Positions 1-41,699 of a DNA stretch of 41,699 nucleotides are shown piece by piece; positions within the stretch are counted from its first letter, which is position 1; every line of letters starts with the position of its first letter. This DNA comes from a virus: the IMG/VR virus record IMGVR_UViG_3300043409_000763, positions 1 to 41,699 of that record; one strand, given 5' to 3'. Made by a program: the position numbers and the translations under genes. The notes under the pieces are model-generated. The model had not been told where the DNA came from. It worked only from the letters and a program-made list of their open reading frames with translations, and searched no databases.

Positions 1-65
1 GCGTGAGCATCACTGCTAGTCATATCTCCATCGTCTTTCACGATTGCCCTTGCTGAGTCTGTCAT
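1..65 (-). CDS. Start of a small leftward gene, cut by the window edge
   Basis: On the minus strand an ATG at 65 follows a strong Shine-Dalgarno site (AAGGAG, five bases upstream) and reads MTDSARAIVKDDGDMTSSD before leaving the window. The 21 visible codons are polar and match no family I know. If the window is circular and position 1 joins 41699, the frame goes on for seven more codons and stops, giving a 28-residue peptide followed two bases later by the ATG of the right-edge gene. It lies downstream of the 200-715 gene, with a terminator-like hairpin between them. The start is well supported; the length and function are not. Confidence 0.5.
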   Translation of the reverse strand, partial: MTDSARAIVKDDGDMTSSDAH

Positions 66-130
66 TGCTTCTCCTTCTGGCACATATCGTGCCCTACCTG
101 TTCCCCGTCGTCTCGACCTTGGATCGGGGC

Positions 131-175
131 TAAAAGAGTAAGCACCTGCCAGCGGCGTGAGCCGCCAGCAGGTGC
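131..175 (-). terminator. Rho-independent terminator for the leftward 200-715 gene
   Basis: Positions 142-175 form GCACCTGC, CA, GCGGC, loop GTGA, GCCGC, CA, GCAGGTGC: two perfect stems of 8 and 5 pairs separated by a small C/A internal loop. Read leftward, the hairpin is followed by a T-rich stretch (TTACTCTTTTAG, 130-141). It lies 25 bases after the stop of the 200-715 gene. The T run is broken, so it may act as an attenuator rather than a complete stop. The remaining bases of 66-199 hold no gene or obvious promoter. Confidence 0.65.
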
Positions 176-192
176 GGGGAACTGCTACGGGG
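176..192 (+). repeat. Left arm of an inverted repeat flanking the 200-715 gene
   Basis: GGGGAACTGCTACGGGG here is the reverse complement of 735-752, CCCCGTAAGCAGTTCCCC, apart from one extra A in the right arm. The two arms lie just outside the stop and the start of the leftward gene between them. Confidence 0.75.
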
Positions 193-199
193 TTACTTG

Positions 200-715
200 T
201 TACGCTTGGATGGACAGAACGATGGACTCGTCAGAGACAAACTGGTCACTGACAGGAGTGTCACCGTCAAGCAGCATCAAGGCTGTATGGATGACAGAGA
301 CTGATACTCTGCCTTCCTTATCAACCTTGCGGCTTGTCTCTACCATACCGAACACGGATACCGTATCCCAAGCCTTGGCTCGCTGGATAGCCTGCTTGGC
401 TAGGTCTTTACGGAAGAACACACTTGGGTAGTTCGTACCCTGAATGCGCTTGCCTTCCTCGTCCTCACGCCAAGTGATGCTTGGCGCTTCCAGCGTGGCA
501 ACGATATCCGTCAACTGACCGTCGGCATTCGGAGTGCCAACGAACTTATAACCCTGTTCCTTGCGTTCGGACATATGCGAGTCCTCGGGCTTGTCGCCCT
601 GTAACCCTTGTAGCCGAACATTCTGGAACAGAAACCAGCAACCGCTTGGAACGGTTGCCAGCATAGCGGTGATCGCCTCTTTGGCAATCACGAAATCTAC
701 TGTCTTACGGGACAT
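200..715 (-). CDS. Hypothetical leftward protein, possibly OB-fold or DNA-binding
   Basis: 171 residues from an ATG at 715 with AGGAGG upstream on the minus strand. I do not recognise the family. The C-terminal half (about residues 100-155) alternates basic helix and beta-like stretches, with WDTVSVFGMVETSRKVDKEG followed by a hydrophobic strand. This recalls the OB folds of phage single-strand-binding proteins, but no signature motif is present. It is the first gene of the leftward unit, next to the control region, a common place for an early gene. It is flanked by a near-perfect 17-18 base inverted repeat and followed by a terminator. The OB-fold reading is weak inference; that the gene is real is well supported by its length, start site and terminator. 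Confidence 0.7.
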   Translation of the reverse strand: MSRKTVDFVIAKEAITAMLATVPSGCWFLFQNVRLQGLQGDKPEDSHMSERKEQGYKFVGTPNADGQLTDIVATLEAPSITWREDEEGKRIQGTNYPSVFFRKDLAKQAIQRAKAWDTVSVFGMVETSRKVDKEGRVSVSVIHTALMLLDGDTPVSDQFVSDESIVLSIQA

Positions 716-734
716 ACTTGCCTCCTATCTTGTT

Positions 735-752
735 CCCCGTAAGCAGTTCCCC
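735..752 (-). repeat. Right arm of an inverted repeat flanking the 200-715 gene
   Basis: CCCCGTAAGCAGTTCCCC pairs with 176-192 with one unpaired A. The octamer TTCCCCGT at its left edge (733-740) also occurs at 101-108, upstream of the other leftward start at 65, which hints at a shared regulatory element. Confidence 0.75.
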
Positions 753-776
753 AATACACCACCTAGCGGCTGGGCT

Positions 777-804
777 CTACGCCCATACCGCTGAGGGGTG
801 TACC
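777..804 (+). repeat. Direct repeat copy 1 in the control region
   Basis: Begins CTACGCCCATACCGCTGAGG and continues to 804. It matches 843-870 at 26 of 28 bases (differences at 789 and 800), with a 66-base offset. It could be an operator, an iteron or a duplicated structural RNA element. Confidence 0.8.
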
Positions 805-842
805 ATAAGTAGACCCAGCAGACGGGCTTACGCCGTGAGGCG

Positions 843-870
843 CTACGCCCATACTGCTGAGGGGTCTACC
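843..870 (+). repeat. Direct repeat copy 2 in the control region
   Basis: Begins CTACGCCCATACTGCTGAGG and continues to 870. Part of it (CTGCT and GGTCTAC, 855-869) can also pair with GTAGACCCAGCAG at 809-821 between the copies. The repeats can therefore form alternative hairpins. Confidence 0.8.
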
Positions 871-877
871 GAAGAGC

Positions 878-901
878 GGGGATTGCCAACAGGGCAACCC
901 C
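878..901. other. GC-rich hairpin in the control region
   Basis: GGGG (878-881), bulged A, TTGCC (883-887), loop AACAG, GGCAA (893-897), CCCC (898-901): nine pairs with one bulge. No T run follows on the plus strand, so it is not an obvious terminator. Confidence 0.6.
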
Positions 902-909
902 CCCTCTCC

Positions 910-935
910 TGCGGGCTTTTCTGCGAACGCCCGCA
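910..935. other. Hairpin in the control region
   Basis: TGCGGGC (910-916) pairs perfectly with GCCCGCA (929-935) across a 12-base loop that contains a TTTT run. It forms a hairpin cluster with 878-901. Confidence 0.55.
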
Positions 936-1031
936 GATCTGGGTTACCTAGCCGCTCCGCCACCGGTATACCCCAGTGATAAGGAAACTTAAACAAACAA
1001 ATCTGTGACACAAGTTGCAGAAATAGGCATT

Positions 1032-1060
1032 TTGACTGCATATATAGTAGAGCCGTATTT
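1032..1060 (+). promoter_or_regulatory. Candidate sigma-70 type promoter for the rightward operon
   Basis: TTGACT (1032-1037) is one base off the consensus -35 box, and 17 bases later comes GTATTT, a poor -10 box. The TATATA stretch at 1041-1046 is AT-rich but sits too close to this -35. The start would lie about 55 bases upstream of the ATG at 1121. Weak evidence. Confidence 0.3.
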
Positions 1061-1120
1061 CTTCCTAGACAGAAAATAAAACAATATACAGCTAAGATAT
1101 AAAGGGGTTTAAGGAGGACT

Positions 1121-4100
1121 ATGCCTTTACGTGGCCGGGTTATCTACGTTGACGATTTATATACGGTACCAGACGGAGAGATCGCCGTCTGGGGTTCAAA
1201 CATGTTCAATGCCGATAAGGGTACAGCCACGCCTGGCGCCGGGCAAGCAGAGGCAGCCGCAGGCCGTGACGGGTGGATTGGCGTTCCAACCAAGAGGGAC
1301 CCAGGCACATTCCTTACGGACGATGACCTAACTAAGTCCGACTTCTCAAAGCTCATGGACACCCAGCTCAAGAAAATCGAGGCTACGCTTGCGTCAGGTA
1401 GGGATGTCTACTTCCCATCAAAGGGCATTGGAACAAACAGGGCCAATCTTAAGTCCAGCGCCCCAGCAATCTGGGAGAAGCTCAATAGCCGACTAAGCGC
1501 ACTCGGGATTAGTAACGTGGCACCCGCCTCAGGGACTCGTGCTAGGAAGCCGACCGGGGGGTTCACCAGCCCAGATAGGGGGACGGTTCCAGTACTAGAA
1601 GGCAACGCGACGGCGGGAAACGCGCTAAAGGAAAACGTTGACGCCGTCATCGCTGCCGGCAAGATTGACCCCAAGGGCAAGGTAGAGGGTGGCACGGGCT
1701 GGGCTGTGGAAGGCGCACTGCTGCGCGGCATTCCGGTCTACGTGTTCGACGCCAGAGAAGAGCGCTGGCTGACGGCCACAGAGCCTCAGAAGTACTTTGC
1801 TGGTTGGAAGGTAGTTGATTCACCACCTACCAGCTTCAAGGATATTGCTGGAGTTGGTAGCCGAGAACTCACAGAGACGCAGTTCAACGAGATCGTTGCC
1901 TACGTAGATGGTCTAGATGAAGGCTATACCACCATCCATAGCGGCGGAGCTGGTGGGGCAGATACGGCATTCGAGGAGGCATTCGCCAAGCGGGGCGGCA
2001 AGGTGGTGTCACATTCATTTGAAGGGCACGCTCGTAAGAGCAAGGCACCCGGACAGCTAGTTCATACCCGCCCGGAGCTGGTTGCTGTTCGTCCAGAGGT
2101 GGACAAGATTGCCAAGTCACTTGGCCGTAGCATCTCGTGGGATAAGCCTGGACGTGCCTCCTATGACTCAACGGAACAACTGATCTCACGGAACATGTTC
2201 CAGATTGCACCTAACCGCAACCCTGAGGCTCTTGCCGCTAGGGCAAAGAAGCTTGACGTGGTCCTTGCCAACCGTGAAGAGATGGAAGCCGTAAGACTTG
2301 AAAACCTACGGAAGCGCGGATTTCCTGACACAAATCCATGGGAAATCCTAAATAACGTTTACTCTGGTAACAGTAAGAACGAGTTCCTTGCTGCGCTAAC
2401 AAACCGAACAAACGACCTGCCACGGGTACCTAAAACAAACGGGGCAACGAGTTCTTACGAGCACGGCAACATCAGCGAGCGGTTCCCAGTAGTGTTCAAG
2501 GGGAAGGTCTACCCATCAGCAGAGCACGCCTACGTAGCGAGCAACGCCTCTAGCGAGAAGGCCGAAACGGTTTCCGACGACGAGCTTCGCATCATGACAG
2601 AAGTCATCACTGAGAAGCTGCGTCAACACCCAGCGCTACTGACTAAGATCCAGGCCAAGATGTCAAAGCTGGGCGCTGATACCACAGGAACACAGTGGGC
2701 AGACGTCCTTGTGCATTGGACAAAGCGTGGCGGTCGATGGGAAGGCAATGGCCTAGAGTCACCGTTTCTAAAGGCGCTCGGAGCAGCAATCGACGCTGCT
2801 ATTGCTAGCCCGGAGTCCGCTGAGGACCCACGACTTATCCGTTGGATTCAAGATAAATCAAATCAAGTAAGCCTTCCTAAGCAGGGCGCAGTCAATATCC
2901 CACCAAATGCCTTTGGTGATGTGGCAGTTCAGCCGGTAACCGGCTCTGATAACATTAGAGCTGGGGCATCAGGCGAGCAAATGGACACACCAGAGGGCTT
3001 CACCACCAAGTTGATGCAAGAGTTTGCCAAGATGCGCGAAACTGGAGCCAGACAGTCTACTCTTGGGGCTAAGATCGATGGGTTTGAAGGACTGGACCCA
3101 CGGCAGAAGACGAATCTATACCGTACCTTGGGTGCATCAGGACCGTACGGATTTAGGTTTGATAGCCTAAACCAAGATCCTATCTCCGGAGTTAGCCCGG
3201 CACGCACTATTCGGGCGCGAATAAACGCTATTGCTGCGCGTATGGGCGTATCCCTGCCACCTGAGCTTGACTTTGCTCCCGGGAAGCCAATCATTGGCGA
3301 TAAGAAGACGGTAGCGCAAGTAATGGCCGACATGTTTATGGCTATTCGGTACATGAATACTGTTGAAGGACAGGGCGGTATCAGTTTTGACGGCGAAACA
3401 CGTGCCGAAATGGCGGCAATCATGCTAGAGATGTCGCGCACACTGCATGAAGTTGGCGATCCGTACTCATTGGCGATGATCAAGGGCCTGTCAAAGACCT
3501 CAAGCTCCGGCCAATACCTAGGATTGACCGCAAAGGCCAAGGAAGTTGAAGCACTTGGCGTTGACATGGTCGACGACACCGATGCGCCAGAGATTCGCGG
3601 TAAAAAGACTGGATCTCGCCTGCGACAGTTGGCTTCAGCGCAGGTTGGCATGGTACCAGAGTCTTCTCCACGCGCCACGGAGGCAAAGATGTGGCGTGCG
3701 CTAGAGCTTGACCTTGCACTTATTGACACCAAGACGCGTTTTAAAACTAAAGCGGTTTCGCGTGCCGGAGATAGCAAGGGTATCCCAAGCATTACTACCG
3801 ACAACGCCATCTATGACCTTCAGAAGGTAGTAGACGAGGTCGGCATCTGGGATGTTTCGAATGGTGGCGGTGACGATACGGCTTCTATTGACATTGACGG
3901 CTTTGTTGAGGGTGACGGCGGAGAAACATTTAGCCGAACTTTGGGCAGTCCGATCTCAGATTTGCTTGGTATTGATGAGGCAATGAATGTGGTTCGTCGA
4001 CACACATCAGTGAAGAAGCTAGAGAATCGTGGAGACTTCTCACTATTCAACTACCGTACTGGGTTTAAGTATCGATCACGACTTGGCGAGCAGGGCGTAA

Positions 4101-7100
4101 TGGGCGGAGACCAGCAGATTGAGGCACCAAAGGTTGAGCGCATTAAGGTAGACAAGCCAAATGTTGCTACACAGGCTGAATCTCTGCGACGTAGGATTCA
4201 TAATATTCGTAGCGGTATTGACGCTATGGATCGTTACGCAGCCGGGGTACTCATCGGGGCCGAGGATGCGAACGCTACCGGTGCCGTACGTCCGGTGCCA
4301 GAGCTAGAAACATACCGAGCAATGCCTGGCGGCGTTAGTGGAAAGCGCATTGCATTCCTTCGATATAAGGCAGTAGACGCAATCAAGACTCTGAATAGGG
4401 AACTTGATACGCTGATTGGGTCAAGCGGTACAGATTCTATTAGTTCGGGTCTAACCGAGTACGAAAGCGACTACCAGGCTGAACTTGCTCCAAAGTTTGG
4501 AGAGGGCGGAGCATACTCTGAGATGTATGGCGTTCAGTCTGCAGCTTCAGTGGCAACAGATACCATCAACTCTAGGGGATGGAGAGGGCTTATCGTAGCT
4601 GGTGAAACAGATCAAAAGGTAAAGCTTCCGCAATGGTATCTCGAGAAACGACGAGCCGCCTACGCCAAGTGGAAAGGTATCTTTGATGAGGTTGCACAGG
4701 TACACGGGCGAGACTACGCGACTGCGTACATGACCAGCGCAGAGGGTCTCACTCTCTACGGTGAAGAGCCACCTAAGTTTGTACAGGATTACGTCATGCT
4801 TAAGCCTGGAGACTATATGCTTCCAGACCCAATAGCTAGAGAAGTAGCCAGTAACAACCAGGGGATTATTCTAGACGTTGAAATGGATGCACTAGGAAAC
4901 GCTGTTACTGCAGACGGAAGAAGCATGGTTGAAGTTGGTGTAGATGTCTCTCCATCAAAGTCACCATTCAAGTTGCGCATTCGACCGATCGTATCATCCA
5001 AGTACCTCGTACTAAAGAACGGTACCGTAGTAGCCAATAGGTCTAGCGAGACAGGATTTATCCAGCACCGTAAGGTCTACCCGTTCCGTGTTGAGCGTGT
5101 AGATGGAGGCGGATACCGAGTAGTGCGTCTTGACGGATACCAGTTCCAGCATACTGACCCTAATCAAGTATACGATAATGAGGCACTGAAAGATACTCTT
5201 TCAAAGCTAGAAGAAGCATTTCCAGGAACGTTAGAAGATACTAGGGGTACAGCCTTTGAATCAAATCAGGCAACTGCGCTCTTAAACGAGCTGAATACGG
5301 CTATTGCTTTTGATGGTTACTCTTCGCTAGAGATTCTTGCAATCAATGGCGACATCTTCCCGTCGCTGGAGGCAGAGATCATTGGTTCAATCACAGAGGC
5401 AGATGGATTTTTCCGAGTCAGCAGGGCGCCTAACTGGACTAAGAGTAGAGCCGGAGGTGCAATCCACGCTATCTCTATGACTCCTGCAGAAAAAGCCCTT
5501 ACCAAGGTAAGCGCAAACCCAGAAGAGGCATTTATTGGGGAAGCTGATGTGGCTACGGTTGGCAAGATGCAAAGCTCAGTAGAGCCATCTGGAATGCTCG
5601 CCGGACAGCCAGCATATAAAATAACCACATATCCTGATTGGCTAGTCGAGGCATCCGGGGGCGAGGTTGCCAAGACTAAGATAACTGTTGGAACTCAGCA
5701 GGGATCACAGCGATATTCCGGCAGTATTCAGGGTCAAACCTTAACTCGTGATCAGGCTCTGGCTCTTACATCTCCGTCCACAACTTCAATCCAAAGGGCC
5801 ATTGGAGGGGCGTACACCGTTCATGATATTTTAGCTTCTCCAGAACTGTTCGGCCACACCGTTAAGACTGAAACTATGGACGGTGACAGTGGCGCTCTAT
5901 ACATCGTTCGAGCGCTCACATATATGTTGAGGCTTTCGGAAGAGGCGGTAGTTCAGATGGGCTACGGAAGCAGGTTCAGCAAGATGGACCTTGAGCGGTA
6001 TGGTCTTACCGAACCAGCAATCATGCTGGTTGATAAGTCAACTGCTATTGAGGCTGCAAGAATCGGTGGCGACACGTATGAGACCCTTGTTCGAGAGAGC
6101 CTTGACGCAGCCAGGCTCGCCGCTATGTCCCTGACAGAGGCGGCTAAGGGTACGCTTAGGAAGTCGTGGAGTGATTCTCTTGACCCTAAGTACCATCGAC
6201 ATGAGTTCCCATTGCGTACAGAGGTTGTAACTCCGCTTCAAGAATCAATGTATCCAATCTACCGCTTGCTTGAGCCAGCAACAGTTACCAGGGAGGGTGC
6301 CGAGGCTGTCACTACAGTTCTTGAGGGTGTGGCTCGTGGCAACTTCGTAGACCTGGCCCGTGTTTCAGGCGCTCTTGGAGACAAGGCAACTGCGTTCTAC
6401 ACTGCGTTCTATGCTCCGGCAGGCCTTCCAGATCCGAAGACTCTTGCGGGTATGTCAGCAGCCGAGCTAAACGAGAAAGCTGAATACTATACTTCGTTGA
6501 TTATTTCTGAAGCATCTAAGCAACTGAGAGTAGATCTTCGAGTTCCTGTAATGCCTATCCCAGAGCGCTTCAAAATCTGGGATGAAGAAAAAGGAATAGC
6601 AGTAGAACTGAAAGTAAAAGACTTCGTTGCTGCACTTTACGAGGGGGTAAAAGAAGCTAACCCACGAGAGATCTTGGCTTGGGAGCAGGGTCAGGGAGGA
6701 TTCTCTGGCCAAGAGGGCATGATGCAAATCGCCAAGCCAGACGGTACAGTTGAGGTTGTAAACGCTGCCGAGTGGCGTGCGCAAGCAAAGTCACGAAAGA
6801 TAGCTCGTGCTGTCGACGGATTCGACGCCACAACTGGACTTGACTCAGAGGGAATGGTAGTAGAGTTTGACATTAACTCAGAGTTTGACTATGCAGATAG
6901 TTTTGATGAAGGTGCGGAGCCTGTTGATGGCGTAAAGATGGGTAAGGCATCCAGCTCTGGATTCAAGTTTGCTAAGGCGGTTGCTGTTAGGTACAATAGC
7001 AATGGTGATATCCAAGCTGCAATCAGAGAAACACTACCAGACTTTACTGATATTCCAGAACTTGGAACTGCCGAAATGAAAATGTTCTTCCGAAACTTCT

Positions 7101-8323
7101 GGAAGACTCTATCTGTTGAGATGTCAGGTAAAATGGTTGGCCCAGCTATTGAGCGGGTGATTAGGACAATGATCGAGACTCAGGATGGCAAAACAAAGCT
7201 TGCCAACTCCCAAAGGATTTGGGTTCAGGACACCGATTCGCCTGTTGATGGTCCAGGCATTACGATTACATCTCAAGCTGGAGAGGGAGTTCCATCTAGC
7301 GTACCTGCACCAGAGGGTGGCTATCGGACTATAAATAAGACCGCGACAATCCAGCTTAACGATCAAGGGAAACTGGAAGTCAACACAGAGCACCTCCTTT
7401 CTCTTCTTGAGGGCAGACTTCAAGATAATGGAAAATATAGCGGGGGGCTTGACAGACTGGCTGCTAAGACTGATACTAGTTTAAGACAGCAAGCGTGGGA
7501 AGCGATTAGGCAGTACCTCAACGGACCAGAGTCCCTAAAGGCCCCATACGACTGGGGTACGCCTGGTCCAACAATGATCTCAATCAAGCGCGTCATTGAA
7601 ACAATCAAGACTGGTCGTATCCCATTTGTTGCCATTGATCCCCCTACGGACACACCGCTGAATATTCGATATGACGGTGGATCCACGGGAAAGCGGAAAA
7701 AGCAATCAACTAGCGGAGAGGATGTAGTCGATCCTAACGACTACGAGCACCTGCAAGACTCATATGCAGGCAGAGACTCCGATGATTTGTCCGGAGGCTA
7801 TACGGACACCGACTCCGAGATCATGGATCTTTCGGTCAAGCAGGGCAAGCTACTTGGCTTGCTGCAGCCAGATCAACTTGTACCTAAGTTTGGTCCGGGG
7901 CTGAAAAGCCTTGATGTCGGCCTTAGGACACCCAAAGGTAACTTTGCTGGAGGATTTGGAGCGGATGTCGGAATCATGGCCCTTCAGGGTAACCTTTCAC
8001 CAGAAAGCGCACTCTTCTCTGGCGCACTTAACTCCGTCAATCTGCTAACCAAGAGCCCATGGAAAGCTGGTCTCATTGGTTCCGTAGCAGGATTAGCGGC
8101 TACGGCAGCTACTGGCGGAGACATCGGGCGCACAATGTTCGGAATCGTTGGCTCCATCCTAGGCGGAGGCATCGGAGCATTCGCTTCCGGAGGTATCGGA
8201 ACATTCGTCGGATCTACAGCAGGCTCCCTTGCAGCAGACGAACTCTGGAAGGGACTCTTTGGTAGCAACGAAGGAATGCGACCAACAGTACAACCAATCA
8301 TACCAACTGTGAGGATTCCATAA
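1121..8323 (+). CDS. Giant 2400-residue phage protein with SLOG and NADAR-type domains and membrane tail
   Basis: Starts at ATG 1121 after a perfect AAGGAGG. Seen: residues about 19-130 (motifs VWGSNMF, GVPTKRDPGTFLT, VYFPSKGIGTNRANL) resemble a small domain that travels with NAD/ADP-ribose proteins. Residues about 155-240 hold the SLOG-type Rossmann motif GGTGWAVEGALLRGIPVYVFD. Residues 241-365 hold AGVGSRELT and the nucleotide-binding loop SGGAGGADTAFEEAF. Residues about 412-560 (RFPVVFKGKVYPSAEHAY, then GGRWEGNGLESPFLKAL) resemble NADAR/YbiA-like enzymes. Residues 570-2300 are mostly hydrophilic and unrecognised. Residues about 2316-2371 form a glycine-rich hydrophobic zipper. Known: SLOG and NADAR domains bind or process nucleotides and NAD derivatives, and long phage proteins carrying such domains (polyvalent proteins) are thought to be injected with DNA. 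Inferred: a virion-packaged, host-entering counter-defence or host-takeover protein. No protease, primase or methylase motif was found. Confidence 0.75.
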   Translation: MPLRGRVIYVDDLYTVPDGEIAVWGSNMFNADKGTATPGAGQAEAAAGRDGWIGVPTKRDPGTFLTDDDLTKSDFSKLMDTQLKKIEATLASGRDVYFPSKGIGTNRANLKSSAPAIWEKLNSRLSALGISNVAPASGTRARKPTGGFTSPDRGTVPVLEGNATAGNALKENVDAVIAAGKIDPKGKVEGGTGWAVEGALLRGIPVYVFDAREERWLTATEPQKYFAGWKVVDSPPTSFKDIAGVGSRELTETQFNEIVAYVDGLDEGYTTIHSGGAGGADTAFEEAFAKRGGKVVSHSFEGHARKSKAPGQLVHTRPELVAVRPEVDKIAKSLGRSISWDKPGRASYDSTEQLISRNMFQIAPNRNPEALAARAKKLDVVLANREEMEAVRLENLRKRGFPDTNPWEILNNVYSGNSKNEFLAALTNRTNDLPRVPKTNGATSSYEHGNISERFPVVFKGKVYPSAEHAYVASNASSEKAETVSDDELRIMTEVITEKLRQHPALLTKIQAKMSKLGADTTGTQWADVLVHWTKRGGRWEGNGLESPFLKALGAAIDAAIASPESAEDPRLIRWIQDKSNQVSLPKQGAVNIPPNAFGDVAVQPVTGSDNIRAGASGEQMDTPEGFTTKLMQEFAKMRETGARQSTLGAKIDGFEGLDPRQKTNLYRTLGASGPYGFRFDSLNQDPISGVSPARTIRARINAIAARMGVSLPPELDFAPGKPIIGDKKTVAQVMADMFMAIRYMNTVEGQGGISFDGETRAEMAAIMLEMSRTLHEVGDPYSLAMIKGLSKTSSSGQYLGLTAKAKEVEALGVDMVDDTDAPEIRGKKTGSRLRQLASAQVGMVPESSPRATEAKMWRALELDLALIDTKTRFKTKAVSRAGDSKGIPSITTDNAIYDLQKVVDEVGIWDVSNGGGDDTASIDIDGFVEGDGGETFSRTLGSPISDLLGIDEAMNVVRRHTSVKKLENRGDFSLFNYRTGFKYRSRLGEQGVMGGDQQIEAPKVERIKVDKPNVATQAESLRRRIHNIRSGIDAMDRYAAGVLIGAEDANATGAVRPVPELETYRAMPGGVSGKRIAFLRYKAVDAIKTLNRELDTLIGSSGTDSISSGLTEYESDYQAELAPKFGEGGAYSEMYGVQSAASVATDTINSRGWRGLIVAGETDQKVKLPQWYLEKRRAAYAKWKGIFDEVAQVHGRDYATAYMTSAEGLTLYGEEPPKFVQDYVMLKPGDYMLPDPIAREVASNNQGIILDVEMDALGNAVTADGRSMVEVGVDVSPSKSPFKLRIRPIVSSKYLVLKNGTVVANRSSETGFIQHRKVYPFRVERVDGGGYRVVRLDGYQFQHTDPNQVYDNEALKDTLSKLEEAFPGTLEDTRGTAFESNQATALLNELNTAIAFDGYSSLEILAINGDIFPSLEAEIIGSITEADGFFRVSRAPNWTKSRAGGAIHAISMTPAEKALTKVSANPEEAFIGEADVATVGKMQSSVEPSGMLAGQPAYKITTYPDWLVEASGGEVAKTKITVGTQQGSQRYSGSIQGQTLTRDQALALTSPSTTSIQRAIGGAYTVHDILASPELFGHTVKTETMDGDSGALYIVRALTYMLRLSEEAVVQMGYGSRFSKMDLERYGLTEPAIMLVDKSTAIEAARIGGDTYETLVRESLDAARLAAMSLTEAAKGTLRKSWSDSLDPKYHRHEFPLRTEVVTPLQESMYPIYRLLEPATVTREGAEAVTTVLEGVARGNFVDLARVSGALGDKATAFYTAFYAPAGLPDPKTLAGMSAAELNEKAEYYTSLIISEASKQLRVDLRVPVMPIPERFKIWDEEKGIAVELKVKDFVAALYEGVKEANPREILAWEQGQGGFSGQEGMMQIAKPDGTVEVVNAAEWRAQAKSRKIARAVDGFDATTGLDSEGMVVEFDINSEFDYADSFDEGAEPVDGVKMGKASSSGFKFAKAVAVRYNSNGDIQAAIRETLPDFTDIPELGTAEMKMFFRNFWKTLSVEMSGKMVGPAIERVIRTMIETQDGKTKLANSQRIWVQDTDSPVDGPGITITSQAGEGVPSSVPAPEGGYRTINKTATIQLNDQGKLEVNTEHLLSLLEGRLQDNGKYSGGLDRLAAKTDTSLRQQAWEAIRQYLNGPESLKAPYDWGTPGPTMISIKRVIETIKTGRIPFVAIDPPTDTPLNIRYDGGSTGKRKKQSTSGEDVVDPNDYEHLQDSYAGRDSDDLSGGYTDTDSEIMDLSVKQGKLLGLLQPDQLVPKFGPGLKSLDVGLRTPKGNFAGGFGADVGIMALQGNLSPESALFSGALNSVNLLTKSPWKAGLIGSVAGLAATAATGGDIGRTMFGIVGSILGGGIGAFASGGIGTFVGSTAGSLAADELWKGLFGSNEGMRPTVQPIIPTVRIP

Positions 8324-8856
8324 TGCCACCACGAAAAAACGTAAACCCAGACGGAAACAGTCAGTTTGACTTTAGCAAAGCTAAGTCGGCTATTCCATTT
8401 AGAACTCCAAACCTGACAAACCGAAGACCTGATATTAGTAACCTCAGGAACGATCCGAGAATGATGCAGGCTGGTGTGGCTAGCCCATGGAAAGCGATGG
8501 CCATGTTCACCGCTAAGCTCATTCGAAACGGACATACCGAAGATGCCCTTACGTCACTCAACGCCGCTATGCGAGTAGTGATGAAGGCTCCTAGGGGACC
8601 CGTTGCAACTAGGATGACTCGGGCAGTAGCAAGGGGTGGGATGGAAGAAGCAAACTCAGTTCTTAATGGAACACCATCAACGATCTCTTACCCTGGTATT
8701 AGAACTGTAGATGCATCAGCGTACTACCGGTCAATGTCTCAAATCCTTGGACGATACGCTGGACGTCTTCCGCTTACTTCAGGAGAGTCTGTTGCTGCTA
8801 GGGCAGCAGGCGTTGTACTAAAGAATCAAGCTAGGCTTTGGAGGAATATCAAGTAA
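8323..8856 (+). CDS. Basic hypothetical protein coupled to the giant protein
   Basis: 177 residues; the start overlaps the previous stop (TAATG), so translation is coupled. Rich in Arg, Lys and Asn with a disordered, basic N-terminus (PPRKNVNPDGN) and helical, alanine-rich remainder. No motif is recognised. The phrase ASPWKA also occurs as KSPWKA near the end of the 2400-residue protein, from a shared 14-base stretch, which may be chance. Its position between the giant protein and other basic small proteins suggests a virion or head-interior component. That is inference from context. Confidence 0.7.
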   Translation: MPPRKNVNPDGNSQFDFSKAKSAIPFRTPNLTNRRPDISNLRNDPRMMQAGVASPWKAMAMFTAKLIRNGHTEDALTSLNAAMRVVMKAPRGPVATRMTRAVARGGMEEANSVLNGTPSTISYPGIRTVDASAYYRSMSQILGRYAGRLPLTSGESVAARAAGVVLKNQARLWRNIK

Positions 8857-10088
8857 TGGCGCCACGTAGAAGCAACTTGATCCCAGACATGAGGGAGACG
8901 CGCTGGCCAACCCAGTCGTTCTCTAATCCGTACGGCCCGCAGAGGTATCGTACCCCTTCTATGGGTGGTGTCGCTAAGGCAAATAGCGGACTTGATATGG
9001 GTGGATTTCTTAAGTGGGGTTTCGGTGGTCCAGTAAGCCAGGAACAGAGACTTGTAAATCAGGCTAACGAGGACAAGTCTACAATAAACCTATTTGGAAA
9101 AACTGTCAAGACATCTGAAGTTATTGGCTTGGCTGCCACAGCTGCTCTTGGTGCTGCCGGTATCTATGCGGCACGAAGCGGCATGAAGGCTCGTGCATCT
9201 ACATCATCCTTAGCCGCATCAAGGGTTTCCAATGCTGCTACCATCTTAGCAAATCGCCGGGCTGCTGGCATTCAGTACAGAGATATTGTTGGCTATAACA
9301 GGGCAGCAAGGGTAGCGCGTGCTTCGACAAATGTTCGCGCTGCTCGACTTGTTCGAGCAGAGGCTGCGCTATTGGAATCAAACCCTCAACTCGCTCAGGC
9401 AGCTGGAGACAGAGCATACGCATTTAGGGCCGGCAGGACGATTAGATCAGAGATGGCGCAGTCGGGAACAATAGGTCGAGGTAGAAGGACTCTACCCAGC
9501 ATAGGATTTGGACCAAGACAAGTAGGGGCCAGAAGTTTCCCATACACAGATGGTCCGGCAGCAGGTTCGCACCACCAGTATACTCCAGTGAGCAGGTCAT
9601 TCCCAGGATCTAGGGACGGCGCAGAATGGCTTAGAAAGACTGAAGGATACTCGGATAGCTATGGGCGTACAGGTATGGAAAGACTAGTCGGGATGTATCC
9701 TGGAGGCGTTCCTAAGGGTGGATGGATGAGACAACCTAACCTTAGAAAGCGAACACCAACCCCTTCAAGGTGGGATACTGCACTTAAAGATCCTGTTATT
9801 AACGTTGGTGAAATGGAAGATGGACCACACAGGGATCGAGTAGTTTCTCTCCTCGATGATGCGACTGCCTTTAGGAACAGATCTGCCTGGAGACTTCAGG
9901 CAGATGGAAGGACCGCATTCCCTAAATCACACTCTTGGATTCACGATCCTGCATGGGCTCCTGAAGTTTACCAACTGAAAGTTATAAAGGCTGCTGAATC
10001 AAGAGCTAGATTGTCAGCACCTAAAAAGCGTATGGGATATGTCCACAGCTCAGTGGTCCCGCGCATTCAGTTAAAGAAAGGAAAGTAA
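8856..10088 (+). CDS. Basic protein with an alanine-rich hydrophobic helix; paralogue of 13559-14266
   Basis: I choose ATG 8856, which overlaps the previous stop as TAATG and has GGAGG upstream, over an in-frame ATG at 8838; the product is 410 residues. The first 70 residues are basic and Gly-rich. A likely membrane or packing helix follows (GLAATAALGAAGIYAARS), then a long Arg-rich region. The helix and its leading phrase (GKTVKTSEVI) align with the protein at 13559-14266, so the two are probably duplicates that diverged in their C-terminal parts. The last codons (10038-10069) are an exact copy of a 32-base stretch found again at 35546-35577, so the C-terminal tail may be a graft. A virion-associated role is inferred from the position. 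Confidence 0.7.
   Translation: MAPRRSNLIPDMRETRWPTQSFSNPYGPQRYRTPSMGGVAKANSGLDMGGFLKWGFGGPVSQEQRLVNQANEDKSTINLFGKTVKTSEVIGLAATAALGAAGIYAARSGMKARASTSSLAASRVSNAATILANRRAAGIQYRDIVGYNRAARVARASTNVRAARLVRAEAALLESNPQLAQAAGDRAYAFRAGRTIRSEMAQSGTIGRGRRTLPSIGFGPRQVGARSFPYTDGPAAGSHHQYTPVSRSFPGSRDGAEWLRKTEGYSDSYGRTGMERLVGMYPGGVPKGGWMRQPNLRKRTPTPSRWDTALKDPVINVGEMEDGPHRDRVVSLLDDATAFRNRSAWRLQADGRTAFPKSHSWIHDPAWAPEVYQLKVIKAAESRARLSAPKKRMGYVHSSVVPRIQLKKGK
10038..10069 (+). repeat. Copy A of a perfect 32-base long-distance repeat
   Basis: Starts TATGTCCACAGCTCAG and ends CGCGCATTCA; identical to 35546-35577. GG precedes both copies one mismatch upstream, and a gapped TAAAA(A)GCGT also precedes both. Here it is read in the frame of the basic protein's C-terminus (GYVHSSVVPRI). 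Confidence 0.95.
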
Positions 10089-10089
10089 C

Positions 10090-10238
10090 ATGCCGATGGT
10101 AGGTAAGAAGAAGTTTGCATACACCGCTAAGGGTAAGGCTGAGGCCAAGGAATATGCTTCAAAGTCTGGCAAGAAGATGGAAGACAAGGAAAAGGGCAAG
10201 GGTAAGTTTGTTCCGTTCAAGAAAGGAAAGAAGAAGTA

Positions 10239-10239
<1 letters not shown>
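10090..10239 (+). CDS. Tiny lysine-rich protein (49 residues)
   Basis: ATG 10090 follows AAAGGAAAG near the end of the previous gene and runs to TAA 10237-10239, whose last base starts the next gene. About a third of the residues are Lys, with the phrase KKFAYTAKGKAEAKEYASKS. Very short KKFxYTxxGxxxAK proteins of this kind are common among structural genes of aquatic short-tailed phages. Their function is unknown to me; DNA packing or head interior is a guess. The tight stop/start coupling on both sides supports it as real. Confidence 0.75.
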
Positions 10240-12065
<1,826 letters not shown>

Positions 12066-12069
<4 letters not shown>

Positions 12070-13100
12070 ATAAGCTAAAGATTGTAACTCAGACAGATAG
12101 CATTGAGAAGAATGATTGGATGGACGATTGTGGACCGTCAACTCTGATGGCTGCTGCTAACTTCTTAACCGGGTCTTCACTGAAGTCTAAAGATGGTATT
12201 GAAATCTTTGAGAAGGTCGGACGTAAGGATATTGACGGAAAAGGAACTCCATCATCTTTCTACCAGATTATAGAAGCTGCACATCTCGTTGGTGTTAAGG
12301 CTAGGTGGGCTAAAAGTTGGGACGATGTCCTAACGTCACTAAGCTCAGGGCTTGTAGTTTGCATCAATGTTGAGCAGGCTAAAGGATATCCATCGTCTGT
12401 ACAAATGAGCGCATGGCACAAAGCGCATCAGAAGCGCAACCCTGGCAAGACATACGGCCACTACACCTGCGCTGCAGGGTGGGAGGACAAGGCACAATGG
12501 GCGGACCCGACCATGAAAGGATCTGGGAAAGAGACATATGCTGTGGTGGTTTCGATTGCGGATCTGAAGGCAATCGCAAGCTCGAAGGGGGTTGCCCCAC
12601 ACAAGCGTTGCCTGATTTTCTCAGCAGCCCAGAAGAAGTCATCCGCACCTGTCCCAACTGCGGCTCCGGTCTCATCGACCGTGCCTGCAAGCTCATCTGC
12701 TCCTGTGGTTACTACGCCTCCTGCTCAGACTATCTCTAGCTCCCCCGTACAGGTCGATTTGCAGCCCGTAGGGGCCGTCAAGGTACCGTCAGTGGTCAAG
12801 ACAGCACCAGCACCAATAGACCCCGCCCTTGCCCTTAAAGTCGCCTGGGGTATTGTCGGCAAAATAAAGGCGGCTAGAGGAGATAAAACGATGAAAGATC
12901 AAATCATCGCTGCCGGCCTGGATGCGATTCAGGCTGCCCTATCAACCGCTATCGCGGTTTTCCTAGGTCTTGGAGTAAGTATCTTTGACCTTAGCGGCGA
13001 CGGCTTGAAGGCAGTTGCAGCATCGGCCATTAGTGCCGCACTGCTCGTGCTTCAGCGCTGGCTCGACGAGGACAACGTTCGCTATGGCCGCACTCGTTAA
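12066..13100 (+). CDS. Fused lysin: C39-like cysteine peptidase, Pro/Ser linker and holin-like C-terminus
   Basis: 344 residues, start coupled by ATGA. Residues 1-188 look like a papain-fold C39-type peptidase: catalytic Cys22 in DDCGPSTL, His132 in YGHYTCAAGW and Asp147 in WADPT. This suggests an endolysin cleaving peptide bonds of peptidoglycan. Residues about 191-252 are a low-complexity Ala/Pro/Ser/Val/Thr linker. Residues 276-344 (MKDQIIAAGLDAIQAAL, FLGLGVSIFDLSGDG, ISAALLVLQRWLDED) look like a small two-helix holin of r1t type. An internal Shine-Dalgarno and ATG at 12891 could release that holin alone. The linker DNA also holds a zinc-ribbon frame (12608-12739). Peptidase, fusion and internal start are visible; the substrate is inferred. 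Confidence 0.8.
12608..12739 (+). CDS. Possible overprinted zinc-ribbon protein in another frame of the lysin linker
   Basis: In the frame that opens at about 12413 and closes at TAG 12737-12739, the 43 codons from a TTG at 12608 end with TCPNCGSGL and then CKLICSCGYYASCSDYL. The spacing is C-x2-C-x8-C-x3-C-x1-C-x5-C, ending SDY. This strongly resembles a known class of small zinc ribbons (CPxCG, then CKxxC, CGYF, CSD). The lysin frame over the same DNA reads only Ala, Pro, Ser, Val and Thr. The start is uncertain: TTG starts are used elsewhere in this phage, but no good ribosome site precedes 12608, and an ATG at 12413 would give 108 residues. It may be a live overlapping gene or the fossil of one. 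Confidence 0.45.
   Translation: MPDFLSSPEEVIRTCPNCGSGLIDRACKLICSCGYYASCSDYL
12877..12893 (+). promoter_or_regulatory. Internal ribosome-binding site and start inside the lysin gene
   Basis: GAGGAG (12877-12882), eight bases, then ATG (12891), in frame with the lysin. Strength and spacing equal those of the phage's normal gene starts. The site falls exactly at the border between linker and holin-like domain. Confidence 0.65.
12891..13100 (+). CDS. Candidate stand-alone holin from an internal start
   Basis: 69 residues, the C-terminal end of the fused lysin. Two amphipathic or hydrophobic helices (residues about 8-30 and 38-58 of this product) flank a short turn with FDLSGDG and end in a charged tail (RWLDEDNVRYGRTR), as in r1t-type holins. 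If made, full-length and short forms share one frame, like dual-start holin genes. The internal ribosome site is the evidence. Whether it is used in the cell is inference. Confidence 0.5.
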   Translation: MKDQIIAAGLDAIQAALSTAIAVFLGLGVSIFDLSGDGLKAVAASAISAALLVLQRWLDEDNVRYGRTR

Positions 13101-13572
13101 CCTAGCACCAGTACTGGAACGATGCGCTGCATGCCGCAGCCCATTTGTAGACCAGATCAACCAGAAGATGTCAAACGGCCTAGCTGACACCAAAGTAGCA
13201 TCATGGCTTAAAGAACAAGGCGCTTACATTTCAAGGATCACCTTGGGTCAGCATAAGCGGTCCCACTTAACAACAGAGTATCAGGCTGCCAAGGCCGAGG
13301 TGATTAAGAAGTTTAAGAAGAATCAGCAAACAATGAAAGCTAATGGTGATCTCGCAGATCTTGTGAGAAACCAGGTTATGGCAATGGTGGACGCCGGAGA
13401 ACTAATGCCAACATTGGCAGAAGGTCTTCGCGCCCAGGAGATGATCGACCGACGTGTTGAAAAGTCGGCTGACAGGGAACTGTCTGTAACTTTAGCTGGC
13501 ATCTTGGGCGGAGGCCCGATTGTCCAGATGATTGAAATGCAAGCAGAGGAGATCACAGATGGCAACACGTAA
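13084..13572 (+). CDS. Putative small terminase or DNA-binding protein with CxxC...HxxxH finger
   Basis: I choose ATG 13084 (162 residues). The frame is also open upstream but there only mirrors the holin. Residues 14-61 contain C14-x2-C17 and H57-x3-H61 around a helical segment (GLADTKVASWLKEQG), a likely zinc-stabilised helix-turn-helix. The rest is helical and acidic. Small terminase subunits have an N-terminal DNA-binding domain and helical oligomerisation region, and this gene lies three genes before the large terminase. Overlaps the lysin end by 17 bases and the next gene by 14. A transcription regulator is the main alternative. Confidence 0.5.
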   Translation: MAALVNLAPVLERCAACRSPFVDQINQKMSNGLADTKVASWLKEQGAYISRITLGQHKRSHLTTEYQAAKAEVIKKFKKNQQTMKANGDLADLVRNQVMAMVDAGELMPTLAEGLRAQEMIDRRVEKSADRELSVTLAGILGGGPIVQMIEMQAEEITDGNT

Positions 13573-14266
13573 GGGAGGTCCAGGTAGATGGGGAGTTGGA
13601 CAAAATCCAGGAAGTCTTAACAACTCTCCGTTCAAGGGATCGGATCCTATTTCTCAGATCGCATCATTCGCTTGGAGACTACCTGGCGCTGTTGCTAGTG
13701 GTCGCAAGATGAATGGCAAGAAGGTTAGCGCTGAAGAGTTGGGTGGACTTGCTGCAGCGGCTGCACTTACCGCTGCTGGTATTTATGCCAGCAGGAGTGC
13801 CGGCCGAACATTGCCACGAACCCCAGGCGCACGACCGATGACCACTGCAGAGCGCAGCGTTGCTGTGACTCGTGCAGGTAGGACTGGCGTTGGCAAGATT
13901 GGACCAAGCATCAAGCCGCAAGATCCAACTTACACAGCCCGTGGCGAGGCACTTTCGTCTTATCAAAAAGCCATTTATCATGCTCAGTCGGTACTTAGCA
14001 GACGTAAACTACAAGACCCTAGAGTTCCAGCACATGCGAGACAGGTAAATATGTCTCCGGCGGCTGCCGCAAGGGCTAGGCGTATCATGGGTCAGGTTGA
14101 GCAAGATCGGATTGAGCGAGCAGCAATAAGAAACCAAGCATGGACATTCTTTGCAGGCAGAGGTGGTCGCGCTAGGATTAAAGACCTTGACCGGGTATAC
14201 GAAGGATACCTTACTAATATGGTAGATCCTTCTAGTATTCGTAAGAATCCTAGAAAAAATAAGTAA
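13559..14266 (+). CDS. Basic protein with alanine-rich helix; paralogue of 8856-10088
   Basis: Start at ATG 13559 (235 residues) after GAGGAG, rather than an ATG at 13532. A basic Gly/Arg-rich N-terminus is followed by GKKVSAEELG and GLAAAAALTAAGIYASRS, matching the earlier protein (GKTVKTSEVI, GLAATAALGAAGIYAARS). The remainder is Arg-rich and unlike the paralogue. Probably a minor virion protein with a membrane-seeking or packing helix. No enzyme motif is visible. Confidence 0.7.
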   Translation: MATRKGGPGRWGVGQNPGSLNNSPFKGSDPISQIASFAWRLPGAVASGRKMNGKKVSAEELGGLAAAAALTAAGIYASRSAGRTLPRTPGARPMTTAERSVAVTRAGRTGVGKIGPSIKPQDPTYTARGEALSSYQKAIYHAQSVLSRRKLQDPRVPAHARQVNMSPAAAARARRIMGQVEQDRIERAAIRNQAWTFFAGRGGRARIKDLDRVYEGYLTNMVDPSSIRKNPRKNK

Positions 14267-14559
14267 TGCCTAAGTCACCAGCATGGACTCGCAAGGAAGG
14301 TAAGAACCCCAAGGGCGGCTTGAACGCCAAGGGTCGTGCCTCCTACAAGGGCGGCACCCTTAAGGCCCCTGTCAAGTCTGGTGACAACCCACGCCGTGCC
14401 TCATTCCTAGCCCGTATGGGCGGGATGCCAGGACCAGAGAAGGACGAAAAGGGAAGACCGACCCGTCTACTCCTAAGCCTGCAGGCATGGGGAGCAAGCA
14501 GTAAGGCCGACGCAAAGCGTAAGGCGGCTGCGATTAGCGCTAGAAATAAGGGCAAGTGA
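14266..14559 (+). CDS. Small basic protein, resembles DUF6321
   Basis: 97 residues; start within TAATG. The N-terminal phrase SPAWTRKEGKNPKGGLNAKG and the segment RRASFLARMGGMPG match, from memory, a family of about 100-residue basic proteins found beside terminase genes of cyanophages and pelagiphages. The biochemical role is unknown. The next gene, the large terminase, starts inside its stop (GTGA), suggesting a packaging or head-related job. Confidence 0.75.
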   Translation: MPKSPAWTRKEGKNPKGGLNAKGRASYKGGTLKAPVKSGDNPRRASFLARMGGMPGPEKDEKGRPTRLLLSLQAWGASSKADAKRKAAAISARNKGK

Positions 14560-16046
14560 ATGTAACTAGCGATGCGGCCAGAGACTTGGCTGCAGGCAGA
14601 AATGATCCCGTCTTCTTTGCCAAGCGTTGGCTAGGTATTGAACTTCATGCCGGTCAGACTGCATGGGTGGAAGGTATAGCTGCACGCGATGAGTCCGGAT
14701 GGCGGCCAAAGTATCTTACTACTGTCTGCTCTGCTGGCAACCGTGCTGGCAAGACTCTTGGAATGGCAGTTGCAGTATTCCACAGCGCATTTTACAAGCT
14801 TGGCGTTCAGCCGCCAGACGGTACTGAGAAGGACGCCATGCGATGGCAGACTGCTCCGTACGAGTGGTATCACGTAGGTATTCAACAGGAGACAGCGGAG
14901 TTGGTTCACCGCGAAATCTCGATGATTCTAGAGGGCGGACACCCGGCACAGAGAGGCCGGGGCTGCCCTCTAATCTCTGAAATAGGTAGAGTGGTTGACC
15001 ACGTTAGGAAATACCGAGGGGAATACCTTTGGCTGCAGTTCCATCCTCTGGTAGGCGGGGCCAATGTTCACTTCAGAACCACCCAGGATAAGGCTAAGGC
15101 CTTGCTTGGCAAGGACATGAACGGCATCTCCTTTGACGAAGCGGCCTTTGAGCCTCACCTAATGCAGATCTATCAAGAAGTTCTAAACCTTCGGCGCCTG
15201 TCAACTGGGGGCCAGCTCCACTTTATCGGTACTCCTACTGAGGGAATCAACGATTACGCTGATTTGTGGGAGATGGGCAATCCAAAGAGGGAGGATAAGG
15301 ACCCACAGGTATTCTCTTTTAGGCTATCTACTAGGGATAATGTCGGTTACGGCTTGACACCGGACACGTTTGACGCTATCCTACGTCAACAAGCAGATTA
15401 TCTTATTGCTCAGAACGTAGATGGATTCTTCATTGAATCCAGAGAAGCATTCTTTTCTTCTGAAACTGTAGAAGCTTGCTTCACAGATCTACCAGAAGAA
15501 GCCCAGCCCGTAGCGCGAAGGCGATACGTCCAAGGGTGCGATCCTGGTATTGCATCAGATTCAACATGGGCAATCATCCTTGACTACACAGAGAAGAACA
15601 GGATTCGAGGAGTGAGGGCCCGGACCAGGTCTGGCAAGCAGACCATTCAGGCAGTAGTAAACATGGTTCGAGAGAATCATCTCCTATTCAACCAAGACTC
15701 CAGCTGCGTCACCATTGTTGATGAAACTGGATTTGGTGGAAAGCTATTTAAGCAAGAGTTCAGCGTAATCAAGCCCATCCGTGGCTATGACTTCGGTGGC
15801 ACAAAGGCCAAGAAACTTGATCTCCTGTCCGACCTGCGAACGGCTATTGACCGGAAGCAGTTGATGTTCCCCAGGATTGGAGTTTGGCTACGTCTACGCC
15901 GTCAACTTCTATCCTACAAGTTGGATGACAAGAAGCTGGAGCAAGATGCCGTTATGGCACTAGCAATCGCCCTTCGTCATGCGGTGCGAAACTCAAGCGA
16001 TCATTTGGAAAGCCCAACGTTTAGTTATTTTGGAGGTTCTGATTAA
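14556..16046 (+). CDS. terL: Terminase large subunit
   Basis: 496 residues from a GTG start overlapping the previous stop. ATPase domain: Walker A SAGNRAGKT (59-67), Walker B GISFDEAAF (190-198) with its catalytic Glu, and coupling motif FIGTPTEG (223-230). Nuclease domain of RNase H fold: Asp329 in GCDPGIASDS, Asp389 in TIVDETGFGGK and Asp464 in LEQDAVMA, the usual acidic triad. Together they drive DNA into the prohead and cut it. All key residues are present and the length is normal. Directly followed by the portal gene. Confidence 0.95.
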   Translation: MNVTSDAARDLAAGRNDPVFFAKRWLGIELHAGQTAWVEGIAARDESGWRPKYLTTVCSAGNRAGKTLGMAVAVFHSAFYKLGVQPPDGTEKDAMRWQTAPYEWYHVGIQQETAELVHREISMILEGGHPAQRGRGCPLISEIGRVVDHVRKYRGEYLWLQFHPLVGGANVHFRTTQDKAKALLGKDMNGISFDEAAFEPHLMQIYQEVLNLRRLSTGGQLHFIGTPTEGINDYADLWEMGNPKREDKDPQVFSFRLSTRDNVGYGLTPDTFDAILRQQADYLIAQNVDGFFIESREAFFSSETVEACFTDLPEEAQPVARRRYVQGCDPGIASDSTWAIILDYTEKNRIRGVRARTRSGKQTIQAVVNMVRENHLLFNQDSSCVTIVDETGFGGKLFKQEFSVIKPIRGYDFGGTKAKKLDLLSDLRTAIDRKQLMFPRIGVWLRLRRQLLSYKLDDKKLEQDAVMALAIALRHAVRNSSDHLESPTFSYFGGSD

Positions 16047-18028
16047 TGGCTAAAGCTAAGGTAACCCTACCAGAGGAGAGCAAGCGAGCGGTAAACCTTG
16101 CCTCTGCGTCCCTTCAGATGCAGGGTCTGGACCCAAACGTTGATCCAACCTTCCAGATTATCTCAGAAGCGTATAACCGAAAGCAGATGCAGGAACCAGA
16201 GATGGCCCGCCTGCGCGCTCAGTTCCGTCGACATGACCACTTCTACTACCCGTCTACAGTTACACTGGGTGGGGCTGACCACTGGGCAGAAGACCCGAGC
16301 GCTCGAACTGCCGGTAAGGCACACGTTTCTGTTAACCTTCATCCGTCGTATGTCAACATCCCTGCTTCAATCCAGGCGATCCAGCCTATCATCAACTACG
16401 TAGCAACAGACCTAAGCAAAGAGGGTCGCATGTCAGCCGCTCGTCGAGAGCGGCTTTTCTTTGCCTGGGCTGAGAACAACGAGTTTGATGTGCGCATGGA
16501 AGAGGCATGTCTATACAAGTGCCTCTACGGACACACCGCTGCTAAGATCTCGTGGGACAGCAAGCGAGGAATCCCTAAGCTACAAATCATTGACACACCA
16601 GAGAACCTATACATGGGTTTCGGTGACTCAAACTACAACCGAGTAGACTGGGCTGTCTACAGCTACGGCCTAAGCCCACAGGCGGCGGAAGAAGACTTTG
16701 GCATCTCGGTTATCCCAGTTCAAGACGGCAACAAGTGGTGGCCATACACAGCATCTGCAAGCCACAGCGATCCACTTGCAAACATGTACACCAAGGAGTT
16801 TCAGCGACAGCCTAACAAGATCAATACAGCCTATGACGATATGAAGATCCAGGTTCTGGACTACTGGTACAAGGTACCAACTAAGGCCGGTCAGGCACCA
16901 CTTGTGATGAACGCCCTCATTGTTGGAAACTCTCTTGTTTCACAGACTAAGCACCCAGAACTGGCCGGTGAACTACCGTACGTTGTTCTTCGGAACAGCA
17001 TTGTCCCTGGAAGCCCGTACGGCCGATCAGAACTATTTGACGTAGAGCAGCTTCTCCGGGAGAAGGACGAGCGAATCACTGCTCAGGCCCAGATGATCCA
17101 GTCGATTGTCGGCGGACAGATGTGGCAGCTCGTCGGAGGCGACGCACCAGACGAGGTGCCGGCAAACGCCATTCCGAAGCCGGGCCGCGTTGCGACACCG
17201 GGACCTGGCAACGAACTGCGAGCCATTCAACCATTCATCCCCCAGTTCCAGATCGAGGACTACAACCGACGCATTGACCGAGAGATTGCAGTCGTCACTG
17301 GGCTGAACGACCTCCTCCTTGGCCTCGCTCCATCAAGCGTTCTTGGTTCCAGCCGTGCTATCGCATCGCTTGTTGCCAACTACGAGCAGCGCATTGCTCC
17401 AAAGCGCAAGCTTCTATACTCTTGGATCAAGCGCGTGTGGGAGATCAGCGCTCGAATGTGGGAGTCCCTAGACCCTTCGGTCGCTGAGATCATCCAGGGC
17501 GAGTATCGCCTTGAAGTAACCCCTCCAGAACTTACGCCGCGAGATACACTTGAACTTGCACAGACTGCACTCAACCTTGTTCAGGGTCGAATCTGGTCTG
17601 CCGAGCGCGCAATGGATCGAGTTGGCGTAGAGGACCCAGAAGGTGAGAAGGATCTGATCCGCGACGAGCAGACAGACGCCACACTCAACCCTGCTGCTGT
17701 AATGACTATGGGTAACCTCATGGCACTATTCCAGCAGCTTCAAATGCAGGGAGTCCAGATGCAACAGATGCAGGCCCAACAGATGCAGGCTGCCCAGCAA
17801 CTACAGGCTCAGCAGGAAAGCGCCATGAACGCCTTCCGTCAGCAGGGAGCGCCTGGTGGCCAGCCAATGATGAACGGCGGAGAGATGGGCGGTCTGCCAC
17901 CAGAGATGATGCCTGGAAACGCACAAGCTCCTGGTTCATCAATGCCTAACGCAGCACAGGGTTCACCCGACGCTCAGTCTCAGCAACTACCGCCAGAACT
18001 CCTGGCAGCACTTGGTGGAGGTCAGTAA
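16046..18028 (+). CDS. Portal protein
   Basis: 660 residues, start in TAATG after the terminase. Typical portal features: an alpha/beta wing region (residues about 60-330), EDYNRRIDREIAVVTGLNDL near the middle, then a long stem and crown helical region (ISARMWESL onward). The last 100 residues are Met/Gln-rich (QMQGVQMQQMQAQQMQ) and then Gly/Pro/Met-rich and disordered, a likely crown extension. It forms the dodecameric ring at one capsid vertex through which DNA enters and leaves. Identification rests on position after terL, length and the VVTGLND-like phrase. Confidence 0.85.
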   Translation: MAKAKVTLPEESKRAVNLASASLQMQGLDPNVDPTFQIISEAYNRKQMQEPEMARLRAQFRRHDHFYYPSTVTLGGADHWAEDPSARTAGKAHVSVNLHPSYVNIPASIQAIQPIINYVATDLSKEGRMSAARRERLFFAWAENNEFDVRMEEACLYKCLYGHTAAKISWDSKRGIPKLQIIDTPENLYMGFGDSNYNRVDWAVYSYGLSPQAAEEDFGISVIPVQDGNKWWPYTASASHSDPLANMYTKEFQRQPNKINTAYDDMKIQVLDYWYKVPTKAGQAPLVMNALIVGNSLVSQTKHPELAGELPYVVLRNSIVPGSPYGRSELFDVEQLLREKDERITAQAQMIQSIVGGQMWQLVGGDAPDEVPANAIPKPGRVATPGPGNELRAIQPFIPQFQIEDYNRRIDREIAVVTGLNDLLLGLAPSSVLGSSRAIASLVANYEQRIAPKRKLLYSWIKRVWEISARMWESLDPSVAEIIQGEYRLEVTPPELTPRDTLELAQTALNLVQGRIWSAERAMDRVGVEDPEGEKDLIRDEQTDATLNPAAVMTMGNLMALFQQLQMQGVQMQQMQAQQMQAAQQLQAQQESAMNAFRQQGAPGGQPMMNGGEMGGLPPEMMPGNAQAPGSSMPNAAQGSPDAQSQQLPPELLAALGGGQ

Positions 18029-20764
18029 ATGGCACGACAAGGACGATTCGCACGAACTAGCGCGGGTTCTCAGAACATGAGCTCGCTGATCTATTCCCTC
18101 CTGCGCGAGGAAAGAAACAACCAGGAAGAGTCAATGTTGACTGCCTATGCGAACAACATGCGTAGCGGTACGGCTAGGAATAGCTATACCTCAAGTGGTG
18201 TCACAACTCCTGCAACTTCAGATTCTGTATACGCCTGGTATACGGCTCAGGCAGAACTTGCGCGAGACACCGGAGATAGCACCGGGTATGAGCGACTCAT
18301 GCAACGAGCAGAACAGTTCCGGCTTAGCTCGCTTAAGGATAAGGAAGACTTGGCCAGAAGCGCCTACTCTTATGGAACATCTGTGGATAAGTCTCTCTTT
18401 GGAAGCACCGGATCTGGGGCCCTTGATCTAGCTGAGTACGAAGCTATTCTTGACAAGATTGCCTCAGACCCGACTATGACTGATTCGGACAAAAGCCGTA
18501 TCAATCTGTCTAAGTTTACAGCCTCCCATAACTTCACTTCTTCCGAACTGATCCGTAAGTACAAGGCTGGAACTACCAGCGCCAACTCGTTGGTCTCTTT
18601 CTACGATAAGGAGCTTGCTCGCGCACGAGAGGCGGGCTTTACGGAAAGCAGCCAGCAGTATCAAGACATCCTAAACTCTAGGGCAGACGCTCAGGAGCGA
18701 TCCAAGGCAGACGTCGCTAAGGCTCGCGTTGACGCAGTAGGAGCAAGAATCAAGGACGAGCAGCTTTCTCTTGCTAGGTCTATTCAGTCATTGATCAAGC
18801 CAGTACTTTCCAGATACTTCAGCAGCCAAAACACAGTTGACTCGCTCAGTGCAGACATCAAGGGGGATGGGCAGGATTGGCTGATAGGTCTTCTTAACCT
18901 GTTCGATTCAAACAGCAGCAAGTCTCTATCAACACTTATTCAGGACGCTGGCCTTTCAGCTGGATGGGATCAGGCAACCATTGATACATTCTTTGAAAAG
19001 GTTAACTCTTTCTCTGATGAGGTTGATTCCCTATACGCTGCAGGATATATTGATGAAACTAAAGTACTCCGCCAGCTAGCTGGAGTGATCAATGCTAACG
19101 CATCTCAAGGTACATATAACGTTTCTATGCGCAATGCAACAAATGAGTTTAGCAGTTCAGTAAGTCAGGCTGGAGGCGCTATTACTGCGCCATTCTCATC
19201 TGACCCATATAAGTTTGTACAAGAGTTCAATGTCTGGAAGGGTTCGGCAACATCTATCTCTGAGTTAGACAAGTACGAAGACATCATTCTTGCTGACCAG
19301 GTTAGCAGGGTTGCCAATGGAAATATGGTAGACCTTTTCCCAGGAACGACTGCCACCACCATGGAGGAGTTCGTTGCTGAAGTTGCAGCTTCAACTGGCC
19401 TAGATGAACAGACGGTTATTCGATCAATCGGTACCCTATCGACTAACATTAACGACTATTGGAACTCAAACGACTCAGCTCTTGCTACTGTCGCTGCTCA
19501 GCTCAACGCAATGAGCAATGGAACAATCCGAGCCAATCTGGCACTTGGTATCTCTGGCGGCGGACAGGTTACTATTGGTACTATCTTCGGTAGTGCAGCA
19601 ACACAAGAACTTGTACGCGTAGTAGACGCAGACCCTAACCTAGTTATGGCTTATCAGTTTGACCCTCAATCAAAGTCAACTATATTTGTACCGATTCAAA
19701 ATACTTCCGTATCTAATGACTCGTCGTATGCTACTTGGTCAACTACGGGAAGGGCAAATGAGATTGTATACGTAAAGAGAGAAGCAGTTCGAACTCAGGG
19801 ATCAGGTACTAATGATGTCGGTGGAGAAGTAAAGATTAACGGAGCTACTCTGTACTATGTCCCAATCCCTGGTGGATCAAACTTTGCAGGGTCAACTGGA
19901 CAGTCAATGGACAATAATGACTACCTTGAGTTTGTCAGCGGTGGAAATACATATCACCTTACCCTAGCGGACTTAGAAGGTTTCATGGGAGATTCGGGTA
20001 TAGCCGGTACAACTCCTAGGGTTAGCAACACCGCCAACGGAGGAGTGATTACGATTGGAGATAGCCTCGCTCGAATCCTTGGTGGAACACAGTTCAATCA
20101 ATGGCTAATCGCTGGGTACTCATCCAAGGGTTCTGATTGGTATAACCGTGTTGTTACCGTAGGTAAAGATACTACTGGATCAAACGACTCGATCAAGGAC
20201 CTTGCGAGCTCTTATGCCCAAAGGGTTCTGTCGCAGATCCCAGTGGATTACACGGGTGATCTTACAGCAACTATTGGATCGTACCTAAAGAAGCTTGGCA
20301 TTACTGATAAGACTGGAAAACTAACTGGAATGATTTCAGATATCGTTCAGCCGCAACTTATTGACCCTGCCAGAGAGCAACAGAAGCAAAGGTACAAGGA
20401 CATCTATGGTTCAGGAGTCGATACATCTTACATTAACAACACAGACTACCCAGCGGGTACAGGCAGTGGATCTTCTATTGCACCTTATGGATATGGAAGT
20501 CAATCATGGCTAGACAGGAATCCGAGCATTAGCTCGCTACAGCTTCCACCAAACCAAACTCCTCCGTCAATCCCAGGTTCGTCTAGCACTGTTCCTAATC
20601 AGTCTCTTGGTCTTGGTCCGGCTTCTCCTCCAACTAGGGATCAGCTCGGAGGCCAGGATTGGTTTTTCAGGAACCTTGGTGGAGGCCTAAACAATAATAG
20701 CATTCAGACACCACCGGCTATTAATCCAGTGCGAGGAACCAACACTATTCCAAACAAGTTGTGA
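18029..20764 (+). CDS. Large virion protein, probable ejection (internal) protein
   Basis: 911 residues directly after the portal. The first 330 residues are mostly helical and charged, the middle is Ser/Thr/Asn-rich with beta-like stretches (TLYYVPIPGGSN), and the last 120 are Pro/Gly/Ser/Asn-rich and disordered. No enzymatic motif is seen, and I looked for a transglycosylase Glu/Ser motif without success. Two very large proteins between portal and scaffold are typical of the internal or ejection proteins of short-tailed phages. Function is inferred from length, composition and place. Confidence 0.6.
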   Translation: MARQGRFARTSAGSQNMSSLIYSLLREERNNQEESMLTAYANNMRSGTARNSYTSSGVTTPATSDSVYAWYTAQAELARDTGDSTGYERLMQRAEQFRLSSLKDKEDLARSAYSYGTSVDKSLFGSTGSGALDLAEYEAILDKIASDPTMTDSDKSRINLSKFTASHNFTSSELIRKYKAGTTSANSLVSFYDKELARAREAGFTESSQQYQDILNSRADAQERSKADVAKARVDAVGARIKDEQLSLARSIQSLIKPVLSRYFSSQNTVDSLSADIKGDGQDWLIGLLNLFDSNSSKSLSTLIQDAGLSAGWDQATIDTFFEKVNSFSDEVDSLYAAGYIDETKVLRQLAGVINANASQGTYNVSMRNATNEFSSSVSQAGGAITAPFSSDPYKFVQEFNVWKGSATSISELDKYEDIILADQVSRVANGNMVDLFPGTTATTMEEFVAEVAASTGLDEQTVIRSIGTLSTNINDYWNSNDSALATVAAQLNAMSNGTIRANLALGISGGGQVTIGTIFGSAATQELVRVVDADPNLVMAYQFDPQSKSTIFVPIQNTSVSNDSSYATWSTTGRANEIVYVKREAVRTQGSGTNDVGGEVKINGATLYYVPIPGGSNFAGSTGQSMDNNDYLEFVSGGNTYHLTLADLEGFMGDSGIAGTTPRVSNTANGGVITIGDSLARILGGTQFNQWLIAGYSSKGSDWYNRVVTVGKDTTGSNDSIKDLASSYAQRVLSQIPVDYTGDLTATIGSYLKKLGITDKTGKLTGMISDIVQPQLIDPAREQQKQRYKDIYGSGVDTSYINNTDYPAGTGSGSSIAPYGYGSQSWLDRNPSISSLQLPPNQTPPSIPGSSSTVPNQSLGLGPASPPTRDQLGGQDWFFRNLGGGLNNNSIQTPPAINPVRGTNTIPNKL

Positions 20765-20772
20765 GGTAGCAC

Positions 20773-23700
20773 TTGCCTTTTAAATATCAGCCTTCAGTAG
20801 CACCAGATCCATACGATCCTATCCTAAGCCGTGACATTCGAGTTGGAGTAAATCCAGCTCAGGGTACGGTTGACTTTGGTCGAGTAAATGAGATTGGTCA
20901 GCAACTGCAGTTTAATCCATCAAGGGATTCTAACCAGCAAGGTGATGTTGGTATTGCTGGATCACCTGACCTTCTAAGCTACGGAGCAAGCGTACCTATT
21001 CGAGGTATCGGGCTTCTTGCCGAGGGTATCGGCGGATCAGTTGCCGGTATCTCTGATATGATCAATAACTTTGGCCCAGCACGTGCTTACGCTGAGGGTC
21101 CAGGTAAGGTGGTAGGTGGGATCGGCGGGTCAATCCTTGATTGGATTGGTGGACCTGGTCGATTCGTACAAGATATCGGTGCTTCAATGCGCCTCCTATT
21201 CACCCGTAAGGAGGACTTGCCTCAGGACATCCAGGGCATGATGGGCATGGGCGCAGATCAGCAAGCGATCATCGAGTACATGCGAGAAACTGGTCGCTCA
21301 TTCTCTGACGACAAGACGATGAATCTTGCAGCGTCGCTGCTTCTTGACCCACTGAACCTAACTCCGTTTATATTCGGAAAGGTTGCCGCATTGCCAGCGG
21401 CGCTTAAAGTTGCTGGGGTGGGCCTAGGAGCCACTGCTGGTGCAGGCATTGGGGTTGCCGGGTTGGCCGGCGGCGCTGCGCTTGGGTACAAAACTGCAGC
21501 CACTGTTATCTCTAAGCTTCCTAAGTCACTAAGAGTCGGTGTAGGTCTTGACCTTAGCAGGAAGATTCGCCTTGTACAAGCTATGGAGGGGGCGGGCAGG
21601 CCACTCGGACAGCTATCTAAGTACAAGTATATTGCTGATATGCACTCGGGATTGTTTGATAAGGTGCGAGGTGTTAATGATGCCGTAAAGGCTGCATTCG
21701 CCTGGAAGACTACTGAGGCAATAAATAAGGCAATGCCTGGCGCATACGATACCATTGACACAATCGCAATGGGGCCATTCCCGAAGGGAACTGAGCGCAT
21801 TGCTGCTAGAAGGCTAGGACTTGCAAGCCAGCAGGCTGCTATGTCAACTGCACGCGACATGGAGTTTGCTGGGATCTCTGACGAGGCAGCAGCAGCAACG
21901 GAGACACTAGTGTCTGACGTTCTGACTGCCAGGCAGCTTATTAACTCCGGAGAAGTAGACATGTCTGTCACTCAGTATCTTACTAGGCAGGCATCTTCAG
22001 AGGGAATAAGTCTTCAGCGAAAGTACATGACTGATGAGCTTGGACTAGATAACGAAGTCACATCAATACTTGATACCGCATCGCGGCAAGGTGACAGCAT
22101 CCGGCTAAGTCCAGAAACTGGAGACCTCAGGCTGTGGAAGTCACGTCGAATCAATGATCTTAGATCAAGAGCAGTAACGCAGACTGGTCTTGACAAGGTT
22201 GACTGGCAACAGACAACTTCGGAAACATTGGCTCAACACTCTGATGAGATGACGAAAAGGCTAACCGGCCTTCTGATTAATCAGTCAGTCGATGAAGCTA
22301 CTAACGTAAGCTCTCTCAGGGCAGGAAATATTGTCACGACAGACGTTGTTGGTCTTGCTGACGAGCTAGCCAATGCATCATCAACTGCTATAGGTTCATT
22401 TGGAAGTAGGACAGCCGCTACCGCAGAGCAGTTGGATTACGTTGCAAAGACATGGCTCGGTGGAGCCAGATTCTCAAATGGTAGGATTGTTGGTGGTAAG
22501 TACTTTAGCGAAACTGGATTGCTCACAGAAAGCATGGGTCTTAGGTCTGAGCTGGGCAGACAGTTGGCTCTTGCCAGGCACCTTCGATATGGTTTCGTTA
22601 TTAACCGCACAGGTAATGTTCGTCGAGTATTCGCCGTTGCGCAGGGATTTGAGGCTATGAACGAGGTTAGGAAAGCTGCTGCACGAAAGGAAGTACAGCG
22701 CTTGACTGGCCGAGTGGTAAGTGATGAGCAGATGCGGATAATCGGATCAAACAGCAAGGTTGCCAGGATGACTATCCTGAGGGCAGACAGCCTTATTGAT
22801 ACTGAGGTTAGCAGATATCTTCAAGCTTATGCGCTACTGCAGAGAGCAGATACAACGATTGAGCAGCTTGCCCAGCTTGGGTTGCCGGATCGCATGGTTA
22901 GGGCTATCGCTCCTCTTTTGTCTAAGGCTAGGAAGGCTGAAGGATTTGACCCTACGTCACTTAACGCTCTGTGGGCTAGGTACGCCGGAGATCAGTTTGC
23001 TGATGTGCGTAACATGGAGTACGCATCTAGGGGTGGATCTGCAACGCCAGGTCAGGTAAAAGCATTGCTTGATTCTTCGCTAGCTAACGACGCAGCTTTC
23101 GTGGCCGCTAAAGAGGCAGACATTGCCGCAGTTAAGCAAGCATGGACCGCAGCTGGTGGCAGCGCCTCTGACATTTCCGGACTCGATGACTCTGTTCGCG
23201 CATCTGGATATAGGCTTGGCATTGCTCCAGAAAACGGTATCATTGAAGTTCCAACTACTATGTCAATCCCTGATGCTGCTCTTGGGGCTGTGCGTAAAGT
23301 AGTTATGAAGACAACGATGCCATACGTTGATATCACATCCGACTTCGTTGATGGACTACACGTATTCAAGGGTAGGCCCACAGAGGGCTTCTTTGGAAAC
23401 AGTCTCCGCAAAATGTTTGGAGCATCTTACCAGGCTGAGGTTAGTGGTCGGGCAAGGCAGAAGCTCATGGCTGTGCTATCACCTTATATGACACCAGATG
23501 AAATCGTTCTATTCGACGCTAAGATCAATGAACTTGCAGCACAAAAGCGCATCGGAGTTCGAGGAATGGTAAGCCCATTCGGAGGAAAGTCAGACATTGA
23601 AAATGCTGCTGACGCTGCAATCAAGGAGCTTAACGCCGGAGATAGCCTTGCTAAAAGAATATCCGACGCAGTAAGTAGTGGTAATCCTCGTTTGGATATT

Positions 23701-25713
23701 GACACAGCATTACTTCGAGCGTATGCTGGAGATATTAGTACATCTGGTTTGACCCAGTGGATTACCGGGCAGATCAAGGCACGTGGCATTCCTGGCATTG
23801 GCGCTGGGAAAATGATTGCTACTATGACCGAAAACTTCTACCCAACCCTTAAGTACTCGTACAACCCTCTGTTCTGGGCGCAAGAAGTTATTGAGTCACC
23901 ATTCTTTGCTGAAGCACGCGGCATTAGACGTGCAGAGATTGAAGAATCTCTAGTTAAGTCAGGATTTGTAAAGAGGGTTCCTGATGGAGAAGGCGGCTTT
24001 AAGATCGTTGCAGACCCGCAAAGTGTTCGCAATCTGCTCGGGGAACGCGGATCTGCAATCGCAAGGAACATGCACGAGGCTGCGTTTGGAACCCTAGTAG
24101 CCACTCGTAGCGGCATCCCTAGCACTCTAGTTGAATCGCTAGGAAGTGACTCTATGGTTGGTATGCTCAGACGCCTGAGAAGCAAGGGCGTTGGCAGCAA
24201 GCTTGATCAGATTGCCGAGTACAAGGAAGCCCATCGAGACATGATGGCCATTAAGACTACTGCGGAAGACTGGGCGAACCACATTTCTAAGACTCAGCCT
24301 CAAGCATATGTTGCACTGGCTGAGCGATATGGTAACGACGAGATGGATATGTTCCTCGGATACCTTGGTGAACACCGCCGAGTAGCAGACCTAGGTTGGG
24401 GAGGAGAAGCCGTTGACCACCTGCGTCGTCCAGGATTTGGCTTTGCAGTTAGGCCATCGGCAACTGGCCTTTCTAGGGCTAGAGCATCTGCTGAAACATA
24501 CGTACCATTCTCTGAGACACCGGAGGCTATGGAGCTTCTGCTAAACGGCAGGCCAAAGGACTATGTTCGGCTGGCTCGTATCAACGTTGTTGATGAGGCA
24601 AGAGCCGCAGGCTTTGACGTTAGCAATCTAGAGATTGAACTTAGGAACGTAGAGGAGGCTGCTCGACTAGTAAAGCGAGACCTTCCAACCTATGGAACTG
24701 AGGCAATCAAAGATTCAGATTCATTCAAGGCGCTGAGCCAGTCCGTAGCAAAGTTTAAGGACGAGGTGATCAACGGACTTGGTCGCCAAGCAACTAGGTC
24801 TCAGTTAGACGAACTGATTATTCGGCAGATGTATAAGCAGTGGGCGCCACAGCTCTTCAACATGGAGAAGTTTGACGACGTAATGCAGGCACTTGCGCAA
24901 GGACGTCGATATGGAATGAAGTTCCGTGGCATCGGCGGAGTTGTGCAGGAGATCTTTGATAGGGCTGGCGGAAACGGATTGTTCAACAAGACTACTGCCG
25001 AAGCAACTGCTCAGATTGAATCAATCGTAGAAAACCTATTCAAGATGCGTGGCTACGGAGTGCAGCAACAAACACGTCGCATTGCCCGCACCTTGCACGA
25101 TTCGGCCATTAGACTTTTGGAAGATCACGGAGCGCAGGAGACTTTTTTCCGTGCCACGAAGTTTAGATATCAAGAAGCGGCACGGCAAATGGACAAGGTC
25201 AACTACTTCAACCCTGACCGTGGCCTGGTCGAGAGGACTATGAATCACCAGTTCCTAGGACTATATCCACTATCTTACATGTTTGGAAAGGTTCTTCCGG
25301 AGACTATGCGGTTCCTGTTCTGGCGACCATTTGGTGCGACTGCACCTGGCGCAGGATTCCAAGCTTACAAAAAGATTACAGATTACTTGGGCGAAGAAGG
25401 GTTTGCACCTGACTTTGAGGCTAACGGAATGCAGCGACCAGACTACCTATTCCTACTTTCACAACTGATCCCGGGACATCCTGACGACATTGGAGTCGGT
25501 GTTCCTGGATGGCTTAGGCGGTCGGTCTCAACCGTCTCGCGCCAGGGCTATGACCAGCTAACGGCATCGGGAATGTTCGGTGAGGTCGGTAAGGCCTTCA
25601 CAGATACAGGATTCCTTGGTGCAGGCAGCACGGCCATATCTGGCCTACAAGAGATCCTATCCGGGTATCCTGAAAAAGAGGATACCGGAAATGCATTGAC
25701 AACACTGCGCTAG
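20773..25713 (+). CDS. Very large ejection-type virion protein with glycine-zipper membrane region
   Basis: 1646 residues from a TTG start preceded by GAGG at the end of the previous gene. Residues about 70-135 are Gly/Ile-rich (GIGLLAEGIGGSVAGI), and residues 185-236 form a long hydrophobic Gly/Ala-rich stretch (AGVGLGATAGAGIGVAGLAG), likely membrane-inserting. The remainder is long and helical with many Arg, Ala and Glu; aromatic-rich segments near 1030 (YNPLFWAQEV) and 1510-1530 (MRFLFWRPFGA) stand out. No catalytic motif is recognised. Such proteins are stored in the capsid and leave with the DNA to build a channel across the envelope. It could also be a divergent tape measure, but it lies before the capsid genes. 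Confidence 0.6.
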   Translation: MPFKYQPSVAPDPYDPILSRDIRVGVNPAQGTVDFGRVNEIGQQLQFNPSRDSNQQGDVGIAGSPDLLSYGASVPIRGIGLLAEGIGGSVAGISDMINNFGPARAYAEGPGKVVGGIGGSILDWIGGPGRFVQDIGASMRLLFTRKEDLPQDIQGMMGMGADQQAIIEYMRETGRSFSDDKTMNLAASLLLDPLNLTPFIFGKVAALPAALKVAGVGLGATAGAGIGVAGLAGGAALGYKTAATVISKLPKSLRVGVGLDLSRKIRLVQAMEGAGRPLGQLSKYKYIADMHSGLFDKVRGVNDAVKAAFAWKTTEAINKAMPGAYDTIDTIAMGPFPKGTERIAARRLGLASQQAAMSTARDMEFAGISDEAAAATETLVSDVLTARQLINSGEVDMSVTQYLTRQASSEGISLQRKYMTDELGLDNEVTSILDTASRQGDSIRLSPETGDLRLWKSRRINDLRSRAVTQTGLDKVDWQQTTSETLAQHSDEMTKRLTGLLINQSVDEATNVSSLRAGNIVTTDVVGLADELANASSTAIGSFGSRTAATAEQLDYVAKTWLGGARFSNGRIVGGKYFSETGLLTESMGLRSELGRQLALARHLRYGFVINRTGNVRRVFAVAQGFEAMNEVRKAAARKEVQRLTGRVVSDEQMRIIGSNSKVARMTILRADSLIDTEVSRYLQAYALLQRADTTIEQLAQLGLPDRMVRAIAPLLSKARKAEGFDPTSLNALWARYAGDQFADVRNMEYASRGGSATPGQVKALLDSSLANDAAFVAAKEADIAAVKQAWTAAGGSASDISGLDDSVRASGYRLGIAPENGIIEVPTTMSIPDAALGAVRKVVMKTTMPYVDITSDFVDGLHVFKGRPTEGFFGNSLRKMFGASYQAEVSGRARQKLMAVLSPYMTPDEIVLFDAKINELAAQKRIGVRGMVSPFGGKSDIENAADAAIKELNAGDSLAKRISDAVSSGNPRLDIDTALLRAYAGDISTSGLTQWITGQIKARGIPGIGAGKMIATMTENFYPTLKYSYNPLFWAQEVIESPFFAEARGIRRAEIEESLVKSGFVKRVPDGEGGFKIVADPQSVRNLLGERGSAIARNMHEAAFGTLVATRSGIPSTLVESLGSDSMVGMLRRLRSKGVGSKLDQIAEYKEAHRDMMAIKTTAEDWANHISKTQPQAYVALAERYGNDEMDMFLGYLGEHRRVADLGWGGEAVDHLRRPGFGFAVRPSATGLSRARASAETYVPFSETPEAMELLLNGRPKDYVRLARINVVDEARAAGFDVSNLEIELRNVEEAARLVKRDLPTYGTEAIKDSDSFKALSQSVAKFKDEVINGLGRQATRSQLDELIIRQMYKQWAPQLFNMEKFDDVMQALAQGRRYGMKFRGIGGVVQEIFDRAGGNGLFNKTTAEATAQIESIVENLFKMRGYGVQQQTRRIARTLHDSAIRLLEDHGAQETFFRATKFRYQEAARQMDKVNYFNPDRGLVERTMNHQFLGLYPLSYMFGKVLPETMRFLFWRPFGATAPGAGFQAYKKITDYLGEEGFAPDFEANGMQRPDYLFLLSQLIPGHPDDIGVGVPGWLRRSVSTVSRQGYDQLTASGMFGEVGKAFTDTGFLGAGSTAISGLQEILSGYPEKEDTGNALTTLR

Positions 25714-25750
25714 GCAGTTCCTAGCAAAAGTTAGAAAAGGAGAGCCAAGC

Positions 25751-26302
25751 ATGGCCGAGCTAGATCAAGTCGCAGATGCGACCAAAGCTCAGTCGCCAGT
25801 GGCGGAGCAGCCCGCTCCAGATCCACAGGTCACTGATCAGGAGGAAGACATTGCCACTTGGAAGCGTCGTCTTGCAGGAAAGGATCAAGCACTCACTTCG
25901 GCAAAAAAGGCAGCCGATGAGTTCAAGTCCAAGTACGAAGAGCTGGCAAAATGGAAGGCTATCCAGGAGGAAGCCTCATTGTCAGAGTTTGAGAAGGCGG
26001 AACGTCGATCGAAAGAACTGGAGAAGGAGCTTCATGCTACCAAGGCCGAGTTCGAGCGAGAGCGACTAAAGTCCAAGTACCCAGCCTACTTTGATTTCTC
26101 AGAGCAGGTAAAGGAGTTGGATCAGGAAGCACAGGCAGCCGCATTCGAAAAGCTCATGAAGACCGCAATCGGTGGCGGTTCCACCGAAACAATCTCTGAT
26201 GCCAACAGCCCTAAGAAGAATGTTGCAAAAGAGAAGCAGATGAAGACTGAGGATATCAAAGAAGCACTTCGTGCTATTGGTAACCCTTGGGCTGACATTT
26301 AA
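25751..26302 (+). CDS. Head scaffolding protein
   Basis: 183 residues after a strong AAGGAGA site, directly before the capsid gene. Acidic disordered N-terminus, long charged coiled coil over residues about 35-115 (KADEF/KSKYEEL-type heptads), and basic C-terminal segment (KKNVAKEKQMKTEDIKEAL). Composition, coiled coil and position are those of scaffolding proteins that guide capsid assembly and then leave. No protease is visible nearby, so it probably exits intact. Confidence 0.85.
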   Translation: MAELDQVADATKAQSPVAEQPAPDPQVTDQEEDIATWKRRLAGKDQALTSAKKAADEFKSKYEELAKWKAIQEEASLSEFEKAERRSKELEKELHATKAEFERERLKSKYPAYFDFSEQVKELDQEAQAAAFEKLMKTAIGGGSTETISDANSPKKNVAKEKQMKTEDIKEALRAIGNPWADI

Positions 26303-26313
26303 GGAGATAAAAC

Positions 26314-27660
26314 ATGGCTACAGTCACGTCACTCTCCGGTCCTGCACTGAATACACTGAACTCCTTTAACGGCACGGAGGCTAACGCCTTCCAGAAGCTC
26401 GTTCAGGAACTGGTGTCTCAGCAGATTGCGCAGGAACTCCGGAGCCGCATGGTGCACCTTGTGCCAGGGAACTATGTTCCAGGGCAGTTCGTCAAGGGCA
26501 CAGACCGGATTCGCTACGTGCGATATCCAGACATTTCACACAGCCTGACCGAGCTTTCCGAAGGAGTCACGCCAGAGCCAACAGTTAACCTGTCGGTTAC
26601 CAGCGAGTACTTCTCGGTAAAGCAGTACGGTTCGTACACGAGCCTTTCTGACCTTGCTCAGCTTGACTCGCCGCACGACCTGGTCAGCATTGCAGCAGAG
26701 CGGATTTCGTTCGCAGCTGCAAAGTCGATGGACAGCATTGTCCGTGACGTAATGAACGCTGGCGCGGCCCGTGTTTACTACGCATCGAAGACTTCGGATG
26801 GCACGGCGGTCACAACCCGTCTCGGCCTTTCCGACGCATCACTCAGCAACATTGGCGAAGGTGCAGCCCGACAGGACTACAAGCTCAATGGGCTTGAAGT
26901 TAAGAAGGCTGTTGCCCGACTTAAGGCAGCGAACGTTCCTCCGTTCCCGGATGGATTCTATCGCTGCGTCATTCACCCTAACCAGCAGTTCGACTTGCTG
27001 ACGGATACTTCGGGTCACGGCTTCCTTGAAGCTACGAAGTACACGCAGCCGCTTGACATGTTGTCGGGTGAAATCGGTGCTTACTCAGGCGTACGTTTCC
27101 TCGTCGCTAACGACGCGAAGACGTTCACCCAGGTTAACACTGCTTCCGCGAGCATCACGATTTACTCGGCACTCTTCTTTGGTCCTGACGCATTCGTCGT
27201 TGGCGACTCACAGACGATGCAGACGTACTTCGTCGCTCCTGGTGGCGACCACAGCGATCCGCTCAATCAGCGTGCACTCATTGGTTACAAGCTCCGTTTC
27301 GGCGCTATGATCATGGGTGAAGCTGCCGTCAGCGAGTACAGTGGCCGCGACAAGGCTGCAGTCATCACTGGCTTCAGCCGCAGCACGGTTACCGGTACCA
27401 TCACCACGTCTGGCCCTCACGGCCTGTTCGTCGGTGAGACGATCAAGATCCGAGACGTTGACGCGCTCGTCAACTACAGCTCGGTAGGCAACCTTGTTGT
27501 CGCAACCGTTCCAAGCACGACCACCTTCACGGTGGCCGTGGTAAACAGCGGTACGACTTCTGCAACCGGACTTTCGGGTCTCGTTGAGAACAAGGTTCCG
27601 CAGACGTCCCTTGGCCAGGTCCGCTACCTGCGCCTTGAGACCCGCGCAACCGCCTTGTAA
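26314..27660 (+). CDS. Major capsid protein, N4-gp56 type, with an extra C-terminal beta domain
   Basis: 448 residues, strong ribosome site AAGGAG. Residues about 1-345 fit the N4-gp56-like HK97-fold capsid family: GTDRIRYVRYPD, LTELSEGVTPEPTVN, KQYGSYTSLSDLAQLDSP, CVIHPNQQFDLLTD and ALIGYKLRFGAMIMGE. Residues about 350-430 form a separate Thr/Val-rich domain with TSGPHGLFVGETIKI and VPSTTTFTVAVV, an Ig-like pattern seen on capsid and tail surfaces, so the shell probably carries its own decoration. Codons here end in C or G more often than in neighbours (TCG, ACG, CGT, CTC), fitting a highly expressed gene. A hairpin follows the stop. Confidence 0.9.
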   Translation: MATVTSLSGPALNTLNSFNGTEANAFQKLVQELVSQQIAQELRSRMVHLVPGNYVPGQFVKGTDRIRYVRYPDISHSLTELSEGVTPEPTVNLSVTSEYFSVKQYGSYTSLSDLAQLDSPHDLVSIAAERISFAAAKSMDSIVRDVMNAGAARVYYASKTSDGTAVTTRLGLSDASLSNIGEGAARQDYKLNGLEVKKAVARLKAANVPPFPDGFYRCVIHPNQQFDLLTDTSGHGFLEATKYTQPLDMLSGEIGAYSGVRFLVANDAKTFTQVNTASASITIYSALFFGPDAFVVGDSQTMQTYFVAPGGDHSDPLNQRALIGYKLRFGAMIMGEAAVSEYSGRDKAAVITGFSRSTVTGTITTSGPHGLFVGETIKIRDVDALVNYSSVGNLVVATVPSTTTFTVAVVNSGTTSATGLSGLVENKVPQTSLGQVRYLRLETRATAL

Positions 27661-27673
27661 TAGGCAGGCGCCA

Positions 27674-27705
27674 CCCCCCAGCTGGAGTTATGAACGGCTG
27701 GGGGG
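27674..27705. other. Strong hairpin after the capsid gene, without T tract
   Basis: CCCCCCAGC (27674-27682) pairs perfectly with GCTGGGGGG (27697-27705) across a 14-base loop. GGCG and CCGCC around it can extend the stem. No T run follows, and the next gene starts 23 bases later. It is more likely an mRNA-stabilising or processing structure, or a leaky terminator, than a full stop. Confidence 0.6.
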
Positions 27706-27727
27706 GCCGCCACATTGAGGAGATAGA

Positions 27728-28393
27728 ATGGCAGCAATAGACACCCTAATCACAAAGCTCCGTCGAGACCTTCGTGATACCGGCACGTCAGATGGTTACG
27801 ACCGTGCCTTCACGAACCAGGAACTAACCGACCTTGTTGAGCTTGCGCTTGCCGAGGTGTCACGCGCCTACCCTCAAGAACTATCCACCATAGTGGCAAT
27901 CCCTCAGGAGTTTTCAAGCAAGCATAGCACAACGATCTCATTGCCATCGGGGTTTGACACAATCTACCGCATTGACGGGCTTGGCCATCAGGTTGACACA
28001 ACCGTTAGCCCCACCAGAGAGTGGTATGACCTAGTCGATCGTCTTGACCCGAGCATGGGCGAGGGAGCAGCCGGAGGGTGGGAGATCCACGCTGGCCTTG
28101 TGTACCTTCAACCCAGCCGACTCAACAGCCTGACCAGTCATTTTCGTATTATGGGGTATGGTAACTGGACTGTTGCAACACTGAACGCTGACGCAGAGCA
28201 GGCTGTCCGATATTTCGTTCAATCAGAAGGAATGTACAAACTACTTACAGACAGATCAATGTTTCAGCAGTGGCAGGTAAACCCTGGCAACAGCGACGTG
28301 ACCGTCCCTGCAGCCAACCAGATATATACAGTAGCACGTGGGCGCTACGAGCGTCTCATTGGGAGGCTGCGTCAGTTTAAGAAGGTAGGCTAA
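27728..28393 (+). CDS. Head-tail adaptor (neck) protein
   Basis: 221 residues after TTGAGGAGATAG. The N-terminal helical part (LITKLRRDLRDTG, FTNQELTDLVELALAEVSRAYPQ) is the standard opening of phage neck connectors. The middle has beta segments and the C-terminus is a long basic helix (YTVARGRYERLIGRLRQFKK). It lies between capsid and tail genes and would sit below the portal as a ring. Assignment by pattern and order. Confidence 0.75.
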   Translation: MAAIDTLITKLRRDLRDTGTSDGYDRAFTNQELTDLVELALAEVSRAYPQELSTIVAIPQEFSSKHSTTISLPSGFDTIYRIDGLGHQVDTTVSPTREWYDLVDRLDPSMGEGAAGGWEIHAGLVYLQPSRLNSLTSHFRIMGYGNWTVATLNADAEQAVRYFVQSEGMYKLLTDRSMFQQWQVNPGNSDVTVPAANQIYTVARGRYERLIGRLRQFKKVG

Positions 28394-29220
28394 TGGACTT
28401 CACAAAGCCAGTAAAGATCTACACGTCTGCGACAGAGTACGTAGACATCAATAACCTGGCCGACATGAAGCGCGGCCCTAAACCCATTACCGGATTCAAG
28501 TTGGATCAGGCTGGGTACGAGGCGTCCCCTGTTCGCGGGTATGTGGATCAGCGCGCTCTTCGTGACGGGGTAGACTACACTGAGCCTTTCCTGGGCGCAC
28601 GCCAGGTTCAGCTTGCTGTCTCAGTGTACGGAGAAACACTAGGAGACTTCTGGGATCAGATTGACGTACTAGCAAAAGCACTATCACCAATGCCTAATGC
28701 CTGGACTGCGACCTATGGCATTAGGCCTTTGCGTTTCTATCAGCCAACAAGGTCTCAGGCGTCAGACTTCCCATACGGCATAGAGCTAGAGATTGGAGTT
28801 CGTCCTACAGGCCTTATCCAGTTTAGCGCAACTAGGGCTATGTCCGTGGGCATGGAGACCGGAGGATTCTCCCAGCGAGTGGTTGTTCCTCTGTTTGCTC
28901 CCGACCCACACAAGAGGCACGTCAACCTACGAGCGCTGCCTAGCTCAAACCGTGGCTCAGAGCCATCCTACGCCATCATTAGCGGCACAGGCACAATAGA
29001 CACGCCAGTGGCGGTTACATGGACCCACAGTGGCGGAAAGACGTCTACGATCACAATCATCCCCACCGCAACCGGGGCGTTCACGGCAGAACTAGACAGG
29101 ATGGTACTAAGTAACTGCAGGATTGACCACGTCGGTACAACCGGAGACTTCCAGGTATACCCTGGGTCATCAACTGTGTCAGGCAGCCTAACCATTAGCT
29201 TCTACGAAAGCTGGCTATGA
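28393..29220 (+). CDS. Distal-tail-like (Dit) protein
   Basis: 275 residues, start in TAATG. Shows the Dit pattern: GARQVQLAVSVYGE (first beta barrel), a helix with IDVLAKALSPMPN, then the galectin-like half ending VVVPLFAPDPHKRH, where APDP is typical, and a C-terminal beta domain. Dit forms the ring between tail tube and hub in siphophages. Here no tail tube or tape-measure gene is recognisable next to it, so the ring may sit almost directly under the neck. Overlaps the hub gene by ATGA. Confidence 0.75.
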   Translation: MDFTKPVKIYTSATEYVDINNLADMKRGPKPITGFKLDQAGYEASPVRGYVDQRALRDGVDYTEPFLGARQVQLAVSVYGETLGDFWDQIDVLAKALSPMPNAWTATYGIRPLRFYQPTRSQASDFPYGIELEIGVRPTGLIQFSATRAMSVGMETGGFSQRVVVPLFAPDPHKRHVNLRALPSSNRGSEPSYAIISGTGTIDTPVAVTWTHSGGKTSTITIIPTATGAFTAELDRMVLSNCRIDHVGTTGDFQVYPGSSTVSGSLTISFYESWL

Positions 29221-32024
29221 CAGTAGGGCTAACCAAAACTAGGATTAGGCTGTTTGATATTGGCAATAACCGTGGGCCAGGTGCCGAGGTTTCCATTGTC
29301 TACGACGCAAAGAACATCGGGTCAGAAGTACTTGCAAATGACGAGGGCAGCGCTTATTGGACTCTTCCTATTAACCACCCTGAGCTGAGCAAGTTCGTAC
29401 CTCTGAAGCGCCATTACAAGATTGAAAGACTAAACCAAGACACTGGCTCCTACGATTTGGTAGGGGCCGGTTTGCTTACCGGGGCTGATGCAAGCAAGGA
29501 TGAAGTAGTTTTTGCAGGGTCTGATTACATGGGCTTAATGAATACCCACTACACTAAGGTACTTGGGGCCGCTACTGACGCAACAAGTCCACTTGTGTAC
29601 GGGTCTGGAGGATCTGCAAGTTATACCGAAACTGGCAACTTCACCCTTGACATGGCCACTGATGGTGTTGGCAGGTCATTTACAACTATTGCAAACTCTT
29701 CTGACCTAAGTACTATTTCAGCAGACTGGAACAGCCATGACGAAGAGCAGCATATTGCTCTTGGTGTCGTTAGCTCAACTCAAGCATTAACAATCAGAGG
29801 TGGCGTTAGGTTCGACCTGACGACCAACGCCAACTGGTCTTCTAGCACAACGATTACAAAAGCAGTTCTGAGGCTTTATGGTAGCACTTACGGGCACGTG
29901 ACAAAGACTTCGTCTACAAGCAGAAACTTAAACGTGAGGCGGTTAACCACACAAAACTGGACAGTAAACACTGCCACCGGTACAGAAGGGTTCTACGCTA
30001 ACGCTACTGAGGCTGCTTGTGACTGGTCGTCCATCAACACAAATACTACCGCAACTGGTGCTGCTTCCCTTGCATTCACTGGCATTACAAACAACGCTCT
30101 ATACGAGATTGACATTACGACTATTGCGCAAGCCTGGAAGGCTGGTGACGCCAACTATGGCGTTAGACTAGTCAACTCCGCAGAGCAAACTCTAGGTCGT
30201 GGACTTGAGTTCTATGGATCTAAGTATGCTACAGCAGCAAAAAGGCCAAAGCTTTACATTGAGTATGAGACTGTATTATCTACTAGCGCGGACGTAGATC
30301 CTACCGGTTTGTTCAGGTACAAGGAGGAGTCCAAGAAGTGGCTTGAGATTACACGCATCACTGGCAGGGAGCCAGCAATCTCAAAGAACGCAGATGGTAT
30401 TGCCCTGGCAGAAAGAACCCCAGTCGGCATATACATTCTGGACAAGACTAGTACTGCTATGGCAAGCGGTAACTACTGGCCAGGTCAAACGTTCTACCCT
30501 ACGTCAACAACCTTTGATAATACCACTGGACCAACCATCGCCAATAGGTTTGTTTGCCGGTATGACGAAGGGAATGAAAAGTACATTATCTCTGGCGTTG
30601 TTAGGATTGAGCGCGCAAAGCAGCAAGGTACTGCCGGTGTAGATAATGACTTCTACGACTACCTGACTGACTCTTCCATCTTGTCTGATTACCAAATCAA
30701 AGACGTGGCCATAACAATCATAGCGTCACCAGGATCGGAAGTGTGTTCGTTCTACGTCTGGCGTTCAGCTACATCTGGGTATGGCACTCTGTCAACTAAT
30801 GCTTGGAGGTCGGTCGAGATCCCATTCTGGGTAGAACTTTACAAGACAGGATACACTAGTGCAAGCGTACCAGATCTCTCACCGCCATCCGCACCTACAT
30901 CTGATAGCAGCATAGACCACACAGCATCTAGCGTGGTTGTTGGCGGTATGACTAGGTACTCTATCCCAGGCTCGGCACAGTATACATTGCCGATCCTAAC
31001 TGACGGGCAAACTTATGAGTTCTCTGCCATTGCAACAGCCACCATCTACAGCGCGGAAGATCATAAACTAAAGAGTGGGTCAGCATCTCCGTTCAACCAG
31101 GACAAGTCACCACTATCCCTTAGGTCAGAGACTCTTGAAGGTATCTTTTCTAGGCATCTCACCACTGCTAACGAAGGTGCATTTGACATGCCGGCACTCG
31201 ACGATGGTACTGAAGTTGGTCGAATGAACTGGGCGACTATTGAAAATGTAACCAGCTGGCCTACCAATAAGATACGATACTTTACTACTGGCGAAAACAT
31301 CACCGACTTCCTTCGGAACATGGGCGACAAGCAGATGGCGGAGAACGATAAAGTTCCTTCTGGTACGCAAGAGCTAAGCATTGATCTACCAAAGAGAACT
31401 GTATTTAACTTTGTTGGTATTAGACGATCTAATGGATCTGCAGCTGACGGCAGCAAGTTGTTTGTCAACCCAGCGATGGGCGACGTGGCAACACTTACCT
31501 TAGAGTATCCTGGAATCATTGGTGATTTTAGATACAATACCGATGGCCGCCAGATTAAGAATCAAGTAAGAATCATTAGCTCAACTCCATTCATTTCCGG
31601 AACATATACTGCCATGACAGGAGTTCGACTGCAGGGGTCAAACGCTAAGAACGAGGAGTCCCAACGTGAGTTTGGCCTTGCCCCAAGCCTAACTGCGCAG
31701 ACAGGGTTCATTGACACCAACGACGCGGACAAGGGGGCTGTTAGGTACCTTGAGCAGCACAGTGACTTTGATGTGGCTGGGACCTTGCAAATCACTCTTG
31801 AGCGTGATAGACTCAATCCGTTCAAGGATTTCTTTCTAGGAGATGCTGTTAGAGTCTATATTAGACGGGATAATATAAATGTTAATAACAGCAGTTCTAG
31901 TAATATATTAGCTGGTATTTATATAGTATCCGGTGTAACTTTTAAATCACCAGCAGACGGAGCTGAGGAGGTAGTAATCCAGCTCCTGAACGGCCGATAC
32001 TTCGCCGCCATGAAACAAGGTTAG
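29217..32024 (+). CDS. Tail hub / tail-associated (Tal-like) protein with inserted DNRLRE-type domain
   Basis: 935 residues. Residues 1-115 (AYWTLPINHPELSKF, HYKIERLNQDTGSYDLVG, FAGSDYMGLMNTHY) match the start of Gp37-like/Tal hub proteins, as does the end (FFLGDAVRVYIRRD, then AGIYIVSGVTFKSP). Between them, residues about 170-352 look like a DNRLRE/CBM96-type beta domain (TTQNWTVNTATGTEG, YEIDITTIAQAWKAGDANYG), followed by another carbohydrate-binding-like beta stretch to about residue 560. The gene thus seems to be a hub whose halves are split by receptor- or wall-binding modules. It would sit at the tail tip. Codon use turns AT-rich near the end (31860-31930), unlike the rest. Confidence 0.75.
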   Translation: MTVGLTKTRIRLFDIGNNRGPGAEVSIVYDAKNIGSEVLANDEGSAYWTLPINHPELSKFVPLKRHYKIERLNQDTGSYDLVGAGLLTGADASKDEVVFAGSDYMGLMNTHYTKVLGAATDATSPLVYGSGGSASYTETGNFTLDMATDGVGRSFTTIANSSDLSTISADWNSHDEEQHIALGVVSSTQALTIRGGVRFDLTTNANWSSSTTITKAVLRLYGSTYGHVTKTSSTSRNLNVRRLTTQNWTVNTATGTEGFYANATEAACDWSSINTNTTATGAASLAFTGITNNALYEIDITTIAQAWKAGDANYGVRLVNSAEQTLGRGLEFYGSKYATAAKRPKLYIEYETVLSTSADVDPTGLFRYKEESKKWLEITRITGREPAISKNADGIALAERTPVGIYILDKTSTAMASGNYWPGQTFYPTSTTFDNTTGPTIANRFVCRYDEGNEKYIISGVVRIERAKQQGTAGVDNDFYDYLTDSSILSDYQIKDVAITIIASPGSEVCSFYVWRSATSGYGTLSTNAWRSVEIPFWVELYKTGYTSASVPDLSPPSAPTSDSSIDHTASSVVVGGMTRYSIPGSAQYTLPILTDGQTYEFSAIATATIYSAEDHKLKSGSASPFNQDKSPLSLRSETLEGIFSRHLTTANEGAFDMPALDDGTEVGRMNWATIENVTSWPTNKIRYFTTGENITDFLRNMGDKQMAENDKVPSGTQELSIDLPKRTVFNFVGIRRSNGSAADGSKLFVNPAMGDVATLTLEYPGIIGDFRYNTDGRQIKNQVRIISSTPFISGTYTAMTGVRLQGSNAKNEESQREFGLAPSLTAQTGFIDTNDADKGAVRYLEQHSDFDVAGTLQITLERDRLNPFKDFFLGDAVRVYIRRDNINVNNSSSSNILAGIYIVSGVTFKSPADGAEEVVIQLLNGRYFAAMKQG

Positions 32025-32027
32025 GCA

Positions 32028-32078
32028 TTGACCTTAGCCTAACAGGTGGTAGGGTTAGGGGTAGCAGGGATTTCCTGC
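32028..32078 (+). promoter_or_regulatory. Intergenic hairpins and weak promoter between late and replication genes
   Basis: In the 73-base gap there are two hairpins, CCTAAC/GTTAGG (32038-32043 with 32054-32059) and GCAGG/CCTGC (32064-32068 with 32074-32078), but no T run. TTGACC at 32028 with TAGGGT 16 bases later is a poor promoter candidate. A new transcription start for the replication genes would be expected about here. Confidence 0.3.
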
Positions 32079-32097
32079 GTACGAATGGAGGCAAATA

Positions 32098-32829
32098 GTG
32101 GGAACAGATGGAATGATTGACCGCATCGGGGACCTTAAGAAGAAGAAGCTTTCCTACTCAAAGATCGCTGAGAAAGTTGGTCTGACAAAAGACCAAGTAC
32201 AGAAGTTGGACAAGCGCTATTCGGACAAGGACTACGACGCATCTAAGGATGTAAAGGTAATCGAGTCTACCCCTAAGGGTGACTACGCTGGGTTCCGGAT
32301 GGCATTCTATGACCTGGAGACCACGTACTCATCGTGGACTACGATCTTCTGCATGAGCGTTGCAGACGAGCATGGTAACGTTAAGACCCTGTCACTAGAG
32401 ACACACAAGGGTAAGACGTGGATGGACGACAGCAAACTTGTTAAGGCTATTGCTGACGAGCTTGCACAGTACGACATCCTTGTTGGTTGGAACTCAAAGA
32501 TGTTTGACCTTCCAATCATCAACGCACGTCTGCTTGAGACGGGCCAGCGCCCTATCGGGACGCAGATGCACATTGACTTGATGTGGTATGCGACAGGACG
32601 GCACATGCGCGCAGGGCGCAGAAGCTTGGAGAACATCTCTAAGTATTTCCGTACTAACAATAGCAAGACGCCGCTTGACGTGCGCCTGTGGCAGGAGGCC
32701 GAGCGACGACACACCAAGGAGGGCAAGCAGGCTTTCCGCACAATCGTAGAACACTGCGAAGCTGACGTGCTTGTCTTGCGTGACGTGTTCGCCAAGATGA
32801 AGCCACTACTCAGCAGCATCCACCGATAA
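32098..32829 (+). CDS. DEDD-type 3'-5' exonuclease with N-terminal helix-turn-helix
   Basis: 243 residues from a GTG start with GGAGG eight bases upstream. Residues about 6-41 form an HTH (LSYSKIAEKVGLTKDQVQKL). Residues 65-238 are an RNase H-fold exonuclease of the DnaQ/PolB-proofreading class: FYDLETT (Asp72, Glu74), GWNSKMFDLPII (Asp137) and HCEADVLVLRDVF (Asp223). The fourth-motif Tyr or His is His219, spaced as in the DEDDy type. It probably trims 3' ends during replication or recombination. With no polymerase gene present, it may partner host polymerase or the ERF/nuclease genes. The added HTH suggests DNA site recognition. Confidence 0.8.
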   Translation: MGTDGMIDRIGDLKKKKLSYSKIAEKVGLTKDQVQKLDKRYSDKDYDASKDVKVIESTPKGDYAGFRMAFYDLETTYSSWTTIFCMSVADEHGNVKTLSLETHKGKTWMDDSKLVKAIADELAQYDILVGWNSKMFDLPIINARLLETGQRPIGTQMHIDLMWYATGRHMRAGRRSLENISKYFRTNNSKTPLDVRLWQEAERRHTKEGKQAFRTIVEHCEADVLVLRDVFAKMKPLLSSIHR

Positions 32830-33185
32830 TGGTAGACGGGGACAATGCTGCCAAGGTAAACATCTGTGTTGACTTTGACGACACTATCTCTGTCCGAGCA
32901 TTCGGCGCAGTGTTTCCAGCCGAGGGTGTCGTAGAGGCATTCCAAAGGCTGAGAGCAAGCGGATACAAAGTTATCGTCCATTCCGCTAGGGCATGGGAAG
33001 AGTTCCCAGATAGAGCCAACCGGATAGATGAGATGAGGAACCTTCTCGACGAGTGGGGCGTTCCCTACAACGAGATATGGGTTGGAGCTGGTAAGCCAGT
33101 AGCCAAGGCATACGTTGACGATAAGGCTGTTAGGTTTGACAATAACTGGGAAGCTATTGTAGACTCTATCCTCAACCTAGAATAG
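32829..33185 (+). CDS. HAD-superfamily phosphatase
   Basis: 118 residues, start in TAATG. Motif I DFDDT (15-19) with the nucleophile Asp15 and acid Asp17, motif II VIVHSAR (around 48-54), motif III Lys in AGKPVAKAYVDDKA (about 86-99) and metal-binding Asp pair YVDD. The short cap-less form is common in phages, often acting on nucleotides or on DNA/RNA 3' phosphates. Its place between an exonuclease and a Cas4-like nuclease favours nucleic-acid end processing or nucleotide recycling. The substrate is inferred. Confidence 0.85.
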   Translation: MVDGDNAAKVNICVDFDDTISVRAFGAVFPAEGVVEAFQRLRASGYKVIVHSARAWEEFPDRANRIDEMRNLLDEWGVPYNEIWVGAGKPVAKAYVDDKAVRFDNNWEAIVDSILNLE

Positions 33186-33190
33186 GTGAC

Positions 33191-33220
33191 ACCCCGGCAG
33201 GGCGCCCCTCCTGCCGGGGT
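33191..33220. other. Perfect 11-base hairpin after the HAD gene
   Basis: ACCCCGGCAGG (33191-33201), loop of eight, CCTGCCGGGGT (33210-33220). Very stable, but followed by CTACAGCGGGGG, not by T residues, so it is a poor rho-independent terminator. It may protect the upstream mRNA or slow transcription. Confidence 0.65.
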
Positions 33221-33244
33221 CTACAGCGGGGGCATGAGGGGGCT

Positions 33245-33922
33245 ATGAAGAAACTCGTAGGGGATCTTTACCAGCATGAGTTGGCAAAGGCACGAAAGGA
33301 CAGGCCAGGTAAGGCCAAGTGGCGTGGGTCGCTACTAGGTGGGTGTATGCGCCAGCAGGTGTACTACGCCAACAACGAGCCAGTCAGCAACCCAAGATCA
33401 GAGGACGTACTGCGCATTTTTGAGCGCGGTAATATCATCGGTACCTCACTCAACGACAGGCTTAAGAACTCCGAGTTCCTTAAGTCATACGAGGATGAGG
33501 TGCCTCTTGCAATCCCAGAGCTTGACTTTGCTGGGAATGCAGATGCTGTCGTCACATGGATGGACGACACAAAGGAAGTCTGGGAGTATAAGTCCGTCAA
33601 GGCATTTGCCTGGAAGTATATTCCCAAGCCTGAGCACCAAGTGCAAGCAGCAATCTACGCAGAGGCTATAAGCCGTATGCGTGGCGAGCGGCACGGTGCC
33701 AGGCTTGTTTACGTTCGCGCAGATGACCTTGCCACAAGCGAGTTCATCGTCGAGGACGAGTGGCGGGAAAAGGCACTTTCCATTTTGGCATTGCTAAATG
33801 GAGAGTACCGTGATACACTTCCTCCTGCGCTCCCAGAGGAAGAGTTTAGGTCCGAGAAAACGGGGGAGTGGAAGTTTCCGTGTGGTCACTGTGAGTACCT
33901 CACAAAGTGCAGGGGTGAATGA
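33245..33922 (+). CDS. Cas4/RecB-like PD-(D/E)XK nuclease with Fe-S cysteines
   Basis: 225 residues from ATG 33245. Cys34 in LLGGCMRQQVYY, Asp100 in GNADAVV, Glu114 and Lys116 in WEYKS, Gln132 in EHQVQAAIYAEA, and a C-terminal Cys trio (C213, C216, C222 in CGHCEYLTKC). One N-terminal and three C-terminal cysteines round a RecB core is the mark of the iron-sulphur Cas4/AddB-type exonuclease fold. It should resect DNA ends to single strands. The annealing protein ERF begins inside its stop codon, so the pair forms a recombination module like lambda Exo/Beta. Confidence 0.85.
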   Translation: MKKLVGDLYQHELAKARKDRPGKAKWRGSLLGGCMRQQVYYANNEPVSNPRSEDVLRIFERGNIIGTSLNDRLKNSEFLKSYEDEVPLAIPELDFAGNADAVVTWMDDTKEVWEYKSVKAFAWKYIPKPEHQVQAAIYAEAISRMRGERHGARLVYVRADDLATSEFIVEDEWREKALSILALLNGEYRDTLPPALPEEEFRSEKTGEWKFPCGHCEYLTKCRGE

Positions 33923-34440
33923 TGAGCGATAAGAAGCTCGCAGCCAAACTGGCCGATATCATGGGAGAGATCGGTCGCATTGCTAAGGGCGGTACTAACT
34001 CCGCCCAAGGGTACAAGTACGTCATGGCATCGCAGGTTGCTGATGCTGTGCGAGAGAAGCTGGCGGCGCACAACGTCATCATGCTTCCGGTTGGGGCCGA
34101 CGTTGTGGAAAGCACTCGTACTCCAAGCGAGAAGCAGTCGTTGCTAACCATCCGCTTCACGTGGCGCTTCATTGACGGTGACAGCGGCGAGACCTTGGAC
34201 TTCCAGTCCATTGGTACTGGCGCTGACTCAGGAGATAAGGCAGCGTACAAGGCAACCACAGGAGCTATCAAGTACGCACTGTTGACTGCGTTCCTCATCC
34301 CAACAGGTGATGACCCAGAGAACGACAGTGCTGTAGCGGCTGCCGCCAAGGAAATCTTTGGCGACACAGTAAAGCCTTTGGATAAGACCGCGAAGGCTCC
34401 AAAGAAGGCAACCGGTGAGTGGGAAGGAGTGGAGTTCTAA
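33919..34440 (+). CDS. erf: ERF-family single-strand annealing protein
   Basis: 173 residues; ATGATG start overlapping the nuclease stop. The ERF signature is clear: N-terminal IGRIAKGGTNSAQGYKYVMA, then GTGADSGDKAAYKATTGA and the following KYALLTAFLIPTGDDPEND. The C-terminal 35 residues are Lys/Ala-rich and flexible. ERF proteins form rings on single-stranded DNA and anneal complementary strands, which allows phage recombination and circularisation without RecA. Confidence 0.9.
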   Translation: MMSDKKLAAKLADIMGEIGRIAKGGTNSAQGYKYVMASQVADAVREKLAAHNVIMLPVGADVVESTRTPSEKQSLLTIRFTWRFIDGDSGETLDFQSIGTGADSGDKAAYKATTGAIKYALLTAFLIPTGDDPENDSAVAAAAKEIFGDTVKPLDKTAKAPKKATGEWEGVEF

Positions 34441-34835
34441 TGTCATTTGACCGAGTAGATCTTTGGCTGACTGACAAGGTTAGCCCTATCAAGGAGAAGA
34501 CCAAGGCAGGCAAGGATGTCTGGAAGTTCTTTGGCAGCATGCAAGCGTATGCGTATGACTACTGGGCGGGTACGCCTAAGGATCAGCGCAGCGGTGCAGC
34601 ACCAGAGCGCTACGAGCGAGTGACCCTATACGTCATGGACGAGAACACGGCTAGCCATGTTCAGAAGATCTATGATAAGGTTGTCAACGCCGAGGTCAAT
34701 GACCCTCGACAGCACATCCATATCATTGGTGCGCTGTCTGAGCAGACAAGCAAGGATGGCAACAAGAAGGGTTATATCCTTCTTGTTAACGAGGCCAGTC
34801 CTCTAATCTGGGGTCCATTGCGTGCAAGGTCCTAA
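34440..34835 (+). CDS. Hypothetical protein following ERF, possibly ssDNA-binding
   Basis: 131 residues from ATG 34440, which overlaps the ERF stop (TAATG); an in-frame ATG at 34419 is less likely. Mixed beta pattern: VDLWLTDKVSPIKEKTKAG, YERVTLYVMDENTA, RQHIHIIGALSEQ and KKGYILLVNEASPLIWG. An OB-like barrel is possible from these strands and from the place next to ERF, where phages often keep a single-strand-binding protein. No signature motif is seen. Function unproven. Confidence 0.65.
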   Translation: MSFDRVDLWLTDKVSPIKEKTKAGKDVWKFFGSMQAYAYDYWAGTPKDQRSGAAPERYERVTLYVMDENTASHVQKIYDKVVNAEVNDPRQHIHIIGALSEQTSKDGNKKGYILLVNEASPLIWGPLRARS

Positions 34836-35223
34836 GTTCGTAGACAAGCGCGACGAACTGCCTGTCCTGATCGATGGCTGCGATTACGCAGTCATCGGTT
34901 GGGGCGAGCAGATCACCGACGCTGGTGAGATTAGGATCGTTGCGATATATAGTCAATCTCTGATCCTTCAGACCGAAGTATCTAAGTCTATGGATTTTAT
35001 CCAAGGACACAATGGTTCGGCGTCACCGTCAGACTTTGAGGCAGCTATGACTGCAGCTAACGAGGCGTTTGACAAGTTGACTAGAGAGTTTGTCGGGCCT
35101 GGTATGCCAGTGTTCAGGCTTGATTGGGAGGGTTTTGAAGATGAATCTGGACGAGAGGATGGATCAGAAACTGATGGGAGCAATGAAGGATCTAGCGATT
35201 CAAGGTCGGAGGAACCGTTCTAG
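34822..35223 (+). CDS. Hypothetical protein with long acidic tail ending in PF
   Basis: 133 residues from a GTG start, overlapping the previous gene by 14 bases. Residues 1-95 are mixed and unrecognised (DGCDYAVIGWGEQITD). The last 30 residues are strongly acidic and Ser/Gly-rich, ending SEEPF, which resembles the acidic C-terminal tip of bacterial SSB proteins that recruits partner enzymes. This tail is encoded entirely within the overlap with the next gene (35141-35223), in another frame. It could be the phage SSB, or its tail could mimic one. An OB fold is not obvious. Confidence 0.6.
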   Translation: MQGPKFVDKRDELPVLIDGCDYAVIGWGEQITDAGEIRIVAIYSQSLILQTEVSKSMDFIQGHNGSASPSDFEAAMTAANEAFDKLTREFVGPGMPVFRLDWEGFEDESGREDGSETDGSNEGSSDSRSEEPF

Positions 35224-35527
35224 GGGGAACGCCTTTGAGCGAGAGGTAGCCAAGAAGCACGGAGGTAGGCGCACCGGTATGTACGGTGGGCCAGACGACG
35301 TGACAGTTGACGATCTCTACAAGATTCAGACCAAGGTTGGCTTGATGTTCAGCGAAAAGTATTGGCGCTGGCTCAAGGCAATGACTGTAAACGCTGACCA
35401 GATTGCCTATCTGGTCATCGGGGATGCACCTGGGCCGGGAACACCACGCCGAACTGTGGTGATCATGGACGAGTCCGATTGGCTCGTGATTAAGGAGAAG
35501 CTGCATGGCAGTACCGAAGGCAAGTAA
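35141..35527 (+). CDS. Holliday-junction-resolvase-like PD-(D/E)XK nuclease
   Basis: 128 residues from ATG 35141 with GGGAGG upstream; an in-frame start at 35090 is less likely. RRNRSRGNAFEREVAKKHGG, then GMYGGPDDVTVD and YKIQTKVGL show the archaeal-Hjc-like order: Glu33/35, Asp52/53 and Q63-x-K65, with Gln replacing the usual Glu. A lone domain of about 125 residues in a recombination operon suggests junction or branch cleavage before packaging. The Gln substitution occurs in some active relatives but is worth noting. Overlaps the previous gene by 83 bases. Confidence 0.75.
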   Translation: MNLDERMDQKLMGAMKDLAIQGRRNRSRGNAFEREVAKKHGGRRTGMYGGPDDVTVDDLYKIQTKVGLMFSEKYWRWLKAMTVNADQIAYLVIGDAPGPGTPRRTVVIMDESDWLVIKEKLHGSTEGK

Positions 35528-35729
35528 GAAGGGTAAAAGCGTGGCTATGTCCACAGCTCAGTGGTCCCGCGCATTCAATGTGGCGCTCGCAACATTTCTG
35601 GTTGAGTACTCAAACCTCAAGCCAGATGGTGACGATAAGCCCATCAATGTACCTATCGACAACATCGTAGCTCTTTCTGCTGGTGTTGCGTTGAAGATTG
35701 TGGAGATCTCTGATGGCGACGACGCCTAA
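35505..35729 (+). CDS. Small hypothetical protein carrying the 32-base repeat
   Basis: 74 residues; ATG 35505 with AAGGAG upstream inside the resolvase-like gene. Basic start (PKASKKGKS), then a helical part (STAQWSRAFNVALATFLVE) and acidic end (EISDGDDA). The repeat copy B at 35546-35577 encodes residues about 15-25 in a frame different from copy A. No family known. Confidence 0.6.
   Translation: MAVPKASKKGKSVAMSTAQWSRAFNVALATFLVEYSNLKPDGDDKPINVPIDNIVALSAGVALKIVEISDGDDA
35546..35577 (+). repeat. Copy B of a perfect 32-base long-distance repeat
   Basis: Identical to 10038-10069, 25,508 bases away, in direct orientation. Here it is read as MSTAQWSRAF. It contains the short inverted match CCAC/GTGG (35551-35564). 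Confidence 0.95.
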
Positions 35730-35928
35730 TGAATCGCAGCAGGAAGACAACGGGTTCCGGTCTCGTGTGGTATCTGCAGTACGTACAGTATCGCAGCACC
35801 CGCGCACTAGGGACACTGCAGTTCCTGCTGTCGGAGTATTTGGAATCCTGGCTGGGGTCACGTCCAACGTGGCCTTGGCGATAGGCGCAGCATTGCTAAC
35901 ATTCGCGCTGCTGGATAAGCGGCGATGA
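35713..35928 (+). CDS. Small membrane protein
   Basis: 71 residues from ATG 35713, with GGAG upstream, chosen over a TTG at 35698. A charged N-terminus of about 40 residues, then a hydrophobic region (AVPAVGVFGILAGVTSNVAL continuing to ALLTFALL) that may cross the membrane once or twice, and a basic end LDKRR. An inner-membrane location is likely. Partner unknown; the place among replication genes does not tell. Confidence 0.65.
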   Translation: MATTPNESQQEDNGFRSRVVSAVRTVSQHPRTRDTAVPAVGVFGILAGVTSNVALAIGAALLTFALLDKRR

Positions 35929-36143
35929 AACTAGGACTGGCATGCCCTAACTGCGACAGGTACAACGTACGCCCTATGCGTGCGCCAGAGTACGTGTTTG
36001 ATCAGGGCATGTCGGTCCGGCTATTCATGTGTCAAGACTGCCGACGCATGTTTATGGTTAGATTTCAGGTAGTCACAGACAGTGTAGCATTAGAGTTGGA
36101 GGAACTTATTTATGGTTCAGGGGAACAATCGCGTGCCGAGTGA
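35925..36143 (+). CDS. Small zinc-ribbon protein
   Basis: 72 residues, ATGA coupling. Two CxxC knuckles (CPNC at residues 7-10 and CQDC at about 36-39) with 25 residues between make a single zinc ribbon, followed by beta strands (RMFMVRFQVV). Small ribbons like this often bind nucleic acid or RNA polymerase. The target is unknown. Confidence 0.75.
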   Translation: MKLGLACPNCDRYNVRPMRAPEYVFDQGMSVRLFMCQDCRRMFMVRFQVVTDSVALELEELIYGSGEQSRAE

Positions 36144-36513
36144 GTTCGTTGAGTACTTTCAGGGTCTCTACGACAATGCTCTAAGCATCATGGTCGAGCG
36201 ACAGCAGGGCTATGGCCCAACAAACATTGAAGCCCTGGGGGCATATGGGGTATTCTCTCGACTGGCATCGGACAAGGTTAGCCGAATCGCCAACGAGCTG
36301 AACGGCGTCATTGATTCCGGCAGGGCAATAGTTAGCGACGAGTGGTTCACCGAGGGAGTGCGCGATGCACTGGTGGATATCTCTAACTACGCAATGATCC
36401 TAATCGCACTGGGCGAGGAGCAATGGAGTTTGGTAGCACGTGGTGAATACTACGGCGAGCCTTACGAAGAGTTTGAATCCGACAACGAGTTCGGAATGGC
36501 GTACGAAGTCTGA
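36112..36513 (+). CDS. DUF1599-like (nucleotide-modification-associated) helical protein
   Basis: 133 residues; ATG with GGAGG upstream inside the previous gene. Motifs RQQGYGPTNIEALGAYG, FSRLASDKVSRI and GVRDALVDISNYAMILIAL follow the DUF1599/Nmad1-like all-helical pattern (RxxxYG, DKxxR, DxLxDxxNYxxI), which is related in style to MazG-type NTP pyrophosphohydrolases. A role in nucleotide pool control or base modification is possible. No base-modifying enzyme is evident in this window. Confidence 0.65.
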   Translation: MVQGNNRVPSEFVEYFQGLYDNALSIMVERQQGYGPTNIEALGAYGVFSRLASDKVSRIANELNGVIDSGRAIVSDEWFTEGVRDALVDISNYAMILIALGEEQWSLVARGEYYGEPYEEFESDNEFGMAYEV

Positions 36514-36734
36514 TGATCCCTAACTTCGCCGCTATCAAGATTATGTACGGTCGCAAGAGGTGGGCTGAGCTTGTTCTCATCTACACCCAGAAGGGGTGGA
36601 AGGCTACGGCTTTCTACAACGACTCAACTACCGTATACAAGGTTGGTAGCGGCGAAGAGGTTCTTGATCAAGAGGAAGCGGAGCAGAAAGTAAAGGAGCT
36701 TGCAGATGCCTGGCGCAAAACACAAAAGGCCTGA
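36513..36734 (+). CDS. Hypothetical small protein
   Basis: 73 residues, start in TGATG with the previous stop. Basic beta-like first half (GRKRWAELVLIYTQKGWKA) and charged helical second half (EEVLDQEEAEQKVKELADAW). No family recognised. Overlaps the protease start by 29 bases. Confidence 0.6.
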   Translation: MIPNFAAIKIMYGRKRWAELVLIYTQKGWKATAFYNDSTTVYKVGSGEEVLDQEEAEQKVKELADAWRKTQKA

Positions 36735-37134
36735 AGTTCTATTCAAGGGTGATGCTCCGGCTTGGTACAGAAAGCAGTGGAACATTGCAGTGAGTCATAT
36801 CGTTGCAGTGGCAAAGGTTGCCAACGTACGTGTTGCGAAGGTGGAGATTCATTGGCATGACGATCCGGCAAGGGGAAAGCATTGCTCATTAGGAGAGGCT
36901 GACTCTGAGGGCCTGACCTTCTGCACCAACCCGTCAGACGAGGACACCTTTATACACGAGGTGGCACACCTAGCGACACCAGGTCAGCATGGTAGCCAGT
37001 GGGCAGAGTGCTACTACATGTTGCTAGTACACTTCATGTCTGAGGTCAAGATGGTTTGCTCAATCGCAGAGGCGATGAAAACATACCCATCTGTGAGAAA
37101 ACTGGTAAGGTTTGTAGATGCGCAAGAATCCTGA
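36706..37134 (+). CDS. SprT-like zinc metalloprotease
   Basis: 142 residues from ATG 36706 (GGAG upstream); a TTG at 36700 is possible. FIHEVAHLATPGQHGSQWA (82-100) holds the zincin motif H84-E85-x2-H88 and a third ligand His95, as in SprT/Wss1-type minigluzincins that cleave proteins on DNA. No zinc-ribbon tail is present. It may remove DNA-bound host or phage proteins during replication, or process a virion protein. Confidence 0.75.
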   Translation: MPGAKHKRPEVLFKGDAPAWYRKQWNIAVSHIVAVAKVANVRVAKVEIHWHDDPARGKHCSLGEADSEGLTFCTNPSDEDTFIHEVAHLATPGQHGSQWAECYYMLLVHFMSEVKMVCSIAEAMKTYPSVRKLVRFVDAQES

Positions 37135-37324
37135 TCCTTTGTTGAGGTTCTTTATGCAAGATGCCGAGAAGAAGGGGCTGTCGTTACGGAAGTACTGTAA
37201 GGAGATGGGAATCGATTACCATCACTTGACTGGCTATCCAAGTCCAGTCAATGAGATTAGTTATGATGAGAACATAGGGGGTAGGAATGACGAAGATACC
37301 GTACGATCCGAAGATAGTAGATAG
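37118..37324 (+). CDS. Small protein with possible helix-turn-helix
   Basis: 68 residues, ATG 37118, overlapping both neighbours. Residues 15-40 (DAEKKGLSLRKYCKEMGIDY) fit a short HTH, and the rest is acidic. It lacks an obvious strong ribosome site, so it may depend on coupling. A small regulator is possible. Confidence 0.5.
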   Translation: MRKNPDPLLRFFMQDAEKKGLSLRKYCKEMGIDYHHLTGYPSPVNEISYDENIGGRNDEDTVRSEDSR

Positions 37325-37658
37325 CTACAACAAGCACCTAGGGAAGAAGCGCGGTCAGATGCGCAGGCAAAGCGACATGGGTCATATGGAACTAGAAGCT
37401 ATGACCACAGCAGCCAGGCTGGGGCACGTCCCTGGAGTTGGCCTAGACGGTAAGTACGAGAGCTTCCTGTTCTGCGAAACGTACCGGTGCTTTGCAATGT
37501 GCAGCATCAGCAAGGAAGAGGGCGTACATGGCCCAATAGTGGAGGTAGAGTGCGGCGATGAAACAATCATACATCCAAATCCTAAATCAAGCTGGGAAGA
37601 AGCCCACGAAGGTTCGTTCTTCTCGATCGGCGTACAGCGGCATTCCGTGTCCGATTGA
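37287..37658 (+). CDS. Hypothetical protein
   Basis: 123 residues from ATG 37287 (GGGTAGG upstream). Basic N-terminus (YNKHLGKKRGQMRRQSD), then mixed strands with two nearby Cys (FLFCETYRCFAMCSI) and an acidic end. No family recognised. Its last 100 bases overlap the next gene. Confidence 0.55.
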   Translation: MTKIPYDPKIVDSYNKHLGKKRGQMRRQSDMGHMELEAMTTAARLGHVPGVGLDGKYESFLFCETYRCFAMCSISKEEGVHGPIVEVECGDETIIHPNPKSSWEEAHEGSFFSIGVQRHSVSD

Positions 37659-37833
37659 GCCAGAACATGGCGGGCTACTTGACATGGGCAACGAGCGCAT
37701 GATATGCTTACATCAGGCCCACTACGTGCCAGGGGGGCAGTGGTCATTTAGTAAGGAGGAAGCTTATGCAATCAACACGAGCAAGCGAGCGGGCGCTAAT
37801 CGGCGCATGCATCATCGACGGGGAAGCAGCTAA
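37558..37833 (+). CDS. Small Cys/His (zinc-ribbon-like) protein
   Basis: 91 residues from ATG 37558. CPIEPEHGGLL, then ERMICLHQAHYVPGG, resembles small phage zinc ribbons of the type CPxHG...CxHQxH. It overlaps the previous gene by 101 bases and the helicase start by 68, so its ends are mostly overlap and its unique part is the Cys/His segment. The tail (SKRAGANRRMHHRRGSS) lies over the helicase start and may be incidental. Confidence 0.55.
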   Translation: MKQSYIQILNQAGKKPTKVRSSRSAYSGIPCPIEPEHGGLLDMGNERMICLHQAHYVPGGQWSFSKEEAYAINTSKRAGANRRMHHRRGSS

Positions 37834-39058
37834 AGAAGTAGTTGATCGGGTATCCGAAGATGACTTTGATGACCGGGAGTGCAGGGTAGTATTCTCCGCC
37901 ATCAAGGAGCTAGTGAAGAAGGGCACAGCACTAGACATCATCACCATCACAGATAAGTTGCAGTCTAAGAACAACATTGCTGACGCTGGCGGGGCCGCCA
38001 ACATATCGGCAATGGCTTCGGACACACCGAACAGCCTGCACTACGAGTCGTACATGGAACTTGTGATCGGCAACTCAACGTACCGATCGTTGCGCAGCGC
38101 AGCCACAAAGGTAGCCGAACTGTCTAGCGGCAGCAAGACACCAGAGGAGGCAATGGCTGAGGCTGAAAAGATAATCATGAACATCAGCAAGTCTAGAACT
38201 GCTGGTCGCTTTGCCGACATGCAGCAGGTAATGGATGAGACGCTGAGTCGCTTGCAGTACATGCAGGCTGGTGGAGCTAGCGGAGTATCGTCTGGTATTC
38301 CGGCAATCGACAGCATCGTTGGCGGCTGGCAGCGTGGCAATCTTATTGTTGTAGCTGCCAGACCTAGCATCGGCAAGACAGCATTGGCTACAGCAATGGC
38401 AGCAGACGCAGCCATTCAGCAGAAGAAGTCAGTCGCTATCTTCAGCATGGAGATGAGCAGGGAAGAGATCGGTAGCCGACTAGTCTCATCTCTGTCTGGT
38501 GTTTCCTTGCACGACATTAGGCACGGTCAACTGGACATGAGTGCGCTAACAAGCGTGCTTGATGTCGCTAAGGGCATCAGGGAGAGCGGGCTCAGGGTAG
38601 AGGACTCATCTATTGCTAGCCCATCAGAGATGAGATCCAAGTGCAGGCGACTGAAGTCTGAGCATGGTCTTGACTTGGTCATAGTTGACTATCTGCAGCT
38701 CATGGCACCAGACAAGAGCAACAAGGATGGCAATAGGGTGTATGATGTAGCAGATATCAGCCGTGGCTTGAAGGCGTTAGCCAGGGAACTAGACGTTCCA
38801 GTTATCGCGCTGTCACAGTTGAGTCGTTCATCTGAGTACCGTGAGAACAATGAGCCTAAGCTCTCTGACTTGCGTGACTCAGGCGCCATTGAGCAGGACG
38901 CCGACGTGGTGCTCATGCTGTGGCGATCAACCGATGTGTCGCTAGACCTGACTGTGGAGACGGTCCACTGCAAGGTTGCTAAGCATCGTAATGGTCCGAC
39001 CGGTAAGGCAGACTTGATGTTCCACCGGCCGACCGCCACGTTTAAGGGGGTAATGTAA
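37766..39058 (+). CDS. dnaB: DnaB-type replicative helicase
   Basis: 430 residues, ATG after GGAGG. The N-terminal helical domain (residues 1-110) is of DnaB type (ERALIGACIID). The RecA-like core has Walker A ARPSIGKT (198-205), Walker B LVIVDYLQL (304-312), H3 ALSQLSRS (348-355) and H4 SDLRDSGAIEQDADVV (367-382) with its arginine finger region. It unwinds the fork as a hexamer. No primase domain or separate primase gene is present in the window, so host DnaG would be needed. Confidence 0.95.
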   Translation: MQSTRASERALIGACIIDGEAAKEVVDRVSEDDFDDRECRVVFSAIKELVKKGTALDIITITDKLQSKNNIADAGGAANISAMASDTPNSLHYESYMELVIGNSTYRSLRSAATKVAELSSGSKTPEEAMAEAEKIIMNISKSRTAGRFADMQQVMDETLSRLQYMQAGGASGVSSGIPAIDSIVGGWQRGNLIVVAARPSIGKTALATAMAADAAIQQKKSVAIFSMEMSREEIGSRLVSSLSGVSLHDIRHGQLDMSALTSVLDVAKGIRESGLRVEDSSIASPSEMRSKCRRLKSEHGLDLVIVDYLQLMAPDKSNKDGNRVYDVADISRGLKALARELDVPVIALSQLSRSSEYRENNEPKLSDLRDSGAIEQDADVVLMLWRSTDVSLDLTVETVHCKVAKHRNGPTGKADLMFHRPTATFKGVM

Positions 39059-39294
39059 TGGACGATAAGATCAACATTGACTACGATTGCGAGTGCAGTC
39101 ACGGCATGTGCGAGCATGCCCTTGTAGAAGTCCAGCGTGCCATACAGGAAGCATACGACAGGGGCGTAAGAGACGGCAACCTAAAGGCAGTCGGAGGCTT
39201 AAAGGATATGCTTAAGCGCGAGTTCCCTAAAGAGTTTACTGAAGCCCAGAAGGTATTGTCCAAGCGCAACGTTAAGAAGGAGCTATCGAACTGA
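39058..39294 (+). CDS. Small Cys-rich acidic/basic protein
   Basis: 78 residues, start in TAATG after the helicase. CECSHGMCEH at residues 11-20 is a compact metal-binding candidate, followed by helices (VEVQRAIQEAYDRGVRDG, LKDMLKREFPKEF). It could be a helicase cofactor or loader by position only. Confidence 0.6.
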   Translation: MDDKINIDYDCECSHGMCEHALVEVQRAIQEAYDRGVRDGNLKAVGGLKDMLKREFPKEFTEAQKVLSKRNVKKELSN

Positions 39295-39683
39295 TGATCT
39301 CCCTACTATTGGCGGTCCTATTGGCAGTAGCCCCGCCCAGCGGATACCACGACAAGGTAAAGGCGACATGGTACGGATCAACCAGCGGGTACAAGACACA
39401 TTGCTACCAGGGGTATAAGAATACGTGCAACCCATACCTCAAGGGTGAGAAGGTTATGTACGCAGCTGTACCTGGATTCCGGAACTACCGGACTGAGCCT
39501 TACCCGGCACGAGTGTGCAGTGAAGTTGCATGCGTTATGGTAATAGTTAGGGACTGTCTTTGCAGCAGGAAAGGTAGTAACTATATTGACCTATCCCCCG
39601 CCGCATTCATAGCCCTCGGATCGCGCCTCAGCCGTGGCGCAATCTGGGTTAGCGTGGACTACGAGCCGTACGGAAGGCGATAG
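39294..39683 (+). CDS. Secreted RlpA-like double-psi beta-barrel protein
   Basis: 129 residues; start overlaps the previous stop (TGATG). A short hydrophobic N-terminus (ISLLLAVLLAVAPPS) looks like a signal peptide. The mature part has KATWYGST, AAVPGF, VMVIVRDCLC and YIDLSPAAFIALGSRL, the order of the RlpA/expansin double-psi barrel, with six Cys (37, 45, 75, 80, 88, 90) suggesting disulphides outside the cytoplasm. It may bind or cut glycan in the cell wall, helping lysis or blocking superinfection. Its place at the end of the replication operon, far from the lysis genes, is unusual. The usual His/Asp pair for lytic activity is not clear. Confidence 0.75.
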   Translation: MISLLLAVLLAVAPPSGYHDKVKATWYGSTSGYKTHCYQGYKNTCNPYLKGEKVMYAAVPGFRNYRTEPYPARVCSEVACVMVIVRDCLCSRKGSNYIDLSPAAFIALGSRLSRGAIWVSVDYEPYGRR

Positions 39684-39747
39684 ATCCCCCGTCGTATATA
39701 AGCCTACCTCTCGCGGGGGGGAACTACGCGTAAACCTCACGGAAAAA

Positions 39748-39784
39748 AAATGGATCAGCCAGCATGACGCTGACTGATCCATTT
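39748..39784. terminator. Bidirectional rho-independent terminator between convergent units
   Basis: AAATGGATCAG (39748-39758) pairs perfectly with CTGATCCATTT (39774-39784). CAGC/GCTG extend the stem past one mismatch to a 5-base loop. An A run precedes it (39743-39750) and ATTTGTTT follows, so it can stop transcription from both sides. It lies between the last rightward and the last leftward gene. A weaker CCCCCG/CGGGGG pairing (39686-39691 with 39714-39719) precedes it. Confidence 0.9.
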
Positions 39785-39786
39785 GT

Positions 39787-39894
39787 TTACTGATTACGTG
39801 TCAGTACACGAACGACTTCTTGGATCAACATGAACATTCCAGCCCAGAACGATACTGATAACAGCACCAACAGGGCTGCTGCCATGCGGATCAA
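39787..39894 (-). CDS. Tiny leftward membrane protein
   Basis: On the minus strand a TTG at 39894 overlaps the stop of the zinc-ribbon gene as TTGA, giving 35 residues; the first ATG at 39885 gives 32. Sequence: AAALLVLLSVSFWAGMFMLI, then QEVVRVLTRNQ, a single membrane helix with a short basic tail. TTGA coupling is also used at 10589. It ends just before the convergent terminator. A holin- or antiholin-like or other membrane role is possible but unproven. Confidence 0.5.
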   Translation of the reverse strand: MIRMAAALLVLLSVSFWAGMFMLIQEVVRVLTRNQ

Positions 39895-40127
39895 AGCTTC
39901 TCGCAATCGTGGCCATAGAACCACTCTTTTGCATCTTGATCTTTATGCATATCAAACTTGCGATAGCACTCAGCGCATGTCTCAAACTGAATGCGAGTGT
40001 TCCAGCAGTCAACGCAATAAGCGTTTACTGAGTCTGGTATTACTCCACCGCTTGACTCGCTTGAGTCTTTACCACACTGAGTGCAGTTGAACTTGTCAAA
40101 GTACGAGACGATGATATCGTCAGGCAT
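39891..40127 (-). CDS. Leftward zinc-ribbon protein
   Basis: 78 residues from ATG 40127 (AAGGAGA upstream on the minus strand); in-frame codons further upstream only mirror the neighbour. Knuckles CTQC, CVDC and CAEC plus a final HDC form one or two zinc ribbons. A nucleic-acid or protein contact is likely. Overlaps the preceding gene's stop by 8 bases. Confidence 0.7.
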   Translation of the reverse strand: MPDDIIVSYFDKFNCTQCGKDSSESSGGVIPDSVNAYCVDCWNTRIQFETCAECYRKFDMHKDQDAKEWFYGHDCEKL

Positions 40128-40650
40128 TGGTTGTCTCCTTGACTTCCAGCAGTTTGACCTTGTAGTCAATCTCCTTGGTCAACAGGTTGGATTGGAACTG
40201 GTCATCACTGTATCCGGCGATATCAATGAGCAACCAGTACAACCTATAGATACCTTCGGATAGGCTTTTCTCCCTGTCTGAAGTTGTGTACTCAAAGTGA
40301 TAGCTTGAATACTCAAAGCCATACTGCTGTACAACAGACACGCGTTGTGCAATGACGTTTAGCAACCCCATCACATCGTTGCAGTTGCGTTGCAGCCTGT
40401 TATGAGCGTCACGATGCTCTTCGTGTCCAGCACCGTCGATCTCTTTTACTTCTGTAAACAGTGTATCCAACTCTTCTGTGACCTCGTCAATGCCGGATGC
40501 AATCTGTTCCAGTTGGTTTCTCAGATCTCCGATAGCAGAACTCACATCGAGATCGTCAAGTTCACTTTCCACAGATGACACGCTATTAGACTTATCTTTT
40601 AGCGTGTCTTGAATCTCGCTAATAGTATTTAGAATGCTTTCCTTATCCAT
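40120..40650 (-). CDS. Leftward coiled-coil protein
   Basis: 176 residues from ATG 40650 with GGAGAGG upstream. Residues about 5-75 are long acidic heptad helices (ISEIQDTLKDK, LRNQLEQIASGIDEVTEELD), and the second half is aromatic-rich (YGFEYSSYHFEYTTSD, GIYRLYWLLIDIAGYSD). No enzyme motif. Probably an oligomeric early protein of unknown role. Confidence 0.7.
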   Translation of the reverse strand: MDKESILNTISEIQDTLKDKSNSVSSVESELDDLDVSSAIGDLRNQLEQIASGIDEVTEELDTLFTEVKEIDGAGHEEHRDAHNRLQRNCNDVMGLLNVIAQRVSVVQQYGFEYSSYHFEYTTSDREKSLSEGIYRLYWLLIDIAGYSDDQFQSNLLTKEIDYKVKLLEVKETTNA

Positions 40651-40921
40651 TTTGAACCTCTCCTTCACCAACTACATCGTTTGTCAGTTGCATCCCAGGC
40701 ACAGCGCCGGGGATATCATTGACATATGTATCACCGTACTCCCACGAGTTATATGTGAGTGGAGAACGAACTGCGCAGAACCAGATAGCGTACTGGTTCT
40801 TAGCCTCGTTCTCCATATTTTGATAACGCTTTAGAACTCTCCATTCCCAGTCACCCATCTTGAAGATGGCATATGGCAGTTCTACTTCTCTTGTCTTACC
40901 TTCTTTGTTCTTGCTTGCCAT
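40643..40921 (-). CDS. Leftward hypothetical protein
   Basis: 92 residues from ATG 40921 (AAAGGA five bases upstream). Basic start (ASKNKEGKTREVE) then an aromatic-rich core (IFKMGDWEWRVLKRYQN, YAIWFCAVRSPLTYNSWEYG). No family recognised. Its stop overlaps the next gene's start by 8 bases. Confidence 0.65.
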   Translation of the reverse strand: MASKNKEGKTREVELPYAIFKMGDWEWRVLKRYQNMENEAKNQYAIWFCAVRSPLTYNSWEYGDTYVNDIPGAVPGMQLTNDVVGEGEVQNG

Positions 40922-40922
40922 G

Positions 40923-41567
40923 CTAATCCTTTCCCCTGCGGTCAGCCCACAGGATTGCTTGCAGCTCTGCGTCCCAAAGACCCAGTGTCTCTGACGCATG
41001 CTTGAACTTGGCCTGCATTTCTTGGTACTTTCCTAGAGTAAGATCAACGTCAGGCCATAATCCGTTGATTTTCTTATTGTATGGTGAGAACTCTCTTGCT
41101 GCCCATCTGTCGATTGGTGCAGAACCGCACTCACCGCCAGCACGGATAGCTCGAAAGAAATCTTGTGTTTTCATCTTTCCAAGCAACAATGTATTGCCTG
41201 TGTCTAATATCTTTTTAGCTTTATCTACTGCATTTGGATATGCTTGCAGTCCACTCATACCATCAAGCAACTTTACCATTGCTTTGATGTTCGCATCAGG
41301 TGATAGGCCGGGAGACAATGCAGCAACTGTTGCATACGCTGTCTCATAGTCCAACCCGTACTGATCGGCAATAATATTGATCTTACCTTGGAACCTTAGA
41401 TACCAGTTGCTGTATTGGAACAATGTTTCAATGCCGTGTCTGTCAAGTGCCTGCCTGAACCGTGTCAGTAGGGACCTGCCACTGCCATGCTTATATGTCC
41501 CGACATAAGCAGAAGCAGTGGCAAGTCGTTGACGACGGAACAGTAGACGATTGTCTACTGTTAGCAT
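40923..41567 (-). CDS. Leftward helix-hairpin-helix/glycosylase-like protein, possibly DUF7178
   Basis: 214 residues from ATG 41567, directly adjoining the upstream gene's stop (TAAATG). Pattern: SNWYLRFQGKINIIADQYG, then VAALSPGLSPDANIK, AYPNAVDKAKKIL, KTQDFFRAI and APIDRWAAREF. This order (VAALSP, N, KAxxIL, xIDRWA) recalls phage proteins related to the HhH-GPD DNA glycosylase fold. The final DRWA would hold the acidic catalytic-site residue. DNA repair or base editing is possible. Assignment is from memory of the motif order. Confidence 0.6.
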   Translation of the reverse strand: MLTVDNRLLFRRQRLATASAYVGTYKHGSGRSLLTRFRQALDRHGIETLFQYSNWYLRFQGKINIIADQYGLDYETAYATVAALSPGLSPDANIKAMVKLLDGMSGLQAYPNAVDKAKKILDTGNTLLLGKMKTQDFFRAIRAGGECGSAPIDRWAAREFSPYNKKINGLWPDVDLTLGKYQEMQAKFKHASETLGLWDAELQAILWADRRGKD

Positions 41568-41699
41568 TTACTTGATACCGTACTTTGCGAGTGCATCTTC
41601 CTTGCTGATTGGCCTTCTAGTAACCACAACATGAAAATCTACCTTTAGATCATGATTGTCGTATAGATCTTCCATATCTACACTTCCACGGCAGCTTGA
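41568..41699 (-). CDS. Leftward small gene at the right edge
   Basis: The frame is open from the window edge to TAA at 41568-41570 (43 visible codons). An internal ATG at 41675 after GGAAGTG gives a 35-residue protein (EDLYDNHDLKVDFHVVVTRR, then PISKEDALAKYGIK). If the window is circular, a stop lies just upstream of this ATG and the 35-residue product is complete; otherwise the gene may be longer. No family known. Confidence 0.5.
   Translation of the reverse strand, partial: SSCRGSVDMEDLYDNHDLKVDFHVVVTRRPISKEDALAKYGIK

Follow-up and report, generated by a model that had tools for sequence, protein, structure and literature searches.

A giant phage protein of 2400 residues was found to begin with three modules of a putative ADP-ribose/NAD type, namely DUF7831, a single circularly permuted SLOG domain and a shortened NADAR-like domain. 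It is encoded by a single open frame on the plus strand (positions 1121..8323) of the window, by which we mean the whole stretch of DNA analysed, a virus record of 41,699 bases. An earlier note on this DNA had described an N-terminal series of domains resembling NAD/nucleotide-handling modules; the motifs it quoted do sit in their places in the 2400-residue frame, and all three modules were recovered above chance and are kept in related phages. Our reading, to which we give a probability of about one half, is that this is a virion-borne protein of the polyvalent type, the ADP-ribose/NAD-handling head of which would counter early host defence. When the whole protein was searched against Pfam, DUF7831 was the sole family above the cut-off, and a DprA match remained below threshold.

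The SLOG domain departs from the usual order of its family. PHROG_768, a family named DprA-like, matched the window protein with an E-value of 5.6e-19, in two out-of-order pieces (8e-8 and 1e-11). With a profile built from 60 normal-order phage SLOG domains, the C-terminal half of the domain, with the motifs GGTGWAVE, VYVFD and GVGSRE (1634..1900, plus strand, residues 172-260), matched profile positions 92-175 with 76.9 bits, and the N-terminal half (SGGAGGAD ... RNMFQI; 1928..2209, plus strand, residues 270-363), which follows it in the chain, matched positions 6-91 with 46.1 bits. Together the two complementary pieces covered positions 6-175 of 185, with a sum of 124.8 bits. As the pieces run from 92-175 and then 6-91 without overlap, they represent one circularly permuted copy. 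When the halves were rotated, a single match was obtained (positions 6-173, 127 bits), and a rotation scan had its maximum at the same junction. Two incomplete copies were rejected, because the pieces are exactly complementary and rotation yields one full-length match; the suspicion of a permuted Rossmann fold, voiced before together with that of two copies, thus turned out to be real, as a single permuted copy. An assembly artefact was likewise rejected, because four other loci share the order.

These four are relatives of the window (L046-L049) and belong to a set of 80 IMG/VR loci that the SLOG profile retrieved; they and the window show the motif order GGT-GIGTR-SGGA-RNxxQ. Of the 76 other loci, 71 begin with SGGA, and the motif was unrecognised in five. 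In the tree, the permuted SLOGs formed a single clade (100/100), nested in a group (96/83) of SLOGs that come solely from ORFs of at least 900 residues. Because GIGTR lies C-terminally in PHROG_768 and DprA-type proteins start with GIGTR, the window SLOG looks twice rotated, and its permutation would probably be a second rotation.

In an AF2 model of residues 151-575, blocks with pLDDT of about 84-98 extended over residues 171-340, with alternating strands and helices. The model was made from a 68-row alignment in which the SLOG halves came from separate rows, since rows were chosen until their placement was right (MAFFT misplaced mixed SLOG/NADAR fragments). A Foldseek search with the permuted-SLOG model returned half-length DprA and LOG matches only, none with an E-value below 0.001, as is to be expected because Foldseek follows the chain order and the domain is permuted. 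The earlier calls of a SLOG, a NADAR-type and a permuted Rossmann module are backed by profile, structure-model and comparative evidence.

It is the DprA-like character of this domain that provides the main rival to our reading, namely that the SLOG binds incoming ssDNA or nucleotides and aids the start of replication or transcription, with no counter-defence. We regard this as unlikely, yet besides the name of PHROG_768 the company of the domain in other giant proteins lends it weight. Two N4-type virion RNA polymerases, those of Klebsiella phage Pylas (L001/L050) and of contig L074, carry the PHROG_768 SLOG immediately ahead of the polymerase region, which in L074 matched PHROG_2206 with an E-value of 1e-140, and SLOG stands beside PIF1/Dda-type helicases in L079 and L150. 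N4-type virion RNA polymerases belong to a class of giant proteins for which packaging is known. The window SLOG likewise lies within a giant protein; in Pylas and L074 it is in normal order and followed by the polymerase, whereas in the window it is permuted, and an N4-type RNA polymerase identity for the window protein was ruled out since a PHROG search gave no such match. Binding of ssDNA has also been proposed for the DprA-like SLOGs of jumbo phages (PMC7824862). On the other hand, the repeated fusion of SLOG with NADAR, NADAR-like and DUF7831 modules points to ADP-ribose chemistry, and the remaining domains of DprA were absent from the window protein in the Pfam search, which gave a short Rossmann match alone.

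Outside the window clade, SLOG occurs together with NADAR or NADAR-like modules in long phage ORFs of six loci (L051, L111, L113, L149, L150 and L159), and in L051 the partner is a canonical NADAR. Among the 80 SLOG loci, 41 have the domain in an ORF with 550 aa or more, a count that includes near-duplicates and ORFs cut by locus ends. A PHROG_768 SLOG was also found near the C-terminus of a 4328-residue protein of crAss phage cr113_1 (L002/L025), the giant frame of which is open only if TAG is a sense codon. In Agrobacterium phage Atu_ph07, a stand-alone PHROG_768 gene is located two genes from an NAD synthetase.

The third module (2351..2803, plus strand, residues 411-561) matched the local HMM of a NADAR-like family with 8.9e-37. 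When this family was compared with the whole PDB, the top two matches were E. coli YbiA (E 0.0017) and the NADAR enzyme 8bau (E 0.086); hhalign against phage NADARs gave a probability of 97%, and the iterated local HMM retrieved phage NADARs at 1e-11 to 1e-15. The window protein was not matched by the Pfam NADAR model (PF08719). Of the NADAR call made earlier, homology to solved NADARs thus stood, but a Pfam match did not, and by these comparisons the module is a divergent NADAR-like domain and not a canonical NADAR.

We then compared the residues E43, K50, R79, W89, R93, E/D/H125 and W133, those contacting ADP-ribose being taken from a solved NADAR-ADPR complex (PMC11543638). Like NADAR/YbiA proteins (PF08719), which are guanine-ADP-ribose hydrolases (PMC11543638), the window domain has the SAEHAY glutamate, kept as E468, and the KLRQHP helix region; H532 could plausibly correspond to the phage-type histidine, and W540 to the conserved tryptophan. 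It differs from them in being shorter: in the alignment, the helical segment with R79, W89 and R93 is missing, and the equivalent of K50 is N475. As ADP-ribose-contacting residues are missing, catalysis is not to be assumed, and a domain that binds without catalysing is a live possibility. Activity on ADP-ribosylated guanine is described for an E. coli phage NADAR (PMC11125620). Members of the NADAR-like family stand alone in Variovorax and in phages, and occur as modules in giant proteins of 2170-3013 aa on cyanobacterial plasmids (L021-L024, L132-L145), several of which were typed as conjugative. One of these plasmid giants is annotated as ribonuclease H, and two copies occur in Calothrix NIES-4105.

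The first module, DUF7831 (PF25176; 1181..1486, plus strand, residues 21-122), matched Pfam with an E-value of 2.5e-15 in the whole protein and 1e-16 in the fragment. We know of no described function for this family. Its AF2 model (pLDDT 86, pTM 0.80) showed a predicted alpha/beta fold, for which the top PDB match in Foldseek was the TARG1 macrodomain, a weak one (E 0.073, TM 0.42), and a search of BFVD with the same model gave macro matches from rank 10 downward. A sequence search of the PDB did not find a macrodomain, with TIM and FabG at chance level only, and a macrodomain by sequence was rejected because such matches were absent. The models thus suggest, as a weakly favoured option, a macro-like fold. 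Between the window and its sister phage G001 (46.1 kb), DUF7831 had a dN of 0.07 and a dS of 0.64, which indicates purifying selection.

In BFVD, DUF7831 is also present in the giant eukaryotic viruses Tupanvirus, Hyperionvirus and Yasminevirus, a range similar to that reported for NADAR and SLOG, which occur in phages and giant viruses (PMC9503650). The crAss giant protein cr272_1 in BFVD folds similarly to DUF7831. Furthermore, a 2087-residue ORF (L031:1-6261) carries a cpYpsA SLOG (PF12694) followed by DUF7831 and is an independent DUF7831-SLOG pairing. The cpYpsA domain ('circularly permutated YpsA SLOG family') is a permuted SLOG too; it belongs to another subfamily with another permutation point, and the window SLOG is related to PHROG_768 and did not match PF12694.

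Single-sequence scans of IMG/VR returned no relatives of the head and one of the body, so alignment-based scans were required. The ortholog of the giant protein in G001 has 2569 aa and is 67-71% identical; in a comparison of the genes of the two phages the giant protein stood at 66%, against 94-95% for terminase and portal. Further orthologs were found in L046-L049, L153, L155 and L157, and L003 is an ortholog over the C-terminal half. The arrangement DUF7831-SLOG-NADAR-like is shared by the window, G001 and L046. An additional module lies ahead of the SLOG in L047/L048, the SLOG is lost in L155 with a short remnant of its start left, and L157 has a cpYpsA-type SLOG segment and no DUF7831. In every relative with the C-terminus in hand (G001, L003, L153, L155 and L157), the glycine-rich tail was retained (8069..8254, plus strand, residues 2317-2378), also under different heads. 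It is clear from these comparisons that the head modules are swapped, gained or deleted over a constant tail, like exchangeable payloads.

In L157 the cpYpsA-type segment (L157:3858-4980, SGGQTGAD) occupies the place of the window SLOG, and its C-half-like stretch (YEVRTRINASQSDFT), recognised by eye, stands at the front; a second, parallel permutation may therefore have occurred there. A conserved extra module of about 110 residues with the motif FYYHYTEAGNGD is shared by L047/L048, L155 and L157. No family was found for it in Pfam, PHROG or PDB, and an ADP-ribosyltransferase reading made by eye was unsupported by these searches. The tail itself had been taken for a membrane-type glycine zipper. 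A glycine-rich tail is present, but its six GxxxG in 82 residues (at most three elsewhere in the protein) were reached in 486 of 2000 composition shuffles, and its hydrophobicity is mild, so the case for a membrane zipper is weak.

The missing ADP-ribose-contacting residues of the NADAR-like module and the loss of the SLOG in L155 would also suit a structural or ejection protein, the head modules of which are decaying, or only ligand-binding or structural, with no counter-defence. This we find doubtful, as the SLOG and NADAR-like motifs are still 51-57% identical across distant relatives and DUF7831 is under purifying selection.

The genome setting bears on whether the protein would be carried in the particle. 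On its 3' side and on the same strand, the gene is followed by those for a collagen-like tail fibre, terminase, portal and major head protein, and after the head-protein block come the replication genes for a Cas4-like exonuclease, Erf and a DnaB-type protein. Nearly all genes tested in the window were kept in G001, and on the shared map the giant gene is flanked by the replication genes on one side and the tail-fibre/terminase genes on the other. The earlier statement that it heads a virion operon therefore needs amending: virion genes do come next on the same strand, but replication genes lie on its other side. The gene order of the window (1121-11887 against 12066-39683) recurs in G001 but is broken there at another point, which makes a circular or terminally permuted genome probable. 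In the virion block (18029-25713 and 29217-32024), three large proteins of 911, 1646 and 935 aa had no family assignment, the exception being a weak carbohydrate-binding-type match of the 935-aa protein. The window terminase had no match in the phage collection. An enzyme that works inside the cell and is produced after infection, at a late or intermediate stage, would fit the position of the gene outside the capsid block and the usual occurrence of viral SLOG/NADAR domains as stand-alone, often early, genes (PMC9503650), but it is improbable, as the size of the protein, its constant tail under a variable head, the adjacent tail-fibre gene and the parallels with virion RNA polymerases all favour packaging.

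By analogy, the window protein fits the pattern of injected polyvalent proteins (Iyer et al. 2017, PMC5512222), which are likewise giant, combine disparate domains in one chain and are located near virion genes, and the modules of which are common to phages and conjugative plasmids, as is the NADAR-like module here. They differ in that SLOG, NADAR and the macro domain are unmentioned in the main text of that paper, and zincin, ART, MuF and the other listed polyvalent domains were not found in the window protein with Pfam. The same chemistry-linked domains (SLOG, NADAR, Macro, DUF4326 fusions) make up the viral NAD/ADP-ribose networks (Iyer et al. 2022, PMC9503650; jumbo phages, PMC7824862), proposed to counter host ADP-ribose signals (PMC9503650); there they typically stand alone, whereas the window has them inside a protein of 2400 residues, together with DUF7831 and with the SLOG re-permuted. 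A giant virion protein that begins with an enzyme is also known from P23-45: its tape-measure protein is fused to an RNA polymerase that transcribes the pre-early genes (PMC10770324), and the virion status is established there, whereas it is predicted for the window protein.

The earlier note had read the protein as one that enters the cell with the DNA and blunts NAD-linked defences, and the polyvalent pattern lends this partial support. For the 2400-residue protein we infer packaging, injection, enzymatic activity and a defence target as follows. The virion-borne protein would be packaged in the phage particle and enter the host together with the DNA, with the long body and glycine-rich tail as carrier and the cassette of DUF7831, permuted SLOG and shortened NADAR-like module as payload. 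On entry, the head would oppose early ADP-ribose-based host defence: the SLOG may bind or cleave nucleotide signals, whether cyclic-ADPR-like or others, while the NADAR-like module may bind or remove ADP-ribose on bases or small derivatives; the head might also bind or process ADP-ribosylated DNA. The SIR2-SLOG ThsA effectors of Thoeris are reported to be turned on by cyclic ADPR isomers (PMC11204291). More tentatively, it is possible that giant proteins of the virion, namely ejection proteins and virion RNA polymerases, with swappable ADP-ribose heads are a general strategy to neutralise NAD-linked defences of the Thoeris/DarTG type at DNA entry. The window protein would then be a variant in which the SLOG has been re-permuted, and DUF7831 would be an unrecognised toolkit member.

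The window clade is a clean example from nature in which a single rotation of a Rossmann-type domain took place inside one phage clade, and DUF7831, found in phages and giant eukaryotic viruses, is now tied to ADP-ribose-linked modules. The recurrence of SLOG in long ORFs, at about half of the loci and in two virion RNA polymerases, makes virion delivery testable. Should the head indeed arrive with the particle, its action on NAD-linked defence would begin at time zero, ahead of all phage gene expression.

Follow-up and report, generated by a model that had tools for sequence, protein, structure and literature searches.

The window, by which we mean the whole stretch of DNA that was analysed, is one IMG/VR virus record of 41,699 bases. 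Two of its ORFs, of 416 and 74 aa, share the 32-mer TATGTCCACAGCTCAGTGGTCCCGCGCATTCA as exact copies on the + strand, in direct orientation and 25,508 nt apart (Table 1). The copy in the 416-aa gene is called copy 1 and that in the 74-aa gene copy 2. The 74-aa gene sits between the Erf and exonuclease genes on one side and the DnaB helicase gene on the other. A preliminary description of this DNA had labeled the two genes ‘structural’ and ‘replication’, respectively. These labels stand as statements of location only, as neither the 416-aa protein nor the 74-aa protein has a match in PHROGs or Pfam. The listed TTG start of the 416-aa ORF is itself doubtful. Relatives point to an ATG at 8856 (MAPRR..), which overlaps the upstream gene's end and is likely the true start.

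Table 1. Features of the window that bear on the 32-nt repeat
Feature	Position	Strand	Basis
Recipient gene, 416-aa ORF, putative protein	8838..10088	+	ORF list, translation; homologs at 43-53% identity
Copy 1, newly inserted patch of 32 nt close to the recipient gene's 3' end	10038..10069	+	exact match to 35546-35577; absent in 6/6 homologs
7-nt filler completing the 39-nt in-frame insertion	10070..10076	+	comparison of L018 with the window
Terminase match, virion module	14556
Portal match, virion module	16046
Major head protein match, virion module	26314
DNA polymerase exonuclease-like protein, replication/recombination module	32098
PD-(D/E)XK / Cas4-like exonuclease gene beside erf	33245..33922	+	PF12705 32 bits (cut-off 22); phrog_1706, phrog_1990
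Gene for an Erf-type single-strand annealing protein, possible helper	33919..34440	+	PF04404 51 bits (cut-off 25); phrog_155 E 6.7e-29
Source gene, 74-aa ORF, replication/recombination module	35505..35729	+	65-85% protein identity to relatives
Copy 2, old source copy	35546..35577	+	same peptide, same place in 7/7 relatives covering it
DnaB helicase, replication/recombination module	37766

Other features of the window were recorded in passing. A 2400-aa ORF (1121-8323) locally matches phrog_768, a DprA-like family, which is odd for a phage protein so large, and a fibre-like gene (10679-11395) contains collagen-like repeats of the Gly-X-Thr type. No end repeat of the window was found. The two ends of the window, 1-95 and 41683-41699, map about 3.75 kb apart on the related record G002 (12900-16653), and the window may lack that stretch.

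The repeat and its reading frames

The identical 32-base direct repeat, with a spacing of about 25.5 kb, was confirmed. It is exact at both sites, and 0 of 100 dinucleotide shuffles of the window contained two matches to the 32-mer. No third place for it was found in the window at up to three mismatches. The two copies had also been described as read in different frames, and this holds, as the offset is 2 mod 3. The first base of copy 1 falls on codon position 1 of its ORF, giving YVHSSVVPRIQ, and that of copy 2 on codon position 3, giving MSTAQWSRAF. When copy 1 is read in the frame of the source gene, window positions 10039-10074 form a closed mini-ORF of 11 codons from ATG to TAA (MSTAQWSRAFS), which is probably incidental.

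The weaker gapped similarity noted earlier just upstream of the repeat fared less well. It is present, and blastn joins it with the repeat into one alignment of 46 versus 43 nt at 91%, but it is unremarkable. An alignment as good as that of the donor left flank was obtained at 582 of 8000 random window positions (7%), and the flank at the right junction scored 0, leaving no significant microhomology at either junction. The upstream similarity was therefore dropped as a guide to the copying.

Relatives of the recipient and source genes

A tblastn search of 50,697 phage records found no relatives of either the 416-aa or the 74-aa protein, and a first protein search with the 416-aa protein likewise found none. 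Viral contigs contained eight relatives of the 74-aa gene, and a repeat search based on their alignment returned the same eight records. One of these, G002, also carries a homolog of the 416-aa gene. With the conserved gene directly downstream as an anchor, nine close relatives were obtained (L014-L022), six of which contain a 416-aa homolog: L014, L015, L016, L017, L018 (the same as G002) and L020, with L014 and L015 being nearly the same phage. A family-alignment search gave five loci, all from records already found. We also added the stretches listed by a pattern search, at least 119 of them, to the tblastn database for recipient homologs. With at least 119 stretches in that database, one weak partial match was seen (L146); it comes from the record of L016, belongs to a different protein and was not counted.

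None of the six homologs of the 416-aa protein has the 13 residues found near its end or the string YVHSSVVPRIQ (0/6). L018, which shares the gene layout of the window here, ends in ..APKKRIG-KGK*, and the window protein ends in ..APKKRMG-YVHSSVVPRIQLK-KGK*. The corresponding codons are CCT AAG AAA CGA ATT GGG - AAA GGG AAG TGA in L018 and CCT AAA AAG CGT ATG GGA - (39 nt) - AAA GGA AAG TAA in the window. In L014-L017 a different gene comes next and L020 has a shorter end; the C-terminus of the family is otherwise alike. Because the six homologs are without the 13 residues, and L018 ends directly in KGK, the window gene carries a 39-nt in-frame insertion. The insertion consists of the 32 copied nucleotides and the 7-nt filler GTTAAAG, contains no stops, and lies 9 nt ahead of the stop codon, where it adds the 13 residues before the final KGK. 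The filler heptamer recurs once elsewhere in the window, at 26364 on the - strand.

The same flanking sequence bears on whether the repeat could be a misassembly or a library chimera, with one copy absent from the real phage, as the preliminary description had allowed. The window rests on one metagenomic virus record, small k-mers could be confused by a repeat of only 32 nt, and the viral collection yielded neither a second record of this phage nor a record of any phage with both copies. However, the flanks would be traded between the copies if the assembly had misjoined them at the repeat, and here each copy lies in its expected sequence context to the left and to the right: copy 1 is preceded by APKKRMG and followed by KGK, the stop codon and the conserved next gene, and copy 2 has source-gene sequence on either side. 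Nor can such a join lengthen a gene that is otherwise correct by 39 nt, 7 of them filler, and the added sequence is in frame and free of stops. Judged from these flanks, an assembly artefact appears quite unlikely.

The source gene gives the complementary view. Seven of its eight relatives span the patch (L010 begins at residue 26), and all seven encode the peptide (M/L)(S/A)TAQWS(R/Q)(A/S)F at that site, with M in the window and L in the relatives. At the DNA level the patch is less alike than its surroundings. Across six relatives, not counting L008, whose patch is identical to that of L007, the patch matches at 21-23 of 32 positions and the rest of the gene at 133-153 of 176; in L003, for example, the values are 23/32 and 153/176. 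Copy 2 also has locally unusual codons compared with the relatives (GGGGCGTAGC to GGGTAAAAGC, and AGT CGT to TCC CGC). We considered an earlier replacement of copy 2 and dropped it, since 9-16% of nearby windows are as low in identity as the patch and the dip is not unusual. Copy 2, itself locally diverged from its relatives, may nevertheless have undergone some earlier exchange.

Direction, age and rival explanations

Because all seven covering relatives encode the same peptide in the same place, copy 2 is, on this comparison, the ancestral copy, retained as protein and not as DNA. Copy 1 is new, being absent from all six homologs of its gene, and the inserted bases match another locus of the same genome at 32 of 32 positions. 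The two copies differ at 0 of 32 sites, which places their divergence below about 9% (95% bound), versus 9-11 of 32 sites between copy 2 and its relatives. Because of this difference, the copying is judged to postdate the split from every relative found. The suggestion that a patch was recently copied from one gene to the other is therefore borne out, and the relatives supply the direction, from the 74-aa gene to the 416-aa gene. Relatives with a single copy, which had been put forward as possible grounds for doubting the repeat, were indeed found, but they reveal which copy is new rather than making the repeat unreal. We regard the fact and the direction of the copying as highly probable. From the sequence comparisons, we hold with strong confidence that a single accidental copying event between these genes, recent and within this phage lineage, left the repeat behind as its scar.

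Copying in the reverse direction, from the 416-aa gene to the 74-aa gene, or derivation of both copies from a third source, would accord with the locally unusual codons of copy 2. Against this, the reading frame through copy 2 yields the ancestral peptide, as in 7/7 relatives, which would not be so with random incoming DNA, and copy 1 is an insertion without trace in its homologs. Searches for a third source gave nothing for the sequences tried: the exact 32-mer and a codon-degenerate version of it had no match in viral_contigs, and its 24-mer core had none in genome_contigs. We consider a reverse or third-source origin very unlikely.

The perfect identity of two places in one genome could also suggest a functional DNA site, for protein binding, packaging, replication or regulation, that has been retained at both. 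The relatives argue against such a site at either place. Copy 1 is missing from 6/6 recipient homologs. At copy 2 it is the peptide that is conserved, whereas 9-11 of the 32 nucleotides are changed in relatives, and the DNA of the patch is less conserved than the rest of its gene. The window has no further copy at up to three mismatches, and the viral collection has none. The binding, packaging or replication mark proposed earlier is thus highly improbable.

The same absence of copy 1 from relatives, and the conservation of copy 2 as protein only, weigh against the recombination or deletion site that had also been proposed. A programmed recombination site, which would excise or isomerise 25.5 kb, or the template and variable pair of a diversity-generating element is hinted at by the direct orientation and by the position of copy 1 at a C-terminus but is hardly credible, since excision would remove the terminase, portal and major head protein genes that lie between the copies and so be lethal, the pair occurs in no relative, the copies have 0 mismatches and hence no A-specific ones, and no reverse transcriptase was found among the 22 window proteins scanned or the 7 in the Pfam scan, with some small ORFs lying outside these scans. 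A tRNA-derived attachment site was considered for AGCTCAGTGGT, which we take to resemble a tRNA D-arm, and was then dropped.

Possible mechanism and comparable events

Ectopic patch copying, by a template switch or by annealing of a short single strand, is the most likely route to the insertion. A replicating or broken end in the 416-aa gene would have taken the 74-aa locus as its template for about 32 nt; alternatively, a short single-stranded piece of the 74-aa locus would have annealed into the 416-aa gene. We give this mechanistic step about an even chance of being right. The Erf annealing protein and the exonuclease would be plausible helpers, and from the presence of its gene in this phage Erf possibly assisted. 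The added tail of 13 residues was probably close to neutral.

The closest named process, by analogy, is SPDIR, reportedly described by Harms et al. in 2016 for transformation of Acinetobacter. SPDIR resembles the present case in that a short intragenomic or extragenomic piece ends up at a locus to which it is unrelated and has little or no homology, and the resulting change is clustered. The present case differs in that it concerns a phage genome, is an insertion instead of a replacement, and has junction homology that is not significant. SPDIR is named in PMC7192050. Similar to template switching of the FoSTeS/MMBIR type, a stretch has been copied from afar and filler bases stand at one junction, although such switching is described mainly for eukaryote genomes in the papers found, and here the genome is that of a phage. 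A further parallel is the relaxed recombination carried out by phage Rad52-like annealing proteins (Red-beta, RecT, Erf), since this phage encodes Erf and an exonuclease. According to De Paepe et al. 2014 (PMC3945230), phage Rad52-like recombinases, including Erf of phage D3, recombine diverged sequences and short stretches, and Martinsohn et al. 2008 (PMC2327257) tested Red on diverged sequences. These studies concern homologous exchange, for example between 800-bp repeats (PMC3945230), whereas here nothing is shared beyond the copied patch. In searches of open-licence papers, no title or abstract opening among those listed reported a comparable templated insertion of a short ectopic patch in a phage, which is weak evidence of absence.

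The repeat thus appears to be a real but fairly ordinary copying error of a known kind, neither a signal nor a recombination site. By itself it is one mutation in one record. Its value is as a clean, polarised natural case in a phage, in which source, recipient, size, frame and relative age can all be read. Should such events turn out to be common where phages encode annealing proteins, new C-terminal sequence would have a testable route of origin, and some of the unexplained short repeats in phage genomes would be accounted for. A stronger proposal, that phages with an Erf-type annealing protein routinely insert short pieces of one gene, out of frame, into the free ends of their other genes, seems unlikely; were it true, ectopic patch copying would be a steady source of new protein tails, and the window would show one such event before its decay.

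The background of exact repeats was surveyed in 210 loci comprising 1.50 Mb, which are short, partly overlapping and in some cases from the same records. They contained 48 exact repeats of at least 20 nt lying more than 150 nt apart. Among those listed, nearly all repeats of at least 22 nt are spaced by a multiple of 3, as happens in fibre-type genes with repetitive sequence, and the out-of-phase repeats, judged from their spacings, reach at most 26 nt (L096, L104, L153). The longest out-of-phase repeat in a set of nine relative contigs, two of which were cut at 20 kb, was 18 nt with a complexity filter applied. Only one of 12 named phages (504 kb) has a non-terminal, out-of-phase exact repeat of at least 28 nt. 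Exact out-of-phase repeats of such length are uncommon but not unique.

The one exception is Paenibacillus phage SV21 (L247, MZ218124.1), which has an exact, out-of-phase direct repeat of 104 nt at 30695 and 40027. An annotated dUTPase gene of 150 nt overlaps the second copy with its 3' end. This repeat appears to reflect ectopic copying of the same type, only larger. Like the 32-nt repeat it is exact, non-tandem, out of phase and direct, and lies within the genome of a tailed phage; it differs in being three times longer, and an older copy has been assigned only for the repeat described here. Within the window, positions 7641-7660 in the 2400-aa ORF and 16522-16541 in the portal-like gene form an imperfect repeat (19/20 nt; 17 exact), which we judged to be near chance level. 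In the relative G003, the sequence CGGTTAGATTGGCGTAG occurs three times (3676, 4503 and 7302) and is perhaps a promoter-like repeat.
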